DNA of 45,642 nucleotides from NCBI GenBank assembly GCA_019686135.1, contig JADGHL010000029.1, positions 1 to 45,642 on the forward strand. The letters are read 5' to 3'. Source of the DNA: Myxococcaceae bacterium (GTDB lineage Bacteria > Myxococcota > Myxococcia > Myxococcales > Myxococcaceae). Under the pieces are notes generated by a model. It had not been told where the DNA came from. It did not search any database and saw only the letters and a program-made list of their open reading frames with translations. The translations under genes and the position numbers were made by a program. Numbering within the stretch: position 1 is the first letter of the stretch; each line of letters opens with the position of its first letter. Below are positions 1 through 45,642 of this stretch, one piece after another.

Positions 1-405
1 AACCGTCAGCAGGCGCGTGAAAGGCGCAATCGCGGCTGTGCCCGGTGAGGTCGGAACCGGTAGCGGGCGAGAGAGAAGCGCAGCCCGCGTCGTCGCGCCC
101 GGGTAGGCGGGAACGATCAGCGGGTCACTGACCGCCGCAGCGCGGATGGTTGTGCCCGCCGCGGCCCGAACGGTCAGCGAGCCAGCGAGTGGCGCAACAC
201 GTGTTGTCGTGCCGGGTGAGGTCGGAGTCCCTGGCGGGCGAGTGCGAGGCGCAGTTGTGGCGGTGCCCGGCGAAATCCGAATGGGCAGGGGTCGACTGAG
301 AGGCGCCGTCGCGGCGGCGTCGGGTGAGCCCGGAATGGTCGGGAGCCAGGTGAGAGGTGCAGTCGCGGCGGCGCGCGGCGGTGAAGTGGACGCAGCGCGC
401 TGGGC
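1..405. repeat. Degenerate 54-bp tandem repeat, about seven units, cut by the left edge
   Basis: Units begin near 19, 73, 128, 186, 244, 298 and 352, each starting with a GAGAGGCGC-like block followed by GTCGCGGCGG and a GGTGAGGTCGG-like block. The period is a multiple of three (18 codons). On the plus strand, in the frame beginning at base 2, it reads as an Ala/Val/Gly-rich repeat of the form VRGAVAAVPGEVG, broken by a TAG at 104-106; the other plus frames stop at 46 and 129 and a minus frame stops at 125. It may be the decayed tail of a repeat protein entering from the left, or a non-coding minisatellite. The rest of 405-496 shows nothing recognisable. Confidence 0.75.
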
Positions 406-496
406 CGCACGGCCGGCGGTGGTGATGACTCGTCGTGCGGATCGGTGCGGCACGCGGCCCCCTGTTCTGCACGAGAGCCTACCCGGGCGGACGGCT

Positions 497-1915
497 TCAG
501 CGCGTGCTGGTCACCTTGGTGAGGCCGGGTGGGGTGGCCGGATCCAGTCCCCGTGCCACCGCGACCTCGCGCGCGAGCAGCTGGCCCAGCACTAGCAGCA
601 CCATCGCTGCGTGGTGTTCCTCCAGATCGCACGCGACGGTGAGCGCCGGCAACTCGGCGGATGCTTCGATGCGGCCCACGCGGAGCAGAAGGGGCCGGGC
701 ACCGCGGTCCGCCACCGTCCGAACGGCCTCGAGCACCTGCGCAGTGCTTCGCCCGCCCGCATCGAGCGCGAGCACCGGGTGCGCCGGTCCGACCAGGGTG
801 ACCGGGCCGTGCAGAAAGTCTGCCGAGGACCACGCGCCGGCGTGGAGCCGCGCCATCTCCTCGAACTTGAGCGCCGTCTCGAGCGCGATCGGATAGGCGA
901 AGCCGCGGCCGACCACGAAGAGGTGCTCGACCTGCGCGAGCTCTTGTGCGTACGCGCGCACTTCGGCTTCGCGGGAGAGGGCGATCCCGAGCGCGTCGGG
1001 GAGCGCGGCGAGCGAGGCGGCTTCCGTGGGAGAGCGCTCGTCGGGCGTGGCGGGAACGTCGCCGGACGCACCGCTCTGGGTGGAGGTCGTTCGATCAGGG
1101 GCTGCACCGGCCTCCCGCTCGCAGGCGTCGACGCCCACAGTGAGCCGGGGCTGGTCCGCGCGGGAGTCTCCGCCCGCGCCCGGCTGGCCACGGGCATCTT
1201 CTTCCGATCCTGCTGCGCGCGCCGAGCTACCCTGCTCTGGCGCACGCACGTGCTCGGCTCGCAGAGCACCCGCGGCGCTCTCCGCGGTGGCGGAATCCGG
1301 AGCGCGGCGATCGCCCGGCGCGGTGGGCGCGACGGCGAGCCTTGCGCCGGAGCCGTCGGCGCCCGGAGTCGTCGCGCGGGCGCGCTCGTCTGGTTTCGCC
1401 AGCACACCGAAGCGGGAGGAGAGCAGCGCTAGCACGGTCATCTGCGCGAGCACCGTCTTGGTGGCCGGCACCGACTCCTCCGGCCCGGCGGCGATGTCGA
1501 CGACCCACTCGGCCTCAGAAGCGAGCGGCGAAGCGGTGTCGTTGACGATCGCAAGGGTACGCGCGCCCGCCCGACGCGCGGCGCGGATGACTGCGATCAC
1601 GTCCTCGCCTCTGCCGGACTGCGAGACGGCGATCACGAGCGTGTCGCGCAGATCGGGGCCGCTCCCGTAGAGGGTGAACGCGGACGGCGCGGCGAGCGAG
1701 GTCAGCGCGCGGTTGCGGACCTCGAAAAGGTAGCGCCCGAAGGTGGCGGCATGATCCGAGCTGCCGCGCGCCACCAGGACGATCGCCCGCGGCGGTGCAG
1801 CGCGGACCGAGCGGGCGACGGTCTCCAGCACGGAAGGCGGCGCGTCGATGAGCCGCCGCGCCACCTCCGGCTGTTCGGACATCTCGGCGTAGAGCCGCTC
1901 GAGCGCCCGGCCCAT
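497..1915 (-). CDS. Double SIS-domain sugar-phosphate isomerase/deaminase-like protein (GlmS-C/AgaS type) with a low-complexity insertion
   Basis: The 472-residue product has two sugar-isomerase (SIS) domains, about residues 25-172 and 304-450, as in the isomerase half of glucosamine-6-phosphate synthase, but no glutaminase domain. Diagnostic stretches are VARGSSDHAA (48-57), VSQSGRGED (97-105), the ESVPATKT block (147-154), ALKFEEMA (348-355), DFLHGP (366-371) and the terminal GLDPATPPGLTKVT. Such proteins isomerise or deaminate phosphorylated amino sugars in the cytoplasm; the substrate cannot be read here. Residues about 176-303 are an Ala/Gly/Arg/Ser-rich insertion between the domains, which typical relatives lack. 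It starts six bases after the mlaC-like stop and probably shares its transcript; GAAGAAG in the end of that gene can serve as ribosome site. An internal Met at residue 12 is an alternative start. Confidence 0.88.
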   Translation of the reverse strand: MGRALERLYAEMSEQPEVARRLIDAPPSVLETVARSVRAAPPRAIVLVARGSSDHAATFGRYLFEVRNRALTSLAAPSAFTLYGSGPDLRDTLVIAVSQSGRGEDVIAVIRAARRAGARTLAIVNDTASPLASEAEWVVDIAAGPEESVPATKTVLAQMTVLALLSSRFGVLAKPDERARATTPGADGSGARLAVAPTAPGDRRAPDSATAESAAGALRAEHVRAPEQGSSARAAGSEEDARGQPGAGGDSRADQPRLTVGVDACEREAGAAPDRTTSTQSGASGDVPATPDERSPTEAASLAALPDALGIALSREAEVRAYAQELAQVEHLFVVGRGFAYPIALETALKFEEMARLHAGAWSSADFLHGPVTLVGPAHPVLALDAGGRSTAQVLEAVRTVADRGARPLLLRVGRIEASAELPALTVACDLEEHHAAMVLLVLGQLLAREVAVARGLDPATPPGLTKVTSTR

Positions 1916-1921
1916 CGGGCG

Positions 1922-2506
1922 CTACTTCTTCGCGCCGTCCAGCTCCTTCGCCTTGGCGCGCATCGTCTCGAGCAGCTTGTTCCAGCCGCCCTCCTTGAGC
2001 AGCGGCTTCACCTGGTCGTCGCGGATACCGGCGAGCATCGAGTCACCGAGCACCGCCACGTCCACGACCCGCCACGCCGAGCCGTCCTTGACGAGGGCGT
2101 ACTTGAGCTTGAGCTCCTGCTTCTTGAGCGGATGGTCGATGACGATGGTGGAGGCGACCGAGGCCTTCGACCCGTCGATCTCCGGTTCGTCGTAGTTCAC
2201 CGCGCCCAGGTTCTTGAAGTTCTCGCGGATCTTCGGGAAGGCGATCTGGGCGAACAGCTTGTGGAACAGCTCCACAAACTCCTTGCGCTGTTCCGGGGTG
2301 GCTTTCTCCCAGTCATCGGTGGTGAGCGCCTTGCCCTGCTCCTCGCCGGCGAACTGCTTGAGCGCGAGGCCGTCGCGGCCCACCTTGATCGAGTTGACCA
2401 CCGTCTTGAGCGGCCGGACGACGGCGTCGTTCGACGCGGCGGCGGCACTTCCGGCGAAGGCCACGACGGCGGCGAGCGTGAGCGAACGGGTCAGCGTGCG
2501 GATCAT
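1922..2506 (-). CDS. MlaC/Ttg2D-family periplasmic phospholipid-binding protein
   Basis: A 194-residue protein with a Sec signal peptide (positively charged start, hydrophobic stretch about 8-20, likely cleavage near AAA at 22-24). The remainder matches the MlaC/Ttg2D (toluene tolerance, PF05494) pattern: an N-terminal helical part, a KATPEQRKEFVELFHKLF block near the middle, then beta strands ending in WRVVDVAVLGDSMLAGIRDD. The family ferries phospholipids across the periplasm to or from an MlaFEDB transporter. No other mla gene is present, so it is an orphan carrier here. It is the first gene of a probable pair with the SIS-domain gene downstream; the pairing has no obvious functional logic. 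The start is the ATG directly before the signal peptide. Confidence 0.88.
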   Translation of the reverse strand: MIRTLTRSLTLAAVVAFAGSAAAASNDAVVRPLKTVVNSIKVGRDGLALKQFAGEEQGKALTTDDWEKATPEQRKEFVELFHKLFAQIAFPKIRENFKNLGAVNYDEPEIDGSKASVASTIVIDHPLKKQELKLKYALVKDGSAWRVVDVAVLGDSMLAGIRDDQVKPLLKEGGWNKLLETMRAKAKELDGAKK

Positions 2507-2698
2507 CTGTGGTCGGCTCCCTGTGGGAAAACAGGTGTGCGTCTAGCCGAGTTGAACGCGACCGTGCACCCCGAAATTCATCACCGCACTTTGGCCCCTC
2601 CCTACGCAGGACAGGTCCGTCCGCCGGACGCCTGCCTTCCTGACGACCGGCAGCCCACTTTCCGCCGACCGGGCGGGGCAATAATTACGCCGAATCGG

Positions 2699-2722
2699 CA
2701 TATGTTCATATGTCGTTTGACA
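2699..2722 (+). promoter_or_regulatory. Candidate metK control region: paired CATATG sites and a TTGACA box
   Basis: In otherwise GC-rich DNA, two CATATG palindromes lie at 2699-2704 and 2707-2712, followed by a perfect -35-like TTGACA at 2717-2722. At 17-bp spacing the -10 position (2740-2745) is poor, so the promoter call is tentative. The metK start follows at 2781. No SAM or SAH riboswitch was recognised in 2507-2780; a GC-rich dyad CGTCCG-C-CGGACG (2618-2630), flanked by GCAGG/CCTGC, lies further upstream. Confidence 0.35.
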
Positions 2723-2780
2723 GAAAAACCGAGCCGCCGTTAGTGTGCGCCGCCCTTTTCCGGAAGGAACGAACCAAGCC

Positions 2781-3971
2781 ATGCCCAGGGACTACCTCTT
2801 CACTTCTGAGTCGGTGACCGAAGGCCACCCCGACAAAGTCGCGGATCAGATCTCCGACGGCATCGTCGATGCGATCATCGCGAAGGATCCGCAGGCGCGG
2901 ACCGCCGTGGAGACGCTGGTGAAGACCGGTCTGGCGATCGTCGCCGGCGAGGTCACCACCAGCACGTACGTGGACATCCCGAAGATCGTCCGCGAGACGA
3001 TTGTCCGTATTGGCTACACGCACACGGACATGGGTTTCGACGGCCACACCTGCGGGGTGATGGTCGCGATCGAAGGGCAGTCGCAGGACATCGCCCGGGG
3101 CGTGGACAACAAGAAGGAGCAGGGCGCCGGCGACCAGGGAATGATGTTTGGTTTCGCAGTGGACGAGACGCCGGAATTGATGCCCGCGCCCATCCACTAC
3201 GCGCACGCGCTGACGAAGCGGCTGGCCGATGTCCGGCGCAAGTCGCACGACTGGCTGCGCCCGGACGGCAAGTCGCAGGTCACCGTCGAGTACCGGGACA
3301 ACAAGGTGGCGCGCATCGACGCGGTGGTCGTCTCCACCCAGCACTCCGACTCGGTCTCGAACAAGACCATCAAGGAGGTGGTGATGGAGGAGGTCATCCG
3401 CGCCGCGCTTCCCGCGAAGCTGCTCGACAAGAAGACCAAGTACTTCATCAACCCGACCGGGCGCTTCGTCATCGGCGGGCCGATGGGCGACTCGGGCGTG
3501 ACCGGGCGGAAGATCATCGTCGACACCTACGGCGGGATGGGGCGGCACGGCGGCGGAGCGTTCTCCGGGAAGGACCCGTCGAAGGTGGATCGCTCGGCGG
3601 CGTACATGGGCCGCTACATCGCCAAGAACGTGGTGGCGGCGGGGCTGGCGAAGAAGTGCGAGGTGCAGGTGAGCTACGCGATCGGCGTGGCGGATCCGGT
3701 GTCGGTGATGGTGGAGACCTTCGGGACCGCGACGGTGCCGGAGGAGAAGATCGCCGAGGCGGTGCGCCACGTGTTCGGGCTCAAGCCGCGCGAGATCATC
3801 GAGTCGCTCGACCTGTTGCGGCCCATCTACCAGAAGACCGCGGCGTACGGTCACTTCGGCCGGAACGAGAAGGAGTTCACCTGGGAGCGCACCGACAAGA
3901 AGGAGGCGCTCCGGGATCTCGTGGGCAGCAGCAAGTCGCCGCGTCTTCGCGCGATCGGTGGTGGGAACTGA
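2781..3971 (+). CDS. metK: S-adenosylmethionine synthetase
   Basis: This 396-residue cytoplasmic enzyme makes S-adenosylmethionine from methionine and ATP. The sequence shows the family's fixed motifs: GHPDK at 15-19, the ATP-binding [10 protein letters not shown] at 115-124, and the phosphate-binding loop [19 protein letters not shown] at about 257-275. Length is normal for bacterial MetK. The ATG at 2781 is preferred over an in-frame GTG at 2745 because GGAAGGAAC sits just upstream and the protein then opens with the conserved block [15 protein letters not shown]. It is followed three bases later by ahcY, so methyl donor synthesis and removal of the by-product S-adenosylhomocysteine appear to be co-transcribed. 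Confidence 0.97.
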
Positions 3972-3974
3972 GCC

Positions 3975-5333
3975 ATGGGAAACATGACGATGCACGCACT
4001 GAGTGGAACGGGTGGCGCGCCGGCGCCGAAGTACAAGGTGAAGGACATCGGGCTGGCCGAGTGGGGGCGCAAGGAGATCGCGCTCGCCGAGGCCGAGATG
4101 CCCGGACTGATGGCGCTGCGGAAGGAGTACGGGCCGCAGAAGCCGCTCAAGGGCGCGCGGATCGCCGGCTGCCTGCACATGACCATCGAGACCGCCGTGC
4201 TGATCGAGACCCTGCTCGAGCTCGGCGCTGAGGTGACCTGGACCTCCTGCAACATCTTCTCGACGCAGGATCACGCGGCCGCGGCGATCGCCGCGCGTGG
4301 CGTGCCGGTGTTCGCGTGGAAGGGTGAGACCGAGGCCGAATACGAGTGGTGCCTCGAGCAGCAGCTCTTCGCGTTCCAAGGCGGCAAGGGCCCGAACATG
4401 ATCCTCGACGACGGCGGCGATTTGACGCTGCACGTCCACAAGAAGCATCCCGAGCTGTTCGAGGGTGCAGATCCGATCCGTGGCATCTCCGAGGAGACGA
4501 CGACGGGCGTGCACCGCCTCTACGAGATGGCGCAGAAGGGCGAGCTGAAGGCGCCGGCGTTCAACGTCAACGACTCGGTCACCAAGTCCAAGTTCGACAA
4601 TCTGTACGGCTGCCGCGAGTCGCTGGCGGACGGCATCAAGCGCGCCACCGGCGTGATGTTCGCCGGGAAGATCGCCGTGGTGGCCGGCTATGGGGACGTG
4701 GGCAAGGGGAGCGCGCACTCGCTGCGCGGCTACGGCGCGCGGGTGATCGTTACCGAGATCGATCCCATCAACGCGCTCCAGGCGGCGATGGAGGGCTTCG
4801 AAGTCAACACGATGGACAACGTCGCGCACCTCGGCGACATCTTCGTCACCGCCACCGGGTGCATGAACGTCATCCGCGGCGATCACATGGCGCGAATGAA
4901 GGACTGCGCCATCCTCTGCAACATCGGTCACTTCGACGTGGAGATCGACGTGAAGTGGCTGGAGAACTACCCGGGGATCAAGGAGACGGAGATCAAGCCG
5001 CAGGTGGATCAGTTCACCTTCCCGGACGGGCGGCGGCTGATTCTTCTCGCGCGCGGGCGCCTGGTGAACCTCGGCTGCGCGGAAGGGCATCCGTCGTTCG
5101 TGATGTCGACCTCGTTCTCCAACCAGGTGCTGGCGCAGATCGCCCTGTGGACCGCGGAGAAGGGGAAGTACCCGGTCGGCGTCCACGTGCTGCCCAAGAA
5201 ACTGGACGAGAAGGTCGCCGCGCTCCACCTCGACAAGCTCGGCGTGAAGCTGACCCGGCTCACCGAGGAGCAGGCGAAATACCTCAACGTCCCGGTGGAC
5301 GGCCCGTACAAGCCGGACCACTACCGGTACTGA
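3975..5333 (+). CDS. ahcY: Adenosylhomocysteinase (S-adenosylhomocysteine hydrolase)
   Basis: A 452-residue NAD-dependent enzyme that splits S-adenosylhomocysteine into adenosine and homocysteine, relieving product inhibition of methyltransferases. Visible signatures: CLHMTIET near 66-73, [17 protein letters not shown] near 90-106, [20 protein letters not shown] (197-216), the NAD-binding GYGDVGKG (238-245) and the invariant C-terminus PYKPDHYRY. Length is in the normal bacterial range. It starts at the ATG three bases past the metK stop, with weak ribosome-site complementarity, suggesting coupled translation. Two hairpins follow its stop codon. Together with metK it forms half of the activated methyl cycle; methionine synthase is not in the window. 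Confidence 0.97.
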
Positions 5334-5336
5334 TCA

Positions 5337-5356
5337 GCCGCCGCCAGGGCGGCGGC
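5337..5356 (+). terminator. GC hairpin directly after ahcY
   Basis: GCCGCCGCC (5337-5345) and GGCGGCGGC (5348-5356) pair perfectly over nine bases with a two-base gap, four bases after the stop. The downstream sequence has only scattered T, so it may stabilise the 3' end or cause pausing rather than act alone as a terminator. Confidence 0.5.
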
Positions 5357-5387
5357 GTACGTCGTTTGTCGTTCGTCGTGAGAAGTC

Positions 5388-5430
5388 AGCGGCCGTCTCT
5401 GGCTTTGGGCTCCGAGACGGCCGTTGCTCT
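5388..5430 (+). terminator. Probable rho-independent terminator of metK-ahcY
   Basis: CGGCCGTCTC (5390-5399) pairs perfectly with GAGACGGCCG (5414-5423), extended by a G-U and an A-U pair, around a 14-base loop, then TTGCTCTT. This is the second hairpin after ahcY and the better terminator candidate. Confidence 0.6.
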
Positions 5431-5504
5431 TGAACCCGGTGGCGGAAGCACCTCTTCTGCCCCAGACGGTTCTCGGTCCTCCCGGGGCCGATGTCGCCGG
5501 TGGT

Positions 5505-5664
5505 TCAAACCGAGACGAACTTCCGGCCGAAATCAGCGAGGGCGCCCTGGGCGGCCATTGCGACGCTGGCGTCACGGCCCTTTAGGGCGTTCATGTCGCG
5601 GCGCATGGATGCACAGGTTTTTGCCCCAACCTGGCGGATCTCAGCGCTGAAGTTTGACCTTCAT
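5505..5664 (-). other. Possible small or frameshifted ORF downstream of the zinc-ribbon gene
   Basis: Within the 383-base gap between ahcY and the zinc-ribbon gene, the minus strand has an open stretch from about 5660 to a TGA at 5505-5507. It has mostly G/C third positions and reads as an amphipathic segment containing SAEIRQVGAK, then MRRDMNALKG and GALADFGRKFVSV. The 33-codon version starts at the ATG at 5606; an ATG at 5664 would need a one-base frameshift to join. No good ribosome site is visible. It could be a remnant of a longer gene. Family not recognised. Nothing else is evident in 5431-5716. Confidence 0.25.
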
Positions 5665-5716
5665 GTCCGGGCCGGTGGACGGTGTTCGCGCTGCGCGGTG
5701 ATGGGGCGTTGTATGG

Positions 5717-5956
5717 TCACGCCCGCCCGGACCACGCCGGCATCTTCGCCATCGTCGCGGTAGCGGTCCTCCGCGCGACGCCGGGATCGAGCCCCTGGGT
5801 GCGCTGGAGGAACGCGGTCATCCCGGCGAGCACCTCGTCGTAGCTCTTGAGCTGACCGTCCGGGTGGGCGCAGTGCCTGCAGTACTCCTTCGTCACGTCT
5901 CCCGAGGCGTGGTCTTCGGGCGTCCTCAGCGGCATGCCGCAGCTGGTGCAGTTCAT
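5717..5956 (-). CDS. Small zinc-ribbon domain protein
   Basis: A 79-residue protein beginning MNCTSCGMPL, with a zinc-ribbon arrangement CxxC (residues 3-6) and CRHC (26-29) and the downstream block LKSYDEVLAGMTAFL. This matches the small 'putative zinc ribbon' family (PF12674) often fused to, or encoded next to, transcription factors. The ATG at 5956 overlaps the TetR stop by four bases (ATGA) and is preceded by AGGAG inside the TetR gene, so translation is coupled. It may bind metal or assist the regulator, but no partner or target is shown by the sequence. A longer in-frame extension exists upstream but lies across the TetR gene and is rejected. Confidence 0.75.
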   Translation of the reverse strand: MNCTSCGMPLRTPEDHASGDVTKEYCRHCAHPDGQLKSYDEVLAGMTAFLQRTQGLDPGVARRTATATMAKMPAWSGRA

Positions 5957-6579
5957 CGCTTGCTCCTGCTCTTCGGTGTGGGGGTGGAGATGAGACCCAT
6001 GAAGTGATCCAGCAATTCGCGCCCATGGGTCTTCAGGGCCGACCGGCCCGGCGCGAACAGCTCGCGGTGGATGACGTAGTGGTGCACCAGCCCGATCCAG
6101 GTGTTGAACAGAAGGTGCAGCGGAATCTCGCGGATGCGGCCCGCCGCCATGTCGCGCGCGGCCGCTTCGGCGATGTGGTGCGCCACCGCCGACTGCACGC
6201 CGACCCACTCGGCGTCGAAGCCCTTCGGCAAGAGCGGCGCCTCGAGCAGAAGCCACCGCAGCTCGTCCTCCCGGTCGGCGAGGCAGTCCAGGTGCTTCGC
6301 GAGCACTTCGCGCAGCGGCGCATCCTGCGAGCCCAGCGCGTGCAACGCGTCGGTGATCTCGCGCGCCATCTCGCCGACGACCGCCGCCATCAACGCCTCG
6401 CGGGACGGGAAGTGCACGAACACCGACCCGTGTGACACGCGGGCCGCCTTCGCCACGTCCACCGTCCGCGTCCGGGCGAAGCCCCGTCGCGCGCACAGGC
6501 GCCGCGCGTGCTCGAGGATCCGCCGCCGCGTCTCGGCCTTCTGCGCGGCGCGCTGTGACTCAGGTGAGTGAGAACTCAT
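5953..6579 (-). CDS. TetR-family transcriptional regulator
   Basis: A 208-residue protein with a typical TetR N-terminal helix-turn-helix (about residues 15-62: TRRRILEHARRLCARRGFA, then VDVAKAARVSHGSVFVHFPSREAL) and an all-helical ligand-binding and dimer domain behind it. Family members are usually repressors released by a small molecule. The ATG at 6579 lies inside a cluster of TGAGT/ACTCA palindromes, suggesting autoregulation. The only co-transcribed gene visible is the overlapping zinc-ribbon gene; no divergent efflux or enzyme gene is present, so its targets are unknown. Confidence 0.9.
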   Translation of the reverse strand: MSSHSPESQRAAQKAETRRRILEHARRLCARRGFARTRTVDVAKAARVSHGSVFVHFPSREALMAAVVGEMAREITDALHALGSQDAPLREVLAKHLDCLADREDELRWLLLEAPLLPKGFDAEWVGVQSAVAHHIAEAAARDMAAGRIREIPLHLLFNTWIGLVHHYVIHRELFAPGRSALKTHGRELLDHFMGLISTPTPKSRSKR

Positions 6580-6596
6580 TGAGTGGAGACTTAGTC
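6558..6596. promoter_or_regulatory. Cluster of TGAGT/ACTCA palindromes across the tetR start (candidate operator)
   Basis: ACTCA (6558-6562), TGAGT (6565-6569), ACTCA (6574-6578) and TGAGT (6580-6584) form overlapping dyads, followed by GACT-T-AGTC (6588-6596). The half-sites recur every 15-16 bp and straddle the tetR ATG. This arrangement suits TetR dimers repressing their own gene. Binding is inferred. Confidence 0.45.
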
Positions 6597-7003
6597 AAAG
6601 TCGAGATCGCCGTCAACCGCCGATCCGAGCGTTCGGACGGGGCCGCTCGAGGGCTTCGTGCTCCAGGGCTAAGTGGACGGCGTCGTCGAAGGGAACGCTC
6701 TCCGGACGATCTTCCACGACCGGCGCATGGGGCACGTCAGCGTCGATGCGGGAAGGTTGGCCCTCGAACCGACCACGACGGCGACGATCGATGTGGGGGT
6801 GGTCGCCGGGCCGTGGGTGACCTCAACCATCGGCGTCAGCAGAGAAACGCGAGGCTTCTGGTCCATCGCCCGCCCGGATGGCCTGGCGAGCATGTCGTAG
6901 GCCTGACACGACCTCGCACGCTACCAGTCGGCGCTTCGGGCGGACCCAGGCCAGATGCTCGGCGATCACGAAACGATTGACGACCCGCGCTTTCAGCTCC
7001 GGG
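6597..7003. other. Region of about 400 bases with no convincing gene
   Basis: Short open frames exist on both strands, for example a 75-codon GTG frame at 6673-6900 (plus) and a 78-codon frame at 6823-7059 (minus) that runs into the next gene. Neither has a ribosome site or recognisable motif. The tetR promoter probably lies at the left end. A decayed gene is possible. Confidence 0.4.
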
Positions 7004-9145
7004 TCATGGCCACACGATGTCGCTGGGCTTGTTCCCGGAGTAGGTGTTCCCCCCGTCAACGAACGTCACGGTCGACGAGAACATGATGCCGCCGCCAGTG
7101 GCGGTGGCAGCGCAGGCCGGATCCAGGGGGTTGCAATTCACCTCCGCCACGTTGTCGGTGACGGTGTTGTTGCTGAAGGTCACTTTGGGGCATTCGCCCG
7201 TGCAGTTGTCCGGCCCCAAGACCTCGAATGCCCCCGCCGCGACGTTCCGATTGCCGTACTTATCGGAGGAGGTGCATTGGGCGCCGGGCACTCCTCCCAC
7301 CCCGACCTTGCCTTTGTTGTTGGCGAACGTGGAGTCGGTGATGTTGAAGTCGGCTAAGCCGCCGATGAAGCCGCTCACCATGAGGCCGCTCCCAGACACC
7401 GAGCCGCCGCGGCCGGCCGAGCGGGTGCCGGACGGCGTGGCGTTTCCGCCATCGCCACCCTGGGAGACATTCCCGTCGAAGGTGAGGTTGGTCAGGATGG
7501 GGGCCAGAGTGCTCGGGGCCAGGTATGCACCGCCCCCCATCCCGCTGCCTCCGTCGCCGCCCCGGGCGTTGGAGGCGGTCACGTTGGCGCCATGGCCACC
7601 GATCGCCTGGTTGTCGATGAACCGGGTGGAGTCCAGTTTCACGGCGTGGGTCTCGTCTCCCATGAAAAACAGGCCGCCACCGCTGCCGGTGCCCCCATTG
7701 TTGTATGTGCCATCGGTGTTCGGGCGCCCCTCACCTCCGCGCGCCACGTTGAGATCGAGCAGCGAGTCGACGAGCTCCAACGCTGAATTGTGAGCGAAGA
7801 CTCCGCCGCCCGAACCGTTACCACCGGTCGGCAGGAATTGGTCGACGGCGCCCCCCACGGACTCGTTGGCCTTGATGTGACAGCGCTGCATGACGACCTC
7901 GCTGGCGGTGGTGATCGCCACACCACCGCCGCCCGCACCCGTGTTCGCACCGTCCGGTCCGTGAACGCTGTTCTTGTAAATGAACGCATCTTCGATGCGG
8001 ACGTTCGTGCTGGAGTCGATCGCGATCCCGCCCCCGAGCGCGCGGTAGTTGGGGTCGGCGCTGGTGGTCGTCACCGTGGTCGTGTTGTCGCGCACGACGA
8101 GGTGCGCCAGCGTGACGCCGTTGGCGTTGGAGATGCGAATCCCGCCGCTCTCCTTTCCGCCGCGCACCGTGAAGCCATCGAGGCGCGCGTTGGACCCGAT
8201 CACGACCACCGGGCGATCGCTGCAGTTGGCGCACGTGTTCTCGAGGATCGACGCGTTGCCCGGAGCGATGATCGCTGCGGCGGTCTCGGCGGGATCCATC
8301 GCGCGGTCTTCGACGCTGCCGTTGGTCCCGGTCAGATTCTGGGCGAAGCCACCGTAGACCTGCGTCCCGAACGGGATGACGAACACCGGCGCGTTCTCGT
8401 CCACCGTGGTGTAGGTGCCCGCCTTCACCCAGATGTGGGCACCCTGCGCGCCCCAGTCAGCCAACGCCGTCTTCAGGGAGGAGTAGGCGGTCTCCCAGGT
8501 CATGCCGTCCGGCGTGGCGCTGGTCGCGTCGTCGTCGACGAAGATCGCCGGCTGGAAACGGATGTCGAGGGTGCGGGTGATCTCCCCGTCGCCCTGGCAC
8601 TGAAGCGTCAGGGTGACCGACTGCGTCGGCGTGTAGCTCAGGCTGCCGTTCGTTTCGGTCGACAGCGTGGTCATGCCGTCGCGCAGCTGGCAGCTCGTGG
8701 CATTCGTGGTGGTCCAGGTCACCGTCGGCGGCGCAGTGCCGACGACATACGTCTGCTTGTCGGCGGTGAGCGACGCGGTGATCGTCCCGGCCCGGCAGCT
8801 CCCGTCGCCACTGCAGACGGAGGTCGCGGGGTTGGCCGCGAAGCACTCGGCGTTCGAGTTGCACCCGCGGCAGGCGCCGTCCTCGCCGCAGATGGGCGTG
8901 GCGCCGCTGCAGGACGTCGAATCCAGGCAGGCGACGCAGGTGCCGGAGTCGTTGCAGAAGGGCTTTGACGGATCGCGCGCGGCGCAGTCGTCGTTGCTCG
9001 CGCAGCCTCCGGAAGGCTGGCAGACCCCCGAGGCATCACAGGCCTGGCCTTCCGGACAATGGTCGCAGTCCGTGGGCGGCTGACCGCTGCAGGCGGCGAG
9101 TGAGAGGAACACAACAAGCGAGAGAACCAGGGTCGTGGGGCGCAT
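7004..9145 (-). CDS. Cys-rich lipoprotein with an Ig-like segment and a right-handed parallel beta-helix
   Basis: A 713-residue predicted lipoprotein: hydrophobic signal at residues 5-18 and lipobox LAAC with Cys19. Residues about 27-117 are Cys-rich (pairs such as CDHC, CVAC, CRGC), a layout common in myxobacterial surface proteins. Residues 121-198 look like an Ig-like beta domain. From about 200 (IFVDDDATSATPDGMTWETA) to the end is a Gly/Asn/Asp-rich pectin-lyase-like parallel beta-helix with many G-G-G-V/I rungs. Such folds bind or cleave polysaccharide, but no catalytic residues can be assigned. The ATG at 9145 is chosen over an upstream in-frame start because it begins the signal peptide and has GGAG upstream. 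It is divergent from the Gfa-like gene at 9253. Function unknown; surface or periplasmic location inferred. Confidence 0.85.
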   Translation of the reverse strand: MRPTTLVLSLVVFLSLAACSGQPPTDCDHCPEGQACDASGVCQPSGGCASNDDCAARDPSKPFCNDSGTCVACLDSTSCSGATPICGEDGACRGCNSNAECFAANPATSVCSGDGSCRAGTITASLTADKQTYVVGTAPPTVTWTTTNATSCQLRDGMTTLSTETNGSLSYTPTQSVTLTLQCQGDGEITRTLDIRFQPAIFVDDDATSATPDGMTWETAYSSLKTALADWGAQGAHIWVKAGTYTTVDENAPVFVIPFGTQVYGGFAQNLTGTNGSVEDRAMDPAETAAAIIAPGNASILENTCANCSDRPVVVIGSNARLDGFTVRGGKESGGIRISNANGVTLAHLVVRDNTTTVTTTSADPNYRALGGGIAIDSSTNVRIEDAFIYKNSVHGPDGANTGAGGGGVAITTASEVVMQRCHIKANESVGGAVDQFLPTGGNGSGGGVFAHNSALELVDSLLDLNVARGGEGRPNTDGTYNNGGTGSGGGLFFMGDETHAVKLDSTRFIDNQAIGGHGANVTASNARGGDGGSGMGGGAYLAPSTLAPILTNLTFDGNVSQGGDGGNATPSGTRSAGRGGSVSGSGLMVSGFIGGLADFNITDSTFANNKGKVGVGGVPGAQCTSSDKYGNRNVAAGAFEVLGPDNCTGECPKVTFSNNTVTDNVAEVNCNPLDPACAATATGGGIMFSSTVTFVDGGNTYSGNKPSDIVWP

Positions 9146-9252
9146 GGGCTTCACTCCGGGGTCGCAGGGGGCCGCAATCCGAGCAACCGCGCGACCGGCA
9201 GTCAACGTTTGCCGCGATCTCCGAACGGGGCAGGGTGCTATCTGCTCCGCCC

Positions 9253-9645
9253 ATGAACACCGGCGGATGTGCCTGCGGCGCGGTCCGATTCGAGATCACC
9301 GGCGAATTGACTCCAGTCACCTTCTGTCACTGCTCGAAGTGCCGGCGCTGGCATGGCCACGTGGGGGCGTACACCGCGGTCGACCGGCCCGGCTTCCGTC
9401 TGACCGAACAGCGCGGGCTCAGGTGGTACGCGGCGACGGCCACGGTGCGGCGTGGCTTCTGCGGTGAGTGCGGATCCAGCCTGCTGTGGGACGAAGAGGG
9501 GGTAAGGAAGATCTCGATCTGCGCGGGGACGATCGACGCGCCCACCGGGCTCAGGCCGAAGGCGCACGTTTATCTCGGCAGCAAAGGGGACTACTACGAG
9601 GTCCCGGAGGATGGTCTTCTGCGCCGCCTTGAATTCACCCGCTGA
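9253..9645 (+). CDS. Gfa-like (glutathione-dependent formaldehyde-activating family) zinc-binding protein
   Basis: The 130-residue product has the zinc-binding cysteines of the Gfa/CENP-V fold: CACGAVRFEI at 6-15, FCHCSKCRRW around 24-33 and FCGECGSSLLW near 69-79. The founding member was proposed to condense formaldehyde with glutathione, but most relatives have no proven reaction, so the family name should not be read as function. The ATG at 9253 directly precedes the conserved N-terminus; an in-frame extension back to 8965 would overlap the divergent lipoprotein and is rejected. The stop is ten bases before the SRPBCC gene, whose ribosome site GAGGAC overlaps it, indicating an operon. Confidence 0.88.
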   Translation: MNTGGCACGAVRFEITGELTPVTFCHCSKCRRWHGHVGAYTAVDRPGFRLTEQRGLRWYAATATVRRGFCGECGSSLLWDEEGVRKISICAGTIDAPTGLRPKAHVYLGSKGDYYEVPEDGLLRRLEFTR

Positions 9646-9655
9646 GGACGACCGG

Positions 9656-10132
9656 ATGAGCGAGCTCTCCTTGACCCAACCCCCGACTCCGAAGAAGGGC
9701 ATGCTCATCCGCAGGCCGCCCGCCGAGGTGTTCCGCGCCTTCGTCGATCCGGACATCACCACGAAGTTCTGGTTCACGAAGAGCACCGGGAAGCTGGCGC
9801 CGGGCGCGAAGGTGACCTGGACCTGGGAGATGTTCGGCGCCTCCGCGGACGTGGTGGTGAAGGACTTCCAGCAGGACCGGCGGCTTCTCATTGAATGGGG
9901 CCCGCCGGAGGCGAGCACCACGGTCGAGTTCCGCTTCGTCCCCCAAGAGGGCCACACCTTCGTGCAGATCACCGAGACGGGCCTTCGTGGCACGGGCGAT
10001 CAGATGGTGGCCTATGCGATCGACTCGACCGGCGGGTTCGCGCTGGTGCTGGCCGCCGCGAAGGCGCTGCTCGAACACGGTGTCGTCCTGTCGGTGGTCC
10101 GTGACCACGCGGTGCCGGGCCTGCGGCTCTGA
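9656..10132 (+). CDS. SRPBCC/AHSA1-like (START-fold) domain protein
   Basis: A 158-residue protein of the Activator-of-Hsp90-ATPase homologue type: PPAEVFRAFVDPDITTKFWF near the N-terminus, then WTWEMFGASADVVVKDF and LLIEWGPPE, the strand pattern of the SRPBCC cup that binds small hydrophobic ligands. It has no signal peptide and is probably cytoplasmic. The ATG at 9656 is used because GAGGAC precedes it and the family begins shortly afterwards. It is the second gene of a pair with the Gfa-like protein. Ligand and role are unknown. Confidence 0.88.
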   Translation: MSELSLTQPPTPKKGMLIRRPPAEVFRAFVDPDITTKFWFTKSTGKLAPGAKVTWTWEMFGASADVVVKDFQQDRRLLIEWGPPEASTTVEFRFVPQEGHTFVQITETGLRGTGDQMVAYAIDSTGGFALVLAAAKALLEHGVVLSVVRDHAVPGLRL

Positions 10133-10142
10133 GCTGCCGCCC

Positions 10143-10158
10143 ACCCACCCAGGTGGGT
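10143..10158 (+). terminator. Short hairpin after the SRPBCC gene
   Basis: ACCCACC (10143-10149) and GGTGGGT (10152-10158) form a perfect seven-base stem eleven bases after the stop. There is no T-run, so termination is uncertain. The rest of 10159-10351 shows no gene. Confidence 0.35.
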
Positions 10159-10351
10159 CGCTTCGGACTGCTCGGCACCCCCTTCGTCACGAACGACCCA
10201 GGCCAGTGGGTCACGGACGCAGCGCCTCCGTCCAGTAACGGTGAACGCCGCCGGACGCGACATCAGCAAATTCGAGGACTTGTGAGCGCCGACCCGGTTT
10301 TGCGTCCGCCATCATTGAACCCGGCCCCGCGGTTGCAGACGGGCCGCGCCA

Positions 10352-11956
10352 ATGATCCCACGACCCATCCATTTCCTATGGCGCCTATTCGGCGCAGTCC
10401 TGCTGCTCGCGGGCCCGGTGGCGAGCGCGGAGGACTCCACTGCGCCGGGTTTCGCGCTCTCGCACTTCGAACCTTCCGGGAGCGGCAGTCGCTTCTTCAC
10501 GCTCGAGAGCCTCGACTGGCGCGCGGGCACAGGGCCCACGTTCGGCGTCGTCGGCGACTACGCGCACAAGCCGCTGGTCATCTACGCGCTCACGCCACAG
10601 CGGCGGCAGGAGATCCGCGTCATCGCCCGCGACTTCGCGCTCGCCCACGTCGGCGGCGCGTACGCGTTCGGCGATCGCTTCCGGGTCGGACTCGACCTCC
10701 CCGTGCTGGGCTACGGCAACGGCGCGGTGGGTCGGATCGGACTCGTCACCTATCCGGCGCCGCAGCACACCGGCATGGGCGATCTCCGCGTCCGCGGCGA
10801 CTGGCGCTTCGTCGGGAGCGCGCACGATGCGGTCCGCGCGGGCCTGGGCGTCAGCCTCTTCCTTCCCACGGGCGATCCGGCCGCCTTCATGGGTGACGGC
10901 GTGCTCCGCGGCGCGCTGCAGCTTCAGGCCGCGGGCGAGGTCGCGGACTACCTGGCGTGGAGCGCGCGCGCGGGCGTGCTGTTGAGCGGGCTGGATGCCG
11001 AGTACGCCGGCGCGCAGCTCGGTCATCAGGCGCAGGCGGCGGTGGGCGTCGGCCTCCGCGCTTTCAGTGACCGGTTGATCGCCGGCCCCGAGCTCTCCGT
11101 GACGACGTCTCTGAAGGGCGCGTTCTCGGAGCCGTCCACGTCGATCGATCTGATGATCGGCGCGCACTACGCCATCTCGCCGCAGTGGCGGGTGGGCGCG
11201 GGCATCGGCCGCGGGTTCACCTCCGCGGTCGGCTCGCCCTCGCTGCGCGGGGTGGTCGGCGTCGAGTGGACCCCGGTCTTCTCCGACCCGAACGCCTGCA
11301 ACGACCTGCGCGCCTCGCTCGCCTCCGCGCGCGCCGCCGCCGAAGAGCAGGCCGCCCTGGCCGCCGCTGCTCGCGTTGAGGCGGAACGTGCCGCCCGGGA
11401 GCGCGCGGCCGCCGAACGGCGCGCGGCCGAAGCGGCGGAGCGTCAGCGGCTTGCTCTGGAGCAGGCGGCCGCCGAGGCGCGCGCCAACGCCGACGACGAC
11501 GGGGACGGGGTCCGCAACGCGGACGATGCCTGTCCCGCCGAGGCCGGCGCCGCGAACGCCGAACGTTCGAAGAACGGGTGCCCCACCGGCGCGGTCGTGG
11601 GCGAACAGCTCGTGCTGGACCAGGTGCGCTTTCGGACCGCCAGCGACGTGCTGCTCCCGGAGAGCCAGCTGATCCTCGAGAAGGTGCTGGCGGCGATCTC
11701 GAAGCTGCCCGCCGACTACCGCTACCGCATTGAAGGTCACACCGACGACCGCGGCCCGGCGTCCTTCAACAAGGACCTGAGCGAGCGGCGCGCGAAGAGC
11801 GTGGCGAAGTGGCTCGTCGCCCACGGCTTCGACGGCAGCCGGCTGGAGTCCGCCGGCTTCGGCCCGGAGCGCCCGGTCGCGCCCAATGACTCCGACGAGA
11901 ACCGCCAGCGGAACCGGCGCGTCGAGATCCACATCGTCAACCTGGAGGCCCGCTGA
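10352..11956 (+). CDS. OmpA-family outer-membrane protein with coiled coil, TSP3 linker and peptidoglycan-binding domain
   Basis: The 534-residue protein has a signal peptide (about 1-26, ending VASA), a region of about 280 residues rich in alternating strands that reads as a beta-barrel, and an Ala/Glu/Arg-rich coiled coil at about 320-380. A TSP3-like acidic motif DDDGDGVRNADDACP follows, then a C-terminal OmpA/MotB domain with the peptidoglycan-binding signature IEGHTDDRG, an Asn, LSERRAKSVAKWL and the terminal NRRVEIHI. This architecture ties the outer membrane to the cell wall. The giant surface protein starts two bases after its stop, and both carry TSP3-type motifs, so they probably form one complex. 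The coiled coil gives a periplasmic spacer between barrel and cell wall. Confidence 0.9.
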   Translation: MIPRPIHFLWRLFGAVLLLAGPVASAEDSTAPGFALSHFEPSGSGSRFFTLESLDWRAGTGPTFGVVGDYAHKPLVIYALTPQRRQEIRVIARDFALAHVGGAYAFGDRFRVGLDLPVLGYGNGAVGRIGLVTYPAPQHTGMGDLRVRGDWRFVGSAHDAVRAGLGVSLFLPTGDPAAFMGDGVLRGALQLQAAGEVADYLAWSARAGVLLSGLDAEYAGAQLGHQAQAAVGVGLRAFSDRLIAGPELSVTTSLKGAFSEPSTSIDLMIGAHYAISPQWRVGAGIGRGFTSAVGSPSLRGVVGVEWTPVFSDPNACNDLRASLASARAAAEEQAALAAAARVEAERAARERAAAERRAAEAAERQRLALEQAAAEARANADDDGDGVRNADDACPAEAGAANAERSKNGCPTGAVVGEQLVLDQVRFRTASDVLLPESQLILEKVLAAISKLPADYRYRIEGHTDDRGPASFNKDLSERRAKSVAKWLVAHGFDGSRLESAGFGPERPVAPNDSDENRQRNRRVEIHIVNLEAR

Positions 11957-11958
11957 CC

Positions 11959-14900
11959 ATGCGCGCCTCCCATCCCCTCCACCCCACCCGGAAACCACCC
12001 ATGCACAGGCTTCGCGTCCTCGCCGTGGCTGCGCTCACCGTCCTTGTGGCGGCGTGCAGCGACTCCGAGTCTTCTTCCAGAACCCGTCCCTCGTGGTCGA
12101 TCGGCCGCAGCCAGCGCGCGCTCGGCACCGATCTGTCCATCACTGCGTCCAGCACCACCCCGGGCGTCGGCGCGCCGGTGGAGCTGCGCGCGTCCGCGCC
12201 GGTGCACAACGACGTCTCGCTGATCGGCCAGACGCTGGAGCTGTCGTTCGACAACTCCCGCCTCGCCGTCGGCGCGGCGCCCGTCGTGCCCGAGGGCTGG
12301 ACCACCACCTATTACAGCAACGGGACTGCGCTTCCGTCCGTGCCGGCCTCCGTGGAGGCCTGGGCGTCGGTCGATCGGATCGTCGCCAGCGGCAGCGTGG
12401 AGAGCGACGGCTCCGCCAACGGGCAGCAGGTGATCGTCGGCCACGCGGACGGGACGGTGCAGATGCCGCCCACTGCGTCCACGTTCTCCGGCGGGTCTGC
12501 GGGTGACGGCTGGGACGTCATCTTCAGCCCGGACCGCACGAAGGTCTTCAACGTCCACCACCACGACGGCCCCCCCACGCTGATGTGCCGGAACGCGAAG
12601 GACGGCTCGAGCTGCGGCGCGGGCTACCCGTTCGCGCTGTACCACACGAGCTCGCGCTCCACCGGGTGGATCGACCCCGACACGCTCCGCTTCTGGCACG
12701 AGACGTACGACGGCACCACCGCCGGCTGGGAGTGCGTGGACGTCTCCGGCACGATGGCCGATCCGTACGCGCCGCCCAGCTACTGCCCCACGCGCTTCGT
12801 CTCCGCGGGCTTTGCTGCGAACACCTACGACGCGCACATCGATCTCGCCGTGGTGGGCAAGGAGCTCTACAGCCTGGACGCGGTGAACGCGAGGCTCACG
12901 TGTCTGGACGTGAGCGCCAACGGCGGTGCGGGCGCGCCCTGCGCGGGGCAGCCCTACGCGGGCTTTGGCGCGGCGGGCCCGTTCAACACGAACCTGAGCC
13001 TGATCGCCATCGACGGGAAGATCTACGTGCAGGGCAACAACGTGGTGAAGTGCTTCGACCCGGCGACGAAGGCGGCCTGCACCAACGGCTGGCCTGCCGC
13101 CGGCTTGGCGACCACGAAGAAGCGCCCGTTGATGGCGGTGCCGGATGCGAACGGCGCCCTCAACGTCTGTGTGCAGGGTGACTGCTGGGCGCTCAACGGC
13201 GGACCGTCCACGCTGCCTTCGGGCTTCTCCAGCTTCATGGCCAGCAACCCGGTCTCGAGCGGCTGCTGCGGCGAGTACTACTCGTCCACCGCCTTCGCCG
13301 GCACGCGGCTGTTCTTCCCGATGACCAACAACCGCGTGAACTGCTGGGACTCCGCTCTCAACAACGGCGCCGGCGGCCAGTGCACGACCGAGCCGTACGT
13401 TCAGGAGGACGGCAGCACGATCCAGGGCTCGTATCCGCTCACCGTTCAGTTCGTGTACAGCGTGCGCCCCGACCCGGTGAACCCAAACTGTCTGTGGTCG
13501 AACGGCGACGACGGCGTCATCCGCACCTGGGACGTTCCGTCCGGCACCGCCGGCTGCAAGGCGCCGCCGCCACCTCCGCCGGTCGTCACCTACTACCCGC
13601 AGGCGGTCATCCCGCGCCTCTCGTGCGACCCGGCGAACCGCGTCGGCAGCTGGAAGTCGTTCACGGTGCGGAACCCTGAGCCGAGCGAGTACGTGTCGGC
13701 TACGGTCACCATCAAGGACTCGAACGGCGTGGAGATCCCGGGGTGGGTCGACGTGCCGCTGCCGCCCAACCAGCAGCTCGACCTCACCGGTCTGAGCACC
13801 GCCGCCACCGGCCTCAACCCGTCCTTCGTCATCAAGTTCGAGGGGATGACCAACGACATCTCGCTCGGCGTCGTCACCGGCGGGCCCCAGGCGGACTTCA
13901 AGGTGCTCGGCGAGTCGCCGCAGATGTGCGTCACCGCCACCATGCGCTCGTGCGCCACCGGCACCGGGCTGTTCCCACAGAACGAACCCGCCTCCACCAC
14001 CGTCACCGCGAACGGCTCGGCGTCGATCGCCGGTGGGCAGTCGGTGACCTTCACGCCGGCGGCGGTGACGATCGCCGACGCGGCCGCGGACGCGGCGAAC
14101 TGCGGCGGCACGCTGAACGGGACGCTCGCTACGGCGGACGGGGCTCCGGTCGAAGGCCTGCAGGTGGCGCTGCTCGACGCGCTCGGCGCCTCGGTGGGGG
14201 ATGAGGCCGGCGCGCCCATCACCACCACCAGCGGCCACGACGGCACTTTCGCCTTCCCCGCGCTTCTGCCCGGCACCTACGCGGTGCGCATGACCAGCAC
14301 CTCGGACTGGAAGCTGGCGTCGATCACCGTCGCCGCGGGTGGTTCGGGCACGGTCAACGCCTCCGCCATCGGCGGCAACTCCGGGCCGGTGGCGGTGGGC
14401 CCGGCCGCGGTGTCCACCGTGAACGGCCTGTACGAGGCCCTGGGCCAGGACGGCGGCGTGCCGCCGAACGTGGGCGCGTTCCTCGGGAACACCGAGTTCA
14501 CGTTCGAAGCCTCCACGCTCGCCCCCGCGCAGGGCGCCACCGTCCAGTACCGCGCGGCGATCCCGCTGCAGGATACGCGCGGAGTCGTCGGCCACACGCT
14601 CGAGGCCACCATCGACACCACGCGCCAGCACCTCACCGGCGCGCCGACGTTCCCCGAGGGCTGGTCGGTGCAGTACTTCAGCGGCGGGACGCCTTTGCCG
14701 TCGGCGCCCACCACCGCGGCCGGGTGGGCGGCGGTCGATCGGATCGTCACCTCCGGCAACGTCCGCTACGACGGCGTGGTCAACGGCTACCAGCTCTACG
14801 TGGGCGCCACCGTGGCCACCGCGCCGCCGCCGACCGCCTCGTCCTTCTCCGGCAACTCCGCGGGCGATGGCTGGGACGTGTTCTTCAGCCCGGACCGCAC

Positions 14901-17900
14901 CAAGGTCTTCAACATCCACCACCACAACGGCCCGGCGACGGTGATGTGCCGCAAGTCCGCGGACGGCACGCCGTGCGGCGCGGGCTGGCCCTACGCGGTG
15001 AAGAACACCGGCAACCGCGCGATGGGCGTGGTCGACCCGGTGACGCTCCACCTGTGGCTGCCCACCTTCGACAGCGCGACCTCCACCGCGGGCTGGCAGT
15101 GCATCGACGTGTCCGGCCTGGACGAGACGCCGTACCGCGGGCCGAGCGACTGCGCGACGCCGTTCGTCTCCGCCGGCTTCACCGCGACCCACTATGACCA
15201 GCACGTCGGCGTGCACCAGATCGGCCGCAGGCTGTTCAGCCAGAGCCTGGTCGCCGGCGGCGCGCTCACCTGCCTCGACCTCGACGCCAACGATGGCGCC
15301 GGCGCGCCGTGCCCAGGCCAGCCGTACGCCGGCTTCGGTGGCACCCAGCTGGACCACACCGACTTCACGGTCATCGACGGCAAGCTGTACACGCTCGGTG
15401 GCGGCCAGGTCCGCTGCTTCGACCCGGAGACGAACGCGGCCTGCGCCGGGATGAGCTGGCCCAGGGCCACCGGGAACGATCAGCCCATCCTCGGGATCCC
15501 CGACGCCGATGGGGTCATCCGCAACGTCTGCGTGGAGCAGGACTGCTGGGCGCTCGACGGCAGCGCGCACACGCTCCCCCAGGACTTCATCAACTACCGT
15601 GCGGCCAACCAATCCCAGGCGCTGGCGTGCTGTTCCATCTACGCGGGCGGCAGCTCCGGCGGGACGCGTACCTTCTGGCCCACCGGTCTCAACCTCGTCG
15701 CCTGCTGGGATTCGGAGACCGCCGCGCCGTGCGCCAACTTCCCGATCAACGTGAATGCGATCTACGCGGCGCGCATCGATCCGGCGGACGAGAACTGCTT
15801 GTGGACCAACGGCGACGACGGGGTGATCCGCACCTGGAACATCCAGACCGGCCAGCAGGGCTGCGCGCCGCCTCCGGGCGTGGCGAAGTTCAAGCCGGCC
15901 ATCACGCTGCCGCGGCTGGCGTGTGATCCTGCTCGCCGGGTGGGCGACTGGTCGGTGTTCCGGCTCACCCAGCCGGATCCCTCCGGCTACACCTCGGCGA
16001 CGCTGACCATCCGCGACTCGCAGAACGCGCCGATCCCCGGCTGGACGAACGTGCCCATCCCCGCCACCCAGGCGGTGGATCTCACCGGGCTCACCACCGA
16101 GCTGACCGGCAGCGCGCCCACCTTCGAAGTGACGTTCGTGGGCCTGACCTTCACCGGGAACCCGACCGCGGACTTCGTCGTGGTGAGCGGATCGCCCGAG
16201 CTGTGCTTCACCGCGGTGGACACCTGCCCGGCGGGCCCGGGCCTTCTGCCCACCTCCGCGCCGCCCGCGACCCAGGCCACCGCCAAAGGTTCGCTGACTC
16301 TGGCGGACAGCACCGTGGTGCCGTTCGATCCGATCGCTCGCACCGTGCAGTACGCGGCGCCCGGCGTGGCGGCCTGTGGTGGCACGCTCAGCGGTACGCT
16401 CAGCTCCGTCGAAGGGCGCCCGGTGGTGGGCGCGACGATCGGCCTGCTGGACACCGACGGTAACCCGATCCAGGAGGGCGGCGCGAACGTCACCGTCACC
16501 TCCACCGCCCAGAGCACCTGGGAGCTCCCGCCGGTGATCGCCGGCACCTACCGGGTGCAGATGCAGGATTCGACCGGCTGGGTCGTCGACTCGGTGACGG
16601 TGAACGCCGGCGGATCCGGCACCACCGTGGCGGCGAACCACGTGGCGGTCTCCAACCCGGTGACCGTGACCGTGGGCGGATCCGGCGTGGTCGACGGCGC
16701 CTTCCACATCGGTGACTCGGATGCGGACGGGCTGCCGGACGATCAGGAGATGGGCCCGGGCTTCAGCGAGCTCGACACCGATTCGGACGGCGTGCCGGAT
16801 CACGTCGATCTCGACTCCGACAACGATGGCCTGCTCGATGCGTTCGAGAATCAGGGCCTGGCCACGCTGGTCGATTCCGACGGTGACGGGACGCCGGATC
16901 TGCGCGACACCGACTCCGACGCGGACGGCATCTTCGACGCGGTCGAAGGCGGCGCGACACAGGACGCCTCGCTCGAGCGCCTGATCGGTGCAGTGGGCGC
17001 CAACGGTGTCATCGATGCGATCGAAACCTCGGTCGACTCCGGCCAGGTGATCTTCGCTGCGGTCGACACCGACGGTGACACGACCAAGGACTACCTCGAC
17101 CTCGACAGCGACGCGGACGGTATCAGCGATCTGCTCGAGACCGCCGCGGACGCGGACGGGGACGGCATCGGCAACTGGCGCGACCTCGACGCGGACAACG
17201 ACGGGCTCACCGACACGCTGGAGTTCGGCGCGCCGGGGCCGCTCGACACCGACAACGACGGCACGCCGGACTACCTCGATATCGACTCGGACGACGACGG
17301 TATCGCGGACGCGATCGAAGCCGGGTTCGACCCTGCGCAACTCGACGGCGACGGGACGCTGAAGGGCCCGTTCGGCGCGAACGGCCTCGCCGACGCGCTG
17401 GAGACGGCGCCGGAGAGCGGGCAGCTCGCCTATGTCCCGCACGATCAGAACAGCGATGACGTGTACGACTTCCGCTCGACTGACAGCGATGGCGATGGCC
17501 TGAGCGACACGCTCGAGAAGGGCCCCGGCAATCTGCCGGTCGACTCGGACGGCGACCAGCTCGCGGACTACCTCGACGTCGACTCCGACGGCGACGACAT
17601 TGACGATGCGATCGAGTCGGACGGGACGGGCACCGTGGTCGACACCGACGGCGACGGGACGCCCGACCACCTCGACCTCGACACCGACGCGGACGGCATC
17701 CCCGATCTGGTGGAGACCGCCGTCGACGCGGACGGGGACGGCGTGGGCAACTGGCGTGACACCGATTCGGATGACGACGGGCTCGCGGATGCGCTCGAGG
17801 GCGCGGTCGACTCCGACCTGGATGGCACCGCCGACTTCCTCGACCTCGACTCGGACGACGACCTTTTGAGCGACGCGTTCGAGAGCAACAGCGGCACCGT

Positions 17901-19983
17901 GGTGGACACCGACGGCGATCAGCGGGCCGACCACCTCGACGCGGACTCCGACGCGGACGGCATCCCCGACCGGATCGAAGGCGCGCTGGATGGCGATGGG
18001 GACGGCGTGGGCAACTGGCGCGACCTCGACTCGGACGGCGATGGGATCGACGACGCGACCGAGCGCGGGCCGGACGGCACGACGCCGCTGGACACCGATC
18101 AGGACGGCATCGCCGACTACCTGGACACCGACAGCGACAACGACGGGCTTTCGGACGAGTGGGAGCGCGGCGCGAGCACCCCGGCGCAGCGTGATTCCGA
18201 CGGCGATGGCCTGCCGGACTACCGCGACCCCGACTCGGACGGCGACACCATCTCCGACCTGCAGGAGACCGACGGCACCGGCACGCTGGTGGACACCGAC
18301 AACGACGGCACGCCGGACGTGCTCGACCTCGACACCGACGGCGACGGCATCGAGGACTTCCGCGAGACCGGCGCGGACCTGGACGGCGACGGCGTGGGCA
18401 ACTGGCGCGACCTCGACGCGGACGGCGACGGGCTCTCCGACACCTGGGAGAAGGGCACCGCCAGCGTGCCGCGTGACACCGACCAGGACGGCACGCCGGA
18501 CTTCCTCGACACCGACAGCGACGGGGACACGATCGCCGATGCCACCGAGCGCGGCATCGTCCCCGACACGCTCGCCGACACCGACGGGGACGGCACGCCC
18601 AACGTGCTCGACGCGGACAGCGACAACGACTGCCGCCCGGACGTGGACGAGCCCGCCTTCTCCACCGACACGCACATGCCGCTCGCCAACCCGAGCGACA
18701 ACTGCGGCAGCAACGGCGCCTGTGACACGACCACCGGCACCTGCCTCACCGCCTGCACCGTCGACGCGGACTGCGGGGGTGGGACGAGCGGGATGATCTG
18801 CGACGACGTCACCCGGCTGTGCACCGCCGGCTGCCGCGGCACCGGCAACCTGTGCCCGGGCACGCAGATCTGCAGCTCCACCGACGGCGCCGCGGGCGTG
18901 TGCCAGACGGACACCGACGGCGACGGGCTGACCGACGACGAGGAGCTGGCGAAGGGGCTGGATCCGTCGAAGAGCGACAGCGACGACGACGGCATCGGCG
19001 ACGCCGTGGAGGCCGCAGGCGGCGTGCTCACCGACACCGACCACGACGGGACGCCGGATGCGCTCGATCTCGACTCCGACGGCGACGGCATCCCCGACTC
19101 CGTCGAGGGTCAGAACGACGCGGACGACGACGGCATCCCCAACTGGCGGGATGCGGACTCCGACGACGACGGCGTGCCGGACAGCGAAGAGCACGCGGTC
19201 GACACCGACGGGGACGGAACGCCCGACTTCGTCGACACCGATTCGGACGACGACGGCGTGCCCGACAGCGACGAAGCCGCCATCGGGACCTCGCGCACCA
19301 ACCCGGACTCGGATGGTGACGGGATCTCCGACAAAGACGAGCTCGGCGCCGACGGCCAGCCGAAGGACAGCGACGGCGATGGCACCATCGACGCGCTGGA
19401 CACCGACAGCGACGACGATGGTCTGCCCGACGCGCAGGAGTACGCCCAGGGCGGTGACACCGACGGTGACGGCACTCCGGACTACCTGGACACCGACACC
19501 GACGGCGACGGCATCCCCGACAGCGTGGAGCGCGGCACCGGATCCACTCCGGTCGACACGGATGGCGACGGCGTGCCTGACCACCTCGACGCGGATTCGG
19601 ACAACGACGGCGTCCCCGACGCACAGGAGGCCCAGCCGCACCCCGGGCAGCCCGTGGATACCGACGGCGACGGTGTGCCGGACTACCTGGACAGCGACAG
19701 CGACAACGACTGCGTCGTCGACAGCGCCGAGACCTCCACCGGGATGTTGTTCGCGTCGATCCCGCAAAAGGACGTGGACGACAACTGCCCCGCCGCGGCG
19801 CCCCGGTGTGACACGAAGGTGGGCCGCTGCGTGCTCCCCGAGAACGCGCTCGATCCGGAGACCGTTCAGCTGGAAGGCGCGGGTGGCACCGAAGGCTGCA
19901 CCGCGGTCGGCGGAGTGGGTGGCTGGCTGAGCGTGCTCGGCCTGGTCGGCCTGGCGGTCCGGCGCCGGCGCGCGAAACGCTGA
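11959..19983 (+). CDS. Giant surface protein: lipobox, duplicated ectodomain, TSP3-like repeats, MYXO-CTERM-like C-terminus
   Basis: A 2674-residue protein. The signal peptide ends in a lipobox (LVAAC then SDSE). Two homologous modules follow, about residues 60-840 and 845-1580, each with a beta-rich head (SAGDGWDV, FSPDRTKVFN), a Cys-containing middle and a Cna-B/SdrD-like beta sandwich. Residues about 1585-2587 are TSP3-like acidic repeats (DTDGDGTPD, DSDNDG), interrupted near 2228-2318 by a Cys-rich knob. The tail GCTAVGGVGG, a hydrophobic segment and RRRRAKR form a MYXO-CTERM-like sorting signal with Cys2647. By family knowledge, myxosortase processes such tails and TSP3 repeats bind calcium; a calcium-stiffened stalk is inferred. 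GGAGG supports the ATG at 11959; ATG 12001 gives a more ordinary signal peptide. A terminator follows. Ligand and role are unknown. Confidence 0.88.
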   Translation: MRASHPLHPTRKPPMHRLRVLAVAALTVLVAACSDSESSSRTRPSWSIGRSQRALGTDLSITASSTTPGVGAPVELRASAPVHNDVSLIGQTLELSFDNSRLAVGAAPVVPEGWTTTYYSNGTALPSVPASVEAWASVDRIVASGSVESDGSANGQQVIVGHADGTVQMPPTASTFSGGSAGDGWDVIFSPDRTKVFNVHHHDGPPTLMCRNAKDGSSCGAGYPFALYHTSSRSTGWIDPDTLRFWHETYDGTTAGWECVDVSGTMADPYAPPSYCPTRFVSAGFAANTYDAHIDLAVVGKELYSLDAVNARLTCLDVSANGGAGAPCAGQPYAGFGAAGPFNTNLSLIAIDGKIYVQGNNVVKCFDPATKAACTNGWPAAGLATTKKRPLMAVPDANGALNVCVQGDCWALNGGPSTLPSGFSSFMASNPVSSGCCGEYYSSTAFAGTRLFFPMTNNRVNCWDSALNNGAGGQCTTEPYVQEDGSTIQGSYPLTVQFVYSVRPDPVNPNCLWSNGDDGVIRTWDVPSGTAGCKAPPPPPPVVTYYPQAVIPRLSCDPANRVGSWKSFTVRNPEPSEYVSATVTIKDSNGVEIPGWVDVPLPPNQQLDLTGLSTAATGLNPSFVIKFEGMTNDISLGVVTGGPQADFKVLGESPQMCVTATMRSCATGTGLFPQNEPASTTVTANGSASIAGGQSVTFTPAAVTIADAAADAANCGGTLNGTLATADGAPVEGLQVALLDALGASVGDEAGAPITTTSGHDGTFAFPALLPGTYAVRMTSTSDWKLASITVAAGGSGTVNASAIGGNSGPVAVGPAAVSTVNGLYEALGQDGGVPPNVGAFLGNTEFTFEASTLAPAQGATVQYRAAIPLQDTRGVVGHTLEATIDTTRQHLTGAPTFPEGWSVQYFSGGTPLPSAPTTAAGWAAVDRIVTSGNVRYDGVVNGYQLYVGATVATAPPPTASSFSGNSAGDGWDVFFSPDRTKVFNIHHHNGPATVMCRKSADGTPCGAGWPYAVKNTGNRAMGVVDPVTLHLWLPTFDSATSTAGWQCIDVSGLDETPYRGPSDCATPFVSAGFTATHYDQHVGVHQIGRRLFSQSLVAGGALTCLDLDANDGAGAPCPGQPYAGFGGTQLDHTDFTVIDGKLYTLGGGQVRCFDPETNAACAGMSWPRATGNDQPILGIPDADGVIRNVCVEQDCWALDGSAHTLPQDFINYRAANQSQALACCSIYAGGSSGGTRTFWPTGLNLVACWDSETAAPCANFPINVNAIYAARIDPADENCLWTNGDDGVIRTWNIQTGQQGCAPPPGVAKFKPAITLPRLACDPARRVGDWSVFRLTQPDPSGYTSATLTIRDSQNAPIPGWTNVPIPATQAVDLTGLTTELTGSAPTFEVTFVGLTFTGNPTADFVVVSGSPELCFTAVDTCPAGPGLLPTSAPPATQATAKGSLTLADSTVVPFDPIARTVQYAAPGVAACGGTLSGTLSSVEGRPVVGATIGLLDTDGNPIQEGGANVTVTSTAQSTWELPPVIAGTYRVQMQDSTGWVVDSVTVNAGGSGTTVAANHVAVSNPVTVTVGGSGVVDGAFHIGDSDADGLPDDQEMGPGFSELDTDSDGVPDHVDLDSDNDGLLDAFENQGLATLVDSDGDGTPDLRDTDSDADGIFDAVEGGATQDASLERLIGAVGANGVIDAIETSVDSGQVIFAAVDTDGDTTKDYLDLDSDADGISDLLETAADADGDGIGNWRDLDADNDGLTDTLEFGAPGPLDTDNDGTPDYLDIDSDDDGIADAIEAGFDPAQLDGDGTLKGPFGANGLADALETAPESGQLAYVPHDQNSDDVYDFRSTDSDGDGLSDTLEKGPGNLPVDSDGDQLADYLDVDSDGDDIDDAIESDGTGTVVDTDGDGTPDHLDLDTDADGIPDLVETAVDADGDGVGNWRDTDSDDDGLADALEGAVDSDLDGTADFLDLDSDDDLLSDAFESNSGTVVDTDGDQRADHLDADSDADGIPDRIEGALDGDGDGVGNWRDLDSDGDGIDDATERGPDGTTPLDTDQDGIADYLDTDSDNDGLSDEWERGASTPAQRDSDGDGLPDYRDPDSDGDTISDLQETDGTGTLVDTDNDGTPDVLDLDTDGDGIEDFRETGADLDGDGVGNWRDLDADGDGLSDTWEKGTASVPRDTDQDGTPDFLDTDSDGDTIADATERGIVPDTLADTDGDGTPNVLDADSDNDCRPDVDEPAFSTDTHMPLANPSDNCGSNGACDTTTGTCLTACTVDADCGGGTSGMICDDVTRLCTAGCRGTGNLCPGTQICSSTDGAAGVCQTDTDGDGLTDDEELAKGLDPSKSDSDDDGIGDAVEAAGGVLTDTDHDGTPDALDLDSDGDGIPDSVEGQNDADDDGIPNWRDADSDDDGVPDSEEHAVDTDGDGTPDFVDTDSDDDGVPDSDEAAIGTSRTNPDSDGDGISDKDELGADGQPKDSDGDGTIDALDTDSDDDGLPDAQEYAQGGDTDGDGTPDYLDTDTDGDGIPDSVERGTGSTPVDTDGDGVPDHLDADSDNDGVPDAQEAQPHPGQPVDTDGDGVPDYLDSDSDNDCVVDSAETSTGMLFASIPQKDVDDNCPAAAPRCDTKVGRCVLPENALDPETVQLEGAGGTEGCTAVGGVGGWLSVLGLVGLAVRRRRAKR
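12136..16700 (+). repeat. Ancient tandem duplication of a module of about 2.3 kb inside the giant surface gene
   Basis: The segment near 12136-14480 and the segment near 14492-16700 encode collinear homologous modules: EGWTTTYYSNGT/EGWSVQYFSGGT, SAGDGWDVIFSPDRTKVFNV/SAGDGWDVFFSPDRTKVFNI, CVDVSG/CIDVSG, NGDDGVIRTWDV/NGDDGVIRTWNI, then CGGTLNGTL/CGGTLSGTL. Divergence is clear at both protein and DNA level, so the duplication is old and functionally retained. Confidence 0.85.
16710..19720 (+). repeat. TSP3-like acidic repeat tract (DxDxDG type)
   Basis: About 3 kb encoding dozens of 12-14-residue units of the form D-[TS]-D-x-D-G-x-x-D. A longer module carrying G[VI]xNWRD recurs near 17170, 17750, 18010, 18400 and 19140. 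Aspartate-rich loops of this kind bind calcium in thrombospondin and bacterial relatives. The Cys-rich interruption lies at about 18640-18910. Confidence 0.85.
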
Positions 19984-20003
19984 TCGACCGCACCCGAAGC
20001 ACG

Positions 20004-20040
20004 AGAGCCCCGTCGGAAAATCCGGCGGGGCTCTTTGCTT
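20004..20040 (+). terminator. Rho-independent terminator of the OmpA/giant-protein unit
   Basis: AGAGCCCCGTCGG (20004-20016) pairs with CCGGCGGGGCTCT (20022-20034) over 13 bases with a single G-U wobble, a five-base loop AAAAT, then TTTGCTTTC. It begins 20 bases past the stop codon and is the strongest terminator in the window. Confidence 0.85.
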
Positions 20041-20190
20041 TCATCGAGCACAGCGCCCGAAGCCGGGTTTGCTGTAGACGGCAGACGGAAGACGGAAGAT
20101 CCAACACGCGGTAGCCGCCCCTTCTGCATCTTTGCCGCGCCCCTGTTCTCCACCACCGCGCTGGCGCGCCGCCTCGTCTTACGCAGTCGC

Positions 20191-21555
20191 GTGTCCTATC
20201 TTCTTCAGCCGATCGCCGTGACCGACGCCGGCCAGACGCAGAGCTCCACCACCGCTTCCAGCATCCCCGCTCGTCCGGTGGCCCGGCCGCGCCTGCTCGG
20301 GCTGGCGCTGGTGCTCGACTGCGGCCACCTCGACACAGGCGGCGAGTTGTTCGTGCTCGACCGCGTCAGCCGCGTCGTCCTCGGCCGCGGCGATCGCCGG
20401 GCGATGGAGCGGACGCACGATACGGGGCGCTGGACGCTCACCGATCCGAAGCTCTCCAGCACCCACGCGGTCGTTCAGGTCGAAGGCGGATCGGTGCTGG
20501 TGGAGGACCAGGGCTCGCGCAACGGGATCTTCATCCGCGATCAGCGCGTCGACCGCGCGCGCGTGTTGCCCGGCGAGTCGTTCCGTGCGGGCGACTCTTT
20601 CTTTCTGCTGGTCGACGACGTCGAACCTGTGCGCCCCAGCGACCGGCCGTTGCTCCCCACCTTTCACGGCGCCTTCGCCCGCGAGCTCGACCGGCTCCAG
20701 AAGCTGGCCGTGAGCCCGCTGCCGCTTCTGTTGATGGGCGAGACGGGCAGCGGCAAGGAGGTGCTGGCGCAGGCGATCCACGCGCGCTCCGGACGCCCCG
20801 GGGCCTTTTTGCCGGTGAACTGCGGAGCGATTCCGGACGGTCTGGTCGAAGCGCACTTCTTCGGCCACGACCGCGGCGCGTTCTCCGGCGCGGTGCGCGA
20901 CGAGCCGGGGCTCGTCCGCCGCGCGGCCGGCGGCACACTGTTCCTCGACGAGATCGGCGATCTCCCCCTGTCGGCGCAGGCCGCGCTTCTGCGCGTGCTC
21001 CAGGGAGGCGAGGTGACCTCGGTGGGCTCCAGCCGTCCGGAGCGCGTGGACGTCCGCGTGCTCGCGGCCACGCACCGCGACCTCGAGAGCATGGTGAAGG
21101 CGGGCCAGTTCCGCGCCGATCTCTACGCGCGGCTCGCCGGCTTCGTGGCGCGAACGCCGCCCTTGCGCGAGCGCCGCGCCGACCTCGGGCTCTTGATCGC
21201 CTCGTTCATCGCCGACGGACGCCTGCCGCCGATCCGCATGGAGCGTGAGGCGGCGGCGCGGCTGCTCGATTACGACTGGCCGTACAACGTGCGCGAGCTG
21301 CTCCAGGCGATGCAGGCCGCCGCAGCGCTTGCGGGCGGAGAGCCGGTGCGCGCCAGCCACCTTCCGGAGACGGTCCGCGCCGGCACTGCGCCGAGGCCCG
21401 GCCAGGACCTCTCCCCGGAGGACCGGGCACTCCGCGACGAGCTCATCCGCCGGATGCGCGAGCGCAACGGGAACATCACCCAGGTCGCGCGCGACATGGG
21501 CAAGGCGCGTCAGCAGATCCAGCGGTGGATCCGCCGGTTCGATCTGCCGCGCTGA
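20191..21555 (+). CDS. FHA-domain sigma-54-dependent transcriptional activator
   Basis: A protein of about 454 residues: an N-terminal FHA domain (about 62-140; VVLGRG, then LSSTHAVV and SRNGIF), which recognises phosphothreonine; a sigma-54 activator AAA+ domain with Walker A GETGSGKE (183-190), a GAFSGA loop (229-234, a T-to-S change from the usual GAFTGA), and Walker B LFLDEIG (250-256); and a Fis-type helix-turn-helix at the end (NITQVARDMGKARQQIQRWI). It drives sigma-54 promoters and is expected to respond to Ser/Thr phosphorylation rather than to a receiver domain. The start is uncertain: GTG at 20191 or 20218, neither with a good ribosome site; the frame stays open back to 20035 but reaches the preceding terminator. 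It is convergent with a Ser/Thr kinase, its likely partner. Confidence 0.92.
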   Translation: MSYLLQPIAVTDAGQTQSSTTASSIPARPVARPRLLGLALVLDCGHLDTGGELFVLDRVSRVVLGRGDRRAMERTHDTGRWTLTDPKLSSTHAVVQVEGGSVLVEDQGSRNGIFIRDQRVDRARVLPGESFRAGDSFFLLVDDVEPVRPSDRPLLPTFHGAFARELDRLQKLAVSPLPLLLMGETGSGKEVLAQAIHARSGRPGAFLPVNCGAIPDGLVEAHFFGHDRGAFSGAVRDEPGLVRRAAGGTLFLDEIGDLPLSAQAALLRVLQGGEVTSVGSSRPERVDVRVLAATHRDLESMVKAGQFRADLYARLAGFVARTPPLRERRADLGLLIASFIADGRLPPIRMEREAAARLLDYDWPYNVRELLQAMQAAAALAGGEPVRASHLPETVRAGTAPRPGQDLSPEDRALRDELIRRMRERNGNITQVARDMGKARQQIQRWIRRFDLPR

Positions 21556-21575
21556 CGGCCTGCGCCGCTTCAGCG
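21550..21575. terminator. Shared hairpin between convergent activator and kinase genes
   Basis: CGCTGA-CGGC (21550-21559) pairs with GCCG-(CT)-TCAGCG (21564-21575) around loop CTGC. The stop codons of the two genes (TGA 21553-21555; TCA 21570-21572 on plus) lie in opposite arms. There is no T-run, so it is a candidate bidirectional terminator only. Confidence 0.4.
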
Positions 21576-23084
21576 GATCTCGAAGTTGGAGAACCGCACC
21601 TCGGCCGCGCGGTGCTGGACGTAGAGCGTCACCCTTCCGGCGGCGTAGGTGTCGTCCTCCACGCGCGCGATCGTCTCGCCGTTGAGGCGGATCTCGAACG
21701 CCTCCCCGCGTGCGTCCACCTCGACGCGGTTTCTGCCCGGGCGCAGCGTCGCTGGCCGGAACCTGGGGAACGCGGGATCGGCCGGTTGCCAGCCGCCGTG
21801 GGCGCCTTCGAAGACCTGGAACAATCCCCGGTTCCCGATGCCGAAGTTCACGCCGTAGCCGCTGCCGTCCTCGCGCTCGAGGACCGGTTGGGCCCGGAAG
21901 CCGATGCCGATGGTGGTGCCGTTGGGGGGCAGCCGGATCGGTTCGAAGTCCACCGTGAGGTGACCGTCCCGGAGCTCCGCATCGCTCATCACCTGGCCGC
22001 CGCTCCCGATGAGCGCCCCGTCCTCCACGCGCCAGCTGCCTTCCTGGATCTGCCACCGCGTCCCGCCCGCGGCGAGCGTCTCGGCACTGTGATGGCGCAC
22101 GACCAGCGCCGCCACCGCCACGACTGCCGCGAAGCACGCGAACGTCACGCCGGCGCGTGCCCGGCGCCGCCTCGGCCGATCGTCCGTGTCCGCAGCAGAG
22201 GAGGGTGCCCGCCCCTCGAGCGCGTCGTCCACCGCGGCGATCAGCGCGCCCGCGTTCTGGAAGCGGGCCGCCGGCCTTAGATCGAGCGCCCGGGTGAGCA
22301 CCGCCTCGAGGGCCTCACCCACCTCCACGCCGAGCACGCGCGGCGTGGGCCGCTCGGGCGACACCGCGCGCTCCAGTGGGTTGCCGTCACCGTACGGCCG
22401 CCGCCCGGTCACCAGCTCCACGAAGAGCAGCCCCAGGCTGTGCACGTCCGTCCACGGTCCGGTGCGGCTGGCGGTGACCTGTTCGGGCGCGGCGTACGGC
22501 GGCGAGTACGCGCTCGGTTCGCGGGTGAGCGTCTGGCCCGAAGGCAACGGTTCGTCGGCGACCGCCTTGGCCACGCCGAAGTCGACCACGCGCGGGATGA
22601 TCTGCCCCCCGCGGCGGGCGAGGATGATGTTCGACGGCTTCAGATCGCGGTGGACGATGCCCTGTTCGTGTGCGCAGGCGATCGCCGACGCGACGGGCCG
22701 GAGCAGCCGCCAGGCGTCTGCGGGCGTCATCGGCGTGCGCACCTCGCCGTCTTCCACCGCGCGCTCCAGCGTCGACCCGTCGCACCACTCCAGGGCGATC
22801 CACGGGAGGTTGCCGTCGGGGAGCACGCCGGCATCCAGCACCGAGACGATGTTCGGGTGGCGCAGCTTCGCCAGCGTCCGCGCCTCTTCGAGGAACGCGG
22901 GGACGTAGCGGACCGGATCCCGGTCGCCGCGCAACACCTTGATCGCGATCGGACCGTCCAGCACCAGGTGGTGGCCCGCGTACACCCGCCCGAACCCGCC
23001 TTCGGCGACGAGCGCGTCGACGCGGTACCGGCCGGCGAGGAGGGTGCCGGGCGCGATGGATGCGTCCGTGAGCGGGCTGCTCAT
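21570..23084 (-). CDS. Transmembrane Ser/Thr protein kinase with a C-terminal DUF1080-like domain
   Basis: A 504-residue bacterial Hanks-type kinase. Residues about 18-290 hold the catalytic domain: glycine loop AEGGFGRVYAG (27-37), Lys49 in AIK, the HRDLKPSN loop (145-152, Asp147), DFG (168-170) and APE (199-201). A basic stretch RPRRRRAR (303-310) precedes one membrane helix (about 312-329). The outer part (about 340-504) has the strand pattern of the 3-keto-disaccharide hydrolase/LamG-like fold (DUF1080, PF06439): WQIQEGSWRVEDGALIG, then GFRAQP, GYGVNFG, the LNGE strand and the closing VRFSNFEIR. It may thus sense a sugar outside and phosphorylate targets inside; the convergent FHA activator is the obvious candidate. 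The ATG at 23084 is chosen because it begins the compact N-terminus; a longer in-frame start lies at 23132. Confidence 0.9.
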   Translation of the reverse strand: MSSPLTDASIAPGTLLAGRYRVDALVAEGGFGRVYAGHHLVLDGPIAIKVLRGDRDPVRYVPAFLEEARTLAKLRHPNIVSVLDAGVLPDGNLPWIALEWCDGSTLERAVEDGEVRTPMTPADAWRLLRPVASAIACAHEQGIVHRDLKPSNIILARRGGQIIPRVVDFGVAKAVADEPLPSGQTLTREPSAYSPPYAAPEQVTASRTGPWTDVHSLGLLFVELVTGRRPYGDGNPLERAVSPERPTPRVLGVEVGEALEAVLTRALDLRPAARFQNAGALIAAVDDALEGRAPSSAADTDDRPRRRRARAGVTFACFAAVVAVAALVVRHHSAETLAAGGTRWQIQEGSWRVEDGALIGSGGQVMSDAELRDGHLTVDFEPIRLPPNGTTIGIGFRAQPVLEREDGSGYGVNFGIGNRGLFQVFEGAHGGWQPADPAFPRFRPATLRPGRNRVEVDARGEAFEIRLNGETIARVEDDTYAAGRVTLYVQHRAAEVRFSNFEIR

Positions 23085-23109
23085 CCGGGCCGCGTTTACA
23101 CGGTGCTCT

Positions 23110-23144
23110 CGTTGCCCGACAACGTCGTTCATCCGTCCGGATGA
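23110..23144. promoter_or_regulatory. Two palindromes in the kinase/reductase divergent promoter region
   Basis: CGTTG-CCCGA-CAACG (23110-23124) and the tighter palindrome TCATCCG-TC-CGGATGA (23129-23144) lie between the divergent kinase and aldo/keto reductase starts. The second has perfect seven-base arms and looks like an operator. The binding protein is unknown. Confidence 0.4.
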
Positions 23145-23219
23145 CCCGCGAACGGGGCAGCGGGTGAAAGGGGGCGATCAGCGGTGGATGAACCCCGGGC
23201 GCACGGATAGAACCTCGCG

Positions 23220-24179
23220 GTGCCCTCCACCCTGACGATCGCCGGTTCGCCCACGCCGATCGCACGGGTGATCGTCGGAACCGCGGCGATGGGCAGCGTG
23301 CTGCCGGATGCGTGGGTGTCGAAGACGACGCGCGAGAACGAGCTGCGCTTCCTCGATGCGTGCTTCGAGATGGGCTGCACCGCCTTCGACACGGCGGCGA
23401 TCTACCAGGCGGGCGGGACAGAGCGGTTGCTCGGTGCGTGGTTCGCCTCGCGCCAACACCGCGAGCGCGTCTTCCTCATCACCAAGGGCGCGCACCCCAA
23501 CCCGGTGCTCGGCACCTCGCACTTCTCGGCCGCGGACGTGGAGAAGGATCTGCACGCGTCGCTCCGGCGCCTCGGCACCGACTACGTCGATCTCTACCTT
23601 CTGCACCGGGACGATCCGTCGCGTCCGTTCGAACCCGTGCTGGAGGCGCTCGCGCGGTTCCAGCGCGAGGGGAAGATCCGCGCCTACGGCGTCTCCAACT
23701 GGCGCACCGAGCGCATCCGCGCGGCGCAACAGTACGCGGCGGGCCACGGTCTCCCGTCCATCGCCGCCAGCAGCCCGCACTTCTCGCTCTTCGAATGGAC
23801 GAGGCCGCCCTGGCCGGGGACGGTGACGCTGACCGGCGCGGCCAACGCGGAGGCCCGCGCGTGGCATGCACGCACGCAGCTTCCGGTGCTGGCGTGGTCG
23901 CCGCTCGGGCACGGGTTCCTCGCCGATCCACCGTCCGCGCACGGGCGGAAGTACTACGGCACCGCGGAGAACGAAGGCCGGAAGGCCCGCGCGCGTGAGC
24001 TGGCGAAACAGAAGGGCGTGACGACCGGCGACATCGCGCTCGCGTACCTCTTCCACCAGCCGTTCCCGGTGGCGGCCGTCGTCGCCTCCTCGAAGCCGGA
24101 GCGGATGAAGCGGAACCTCGCGGCGGCGGAGCTGTCGCTCTCGCCCGGGGAGATCGCGTTCCTCGAAGGGACGCGCTGA
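23220..24179 (+). CDS. Aldo/keto reductase
   Basis: A 319-residue NAD(P)H-dependent TIM-barrel oxidoreductase. Seen: FDTAAIYQAGGTERLLG (catalytic Asp and Tyr of the family), ITKGAHPN with the catalytic Lys, YVDLYLLHRDD with the catalytic His, YGVSNW, and the closing VVASSKPERMKRNL that resembles the cofactor-binding strand. It reduces carbonyls of sugars or other small molecules, or runs in reverse; the substrate is not deducible. Translation starts at GTG 23220, where the family's N-terminal strand begins. It is followed nine bases later by the GMC oxidoreductase and the two are probably one operon for carbohydrate redox chemistry. Confidence 0.92.
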   Translation: MPSTLTIAGSPTPIARVIVGTAAMGSVLPDAWVSKTTRENELRFLDACFEMGCTAFDTAAIYQAGGTERLLGAWFASRQHRERVFLITKGAHPNPVLGTSHFSAADVEKDLHASLRRLGTDYVDLYLLHRDDPSRPFEPVLEALARFQREGKIRAYGVSNWRTERIRAAQQYAAGHGLPSIAASSPHFSLFEWTRPPWPGTVTLTGAANAEARAWHARTQLPVLAWSPLGHGFLADPPSAHGRKYYGTAENEGRKARARELAKQKGVTTGDIALAYLFHQPFPVAAVVASSKPERMKRNLAAAELSLSPGEIAFLEGTR

Positions 24180-24188
24180 ACCCACATC

Positions 24189-25847
24189 ATGGAAGACACC
24201 CTCTACGACGCGATCGTCATCGGCTCGGGCGCCACCGGCGGCGTGGCGGCGAAGCAGCTCACCGAGGCGGGGCTGAAGGTCGTCGTGCTCGAGGCCGGCC
24301 GGATGTTCAAGGGCGGCAGCGAGTACGGCACCCAGGCCGGCAACATGGCGAAGGCGGTGTGGCGCCACTTCGTCACGAAGAACCAGCGCACGCAAGAACT
24401 GCACGGCGGCTACTGGGAGGTGAACCCGGATCTATTCACCGACGATCTGAAGAACCCGTACACCACCGCGCCCGGCAGACCCTACCGGTGGATCCGCGGG
24501 CGGCAGGTGGGCGGCCGGTCGCTCACGTGGGGCGGCGTCACGCTCAGGTTCAGCGACTACGAGTTCAAGGCGGCGAGCCACGACGGCTACGGCGAGGACT
24601 GGCCGATCGGCCTTGCGGACCTGGAGCCGTACTACGCGATGCTCGAGCGGTTCTTCCACACGCACGGCTCGCGCGAAAACATCCCCACGCTGCCGGACGG
24701 CGAGTTCGAGGACCCGAGCCCCCTCACGCCCGGGGAGAGGGTGTTCAAGGAGAAGGTGGAGGCGCGCTGGCCGGAGCGGCGGGTCATCCCCGCGCGCGGC
24801 ATCAAGGCGGGCCGCAACCCCGCCCGCGGCGATCGGTACTCGCGCCTGTCCAGCCCCGGCACCACGCTCGCGGCGGCGAACGCGACCGGGAACCTCACCC
24901 TGCGCGCGGATGCGGTGGTGTCGAAGATCGTCGTCGACGAGCAGACCGGCCGCGCCTCGGGCGTGGAGTTCATCGACGCGAACACCCGCGCGCTGCACCT
25001 GGTGCGCGGGAAGCTCGTCTTCTGCTGCGCGTCGACGATCGAGACGATCCGCATCCTCTGGCGGTCCACCAGCGTCGCGCACCCCGACGGGCTCGGCGCC
25101 AGCTCCGGCGTGCTCGGTCGGTACGTGATGGATCACATCGTCAGCACCATCTACTTCTACATGCCCGAGGTCCCCGACGACCGGCGCGAGCGCTTCGAGC
25201 TGCTCGGATCGGATTCGATCATCGTCCCCAGGTGGATGAACCTCGAAGGTCGGCCCACCGAGCCGTACCTGCGCGGCTTCGGGCTCTGGGGCGGGATTCA
25301 GCGGCTGCCGTTCCCGTCGCTCCTGCTGAAGAAGAAGGGGATGGCGTTCGGCTTTCTCTGCGCGATGGGCGAGGCGCTGCCGCACGCGGACAACCGGGTG
25401 ACGCTGGACTCCGAAAAGAAGGACGCGTGGGGCCTGCCGGTGCCGCACATCGCCTGCTCCTGGGTCGAGAACGATCTGCTGCTCGCGGGCGCCGCCCAGG
25501 CGGAGACCGAGGCGATGATCAAGGAAGCGGGCGGGGTGATCTGCTCGCTCACTGATCTCGTCCGCACGCCGCTCGTGGGTGAGGTGATGAAGGGAATGCA
25601 GCGCGAGTGGATGCCCACCACGCCCGGTCTGTTCGTCCACGAGGTCGGCGGGGCGCGGATGGGGTCGTCGCCGAAGTCGTCGGTCACCAACCCGAACTGT
25701 CAGCTGTGGGACGCGCCCAACGTGTTCGTCACCGACGGTGCGTGCTGGGTGAGCTCCGGGTGGCAGAACCCCACGCTCACCGAGATGGCCATCACCGCCC
25801 GCGCCTGCGCGATCGCCGTGGACGCGTTGCGACGCGACAATTTGTGA
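24189..25847 (+). CDS. GMC-family FAD oxidoreductase, glucoside-3-dehydrogenase-like
   Basis: A 552-residue flavoprotein with the FAD-binding GSGATGG at 12-18 and VVLEAG at 33-38, a GMC signature region GRQVGGRSLTWGG, and a C-terminal block VHEVGGARMGSSP...SVTNPN, NVFVTDGACWVSS and QNPTLTEMAITARA. That C-terminus is typical of GMC enzymes of the glucoside-3-dehydrogenase/gluconate-dehydrogenase group, which oxidise a sugar hydroxyl and pass electrons to a partner. No small subunit (gluconate dehydrogenase subunit 3 type) and no Tat signal are seen, so it is probably cytoplasmic or lacks its usual partner. It sits directly after an aldo/keto reductase. The exact substrate is inferred from the subfamily only. 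Confidence 0.9.
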   Translation: MEDTLYDAIVIGSGATGGVAAKQLTEAGLKVVVLEAGRMFKGGSEYGTQAGNMAKAVWRHFVTKNQRTQELHGGYWEVNPDLFTDDLKNPYTTAPGRPYRWIRGRQVGGRSLTWGGVTLRFSDYEFKAASHDGYGEDWPIGLADLEPYYAMLERFFHTHGSRENIPTLPDGEFEDPSPLTPGERVFKEKVEARWPERRVIPARGIKAGRNPARGDRYSRLSSPGTTLAAANATGNLTLRADAVVSKIVVDEQTGRASGVEFIDANTRALHLVRGKLVFCCASTIETIRILWRSTSVAHPDGLGASSGVLGRYVMDHIVSTIYFYMPEVPDDRRERFELLGSDSIIVPRWMNLEGRPTEPYLRGFGLWGGIQRLPFPSLLLKKKGMAFGFLCAMGEALPHADNRVTLDSEKKDAWGLPVPHIACSWVENDLLLAGAAQAETEAMIKEAGGVICSLTDLVRTPLVGEVMKGMQREWMPTTPGLFVHEVGGARMGSSPKSSVTNPNCQLWDAPNVFVTDGACWVSSGWQNPTLTEMAITARACAIAVDALRRDNL

Positions 25848-26013
25848 GCTGTCCGCGCGGCCGCTCTGCTGGCGGGACGCGGCCATGCGCGCCCACTGTG
25901 TGACAGGTGGAGGCAGCCTGCCCCTCTTCGCAGGGCACTCCGCTGTTCTCGGTTTACAGGCGACGGAGCGCGATCAAAGGTGACGCTCGTCTGGGAAGTG
26001 ACCAGGGGGAAGC

Positions 26014-27228
26014 TTGGAAGCGGGTTACCCAGTGCCGGCGGACGAAGCGGCGCGGCTGGACGCGCTCCGCAGCTACAACGTCCTCGACACCCCGCCGGAG
26101 CCGGAGTTCGACGAGCTGGTCCGGCTGGCGGCGAAGCTGTGCAACTGCCCGGTCGCGGCCATCACGCTGATCGACGAGAAGCGCCAGTGGTACAAGGCCC
26201 GGTTCGGGCTGGAGGCGAGCTGGACGCCGCGCGCCGCCGATGGGCTGTGCTCCAACGCGATCCTCAACCACGAGCCGATGCAGGTCGGCGACATCGAGCT
26301 CGACCCGCGCTTCTGCGACTCGGACACGTTTCGCCAGCTCGGGCTGCGCTTCTACGCCGGCGTCCCGCTCGTGAACCGAGAGAACCTGGTGCTGGGCACC
26401 CTCTGCGTGCTCGATCACCGGCCCCGCCTCCTGCCGCCCGAGGAGATCGACGGGCTCAAGGTGATCGCCCGGCAGGTGCTGGCGCAGCTCGAATTGCGGC
26501 GCCTCGCCGCGGTCGGCGAGTTCCGCGAGCGCCTGGTGTCGATCCTCAGCCACGATCTGTGGGCGCCGCTGCAGCACGTGCTGATGGCCGCCCGGCAGGG
26601 GATGGGCCTCGGACCCGGCGGCCTGGATCCGCGCTACCTCTCGCAAATTGCAATCTCCGCCGAGCGGCTCACCCGGATGGTGCGCGACGTGCTCGACTTC
26701 ACGCAGACGCGGCTCGGCAACGGGCTGCCCGTGCAGACGCGGCCGGCCCACCTCCATCAGATCTGCCGGCGCATCGTGCAGGAGTTCTCGCTCTCCTATC
26801 CGAACCGCGAGATCCAGCTCGAGCTGAGCGGTGAGGGCACCGGCATCTGGGACGAGGACCGGCTGGGCCAGGCGGTGACCAACCTCCTCGCGAACGCCCT
26901 GCGCTACGGCGCGCCCGACCGGCCGATCCGGCTGACCAGCCAGACCGAAGGGCAGTTCGCCACCGTCACCGTCTTCAATGAGGGCGACCCCATCCCCGAA
27001 CAGATGCGCGCGCGGCTGTTCGCGCCGTTCCCGCGCGCCGCCGAGGCCGGACGCGAACTCGCCTCCGGGCTGGGGCTCGGCCTGTTCATCGTCAAGGAGA
27101 TCGCCACCTCCTTCGGCGGCACCGTGGAGGTCTCGTCCACGTCCGATCGCGGCACCACCTTCCGGCTGCGGGTGCCGCGCGGTCTGCCGCTCGAGACCGA
27201 GATCGTCAAGCCGATGCTCCGGCACTGA
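26014..27228 (+). CDS. GAF-domain sensor histidine kinase, cytoplasmic
   Basis: A 404-residue kinase starting at TTG 26014 behind a strong AGGGGGA ribosome site. Residues about 15-160 form a GAF domain (RLAAKLCNCPVAAITLID, then FYAGVPLVN and LGTLCVLDH). The HisKA region has the phospho-acceptor His180 in SILSHDLWAPLQ; the usual R-N/T-P after the His-Asp is changed to W-A-P. The ATPase part shows the N-box NLLANALRYG (Asn294) and SGLGLGLFIVKEIATSFGG. There is no membrane helix, so it is a soluble sensor. No response regulator lies nearby, making it an orphan. The TMEM220-like gene follows after three bases and probably shares the transcript. Confidence 0.9.
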   Translation: MEAGYPVPADEAARLDALRSYNVLDTPPEPEFDELVRLAAKLCNCPVAAITLIDEKRQWYKARFGLEASWTPRAADGLCSNAILNHEPMQVGDIELDPRFCDSDTFRQLGLRFYAGVPLVNRENLVLGTLCVLDHRPRLLPPEEIDGLKVIARQVLAQLELRRLAAVGEFRERLVSILSHDLWAPLQHVLMAARQGMGLGPGGLDPRYLSQIAISAERLTRMVRDVLDFTQTRLGNGLPVQTRPAHLHQICRRIVQEFSLSYPNREIQLELSGEGTGIWDEDRLGQAVTNLLANALRYGAPDRPIRLTSQTEGQFATVTVFNEGDPIPEQMRARLFAPFPRAAEAGRELASGLGLGLFIVKEIATSFGGTVEVSSTSDRGTTFRLRVPRGLPLETEIVKPMLRH

Positions 27229-27231
27229 AGC

Positions 27232-27639
27232 GTGATCTTCCGCGTCCTCAACGGGCTGATGGCCGCGTACTTCGCGTACGCCACCGTGGTCCAGCTCAAC
27301 GATCCCGACTGGCTGCGCTGGGCCGGGATGTACGCGGTGTGCGCGGTCATCTGCGTTCAGACGGTGGCGAACAAGGGCATGTGGCGCGTGCCGGCGATCG
27401 TCGCCGCGATCGCCCTGGGGTGGGCGCTGGTGTGGCTGCCGCGCGTGCTCGCGCATCCGCCGGGCGTCGGCGAGCTGACCCGCTACCGGATGCTGAACGT
27501 CGCGGTGGAGGAGGCGCGCGAGTTTCTCGGGTTGCTGATCGCCGCGGTCTGGATGGGGCTGGTCGCCCTTGTCCGGTTCGTCCAGCTGAAGCGGCGGCGG
27601 GCCAGGCGCGCGCAGGCCGCCGTGGGCCGGGTGGTCTGA
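27232..27639 (+). CDS. TMEM220-like small membrane protein
   Basis: A 135-residue integral membrane protein with about four hydrophobic segments (near 1-19, 30-47, 52-70 and 97-115) and a basic, cytoplasmic-looking C-terminus KRRRARRAQ. The motif VQLNDPDW after the first helix is characteristic of the TMEM220 family, whose biochemical role is unknown. GTG at 27232 is the only start after the preceding stop, three bases away. It is convergent with, and seven bases from, the DUF4136-like lipoprotein gene. Confidence 0.8.
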   Translation: MIFRVLNGLMAAYFAYATVVQLNDPDWLRWAGMYAVCAVICVQTVANKGMWRVPAIVAAIALGWALVWLPRVLAHPPGVGELTRYRMLNVAVEEAREFLGLLIAAVWMGLVALVRFVQLKRRRARRAQAAVGRVV

Positions 27640-27645
27640 GCCGAT

Positions 27646-28251
27646 TCAGCTGGGACCGATGACCCCGTCCTTCTTCATCGCCTTCACCACGCGCGAGGCG
27701 ACCGATCCGACCGGCAGCCGCGAGCCCGGCGAGGTCTGCACGGTCTCGGAGGTCGCGGTCCAGATCAGCCGGCCCGACCTCGGATCGAAGGCGCTGGTCT
27801 CGATGCGCGCGAGCGTCCGCGTGTCGAGGTAGCCCGGCGAGTACACCCACGGGTTCGGATACGCCCAGTAGTCGTACCAGCCGTAGGAGCTGGGCACGTA
27901 GCGGTACTCCGTGGCGACGCCGTGGTAGCGGGAGACGATGACCGTGTCGAAGCCCCGCTGGACGGCGACGTCGTGCACCGCGTCGCGGAGCTGATCGCGC
28001 TGGTAGGTGGAGAGGTCCGGGAGGAACTGGAGGCTGGGCACCGCGTCGACGCCCTGCTCGTGGAGCTCGGCGGCGAGGTGCTCCTCGAGGTTGCGGCGCG
28101 TGGCTTCGTCCGGCATCACCGCCACCACCAGCGCCCGGTGCGGCTGCGGCGCTGCCTCGGGAACGGTCCAGGTGTCGACGATGCGCGTGCTCGCGCACCC
28201 GGCGCTCAGCGCCAACACGATCGTCGCAGCGATCAAACGCGGGGATTTCAT
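27646..28251 (-). CDS. DUF4136-like lipoprotein
   Basis: A 201-residue lipoprotein: signal peptide with lipobox LSAGC (Cys19), then STRIVDTWT, a pattern seen at the start of DUF4136-type lipoproteins. An alpha/beta domain follows (ALVVAVMPDEATRRNLEEHL, then DTVIVSRYHG), with a Tyr/Trp/Pro-rich loop (SSYGWYDYWAYPNPW) and a late strand RLIWTATSETVQT. It is probably anchored in the outer membrane facing the periplasm; function is unknown. GGGAGGCGG precedes the ATG. It lies 121 bases downstream of the repeat-containing DUF3943-like gene on the same strand. Confidence 0.8.
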   Translation of the reverse strand: MKSPRLIAATIVLALSAGCASTRIVDTWTVPEAAPQPHRALVVAVMPDEATRRNLEEHLAAELHEQGVDAVPSLQFLPDLSTYQRDQLRDAVHDVAVQRGFDTVIVSRYHGVATEYRYVPSSYGWYDYWAYPNPWVYSPGYLDTRTLARIETSAFDPRSGRLIWTATSETVQTSPGSRLPVGSVASRVVKAMKKDGVIGPS

Positions 28252-28372
28252 GGTCCGCCTCCCGGGGTTGCTTCAACGGTGCGCATCGTCCGGAAGGTCG
28301 CAGCGGCGAGGCGGGCGTCGGTCGCTGTGCATTGCTGCCGGGCGAGCGGCAATTCGTCCGGGAGCCCGGGTC

Positions 28373-29935
28373 TCAGCACTCCGTGCCGAGCGCGCGTTCG
28401 GCCTCACCCAATGGGTCGATCAGGATCATCAACATCCGGCGGAGAGCGCCTGTTTCCTGTGAGTCGCCGCGGGCTGCGCGGAAGAGCTGGAAGCGCGCCT
28501 CGCCGAGCGCGATCCCGAGGACGGGCGTGAGGCTCAGGTCGATCGCGCTGGGCCGCTGGTGCAGCGCCTCCGGGCCGTATTCCCACGCGGTCGACGCGAC
28601 GGTGGTGGCGAGCAGCGCCGCCCACGGGCCGTGACCGCACCGCCGGAAGCGCTGGTACACCTCGGACCCGAAGAGCCCGTGGCCGATCACGTTCAACGTC
28701 CACGGATCGCCGTCGGACTCGAAGAGGTTCCGGTGGCGGTCGAACTCGGGCGGAAGCGTGTACGCCTCGCGCAGGTGCTTCTCCGCGGCATCGAACTCGA
28801 GCAGCGGGTACGAGTCGGGCCACAGAATGGAGAGCGACAGGCGCATCGCTCCCATGAGCCCGATGGTGTGCAGCGTGGGCACAAGCCAGTGAGCGATGGG
28901 CGCGTCGTCCGGCGACGTGGAGGGGGACAACGCCACGCGGGCCGCTCCGGGCGCCCCTCGCGTCGCCGGTACATCCGCGTCCCCGGTTGCCGGCGCTCGA
29001 CTGTCGCGGGTGTCCGGTGCAAGTGCGTCCTCCTTCGCCGCCGCAGGTGCGTCGACAGTCGTCCGCGTATCCGCGGCGCCAGTGAACCACGCTGGTGTGT
29101 CGCGAGCGCCCGGTGCGAGCGTGTCCTCGGCCGCCGGCGCAGGTGCGCCGCCAGGCGTCGGCGCATCCGCGTCGTCGGTGGCCGGAGCTGGCTTGTTGTG
29201 AGCGCCCGGAGCAAGCGCGTCCTCGACGAACGGCGCAGGTGCGCCGCCAGGCGTCGGCGCATCCGCGTCGTCGGTGGCCGGAGCTGGCTTGTTGTGAGCG
29301 CCCGGAGCAAGCGCGTCCTCGGCCGCCGGCGCAGGTGCGCCGCCAGGCGTCGGCGCATCCGCGTCGTCGGTGGCCGGAGCTGGCTTGTTGTGAGCGTCCG
29401 GAGCAAGTGCGTCCTCGATGAACGGCGCAGGTGCGCCGCCAGGCGTCGGCGCATCCGCGTCGTCGGTGGCCGGAGCTGGCTTGTTGTGAGCGTTCGGAGC
29501 AAGTGCGTCCTCGATGAACGGCGCAGGTGCGCCGCCAGGCGTTGGCGCATCCGCGTCGTCGGTGGCCGGAGCTGGCTTGTTGTGAGCGCCCGGAGCAAGC
29601 GCGTCCTCGATGAACGGCGCAGGTGCGTCGCAACTCGTCGGCGCATCCGTGTCGTCGGTGGCCGGAGCTGGCTTGTTGTGAGCGTCCGGAGCGAGCGCGT
29701 CCTCGATCAACGGCGCAGGTGCGTCGCAACTCGTCGGCGCATCTTCGTCGCTCGTGGCCGGAGCTGGTGCGTCATGGGTGTCCGGTGCGAGTGCGTCCTC
29801 CGTAGCCGACGCATCTGTGCCTCGCGTCGTTGGCTCAGGCGCCCCTCGGGTCGCGCGTGCATGTGCGTCGAGGGTGACCGGCGCTAGGGCGGCCCAAGCG
29901 ATGGCGCACGCAGTGGTGAGGACGACGGCGATCAT
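28373..29935 (-). CDS. Pro/Ala/Asp-repeat protein with a DUF3943-like C-terminal domain
   Basis: A 520-residue protein. Residues 1-26 form a hydrophobic, signal-like N-terminus, though without an N-terminal positive charge. Residues 46-333 are nine tandem 32-residue repeats rich in Ala, Pro, Asp and Thr (EDALAPGAHNKPAPATDD type). Residues about 340-520 are a conserved domain with DPWTLNVIGHGLFGSEVYQR, WEYGPEAL and VLGIALGEA, resembling DUF3943. The C-terminal domain may associate with the envelope and the repeats form an extended linker across the periplasm. The repeats are in frame and the flanking unique sequence is intact, so the gene looks alive. No ribosome site is obvious at the ATG. 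Confidence 0.78.
   Translation of the reverse strand: MIAVVLTTACAIAWAALAPVTLDAHARATRGAPEPTTRGTDASATEDALAPDTHDAPAPATSDEDAPTSCDAPAPLIEDALAPDAHNKPAPATDDTDAPTSCDAPAPFIEDALAPGAHNKPAPATDDADAPTPGGAPAPFIEDALAPNAHNKPAPATDDADAPTPGGAPAPFIEDALAPDAHNKPAPATDDADAPTPGGAPAPAAEDALAPGAHNKPAPATDDADAPTPGGAPAPFVEDALAPGAHNKPAPATDDADAPTPGGAPAPAAEDTLAPGARDTPAWFTGAADTRTTVDAPAAAKEDALAPDTRDSRAPATGDADVPATRGAPGAARVALSPSTSPDDAPIAHWLVPTLHTIGLMGAMRLSLSILWPDSYPLLEFDAAEKHLREAYTLPPEFDRHRNLFESDGDPWTLNVIGHGLFGSEVYQRFRRCGHGPWAALLATTVASTAWEYGPEALHQRPSAIDLSLTPVLGIALGEARFQLFRAARGDSQETGALRRMLMILIDPLGEAERALGTEC
28937..29800. repeat. Nine 96-bp tandem repeats within a coding region
   Basis: The period is exactly 96 bp (for example GGAGCTGGCTTG recurs at 29184 and 29280), equal to 32 codons. 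Units two to seven (about 29128-29704) are nearly identical; the outer units are diverged. Differences concentrate at the ends of units (APAPFI versus APAPAA), suggesting recombination between copies. Copy-number change would keep frame. Confidence 0.92.
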
Positions 29936-30041
29936 CGAGGGCCGGGGAGCGTAGCCGGGTCAACAGCTGGGGTGGCGTGCCATTGCCCCGTCGGGCAGCC
30001 GTGCGCACAGAGGCCTTTCGGGGATCTGCGCCCGCACTGAT

Positions 30042-32087
30042 ATGCCCCTTCGCTCCGCCGCCGTGCTGTTGCTCTGCGCCGCCTGCGCCCACACCGCGGA
30101 GCCCGGGCCGGTGGTCCGCGCCGTGACGTTCGTGGGCAACGAGCACCTCGACGACGGCGAGCTCGCCGATGCGATCGTCACCACCGGATCGAGCTGGGTC
30201 CCATTCACCGCGCGGCACCACTTCGACCCGAACGTCTGGACGACGGATCTCGAGCGGCTCGAGCGCTACTACCACTCGCGCGGCTTCTACCAGGCGGAGG
30301 TGGTGGAGGACGCGATCGAGCCTGTGGGCGAGGACGCGGTGCGGCTCCGCGTGCGCATCCGCGAGGGCGAGCCGACCGTGCTCACCCATCTGGCGATCCA
30401 CGGTCTGGAGGATCTGCCGGAGGAGCACCGCGCGCGCGTGCTCGAGGTGGTCACGCTGCGGGAGGGCGAGCGTTTCGAAGAACCGAAGTGGGAACCTCTC
30501 AAGGGCGCGCTCGTCGCGGCGCTGGTGGACCTCGGCTACGCGGAGGCGAAGGCAGAGGGGCAGGCGAAGGTGGATCTCGCCACGCACCAGGCCTCCATCG
30601 ACGTGCAGGTGACGCCGGGCGTCCGCTACCGCCCGGGCGAGGTCCACGTGGTGACGCAGCCGGGCGCGCGCGTCGAGGCGTGGCGGATCCGCGAACAGGT
30701 CGAAGAGGCGATCAAGGGCGAGGAGTGGTACTCGCAGGAGGTCCGCGAGGAGGTCCAGCAACGCGTCTTCGGTCTCGGCGTCTTCGGCGCCGCGCAGGTC
30801 ACGCCGGAGAAGGGCGATCCGGTCACGCAGCGGCTGCCGCTCCGGGTCGAGGTCCAGGAGACCGCGTTCCACGAAGTGGCGGCCGGCTTCGGCCTCGGCG
30901 TGGAGCAGCGGCGCAACGAGATCCACGCGATCGGCGAGTACACCGACCGCGACTTCCTCGGCGGTCTACGCCGCCTGCAGCTCACCGCGCGCGCAGGGTG
31001 GGCGTTCATCCCCAACGCGTGGTCCGTGCTCGGCGGCGGCAACGTGGTGACGCGCACCGGACCCATCGCCCGGCTCGACGCACAGCTCGACCAGCCACGC
31101 TTCTTTCACCCCGACTTCCGCATCCACGGTGAGCTCGAGGCGGAGCGCGCGATCGAGCCTGCGTATTCCTTCATCGGCGGGCGCCTCAAGCTGGGCGTGC
31201 CGTGGCGGCCGTGGAGCTGGCTGGAGGTTCAGCCCGCGTACGACCTCGAGCTCTACCGGCTGGATGCGGGGCAGGTGACGCTCTCGGAGGGAACGCCGCA
31301 GCTCCTCTTCGGCTGCGAGCGCGCCTGCGTGCTCTCGTACCTCGAGCAGCGCGCGGCGATCGACCGCCGCGACGATCCACAGGAGCCGCACCGGGGCTAC
31401 TACCTCGCGCTGTCGGTCCAGGAGGGCGGCGGCCCGTTGGGCGGGAGCTTCGACTACGTGCGCATCTCGCCGGAGGTGCGCGGCTACGTCCCGCTCACGC
31501 GCGAACAACGCGTGGTGCTCGCCGGCCGCCTGAAACTGGGGACGTTGATTCCTGTCGGCGCCGAGGACACCGCGTCCCCGATCGTCGCCCGCTACTTCTC
31601 CGGCGGCGACGAGATGCGCGGCTTCAGCACCCAGCGCCTGTCGCCCATGCAGCTCGAACGCAAGTCCAACCCGAAGGAGGGCGAAACCTTCAACGCCGAA
31701 CCCGTGCCGATCGGCGGCAATGGGTTGTTCGAGGCGTCGGTGGAGGCGCGCTACGCGATCAGCCCGACGTTGGTGATCGCCGCGTTCGTGGACACGGGCT
31801 TCGTCACCGCGGAGCAGTTGCAGTGGTCGGACCCGTCGTACTTCACCCGGAACCTTCTCTGGGCGGTGGGCGGCGGCATCCGCTACCGCACCCCGGTGGG
31901 ACCGATCCGTCTGGACCTCGCGTACCGGCTGCCGTTCGGACCGCCGCTGCAGGTGAGCTCGGCGGATCCGGCGCTCACCTATGACCCATCGTCCGGGTGC
32001 TTCGGGATCGGCCGAAGCTCGCCGAACCGCGGCGGCGCACCCGAGGGCGTCTGCGCGATTCACCTTTCGGTGGGGGAGGCGTTTTGA
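30042..32087 (+). CDS. tamA: TamA-like Omp85-family outer-membrane assembly protein with a lipobox
   Basis: A 681-residue protein. After an N-terminus with lipobox-like CAAC (Cys15) come POTRA-type domains (about 24-280: VRAVTFVGNEHLDDGELADAI, a YYHSRGFYQAEV motif, VRIREGEP) and a C-terminal Omp85 beta-barrel (about 285-681) with FLGGLRRLQLTARAG, RYFSGGDEMRGFS (the RGF/Y motif of Omp85 loop 6) and the closing VGPIRLDLAYRLPFG. Omp85 proteins insert barrels into the outer membrane; TamA works with TamB, which follows and overlaps by four bases. A Cys directly after the signal would make it a lipid-modified barrel, unlike enterobacterial TamA. The extension after the barrel strand, about 30 residues, is also unusual. 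Confidence 0.88.
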   Translation: MPLRSAAVLLLCAACAHTAEPGPVVRAVTFVGNEHLDDGELADAIVTTGSSWVPFTARHHFDPNVWTTDLERLERYYHSRGFYQAEVVEDAIEPVGEDAVRLRVRIREGEPTVLTHLAIHGLEDLPEEHRARVLEVVTLREGERFEEPKWEPLKGALVAALVDLGYAEAKAEGQAKVDLATHQASIDVQVTPGVRYRPGEVHVVTQPGARVEAWRIREQVEEAIKGEEWYSQEVREEVQQRVFGLGVFGAAQVTPEKGDPVTQRLPLRVEVQETAFHEVAAGFGLGVEQRRNEIHAIGEYTDRDFLGGLRRLQLTARAGWAFIPNAWSVLGGGNVVTRTGPIARLDAQLDQPRFFHPDFRIHGELEAERAIEPAYSFIGGRLKLGVPWRPWSWLEVQPAYDLELYRLDAGQVTLSEGTPQLLFGCERACVLSYLEQRAAIDRRDDPQEPHRGYYLALSVQEGGGPLGGSFDYVRISPEVRGYVPLTREQRVVLAGRLKLGTLIPVGAEDTASPIVARYFSGGDEMRGFSTQRLSPMQLERKSNPKEGETFNAEPVPIGGNGLFEASVEARYAISPTLVIAAFVDTGFVTAEQLQWSDPSYFTRNLLWAVGGGIRYRTPVGPIRLDLAYRLPFGPPLQVSSADPALTYDPSSGCFGIGRSSPNRGGAPEGVCAIHLSVGEAF

Positions 32088-35000
32088 AGCGCTGGGCGAA
32101 GCGGGTGGGCGTGGCGCTGCTCGCCGCGGTGGGTGTGGTGCTTCTGACCGTCGTCGGCGTCTGGATCCATCTGCACACCGAGGCCGGTGGCGCGCTCTTG
32201 CGGCGCAGCGTGCTCGCCGCGGTGAACGGGCGGATTTCTGGAACGCTCCGGCTGGGCGAGGTCGATCTTCGGGGTACGACCCTCTCGCTTCGCTCCGTCG
32301 CTCTCTCGGATCCGGAGGGCGAGGTGGTCGCCGAGGTGGAGGAGGTCCGGGCGGAGATCGCGCTCCTTGCGCTGCTCGGCCGCACCGTGCGGATGAAAGA
32401 GCTGGCGCTGGTCCGCCCCGAGCTGTGGGTCGTGAGGCACGAAGACGGCGGCACCAATCTGCAGGCCGCGCTGGCGCCGCGGCATCCAAAGCCGGAGCAG
32501 CCGGAGGAGAAGGTCGCACCGCGGATTCCGGTGGATGTGATCGTCGAGGCGATCGCGATCTCCAAAGGCCGTGTCTCCTTCGAACAGCTCCCGGATGCAA
32601 AGCCACGGTCGATCGTCGCGACGGATCTGACCACGCGTGGTGCCTTCGCCCTGACCGGACGCGGCGGGCGCCTTGACGCCACCTTTACTCTCGAGGGCGC
32701 GCTCACTGAGCCGGCCGAAGTGCCGCTGGCGCTCGACGTCCATGCGACCGCGATCGGCGACAACCGATCCTTTCGCGGGCGCCTGATGGTCGCAGACGCG
32801 CGCGCGGACGTGCGTGCGACGATGCAAGGGGCCGGAGACCTTGCCCTCGACGTGGATCGACTCGAGCTCCCGCCTGCGCCGATGCGTGAGCTCGTCGAGG
32901 GCTGGCCGCTCATCGCCACGCTGCGCGCCACCGCACACCTGGAGAAGCAGGGCGGTGACCTGCGCGGTCGCACGCACCTGGAGGCCGGCGCAGGGAAGGT
33001 CGACGCGAGCGGGCAGCTGAACCTGGACACCTTCGAGTCCAACGGCGTGAGGGTGGTCGCCGGAGGAATCGATCTCTCCGAGTTGATCGCCGCCGGCCCG
33101 AAGTCCGCCATCGGCTTCACGTTGGAGGCACATGGCGGTGGCCACAGCATGGAGACGCTCACGGGGGCGCTGTCCCTCCGCGCGCCCGCTTCGACGATCG
33201 ACGGCGCGCCGTTCGGGCCGATCCGCCTGGACGCGCGGGCCGAACAAGGGCGGATGCTGCTCGAAGCGCTCGACGCGCGCGTTCCGGGGATGGCGATCAC
33301 CGCGCGGGGAGAGCGCAGCCAGGACCGGTTGCACGTGTTCGGACGGATGGCGGCGAACGACCTGCGCGCGTTCGCGCGGACGCTCGGGAAGCTGGCCGGG
33401 CCGCGCGGGCTGCCGCTGTCCGGCAACGGGGCGGTCGCCTTCGAGATCGACGGTCCGGAGAAGGGACCGAAGGTGACGCTGCGTGGCCGCCTGCCGGCGC
33501 TCACGTTCGGCCGGACCTCGGTCCGGGCGCTGGAGCTCGACGCGGAGGTGCCGAACGTGATGGCGCCACTGGTCGGCGATGCCACCATCCGCGTGGGCGC
33601 GGCGCGCGTGTTCGTCTCCGGAAAGGAGTGGCGCTGTCCAGAGCTCGCCGTCACCTCGAAGCGCGGGCGGTTCACGCTGGGCGCCGGGACGCGCGGGTTC
33701 GCATCGGTCGAGCTGCGCGCGAGCGGGACGATCGACGGAGACCGAAGGGGCCTGAGCCTAAGTCGGATGCGTCTTCGTTCCCCCGGAACGGTGTGGACGC
33801 TCGAACACACCGCGCGGCTACGGCTCGATCGCGGCGCGCTGTCGCTTCGCGGCCTGGTGCTGCGCTCAGGGCAACAGGGGATCGCGCTGGACGTCACCAG
33901 GGCAGGGGCGCGCGTGGACGCAGGGCTGCACGTCTCCGCGCTGAGGCTGGAGAAGCTGCCGCGCGCGCTGGTCGATCCGGAGCTTCAGCTCGGCGGCGTG
34001 CTCGACCTCGACGCGCGGGTGAGCGGTCGGTTCCCGAAGCCCGAGGTCGTGGCGAGGGTCACGCTGAAGGACGGGCGCGTGAAGCGCTACGGCGGCATCG
34101 CCCTGGCGCTGGATGGGTCGTGGAAGCACGACCGCGCCCTGGGGAATCTGGACGTCACGGCGCTCGGCGTCCACGCGCGCGGGGACTTCGACGTTCCCAC
34201 CGACGCGCTCCGCACCGCTCGCGCCGAGCCGCTCCGCGCACGGCTGGCGATCGACGACGCCGCGATCGGGGACGTTTTCGCGCAGCTGGGAGAGAAGGCG
34301 GTCCCACTGCGCGGGCGCGTCGGCGCGACGCTGGAGCTCGATGGCACGGCGCGTCTGCCAAAACTGACCGCACAGCTCGGCGCGCGCGAGCTGACCTGGG
34401 CGCAGCAGCCGCCGGTCGATCTCGACATCCTGGCGAACACCCGGCCGGATGGCCGGCTATCGGCGAGAGTGGATGCGCAGACCCAGGGCCGGTCCGCCTT
34501 CGTGGTGCTCGAGACGCCGTGGACGCTCGGCCGGCTCATCCGCAGGCCCCCGACCGCGGAGCAGGCACTGCACGCTGCGTGGACGCTGAAGGCGAAGCTC
34601 GACGGGCTGCCGATCCCGGCCGGTGCATTCCTGCCCGATAAGCGCACGGGAGACGGGCCGCCCGGGGCACGCCGCGAATCCTTCGCTCTGCTCGACGGCG
34701 ACATCGATCTCAAAGGTCCGCCGCTCGCTCCTGAAGGGCGGGCGGAGTGGACACTGCGAGACGTCCGGCTCGACCCGGCGCAGCCGCCGCTGCGCGCGTG
34801 GATGAGGCTGGTGCTGCACCCGCGGCGCGCGCAGATGCAGGCGAGGATCGACCAGGGCCCGGTGATGCTCGCGCGTGCGGAGGCGAGTCTCGACGCGTCC
34901 CTTGCGACGTTGCGCAGCCCGCAGGGCCGTGCGACCGCGCCGTTCACGTTCGACGCCACCTGGGGACCCATCCGCCTGACGGATCTCCGGGAGCTCCATC

Positions 35001-36622
35001 TGCCGTTGCCCTTCAGCGGCATCGTCCAGGGCACGCTGAAGGCCTCCGGCGACGCGACTCGACCGGAGGTGGATCTGGAGGCCAGCATCCACGGGCTGGG
35101 GAGCACCTCGAACGCATCGCTCGGGGACGTGGCGCTGCACTACGCGTACTCCGGCGGACGCAACAGCCTGAGCGCCGACCTGCTCTCGGGCGGCAGCAGC
35201 GGACGGATGACCCTGACCGCGCAGATGCCGCTGGACCTCTCACTGCCGGCGCTGCGGCGGGGGATCCCCTGGCGCGAGGCGCCGATTCAGGCCCGCATCG
35301 AGGCGTCCCGATTCGATCCGTCGTTCCTCTCGGGGCTGAGCCCGGCTCTGCGCAAGGTCGCCGGGGCGATTGACGCGCGCGTCTCGGTGCAGGGGCCGAT
35401 CTCCCTGCCGCATGTCGAAGGCCTGCTGGAATGGCGGGAGGGAGCCCTCGCGCTCGCGGGCTATGGTGCGTGGGATCACATCCACCTCCGGATGCGCGGT
35501 GACGAGCAGCAAGTGGTGATCGAAGACGCCTCCGCGCACGCCGGCCGTGGCACCGCGACGCTGTCCGCCACGCTCCGACGCGCCAGGGACGCGGTCGACA
35601 TCGACGTGAAGACGCGGCTGCAGAGCTTCCCGGTCTTCGACCAGGATCAGCTCATCGCCACGGTGACGCTCGAGGCGACGGCGAAGGGCACCGCGTCGCT
35701 GGCGCGCATCGACCTCCCGGACGTGCAGATCCCCGAAGCGCACGTCGAGCTGCCCGCGTCGAAGAAGAACGTCGCGAAGCTCCAGCCGCCGGACGATGTG
35801 GTGTTCCTCGTCAACGGCGAGCCGGTGGCAAACAAACCACCCGAACGCGCCGTCGGCGGAAGCGGCCGCGCAGGCAACGGCAGTGTGCGCCAGCTCCGGG
35901 CAGTGGTCCACGCGCCGCGCAATGTCTGGTTCCGGGGCAGGGACCTCAACGTGGAGGTCGGGTTGGGGGAGGACTTCCGCGTTCAGGTCGACGAGGAGCC
36001 GATGCTGTTCGGCGACGTGCGGATTCTCCGCGGCCAGCTGGAGGTCGTGGGCCGCCGCTTCGAGCTCGACCCCGCGTCGAAGATCACCTTCACCGGTCCG
36101 CCGACCAGGCCCACCCTGAACGTGGTGGCGACCCACGAGAACCGGCGCGAGGACGTGACCGTATCGATTCAGGTGACCGGCTCGCCCGACCACCTGGAGT
36201 TGCACCCGACGTCGAAGCCGCCGCTCTCCGAGACGGAGATCTATACGCTGCTCGTCACCGGACGGCGCGCGCTGCGTCCCGGCCTTGGCGCCACCACGTC
36301 GTCCAACCCCGCCACGTCGCTGATCGGCTCATTGGCGGCGGCGCAGCTCAAGAAGGGGATTGAATCGGTGGTGCCGCTTCAGGTGCTGAACATCGAAGCG
36401 GGCGAGCGCGGCCTCGGCGGCACCCGGGTGGAGGCCGGCACCTACCTGAGCGATCGCCTCTACCTGAGCATCGAGTCCACGCTCGGCGCGCAGCGCGATC
36501 AGCGTGAGAACCAGAACGAGATCCACGCCGAGTACCAGCTCTGGAAGCGCTTCCTCCTCGAGCTCACCTGGGGCGACGCCAACAAAGGCAGCGGCGATCT
36601 GATCTGGCGCAAGCAGTACTGA
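32084..36622 (+). CDS. tamB: TamB/DUF490 translocation and assembly module protein
   Basis: A 1512-residue inner-membrane-anchored AsmA/TamB-superfamily protein. It starts at TTG 32084, overlapping the tamA stop (TTGA), behind the strong site GGGGGAGG at 32072-32079. The frame is open further upstream, but only within tamA. Residues about 9-27 are a signal anchor. The long middle is beta-taco-like, and the C-terminal TamB domain (about 1290-1512) has LRGQLEVVGRRFELD, ITFTGPPTRPTLNV and LSETEIYTLLVTGRRA. Family members bridge inner and outer membranes, helping TamA and carrying phospholipid outward. It is longer than E. coli TamB (1259). A repeated early motif GTLRLGEVDLRG marks the AsmA-like start. 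Gene pair and order match the classic tamAB operon. Confidence 0.9.
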   Translation: MKRWAKRVGVALLAAVGVVLLTVVGVWIHLHTEAGGALLRRSVLAAVNGRISGTLRLGEVDLRGTTLSLRSVALSDPEGEVVAEVEEVRAEIALLALLGRTVRMKELALVRPELWVVRHEDGGTNLQAALAPRHPKPEQPEEKVAPRIPVDVIVEAIAISKGRVSFEQLPDAKPRSIVATDLTTRGAFALTGRGGRLDATFTLEGALTEPAEVPLALDVHATAIGDNRSFRGRLMVADARADVRATMQGAGDLALDVDRLELPPAPMRELVEGWPLIATLRATAHLEKQGGDLRGRTHLEAGAGKVDASGQLNLDTFESNGVRVVAGGIDLSELIAAGPKSAIGFTLEAHGGGHSMETLTGALSLRAPASTIDGAPFGPIRLDARAEQGRMLLEALDARVPGMAITARGERSQDRLHVFGRMAANDLRAFARTLGKLAGPRGLPLSGNGAVAFEIDGPEKGPKVTLRGRLPALTFGRTSVRALELDAEVPNVMAPLVGDATIRVGAARVFVSGKEWRCPELAVTSKRGRFTLGAGTRGFASVELRASGTIDGDRRGLSLSRMRLRSPGTVWTLEHTARLRLDRGALSLRGLVLRSGQQGIALDVTRAGARVDAGLHVSALRLEKLPRALVDPELQLGGVLDLDARVSGRFPKPEVVARVTLKDGRVKRYGGIALALDGSWKHDRALGNLDVTALGVHARGDFDVPTDALRTARAEPLRARLAIDDAAIGDVFAQLGEKAVPLRGRVGATLELDGTARLPKLTAQLGARELTWAQQPPVDLDILANTRPDGRLSARVDAQTQGRSAFVVLETPWTLGRLIRRPPTAEQALHAAWTLKAKLDGLPIPAGAFLPDKRTGDGPPGARRESFALLDGDIDLKGPPLAPEGRAEWTLRDVRLDPAQPPLRAWMRLVLHPRRAQMQARIDQGPVMLARAEASLDASLATLRSPQGRATAPFTFDATWGPIRLTDLRELHLPLPFSGIVQGTLKASGDATRPEVDLEASIHGLGSTSNASLGDVALHYAYSGGRNSLSADLLSGGSSGRMTLTAQMPLDLSLPALRRGIPWREAPIQARIEASRFDPSFLSGLSPALRKVAGAIDARVSVQGPISLPHVEGLLEWREGALALAGYGAWDHIHLRMRGDEQQVVIEDASAHAGRGTATLSATLRRARDAVDIDVKTRLQSFPVFDQDQLIATVTLEATAKGTASLARIDLPDVQIPEAHVELPASKKNVAKLQPPDDVVFLVNGEPVANKPPERAVGGSGRAGNGSVRQLRAVVHAPRNVWFRGRDLNVEVGLGEDFRVQVDEEPMLFGDVRILRGQLEVVGRRFELDPASKITFTGPPTRPTLNVVATHENRREDVTVSIQVTGSPDHLELHPTSKPPLSETEIYTLLVTGRRALRPGLGATTSSNPATSLIGSLAAAQLKKGIESVVPLQVLNIEAGERGLGGTRVEAGTYLSDRLYLSIESTLGAQRDQRENQNEIHAEYQLWKRFLLELTWGDANKGSGDLIWRKQY

Positions 36623-36625
36623 GGA

Positions 36626-37870
36626 TCAGAAGTGCCCGTCGCAGGGCGTGCCCAGCGGCTGGCCGCGGTAGACGCCGAGCTGCGAGTAGATGAAGCGGGC
36701 GTGGTCCTCCACCGGCAGCCAGTTCAGCTTCGTGCGGCCCGGGCCGGCGATCCACTCCGCCTCGCCCGCGCGCGTCAGCTTGAGCTTCCCGCCGCCGGCG
36801 CGGAACACATCCCCGCTGCCATCGTGGGCGAGCACCTCCGCGGCGGATCCGCTGAGCGCGCCGGTGGGGCCGACATAGAGGTGGAAGTCCTGGTTGTCCT
36901 CCGGCGTGCGCGCCTGGTCGACGTAGAAGTAGTTGCCCTCGTCGTCGCGCGCGAGCGCGTAGGCCCGCCGCTGCCAGCGCACGTCGTAGAACTTCGCTCT
37001 GGCGAGCAGCTTCTTCGCCGCGGCGTCGGAGAGCTTCTGGAAGGGCACCTGCTGGCCGCCGCAGGTGAGCGTGTACCGGCCGTTCTTGAGCCCGAAGGAC
37101 GCCTCGGCCGGCACCTTCGCGCGGGGTTCCCAGAACACCACGTCGAAGGCGGTCTCCCCTTCGCGGCTGCCGCCGAAGACCCGCTGCGCGTAGAGCGCCT
37201 TCGCGTCCCCGGCGAAGTACTTCGTGTCGAAGCCCTGGAACGGGTCGACCGCCACGACGTAGTGGCCCTTCCCATCGGTGGTGACGATCGTCTTCTGCTT
37301 CGAGAGATCGTCCGGGAACGGTACGTCGCGGAGGGGCGGCGGGAGCGGCGCAGCGGTCGCCGAAGCCACGGGCGCGGAGGCGGACGCGGGCACCACCATC
37401 GGCGCCTGCGTCTGAGCGGCCGACGTGGCGAACAGCTCCTTCGAGACGGAGGGTAGATCGTCGAGGACGTCGTCGATGGTCCCGCCCTTCTTGCGCCGCG
37501 ACGCGGTGGCGACGGTGGCCCCGGTCTTCGCGTTCACCCGGTTCACCTGCAGCAGCCAGCTCTGGCCGACCCTAGAGAGGTTGCCGAGGATCACCTCGTC
37601 CACGTCGAGGGCGCCGGCCAACTCGGCGAGGCAGCTCTCGGTGCTGCAGCCCAGAAGCTCCTTCTGGCGCTCGACGCCCAGCACGGCCGACAGCTCCTGT
37701 GCCGTGACGATCTGCGCGAGGTTGAGCTTGCGCAGCTCCGCGGTGAGGGCGCCGGTGATGGAAGTGGCCATCGACTCGGTCACGCCTTCGCCCGGCGACA
37801 GCGGCATGAGGGCGATCTTCGTGGGAGCAGCGGACAGCGACAGGGCGACGATCAGGAGGGAGGCATTCAT
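36626..37870 (-). CDS. Periplasmic protein with a TolB/CsgG-like N-terminal domain
   Basis: A 414-residue secreted protein with a signal peptide (about 1-15, MNASLLIVALSLSAA). Residues 16-150 follow the alpha/beta pattern of TolB-N/CsgG-like domains widespread in Myxococcota: ALMPLSPGEGV, a conserved LGCSTESCLAELAGALDVDEV (in part), then LQVNRVNAKTGATVA and a basic RRKKGG. A Pro/Ala-rich linker (about 155-185) leads to a C-terminal domain of about 215 residues (FQGFDTKYFAGDAKAL, then YTLTCGGQQVPF and DVRWQRRAYALARDD) that was not recognised. It converges on tamB, three bases away. Role unknown; a periplasmic regulator or assembly factor is possible. Confidence 0.75.
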   Translation of the reverse strand: MNASLLIVALSLSAAPTKIALMPLSPGEGVTESMATSITGALTAELRKLNLAQIVTAQELSAVLGVERQKELLGCSTESCLAELAGALDVDEVILGNLSRVGQSWLLQVNRVNAKTGATVATASRRKKGGTIDDVLDDLPSVSKELFATSAAQTQAPMVVPASASAPVASATAAPLPPPLRDVPFPDDLSKQKTIVTTDGKGHYVVAVDPFQGFDTKYFAGDAKALYAQRVFGGSREGETAFDVVFWEPRAKVPAEASFGLKNGRYTLTCGGQQVPFQKLSDAAAKKLLARAKFYDVRWQRRAYALARDDEGNYFYVDQARTPEDNQDFHLYVGPTGALSGSAAEVLAHDGSGDVFRAGGGKLKLTRAGEAEWIAGPGRTKLNWLPVEDHARFIYSQLGVYRGQPLGTPCDGHF

Positions 37871-37949
37871 CCGCCCGCCCTTCTATCGGGGAGGACGCCC
37901 TTTGAACAACGTCAGCCGTGGACAGGTTGGAGGAAGAAGGGAGGAGGTC

Positions 37950-38642
37950 ATGCAGATCGGAATCATCGGGGCCGGCCACATCGGCGGGACGCTCACCCGC
38001 CGGCTCACCGCGCTCGGGCACGAGGTGAGGGTCGCCAACTCGCGCGGGCCGCACACGCTGCAGGCGCTCGCCCGCGAGACCGGTGCCACGCCCGTCGATG
38101 TCCGGGAGGTCGGTCGTGACGCGGACATCGTGATCGTCGCCATCCCGGAACGGTGCATCCCGACGCTGCCGCCGGGCGTGCTCGACTCGGCGCCGCCGGA
38201 CGCGGCGATCGTCGACACCGGCAACTTCTACCCGCGCCAGCGGGACGGCCGCATCGAGGAGATCGAAGCCGGGATGCCCGAGAGCCGCTGGGTGGAGAAG
38301 CACCTCGGACGTCCGGTGATCAAGGCGTTCAACAACATGTTCGCGGACCATCTCCTGCGCCGCGGGAAGCCGCGCGGAACGCCCGGACGCATCGCCCTGC
38401 CGATCGCCGGCGACGATCCGGCCGCCAAGGCGAAGGTGATGAAGCTGGTGGACGAGCTGGGGTTCGATCCGGTGGACGCGGGCGGCCTCGACGAATCCTG
38501 GCGGCAGCAGCCGGGTACGCCCGTGTACGCGACCGATCTGGACGTCGAAGGCGTGCGCCGCGCGCTCGCCGCCGCGCGACCCGAGCGCCGCCCCGAGTTC
38601 CGCGCCGAATCGCCCGAAGAGGGCATCCCTGCGCCCAGCTGA
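37950..38642 (+). CDS. NADPH-dependent F420 reductase-like (NADP oxidoreductase) protein
   Basis: A 230-residue Rossmann protein: GIIGAGHIGGTL at 4-15, VANSRGP near 28-34 for NADP phosphate binding, IVIVAIPE near 60-67, and KAFNNMF near 125-131. These match the coenzyme-F420-dependent NADP oxidoreductase family, which also includes many F420-independent reductases, so F420 use is not established; no F420 biosynthesis gene is in the window. The ATG at 37950 has a strong GGGAGGAG site; an in-frame extension back to 37425 runs through the divergent gene and is rejected. It is divergent from the TolB-like gene by 79 bases. Confidence 0.85.
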   Translation: MQIGIIGAGHIGGTLTRRLTALGHEVRVANSRGPHTLQALARETGATPVDVREVGRDADIVIVAIPERCIPTLPPGVLDSAPPDAAIVDTGNFYPRQRDGRIEEIEAGMPESRWVEKHLGRPVIKAFNNMFADHLLRRGKPRGTPGRIALPIAGDDPAAKAKVMKLVDELGFDPVDAGGLDESWRQQPGTPVYATDLDVEGVRRALAAARPERRPEFRAESPEEGIPAPS

Positions 38643-38652
38643 TGTTGCGCCG

Positions 38653-39162
38653 CTAGAGGCTCAGGCTGAGGCGGGCGCGTACGCGGAAGCAGGCGCGCAC
38701 GGTGAGTGTCCACGGATGCGTCGGGAGCGCTCCGGTGGCCACGGTGTCGAGCTCCGCGCGCGCACCCTCCAGCAGCGCGGTGATGTCCAACGGTTCCTCC
38801 GGGCGGATCAGCACGGCGCCCGTGTCGTCCAGCGTGCCATCCCACTCCAGCGCGGTCGGGTGGCCGTCCAGCGTCGCCATCACGGACGCCGCCTTCAGGA
38901 ACGAGAGGTCCGCCACACCCTGGCCGCGGAAAATCACCTTCGTCAGCGCGCCGGAGACCTGCTGTCCGGAGAGCTTCACGCGGAAGTCCTCCGGGAGCGC
39001 CCAGGTGCCGTGCTGTGTGAAGGTCTGTTCGGCGCCGAACGGCGTGGCGGGCACGTCGAAGGACTGGACGTCGTCGCAGATGTCCACGTCGGGCAGCCGG
39101 GCATCCACCAGCGGCCCGCAGGCGCAGAAGAGCAGGGCGGCAGAGAGCAGGGCGGCGCGCAT
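38653..39162 (-). CDS. Hypothetical lipoprotein
   Basis: A 169-residue predicted lipoprotein beginning MRAALLSAALLFCACG, with Cys13 and Cys15 in a lipobox-like context. The rest is beta-rich, with FRVKLSGQQVSGALTKVIF, a central VMATLDGHPTALEWDG and the tail RACFRVRARLSLSL, ending in alternating hydrophobic residues. It starts 14 bases after the barrel gene on the same strand, with GAGG eight bases before the ATG. The pair looks like an outer-membrane protein with its partner lipoprotein. Family not recognised. A longer in-frame extension to 39843 lies across the neighbouring gene and is rejected. Confidence 0.65.
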   Translation of the reverse strand: MRAALLSAALLFCACGPLVDARLPDVDICDDVQSFDVPATPFGAEQTFTQHGTWALPEDFRVKLSGQQVSGALTKVIFRGQGVADLSFLKAASVMATLDGHPTALEWDGTLDDTGAVLIRPEEPLDITALLEGARAELDTVATGALPTHPWTLTVRACFRVRARLSLSL

Positions 39163-39176
39163 CGGGAGGACCTCAC

Positions 39177-39809
39177 TCAGAAGAAGATCTCCGCGCCCAG
39201 CTGGAGCGACGGAGCGATCACCTCGAGCGTGGGCGTGGTGGCGGTGAGCGACTCGTCGCCCGACAGCTCGCGCAACTGAGCCTCGAGGCCGCCCAGGACG
39301 ATCGTGGTGCGGCTGATGCCGCCGCGCAGGAAGAACGACAGCCCGTCGGGTGCGCCCAGCTCGAGGCCGAGGAGAGCGGCGGCGTAGTCGTATCGGAGAT
39401 CGTCGAGCAGCGGCGCACGGAAGCTCTCGTCCGCCATCACCCAGCGCACCCATGGCTGTGCGTCGCCGACTGCGAATTGCCCCGCGTGCAGGCTCAGCGT
39501 GGGACGCACGAATGTGCGCAGGGGCGAGAGCACCAGGCCGGCCCGGGCGCCCGGGGCCATGCCGTTGGTCGCACCGCCGACCTCCAGCTGCAGCCAGCTC
39601 AACGGTCGCCACGCCAGCGACACGCCGGCGCCGGACGGCGCGCCCGCATCGAACACCAGGCCGAACCAGGCGCGCTCCGGCGCTTTGGGGGAGGGCGTCT
39701 CCGCCTCGGTGAGCGGCGGCGGAGAGAGGGTCGGCTGCCCGTCGGCGATGATGTGTGGAGCGGACGACGTGGTCGCGTGAACCGCCACCGCTGCGACGAG
39801 CGCCAGCAT
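39177..39809 (-). CDS. Small outer-membrane beta-barrel-like protein
   Basis: A 210-residue secreted protein. A short signal (MLALVAAVAVHATTSSA) precedes a Pro-rich stretch (about 25-45) and then strands of alternating polarity (FGLVFDAGAPSGAGVSLAWR, LQLEVGG, LGLELGAP, FFLRGGIS), ending in the aromatic terminus LQLGAEIFF. A C-terminal Phe is typical of outer-membrane barrels recognised by BamA. The ATG at 39809 is chosen because it begins the signal peptide; no ribosome site is visible, and a 10-bp-arm hairpin lies 10 bases before it. It leads a two-gene unit with the lipoprotein downstream. Function unknown. Confidence 0.65.
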   Translation of the reverse strand: MLALVAAVAVHATTSSAPHIIADGQPTLSPPPLTEAETPSPKAPERAWFGLVFDAGAPSGAGVSLAWRPLSWLQLEVGGATNGMAPGARAGLVLSPLRTFVRPTLSLHAGQFAVGDAQPWVRWVMADESFRAPLLDDLRYDYAAALLGLELGAPDGLSFFLRGGISRTTIVLGGLEAQLRELSGDESLTATTPTLEVIAPSLQLGAEIFF

Positions 39810-39819
39810 GCGTTCGGAG

Positions 39820-39852
39820 CTGTGCAACGCGTCTGCCACCCACGTTGCACAG
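39820..39852. promoter_or_regulatory. Perfect 10-bp-arm inverted repeat upstream of the barrel gene
   Basis: CTGTGCAACG (39820-39829) and CGTTGCACAG (39843-39852) are exact inverted copies 13 bases apart, ending 10 bases before the minus-strand ATG at 39809. It can be an operator for a dimeric regulator or a 5'-leader hairpin in the mRNA. Confidence 0.6.
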
Positions 39853-39854
39853 GG

Positions 39855-39913
39855 ACGGACGGGTGGATCCACGGTGTCAAAGCCACCGCGGAGGTCACGT
39901 TGGACCCGTCCGT
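39855..39913. promoter_or_regulatory. Second inverted repeat in the same divergent region
   Basis: ACGGACGGGT (39855-39864) and ACCCGTCCGT (39904-39913) match perfectly, 39 bases apart, immediately beside the first inverted repeat. The layout is consistent with DNA looping between two binding sites or with a long imperfect stem. Function unknown. Confidence 0.4.
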
Positions 39914-40025
39914 TCGCTACCCCGCTGCCCCACCAGCAGTTGACTGAATAGGGCGGGCGCTCGCACGTCGATGGCCGCCGGCAGTACGCTTGGAAGTCGC
40001 CGGGCCAAAACGCGGGAGCCCCCTC

Positions 40026-40895
40026 ATGTCCGTGCGGATCCCCTCGGGTGCGCTGACGTGCCTCGTAACGCTGATGGCGCTGCACCCCGCTCGCGCCCAG
40101 GCGCAGTCCTCCAGCATCTCCTGCTTCCACGCGTCGTCCACCGCGCAGGTGGGGACCGTCACCGACGTCGGCAACGTCAACGTCAACGTCAGCAACGTCT
40201 CCACGCCCGCACCCGGCACCGTCTCCGGTTCCACCACCGCCGGCAGCAGCGCCGACGCGCCGCTCTCCGGAACCTCCAGCGGCGGCGGGAGCGCCGAAGG
40301 CATCCTGATGATGGCGGTCATCGCCGCCGCAGCCCTACCGGTGGTGGTCTACGCGGTCGACTCCGACGCGGAGGACTTCCAGGTGCAGCGGTACCACTGC
40401 CCGTCGTTCGACGTGCACGCCACCGCCGGAGCGATGAGCTTGCCATCCGATCCGCGCTACATGACCGGGATGGCCGGCGCGCGCGCGACCTTCGCGATGA
40501 ACTGGTACGGCGTGGACCTCGGCTACGAGACCAGCTTCATCCAGGGCGCCTGGGGCGCGCTCGACGCGCACTTCCTTCTGCGTCCGCCGCCGAAGAAGCA
40601 CATCGACGGCGCGTTCGCGGTGGGCCTCAGGCGCGTGGTGTTCGGCGGCGCGGAGAACGACGGGATCGAGCTCGCGCTGCCGCACCGGTACATGCTCGGG
40701 CATTACGGTGACCGGTCGTTTGCGATCGAGGTCGATCCCGGCGTGCTCTTCGGGATCCGCGGCATCGACTACCGGCTCGATGCCGGGCTCTCCTTCCCCG
40801 CGGGCGTGATGAACCTCCGCTTCGGCATGCGGGTGGTCTCGTTCGACACCCACCTGCGTGCCGGTGCCTACGCCGGCTTCAATTTCGGCGCGTAG
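40026..40895 (+). CDS. Secreted outer-membrane-like protein with a Ser/Thr/Gly-rich linker and a beta-rich domain
   Basis: A 289-residue protein: a signal peptide (about 1-24, ending ARAQA), a linker of low complexity rich in Val, Asn, Ser and Gly (NVNVNVSNVS near 50-60), a hydrophobic segment ILMMAVIAAAALPVVVYAV (about 92-110) and a beta-rich C-terminal region ending RAGAYAGFNFGA that resembles a small barrel (FAVGLRRVVFGG, YRLDAGLSFP). The hydrophobic segment in the middle is odd for an outer-membrane protein. The ATG at 40026 is preferred to an in-frame start at 39990 because the signal peptide begins there and GGAG lies upstream. It is convergent with aceA. Function not recognised. Confidence 0.65.
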   Translation: MSVRIPSGALTCLVTLMALHPARAQAQSSSISCFHASSTAQVGTVTDVGNVNVNVSNVSTPAPGTVSGSTTAGSSADAPLSGTSSGGGSAEGILMMAVIAAAALPVVVYAVDSDAEDFQVQRYHCPSFDVHATAGAMSLPSDPRYMTGMAGARATFAMNWYGVDLGYETSFIQGAWGALDAHFLLRPPPKKHIDGAFAVGLRRVVFGGAENDGIELALPHRYMLGHYGDRSFAIEVDPGVLFGIRGIDYRLDAGLSFPAGVMNLRFGMRVVSFDTHLRAGAYAGFNFGA

Positions 40896-40904
40896 ACCCG
40901 TCCG

Positions 40905-42182
40905 TCAGTGGAACTGCGTCGCCTCCGTGCTTTCGTCGAGCGCGGTGGTGGACGAGGTGCCGCAGGAGACGATCTGGCTGATCTCGTCGAAGTAGCCGGT
41001 GCCGACCTCGTGCTGGTGCCGCGTGGCGGTGTAGCCGTACTGCTCCGATGCGAACTCCGCCTGCTGCAGCCGGGAGTACGCCGCCATGCCCTCCTTCGCG
41101 TACGCGCGGGCCAGCTCGAACATCGAGTGGTTGAGCGCGTGGAAGCCGGCGAGCGTGACGAACTGGAACTTGTAGCCCATCGCCCCGAGCTCGCGCTGGA
41201 AGCGGGCGATGGTCGCGTCGTCGAGGTGCTTCTTCCAGTTGAACGACGGCGAGCAGTTGTACGCCAGCATCTTGTTCGGGAACTTCGAGCGGATCCCCTC
41301 CGCGAAGGCTTTCGCCTCCTCCAGGTCCGGCGTGGAGGTCTCGCACCAGATCAGGTCTGCGTACGGCGCGTAGGCCAGCCCGCGGGCGATCGCCCACTCC
41401 AGGCCGCCGCGGGCGCGGAAGAAGCCCTCCGCCGTGCGCTCACCCGTGAGGAACGGCCTGTCGCGCTCGTCGATGTCGGAGGTGAGCAGCTTCGCGGAGT
41501 GCGCGTCGGTGCGGGCGATCAGCACGGTGGGGACGCCGCACACGTCCGCGGCCAGCCGTGCCGCCACCAGGTGCCGGATGAACTGCTGCACCGGGATGAG
41601 CACCTTGCCGCCGAGGTGGCCGCACTTCTTCTCCGAGGCGAGCTGGTCCTCGTAGTGCACCCCCGCCGCGCCCGCTTCAATCATCGCCTTCATCAGCTCG
41701 AAGGCATTGAGCGGGCCGCCGAAGCCGGCCTCTGCGTCGGCGACGATCGGCGCGTACCACCAGGTGCCGTGCTTGCCCTCGCTGTGGTCGATCTGATCCG
41801 CCCGCTGCAGCGCGCAGTTGATCCGCTTCACCATCTGCGGCACCGAGTTCGCCGGGTAGAGCGACTGGTCCGGGTAGGTCTGCGCGGCGATGTTGCCGTC
41901 CGCCGCCACCTGCCAGCCCGAGAGGTAGATGGCCTTGAGGCCCGCGCGGACCTGCTGCACCGCCTGTTGCCCGGTGATCGCCCCGAGCGCGGGGATGAAG
42001 TCCTCGGTCGTCAGCAGCTCCCACAGCCGGCGTGCGCCCACGTCCGCGAGCGTGTACTGGATGTGCAGCGAGCCCCTGAGCCGCTCCACGTCCGCCGTCG
42101 AATACGGACGGACCACGCCCTCCCATCGACTATCGGAGAAGGTGTCGCCCGAATGCGGGCCCTTGCCGTTCTTCATCGCCAT
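40905..42182 (-). CDS. aceA: Isocitrate lyase
   Basis: A 425-residue cytoplasmic enzyme that cleaves isocitrate into succinate and glyoxylate, the first step of the glyoxylate shunt. The active-site motif KKCGHLGG (185-192) carries the catalytic Cys187; [15 protein letters not shown] (142-156) and NCSPSFNW are further family signatures. Length is normal for the E. coli type. A strong AGGAGG site precedes the ATG. It lies 39 bases downstream of aceB and is almost certainly co-transcribed, giving the order aceB-aceA. There is no isocitrate dehydrogenase kinase (aceK) behind it; the next gene is convergent. Confidence 0.97.
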
Positions 42183-42221
42183 GTGCCGCTCCCTCCTCTT
42201 GGTGCTGCAGGTGTGGCTGCG

Positions 42222-43850
42222 TCAGCTCGCGTGCCTGGCCTCGTTCCGAATCAGCGCGTCGTAGGCCGGCAGGGTGAGGAACTCCTCGAAGGTGGGGGAG
42301 AGCACCAATCTCTCGAAGATCTCCGTCGCCTGGCGGATGTGACCCTTCTCGAACCGCTCGTCGCCGAGCGTGCGGCGGATCTTCGCCAGCTCCTCGTCGA
42401 GGATCTGCCTGAAGAGCTCCGGGGTGACCTTTCGGCCGTCGTCGAGGGTGGCGCCATGGTGCAGCCACTGCCACACCTGGGCGCGGCTGATCTCCGCCGT
42501 CGCCGCGTCCTCCATCAGGTTGTACAGCGGCACGCAGCCCAGCCCGCCCAGCCACGCCTCCAGGTACAGGAGCCCGACGTTGACGTTCTGGCGAAGCCCC
42601 GCCTCGGTGCGCGTGCCGGTGGGGATCTCGACGAGCTGCGCGGGCGTGACCTGCACGTCCTCACGCTTCCGGGTGGCGATCTGATTCGGCCCCTTCATCT
42701 CCGCGTCGAAGATGGCCTTCGCGATCGGCACCAGCCCCGGGTGCGCGACCCAGGTCCCATCGTGTCCGTCCTTCACCTCACGAAGCTTGTCCTGCCGGAC
42801 CTTCTCCAGCGCGACGGTGTTCGCCTCCGGGTCGTCCTTGATGGGGATCTGCGCTGCCATGCCGCCCATCGCGTGGACGTTGCGCCGGTGGCAGGTCTTG
42901 ATGACCAGCTGGGTATAGGCGCGCATGAACGGCTGGGTCATCCCCACCTGCGCGCGGTCCGGGAGGACGTACGCCGCGTGCGCCCGGAACTTCTTGATGA
43001 AGGAGAAGATGTAGTCCCAGCGGCCGCAGTTCAGCCCCGCGGAGTGCTCCCGGAGCTCCCAGAGGATCTCGTCCATCTGGAACGACGCCGGCAGCGTTTC
43101 GATCAGCACCGTCGCCTTGATCGTCCCCCGCGGGATGTCGAGCGCCTGCTGGGCGAAGAGGAACACGTCGTTCCACAGCCGCGCCTCGAGGTGGTGCTCG
43201 AGCTTGGGCAGGTAGAAGTATGGGCCCGTCCCGCGCTGCAGAAGCTCGCGCGCGTTGTGGAAGAAGTAGAGGCCGAAGTCGAAGAGCGCGCCGGGGATGG
43301 GGCGGCCCTGGACCTCGACGTGACGTTCGGGCAGGTGCCACCCGCGCGGGCGCACGAGCAAGGTCGCGGTCCGTTCGTTGAGCGCGTACTCCTTCCCGTT
43401 CGGCGCGGTGAAGCGGATGGTGCGGCGGACCGCGTCGCGCAGGTTGATCTGCCCCTGGACGTTGTTGTCCCAGGTCGGCGCGTTCGAGTCCTCGAAGTCC
43501 GCCATGAAGACGTTCGCGCCGGAGTTGAGCGCGTTGATGATCATCTTCCGGTCCACCGGGCCGGTGATCTCCACGCGCCGGTCGATCAGGTCTTCCGGCA
43601 GCGGCGCCACGGTCCATTCGCTGTCGCGGATCTCCCGGGTCTCCGGCAGAAAGTCCGGCAGCTCGCCGCGGTCGAAGCGGGCCTGCACCACCTTGCGGCG
43701 TGCGAGCAGGTCCTCCACCCGCGCCGAGAAACGCGTGGCCAGCGCCTCCAGGAACGCGAGCGCCTTCGGGGTGAGGATCTCTTCGTAGCCGGGCCGCATC
43801 GCCCCCTTCACGACCAGCTGCTTCGGCCTGTCCGCCATGCTGTCCGCCAT
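42222..43850 (-). CDS. aceB: Malate synthase A
   Basis: A 542-residue enzyme condensing glyoxylate with acetyl-CoA to give malate, the second step of the glyoxylate shunt. Seen: RREVITGPVD-like block near the N-third ([13 protein letters not shown]), [40 protein letters not shown] and [15 protein letters not shown], all typical of malate synthase A; length is normal. The ATG at 43850 has GGAGCG upstream. As the first gene of the aceB-aceA unit it is preceded by AT-rich DNA with a TTGACA box. Together the two genes allow growth on acetate or fatty acids. Confidence 0.97.
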
Positions 43851-43881
43851 CTGACGCTCCGCGTTAACAATCGCTCCGTCA

Positions 43882-43910
43882 TCAATGCTTATTCAATCTG
43901 TAAATGTCAA
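43882..43910 (-). promoter_or_regulatory. Candidate aceBA promoter
   Basis: Read on the minus strand, TTGACA (43910-43905) is a perfect -35 box, followed after 17 bases by CATTGA, a weak -10 (43887-43882), in the most AT-rich stretch of the region. The aceB ATG lies 31 bases further on. A GTTAAC palindrome (43863-43868) lies between them. Confidence 0.45.
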
Positions 43911-44023
43911 TTCCCGAGTCTCTCAGGCGAACTGCAGAAGGATGAGCGAGAGAGGTTCGGAAGGCCTGCCTCCGCGCTTGTAAATCTGTTGATGGGAGAC
44001 GTGCACAGGCAGGGAGGCGCGGA

Positions 44024-44662
44024 CTACTGCCGCGCCGTGGTGAGCGGCAGGTCAGGGAGCACCGCCCGCACCATCGCCGGTGCGCGCCAGGTGGGTGCGG
44101 CGATGCTGCAGCGCGCGCCACCATGCACCAGCGCCACGATGCGCAGCCGTTCATCGACGAGCGGCGCGCCCGAGTCCCCGGGAGTGCCGTGCATCGAGGT
44201 GAAGAGCACGACCGGGGCCAGCGGGAGCGACGGACAATGGCCGTGGCGGAGCACGTCCACCTCCTGCGGAGTCTCGCCGCGGTCCGGGCGGCCCACGAAG
44301 TAGAGCCGCGCGCCCGGCGGAGCGAGCTGGTCGGAGAGCGCGAGCCCGCGGAACGGCGAAGGCGCGGTCAGGTAGAGCACCGCCATGTCGGTGGCGCGAT
44401 CCACCGACGCCACATCCGCCGGGACGGCGCTGCCATCGTCGAAACGGACCACGAGTCGCACGTCTCCCTCCCGCACGCAGTGCGCCGCAGTGAGGACAAT
44501 CGTCCCCGGCTCCACCACCGCGCCCGCGCAGCGCTCCGCGACGACGACCGTGGCGCGCGTAAGGACCTCGTCCGGGTTGCGCGCTGCCTCCACCGGACCA
44601 CTGCACGACGACGCCAGCACGCCGGCGACCACCGCGCCGAACACGACCGAGATCGAGCGCAT
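44024..44662 (-). CDS. Trypsin-like serine protease, lipoprotein
   Basis: A 212-residue chymotrypsin-fold (S1) protease. The signal peptide ends in a lipobox-like LASSC (Cys20). The catalytic triad is readable: His61 in VLTAAHC, Asp92 in DRATDMAVL and Ser164 in GTPGDSGAPL. Cys45 and Cys62 could form the usual disulphide next to the His. No prodomain or C-terminal extension is present, so it is a minimal, envelope-tethered enzyme; substrate unknown. The ATG has a GGGGGAGG site. It lies upstream of aceB on the same strand but is separated by the AT-rich promoter region, so it is probably independent. Confidence 0.88.
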   Translation of the reverse strand: MRSISVVFGAVVAGVLASSCSGPVEAARNPDEVLTRATVVVAERCAGAVVEPGTIVLTAAHCVREGDVRLVVRFDDGSAVPADVASVDRATDMAVLYLTAPSPFRGLALSDQLAPPGARLYFVGRPDRGETPQEVDVLRHGHCPSLPLAPVVLFTSMHGTPGDSGAPLVDERLRIVALVHGGARCSIAAPTWRAPAMVRAVLPDLPLTTARQ

Positions 44663-45311
44663 CCCCCACCTCCCCCGTGTGCTGAGCGCAACGGTGGAGA
44701 CGCGCGCACGCCGAAGCGCGGTTGCTCACAGACGCCCGGCCGCTGCGCGAAGGAGCGCCTCGGCCTTCACGACAGTTGATTCAGCGGCCACCGGACACGA
44801 GGGCGCATGGGGGGCGCCGGCAGCGCGAGGATCCGGCGGGCGATGCGCTGGACGCAGGGACGACGCGAGGCGCACGGAGGCGCCGGCCATGCTCGCACCG
44901 AGCGCGTCTGCCAGGTGCCGAGCTCGAGTTCGGCCCAGGGCAGGCGCCGGGACGGCAGACCTCCCCGGGGGGGCGCACTCCGTGTCGCTGCCGCATGCAG
45001 TGCGCGGAGGGAGGATGCGCAGCGGTACAGGTAGACACGCCCATCGCGATGTCCGCGGTTCGAAGCAGAAGCCCGGCGTCCTGACAGAAGCGTCGGGTGC
45101 CATGCCACCGCGGCGCACGGAGCGCGCTCCTGTCGCGAAGTCGGCGAGGTGCGACCCACACCAGGTGCAGCTGCAGGCCCCGACGCCACGCGCCGGAGCG
45201 TAGGCGGTCTGCCTCGATCGTCGGCCCGAGCCCGGGCAGCGGTCACGACCACGAACCCTCACTTCGCACCGGGAGAGGGCGAACGCGAGCCGCAGTTGAA
45301 GAGCGGGCGTG

Positions 45312-45330
45312 CACTTCCAATCCGGAAGTG
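45312..45330. promoter_or_regulatory. Palindrome CACTTCC-N5-GGAAGTG (copy 1)
   Basis: Arms of seven bases at 45312-45318 and 45324-45330 with spacer AATCC, followed by GCGCGG. A related copy lies 203 bases on. The shape suits a dimeric regulator site. Confidence 0.5.
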
Positions 45331-45514
45331 GCGCGGTGTCAGGCGCGACGGCGCCGGCGTGGCGCTTCATGGGTCTCGGCGCCATGGTCGAGCGGCGGCG
45401 GCCCATTCTCCGATCCGCCAGAGGTGCCGCGCACCGCCCAGTGCAGGTGGAAGAACGCGCGGAGCGCCGATCGCGCGGTTCGTGAGGCCTCCCGGTTCGC
45501 GCAGGGATCAGGGT

Positions 45515-45531
45515 ACTTCCACTCTGGAAGT
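45515..45531. promoter_or_regulatory. Palindrome ACTTCC-N5-GGAAGT (copy 2)
   Basis: Arms of six bases at 45515-45520 and 45526-45531 with spacer ACTCT, followed by GACGCGG as in copy 1 (G-purine-CGCGG). It lies about 65 bases from the stop of the minus-strand gene cut by the window edge. Confidence 0.5.
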
Positions 45532-45595
45532 GACGCGGGAGGACGGTTGTGTCCCGTCAAGTGGTGTTCGAGCTCACGCCATCGTGTGAGTGCTT

Positions 45596-45642
45596 CAGGC
45601 TGACTTCTTGATAACCGGCTTCGGGTTCATCGCTTCGAGTGC
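45596..45642 (-). CDS. C-terminal end of a gene cut by the right edge
   Basis: The minus strand is open from the edge to a TGA at 45596-45598 and reads ALEAMNPKPVIKKSA. The frame continues beyond the window. Too short to identify. Confidence 0.35.

Follow-up and report, generated by a model that had tools for sequence, protein, structure and literature searches.

A predicted barrel–OmpA wall anchor paired with a giant calcium-repeat protein carrying lipid-anchor signals at both ends in a Myxococcaceae genome

Introduction

Can a single polypeptide chain that is lipidated at both ends still cross the outer membrane? A locus in a 5.5 Mb draft genome (245 contigs) from the family Myxococcaceae raises this question, because one of its products carries a conserved signal for lipid anchoring at each end. 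The passage of lipidated cargo through the type II secretion system was tied to GspN only recently, and surface sorting in myxobacteria is a live question.

Here, we analyzed a 45,642-nucleotide stretch of this genome (the window), in which a preliminary description had noted a two-gene surface unit. The observations made there are confirmed, but the interpretation placed on them is only partly supported. As read from its sequence, the unit is a predicted barrel–OmpA wall anchor together with a giant, putative calcium-repeat adhesin that has lipid-anchor signals at both ends.

Results

The two-gene unit and its setting

Both open reading frames are present as first described, separated by two bases on the plus strand, where all of the features discussed below for the two genes also lie. 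Gene 1 (10352-11956) encodes 534 residues and gene 2 (11959-19983) encodes 2674. The GC content by codon position (0.67/0.53/0.93) favors the plus-strand reading, and on this basis a minus-strand open reading frame of 2676 residues (11737-19767) was rejected as a high-GC mirror artefact. Just downstream of the unit (20035-23132) is an FHA/sigma-54 activator frame, with a Ser/Thr kinase that has a C-terminal 3-keto-disaccharide-hydrolase-like domain on the opposite strand. At 30042-36622, an Omp85-family gene with a POTRA domain overlaps a TamB-like gene; the two are probably a TamAB pair.

Signals at the two ends of the giant protein

The N-terminal lipobox LVAAC reported earlier is present in the gene 2 protein. 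Its cysteine is residue 33 of the open reading frame (codon 12055-12057), and the signal peptide ends in VLVAA-C. Initiation at the ATG at 12001 (M15) gives a compact and canonical 18-residue lipoprotein signal peptide (MHRLRVLAVAALTVLVAA-C, 12001-12057), and M15 is a likelier start than the first ATG. The protein would then have 2660 residues.

At the other end is a MYXO-CTERM sorting signal (19894-19971), composed of a GC motif containing Cys2647 (codon 19897-19899), a transmembrane helix and an arginine cluster (RRRR). The giant protein scores 15.2 bits against TIGR03382 by hmmscan and 19.8 bits in the genome search, where it passes the cutoff of 15.85, in agreement with the MYXO-CTERM-like tail and Cys2647 of the preliminary description.

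Tandem propeller modules and calcium repeats

Residues 41-1590 consist of a ∼780-residue module that occurs twice with 46% identity, a duplication absent from the preliminary description. Module 1 (786 residues, 12079-14436) comprises an N-terminal sandwich, a β-propeller (12469-13542) and pilin/adhesin-like domains. Module 2 (14437-16728; alignment A1) is a tandem copy in which homology places the propeller at about 14830-15849. A Pfam search of the giant protein gave no family for the module itself, and the AlphaFold model of the module (eight sequences) is of moderate confidence (pLDDT 73.6, pTM 0.47). In this predicted model, the propeller (model residues 131-488) aligns with YncE (7seu) with a Z-score of 23.5 and an rmsd of 2.9 over 279 residues in VIA-align, an assignment that we use with confidence. 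The propeller contains a GDGWD...HHH stretch which, together with many cysteines, is invariant across the module family (alignment A1). The C-terminal part of the module matches SdrD in a profile search (E 1e-4). In Foldseek, the whole module matches best to pilins and adhesins of Gram-positive bacteria, UafA and BcpA among them; the TM-scores of these matches are low, and we exclude them from the confident assignment. Given the SdrD match and the kind of protein found by Foldseek, an Ig/CNA-B-like fold is likely for the module tail.

The modules are followed by two TSP3 calcium-repeat blocks, one of about 640 residues (16714-18630) and one of about 263 residues (18910-19698), which flank a Cys-rich linker of about 92 residues (18631-18906). 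The roughly 1000 residues of calcium-type repeats claimed previously are borne out by 58 DxDxD[GN] motifs in residues 1581-2590; 1000 shuffled versions of this stretch had 3.1 on average and never more than 10. In the second block, the best PF18884 stretch (residues 2318-2338) scores 20.4 bits (cutoff, 25). As read from the sequence, the TSP3 blocks may bind calcium and the giant protein may function in adhesion. Elsewhere in the window genome, three TSP3-repeat-like stretches lie close together (L016-L018, G000:C242:11045-16764) and may form a second calcium-repeat locus.

Relatives retain both signals

Strong relatives of the module are sparse and were found only in Myxococcaceae: in 5 of 57 sampled genomes of the family, the window genome apart, and in record JAFGNZ010000370.1. 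Outside the family, only a C-terminal fragment of the module was matched in the phylum sample, and weakly. The named records with homologues are Myxococcales/Myxococcaceae assemblies from metagenomes, and the modules of the family are 33-69% identical to those of the window. One member, L045, lies on a broken or mis-assembled contig, and only its pieces were used.

Loss of the N-terminal cysteine from homologues, which the preliminary description had named as evidence against its proposal, was not found. Seven members have an N-terminus that can be read (the window, L045, L047, L048, L049, L051 and L052), and every one of them has the lipobox cysteine, followed in each by [SG][DN], while the remaining signal peptide and the linker diverge. 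The MYXO-CTERM signal, with its GC motif, helix and arginine cluster, is likewise present wherever the C-terminal end is readable (6/6: the window, L046, L047, L049, L051 and L052), at an internal position in L049. TSP3 blocks are absent from L047, L049, L051 and L052; L049 has lectin-like and Cys-rich repeats in their place, and the other three have fewer than 1010 residues each. Because these four members keep both signals, the double signal is independent of the calcium stalk.

Sorting and export machinery

The preliminary description had also made its proposal depend on a myxosortase in the genome, and MrtX is encoded there (NF040593, 341 bits; cutoff, 180). The genome also encodes three peptidases of the LspA type, and its type II secretion system is represented by GspC, D, E, F, G, H, I and M, of which GspH, GspI and GspM are weak matches placed by operon order. 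A gene for GspN lies beside gspM (TIGR04411, 235 bits); Pfam PF01203 gave no GspN match in this genome. No enzyme is known to lipidate the MYXO-CTERM cysteine, and the lipid on this cysteine in Myxococcus xanthus is itself a prediction.

TraA of M. xanthus is cleaved and anchored by MrtX, and its surface anchoring requires both this enzyme and the MYXO-CTERM cysteine (PMC11980579). In Acinetobacter baumannii and Klebsiella pneumoniae, type II cargo with a lipidated N-terminus needs GspN to be transported to the surface, and GspN-dependent surface lipoproteins are rich in Ser, Gly, Asn and Asp right after the cysteine (PMC12802150). The [SG][DN] pair that follows the lipobox cysteine in the seven relatives resembles this cargo motif of other genera.

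How many anchors the mature protein keeps

We consider it quite possible, at a little under an even chance, that both anchors persist in the mature giant protein. A less probable but serious alternative is that only the C-terminal anchor counts. The lipobox would then serve export only, keeping the huge chain tethered to the inner membrane while it folds, and later trimming of the N-terminal end would give an ordinary, C-terminally anchored adhesin like TraA. Such a product would be in good company, as most MYXO-CTERM proteins, including the TraB-linked L108, L109, L117-L119, L122 and L125, start with a type I signal peptide; a single anchor presumably suffices for them. However, no conserved protease site was seen after the lipobox cysteine, and the retention of this residue in all seven readable members amid diverging surroundings argues against a signal needed only for export. 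It is improbable that the giant protein is instead an N-terminal surface lipoprotein only, with a weak MYXO-CTERM signal that is processed inefficiently and a tail that acts as a transient membrane stop. The tail does score close to the TIGR03382 cutoff, but the retention of the GC motif, helix and arginine cluster in every readable relative and the clear MrtX in the genome speak against this reading.

To place this retained double signal in context, the N-termini of MYXO-CTERM proteins were read in the window genome and in two complete Myxococcaceae genomes. A lipobox was found in 5 of 10 barrel-linked MYXO-CTERM proteins and, by a hand count, in about 9 of 62 readable ones with no TraB-like barrel (for example L148, L154, L162, L170, L186 and L193; Fisher p about 0.02), or in 4 of 9 barrel-linked proteins when the window is left out (p about 0.05). 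Because the barrel-linked set was examined first, some members are mutually related, several translation starts are doubtful and lipoboxes were called from their pattern and by eye, this enrichment is a lead, short of a proven association. The counts do show that the predicted combination of lipobox and MYXO-CTERM is recurrent in Myxococcaceae, beyond the quirk of one gene. Three giant open frames of 1723-2353 residues (L148, L154 and L193) have both signals and no adjoining barrel gene, and are further candidates for a double anchor.

Among the papers examined that mention MYXO-CTERM, the main in silico myxosortase paper not being one of them, none describes a protein processed at both ends; literature searches on MtsC/MtsD and on proteins with a lipid at each end gave nothing usable. 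We tentatively propose, giving it slightly less than even weight, a class of doubly lipid-anchored myxobacterial surface loops, with the N-terminal end anchored by the LspA route and the C-terminal end by myxosortase; the class would be enriched among those adhesins that a TraB-like barrel ties to peptidoglycan.

The gene 1 protein is a TraB-like barrel–OmpA protein

The gene 1 protein consists of a signal peptide, a predicted 12-stranded outer-membrane β-barrel (residues 61-306, 10532-11269), a 66-residue Ala/Glu/Arg-rich helix (11288-11485; H288-353 of the model), a single TSP3 motif (DDDGDGVRNADDACP, 11486-11545) and an OmpA peptidoglycan-binding domain (11630-11917). The signal peptide, barrel, single weak TSP3 motif and OmpA domain are the features by which we recognize a TraB-like barrel–OmpA protein. 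The preliminary description had called it an OmpA protein with a TSP3 motif. The OmpA domain is clear (PF00691, 67 bits, E 1.7e-18), whereas the TSP3 motif is present but weak (PF02412, 15.6 bits; cutoff, 25); the stretch that matches OmpA structure 5wtl (residues 381-529) includes the motif. Against the TraB model NF033763 (exchanger_TraB), the protein scores 149 bits over residues 32-529, far from the curated cutoff of 700, and an assignment to TraB proper was rejected. The AlphaFold model (pLDDT 77.9) has twelve long strands in the barrel, and the helix that leads from the barrel to the OmpA domain in this model is possibly a periplasmic spacer.

Foldseek matches the barrel to FapF (5o67 and 5o68; E 1.9e-10, TM-score about 0.6 to 0.68 on the target) and to a COG4313 channel (4rl8). 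FapF is a polypeptide transporter, and this match and the gene linkage would suit a barrel that is a dedicated secretion pore for the giant protein, with the OmpA domain merely holding the pore in place. We think this improbable, because the likeness to FapF is that of a common barrel fold, which plain channels (4rl8, for example) share, and because in the related system TraB acts in contact and anchoring while TraA uses type II secretion to cross (PMC11980579, PMC12045341). An anchoring role for the gene 1 barrel is the reading that we follow below.

The barrel gene and the adhesin gene stay together

When the gene pair was sought in relatives, as the preliminary description had suggested, a barrel–OmpA gene was found just upstream of the adhesin gene in L047, L048, L051 and L052, and the corresponding pieces adjoin in L045. 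L049 and L050 form a single 4449-residue frame (G016:C37:7787-21136) in the order lipobox, module, lectin-like and Cys-rich repeats, MYXO-CTERM, barrel and OmpA, with a second signal-like stretch between the MYXO-CTERM and the barrel. The conserved gene order and this fusion led us to reject chance adjacency, and the joining of both proteins in one frame points to a physical partnership of adhesin and barrel. The repeats of the fused frame are C-type-lectin-like and, over about 2000 residues, Cys-rich, and its MYXO-CTERM is internal.

The arrangement extends to other adhesin families in these genomes, as a barrel gene ahead of a gene with MYXO-CTERM (L108, L109, L118, L119 and L122) or as a barrel/MYXO-CTERM fusion (L097, L102, L105-L107, L112, L115, L117, L125, L126 and L133); an internal MYXO-CTERM in some of these was read by eye. 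Two other loci of the window genome (L064 on contig C77 and L065 on contig C40) add to the internal MYXO-CTERM fusions: past the MYXO-CTERM, the frame continues through a second signal-like stretch, which ends in AHAQ, into more protein, in which no TraB-like barrel was matched.

Discussion

A model for the unit

These results make it probable, in our judgment, that the unit is a TraAB-like, two-protein, wall-anchored contact unit. The giant protein would be exported by Sec and lipidated at its C-terminal end and probably also at its N-terminal end. At the surface, the two propeller modules would be binding heads on a stalk stiffened by calcium in the TSP3 blocks, and the barrel protein beneath the stalk would tie it to peptidoglycan through the OmpA domain, so that the cell wall takes the load when the adhesin is pulled. 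Should both ends receive lipids that persist, these would hold the chain at its two ends as a closed, bent-back loop. A surface role in adhesion is plausible for the giant protein; we infer its lipidation, surface position, partner contact, adhesion and ligand from sequence features. It is scarcely credible that the two lipidated ends sit in the membranes of different cells and bridge them or aid outer-membrane fusion: although the related TraAB system is a proposed outer-membrane fusogen (PMC12045341), no route is known that would release a lipidated end to a second cell, and nothing in the sequence supports this arrangement.

The wall-anchored unit also suggests that the TraAB plan of a MYXO-CTERM adhesin and a barrel–OmpA wall anchor is a general one, used with many heads and beyond outer-membrane exchange. 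The giant protein is a natural substrate with which to separate the actions of Lgt/LspA, MrtX and GspN by single cysteine changes.

Comparison with known systems

The preliminary description presented this design as one that it did not know from a described system. That view is not supported in this form, since TraAB and MXAN_5598 precede it (PMC11980579, PMC12045341) and the combination of lipobox and MYXO-CTERM recurs in these genomes. Like the window unit, TraAB of M. xanthus has two linked genes, one for a protein with a barrel, TSP3 and OmpA and one for a stalked MYXO-CTERM surface receptor; in TraA, a variable recognition head and a Cys-rich repeat stalk precede the MYXO-CTERM. TraB is predicted to form a 1:1 complex with TraA and is proposed to pass force to peptidoglycan (PMC12045341). 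The window unit differs in its barrel protein, which falls well below the TraB cutoff and is about 26% identical to TraB sequences (alignment A2), and in the type II signal peptide of its adhesin, where TraA has a type I signal peptide. A search of the giant protein against NCBIfam and Pfam family models gave no match to the TraA family, and no canonical TraB scores above the cutoff in the window genome. Two other genomes (G044 and G051) hold a true TraB together with a homologue of the window unit, which is therefore a separate relative of TraAB and not its orthologue.

Two further comparisons concern parts of the giant protein. MtsC, a MYXO-CTERM protein of cell–cell cohesion, shares TSP3-type repeats with it, but an assignment to MtsC was rejected because the giant protein scores 42.5 bits against NF047638 (cutoff, 350), with the best stretch lying within the TSP3 repeats. 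InvL and pullulanase, which are N-terminally lipidated type II cargo, also have a lipobox followed by Ser/Gly/Asp-rich residues, and GspN is present in the window genome. Unlike the giant protein, they have a single N-terminal lipid anchor and no MYXO-CTERM signal has been described for them.

The closest precedent for a single-chain form is MXAN_5598, in which an adhesin, an internal MYXO-CTERM, a barrel and OmpA follow one another in one chain that has been likened to TraAB (PMC11980579). The window unit has the same set of functions, and the fused form occurs within its own family in L049/L050. It differs in being encoded by two genes, with the barrel first, and in having binding modules of a separate family; L097 of G023, a fusion built like MXAN_5598, has a type I signal peptide. 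By analogy with TraAB and the MXAN_5598 fusion, the window pair would work as they do.

Follow-up and report, generated by a model that had tools for sequence, protein, structure and literature searches.

Do two perfect inverted repeats that lie side by side between divergent genes regulate those genes, or are they incidental features of an ordinary promoter region? The question is raised by positions 39820-39913 of the window, by which we mean the whole stretch of DNA that was analyzed. The window (45,642 bp) is an entire contig, C106, of a draft assembly of 5.5 Mb in 245 contigs with 97% completeness and 70% G+C, and its gene content includes malate synthase, isocitrate lyase, TamB, and Omp85. 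Together with the large size of related genomes, these genes suggest a myxobacterial origin.

The two dyads and the genes that flank them

The dyads sit in a 216-bp gap between a minus-strand gene and a plus-strand gene. The features of the locus are as follows.

39820..39852, no strand assigned: dyad 1, perfect 10-bp arms CTGTGCAACG (39820-39829) and CGTTGCACAG (39843-39852) separated by 13 bases
39855..39913, no strand assigned: dyad 2, perfect 10-bp arms ACGGACGGGT (39855-39864) and ACCCGTCCGT (39904-39913) separated by 39 bases
39177..39809, minus strand: gene of a small putative outer-membrane barrel protein, 210 residues from the ATG at 39809, no Pfam family
38653..39162, minus strand: gene of a putative lipoprotein, 169 residues from the ATG at 39162, located 14 bp past the barrel stop codon
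40026..40895, plus strand: divergent gene of a putative secreted or outer-membrane protein, 289 residues, no Pfam family

The preliminary description of this DNA had reported two adjacent perfect inverted repeats with 10-bp arms at 39820-39913, and both proved to be exact at these positions. Dyad 1 does end 10 bases (39810-39819) from the minus-strand ATG at 39809, as had been claimed. In the 33-bp dyad 1 element 13 of the 16 symmetric position pairs are complementary and the arms are 23 bp apart, which is about two helical turns, whereas dyad 2, which begins 2 bp beyond dyad 1, has a much longer spacer (39 vs 13 bases). The barrel gene was said to lack a visible ribosome site, and the duplex energy calculated for the ATG at 39809 (+0.1 kcal/mol) agrees with this. 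For the divergent gene a normal ribosome site was found, GGGAG, at -6.6 kcal/mol.

The barrel assignment of the 39177-39809 product is putative; it was made in the preliminary description and agrees with the sequence by eye. Counting the source genome each time, 34 of 60 genomes have a relative of the barrel protein, 13 of 58 one of the lipoprotein, and 11 of 60 one of the divergent gene product. A search by tblastn of the genome-contig collection gave no named relatives of the barrel protein, nor did plasmids. The description of the first two genes as a pair was upheld: a barrel match is followed on the same strand by a lipoprotein match in at least 10 other genomes (G003, G012, G017, G023, G032, G039, G056, G062, G077, and G081). 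Because the two genes are side by side in these genomes we regard them as a real unit, and the lipoprotein gene is likely co-transcribed with the barrel gene. The unit (38653-39809) is itself of note as a conserved two-gene pair in which both members lack Pfam families.

The divergent gene was not seen at any of the 26 other barrel or lipoprotein loci examined, and the barrel, lipoprotein, isocitrate lyase, and malate synthase genes were not seen beside 11 other loci of the divergent gene (10 genomes, flanks of up to 1.5 kb). Since the neighbors were not found together elsewhere, the divergent gap that carries the dyads has been seen only in the source genome.

Chance expectation and recurrence of the dyads

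The frequency of inverted repeats was determined by counting those with perfect arms of at least 10 bp and spacers of 3-60 bases, and two repeats were scored as an adjacent pair when the gap between them was 20 bp or less. Dinucleotide shuffles were used for the window. The window contains 10 such repeats and 200 of its shuffles gave 9.7 ± 3.1. In 90 kb of other loci of the same genome there were 22 repeats versus 18 in shuffles, and 400 kb of sampled DNA from this genome gave 101 versus 72. This 1.4-fold excess of real DNA over shuffles may reflect functional inverted repeats, such as terminators. Single 10-bp dyads are therefore common here, given their density in the 400-kb sample and a window count equal to the shuffle mean. 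As perfect 10-bp dyads with spacers of up to 60 bases are routine in this genome, recurrence or conservation is needed before a regulatory reading is adopted.

The adjacent pair is rarer. It was present in 10 of the 200 window shuffles, two repeats were found in 7 of 20,000 shuffles of the 216-bp gap, and the 400-kb sample contained no adjacent pairs versus 0.15 expected from shuffles. Thus, the assertion that these dyads are unlikely by chance fails for each dyad taken singly and retains some force for the two together. A few such adjacent pairs per genome are expected by chance, mostly within genes, and the present pair is only mildly rarer than chance. Because the site was picked for having the pair, this slight peculiarity of the locus does not demonstrate function.

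A survey of perfect inverted repeats in bacterial genomes (PMC13155455) reports that such repeats cluster between genes and ahead of transcription start sites. The repeats treated there and the present dyads share 10-bp arms, an intergenic location, and proximity to a gene start. In contrast, the spacers here are 13 and 39 bases versus the 8-bp limit given there, and so dyads 1 and 2 would not be counted in that survey.

A further copy of one arm, which the preliminary description had not included, is found 1 kb away.

40896..40905, minus strand: third exact copy of the dyad 2 arm, at the point where the genes 40026-40895 and 40905-42182 converge

The final base of this copy is also the final base of the stop codon of the 40905-42182 gene. 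An 11-bp direct repeat, GACCCGTCCGT, found at 39903 (39903-39913) and at 40895, flanks the gene 40026-40895, and was considered as a target-site duplication of an inserted gene. By our own estimate a further copy of GACCCGTCCGT would be present within 1 kb by chance in roughly 1% of cases.

Copies of the dyads had been suggested to be worth seeking genome-wide, but dyad 1 is present in a single copy in its own genome, even when up to three mismatches are allowed. The dyad 1 arm has 17 copies in the 5.5-Mb assembly, and the 15 that lie elsewhere have no inverted partner within 100 bp that matches at more than 7 of 10 positions. The dyad 2 arm has 19 copies, of which the 16 off this contig have inverted partners within 100 bp that never exceed 8 of 10. 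Hence, none of the 31 other arm sites (16 + 15) in the assembly has a good inverted partner within 100 bp. Among 145 genomes of the order the dyad 1 pattern (up to three mismatches) was found in 28, the source genome included, versus 31 of 145 for a reversed control, the latter figure being a hand count. The sole perfect match among the 145 genomes was the site itself. In the named collection (84,980) the exact 18-base form of dyad 1 was present in six contigs of five genomes, none titled as a myxobacterium; the chance expectation, calculated at equal base frequencies, is about four places.

Conservation was also sought upstream of barrel relatives. Among the 33 other genomes that have a barrel relative, 19 were examined (one locus each) over the 260 bp that precede the match, and neither dyad was present in any of them (0 of 19); these matches may begin away from the start codon. 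Perfect inverted repeats with arms of at least 9 bp were present in six of these 19 regions and were unrelated in sequence; locus L017 has two. A DNA search with a 231-bp region spanning the site gave matches in 58 of 60 genomes at E ≤ 1, in short pieces only. Among the matches listed, the best that was not to itself (E 0.0016, 29 bases) lies outside the dyads and the best that touches part of dyad 2 has an E value of 0.02 over 39 bases; we take these short matches to be due to chance. A dispersed repeat of the REP or MITE type was rejected, as dyad 1 occurs once and the next match of the 231-bp region in its own genome, among those listed, has an E value of 0.09 over 23 bases. Note that the 60- and 145-genome sets contain no second genome of the source genus, and a function restricted to the species would therefore escape these comparisons.

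These data bear on the proposal of regulator sites with looping made in the preliminary description, under which a repressor that dimerizes or loops would control the barrel-lipoprotein unit by binding the dyads. The promoter-proximal position and the symmetric arms of dyad 1, with their spacing of about two helical turns, speak for the proposal, whereas the dyad 2 arms (49 bp apart) are in our judgement ill-suited to a single dimer. A TetR-type regulator gene (5953-6579) is present in the window, though 33 kb from the dyads; its TetR_N domain was the only regulator domain that Pfam detected in 31 chosen open reading frames of the window, and the scan of the neighboring genes (36626-43850) gave a regulator domain in none. 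No sign of a regulon was seen because the arms are unpaired elsewhere and the dyad 1 pattern is no commoner in the order than its control. A regulon-wide operator is thus not supported, recurrence having been found neither at other promoters of the genome nor in relatives, and what survives of the looping proposal is a site of single use. We consider such a local operator improbable.

Hairpins, translation starts, and a sigma-54-like element

The dyads had also been suggested to form a leader hairpin that masks translation of the barrel gene. The 106-nt region folded as RNA gave -53.8 kcal/mol for the minus strand (z -3.35), a value equalled by 1 of 200 shuffles, and -48.2 kcal/mol for the plus strand (z -1.74). 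Taken alone, dyad 1 gave z-scores of -2.4 (minus) and -2.8 (plus) and dyad 2 gave -3.5 (minus) and -2.9 (plus), and the plus strand of the region folded as DNA gave -2.48. As the region was selected for containing repeats, the z-scores exaggerate the evidence. A covariance model built on both hairpins had no match but itself at E ≤ 0.1 in 60 genomes (strict filters, a ceiling of 65 scored candidates per genome, none of the source genus besides itself). Over 38 sequence sources the same model gave six matches at E ≤ 1: itself, a weak match in the window (E 0.012) on the opposite strand of dyad 1, which it overlaps, and four others that were weaker still. Both dyads thus fold well on the minus strand of this preselected region, and relatives of the fold were not found in the 60 genomes. 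The region matched no known RNA family in Rfam, and an intrinsic terminator was rejected since no site with a G+C-rich stem and a T run was found in 39600-40200.

A more specific form of translational control would be possible if the barrel gene began within hairpin 1: the loop would hold the ribosome site, the stem would lock the start codon, and output would depend on whether the hairpin opens.

39825..39827, minus strand: candidate alternative TTG start of the barrel gene (TTG 39827), in the 3' arm of hairpin 1

A ribosome-site-like GGTGG (39840-39836) lies 8 nt upstream of this TTG in the hairpin 1 loop. The duplex energy for TTG 39827 is -5.8 kcal/mol, within the range of five other starts of the window (-5.5 to -12.5), whereas ATG 39809 and GTG 39839 gave +0.1 and +0.9. 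In three modelled transcripts GGTGG was unpaired (0.91-1.0) and the TTG was fully paired, and a start at the TTG would give a signal peptide of 18 residues, a usual length as read by eye. However, this control is predicted from a single sequence, TTG starts are uncommon, and hairpin 1 folded together with the first part of the gene has a z-score of -0.19, no better than shuffles. Moreover, hairpin 1 had no structural relative in the 60 genomes (strict filters), and dyad 2 plays no part in this scheme. The start called at GTG 31997 of the window is also without a ribosome site (+0.7), and thus a missing site may only mean that the start was miscalled. Overall, we consider it improbable that hairpin 1 sets translation of the barrel gene.

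The missing ribosome site could also have a transcriptional explanation. A sigma-54-like element coincides with dyad 1 close before the barrel gene and in the same orientation.

39823..39838, minus strand: candidate sigma-54-like -24/-12 element TGGCA-N6-TTGCA, TGGCAGACGCGTTGCA, matching 10 of 12 consensus positions

The consensus used was TGGCACG-N4-TTGC(T/A), as given in PMC9765219, and the 10 matching positions include the GG-N10-GC core. The candidate -12 element lies within the dyad 1 arm 39820-39829 and the predicted RNA start, at about 39812, is 3 nt ahead of ATG 39809. The barrel-lipoprotein unit would then be expressed from a nearly leaderless mRNA, which would account for an ATG without a ribosome site, and the dyads would be in promoter DNA, outside the mRNA. 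RpoN is encoded in the genome (PF04552, 215.7 bits); its loss is reported to be lethal in Myxococcus xanthus (PMC12316311). On both strands of 400 kb there are 14 sites that match at least 10 of 12 positions, from which 0.0006 are expected per 36-bp stretch of one strand. The exact TGGCAN6TTGCA is found twice in 5.5 Mb and the second copy is a short distance ahead of an ATG that AGGAGG precedes, although the frame that follows is less than 100 residues and a gene is unproven there. The reversed control of the exact core was also found twice, and sigma-54-like sites are not enriched in the window (2 versus 3.6 in shuffles). Nla28-like enhancer half-sites were at background (2 versus 1.7 expected).

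Note that the element was found post hoc. In the 400 bp before the match at 25 loci of barrel relatives a 10/12 site was present at one (L016), where it overlaps the likely start codon, and 9/12 sites were present at five further loci. In addition, a leader of 3 nt is unusual and the signal peptide that begins at ATG 39809 would be short, as read by eye. The sigma-54 promoters of actB, nla6, and nla28 of Myxococcus xanthus, as described in PMC9765219, share with the candidate the GG-N10-GC core and TTGC(T/A), and the 10/12 match is comparable to those of the promoters listed there; RpoN is also present here. Unlike those promoters, the candidate is a sequence prediction, with a predicted start 3 nt from the ATG, and no enhancer site was identified for it. 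A search of the literature on leaderless transcripts together with Myxococcus gave nothing on myxobacterial starts, judged by title. We consider it unlikely, although less so than control by hairpin 1, that dyad 1 overlaps a functional sigma-54 promoter. If it did, the locus would provide a near-leaderless sigma-54 promoter for two uncharacterized envelope genes whose pairing is repeated across several related genera. The sigma-54 and TTG proposals are mutually exclusive. One or the other could account for the absent ribosome site, and dyad 2 has no part in them. A composite scheme, in which dyad 1 is self-mirrored such that its central TGSCA is the -24 box and the arm TTGCA is the -12 box, a bound dimer blocks the promoter, and dyad 2 is an upstream activator or looping site, seems very improbable.

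Interpretation of the dyad pair

On balance, we favor the explanation that the dyads are incidental inverted repeats of an ordinary 216-bp divergent promoter region and that the pair has no dedicated mechanism. The barrel-lipoprotein unit and the divergent gene would each be transcribed from ordinary promoters within the gap. The repeats are exact, dyad 1 is present in a single copy, conservation was not found in the genomes compared, and single repeats of this kind are near background; from these observations we infer that the dyads lack function. Several findings were counted against this explanation: the rarity of the pair in shuffles of the gap and in the 400-kb sample, the minus-strand fold, the excess of inverted repeats in real DNA, the third dyad 2 arm, and the coincidence of dyad 1 with the sigma-54-like element. 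Incidental repeats are ranked as most likely, followed by overlap with a sigma-54 promoter, translational control by hairpin 1, and a local operator. If the repeats are incidental, there is little at stake.

Other repeats were seen in the course of this work. Three loci on other contigs of the source genome, L041, L044, and L053 (C22, C72, and C203), contain near-identical stretches of at least 45 bases that resemble copies of a mobile element. At L081 and L083, loci in two genomes of the same genus, a different and strong nested inverted repeat lies about 220-270 bp before the barrel match, with CCCAGGTGGG and CCCACCTGGG inside CGGGTTTCC and GGAAACCCG; it is possibly the terminator of the preceding gene. 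Finally, L081, L083, and L085 have a block, CGCGAATGATG-CC-C-GGGCCGGAA, directly before the barrel gene that by eye is common to two genera, and this block is perhaps a conserved promoter of the barrel gene or its true start.
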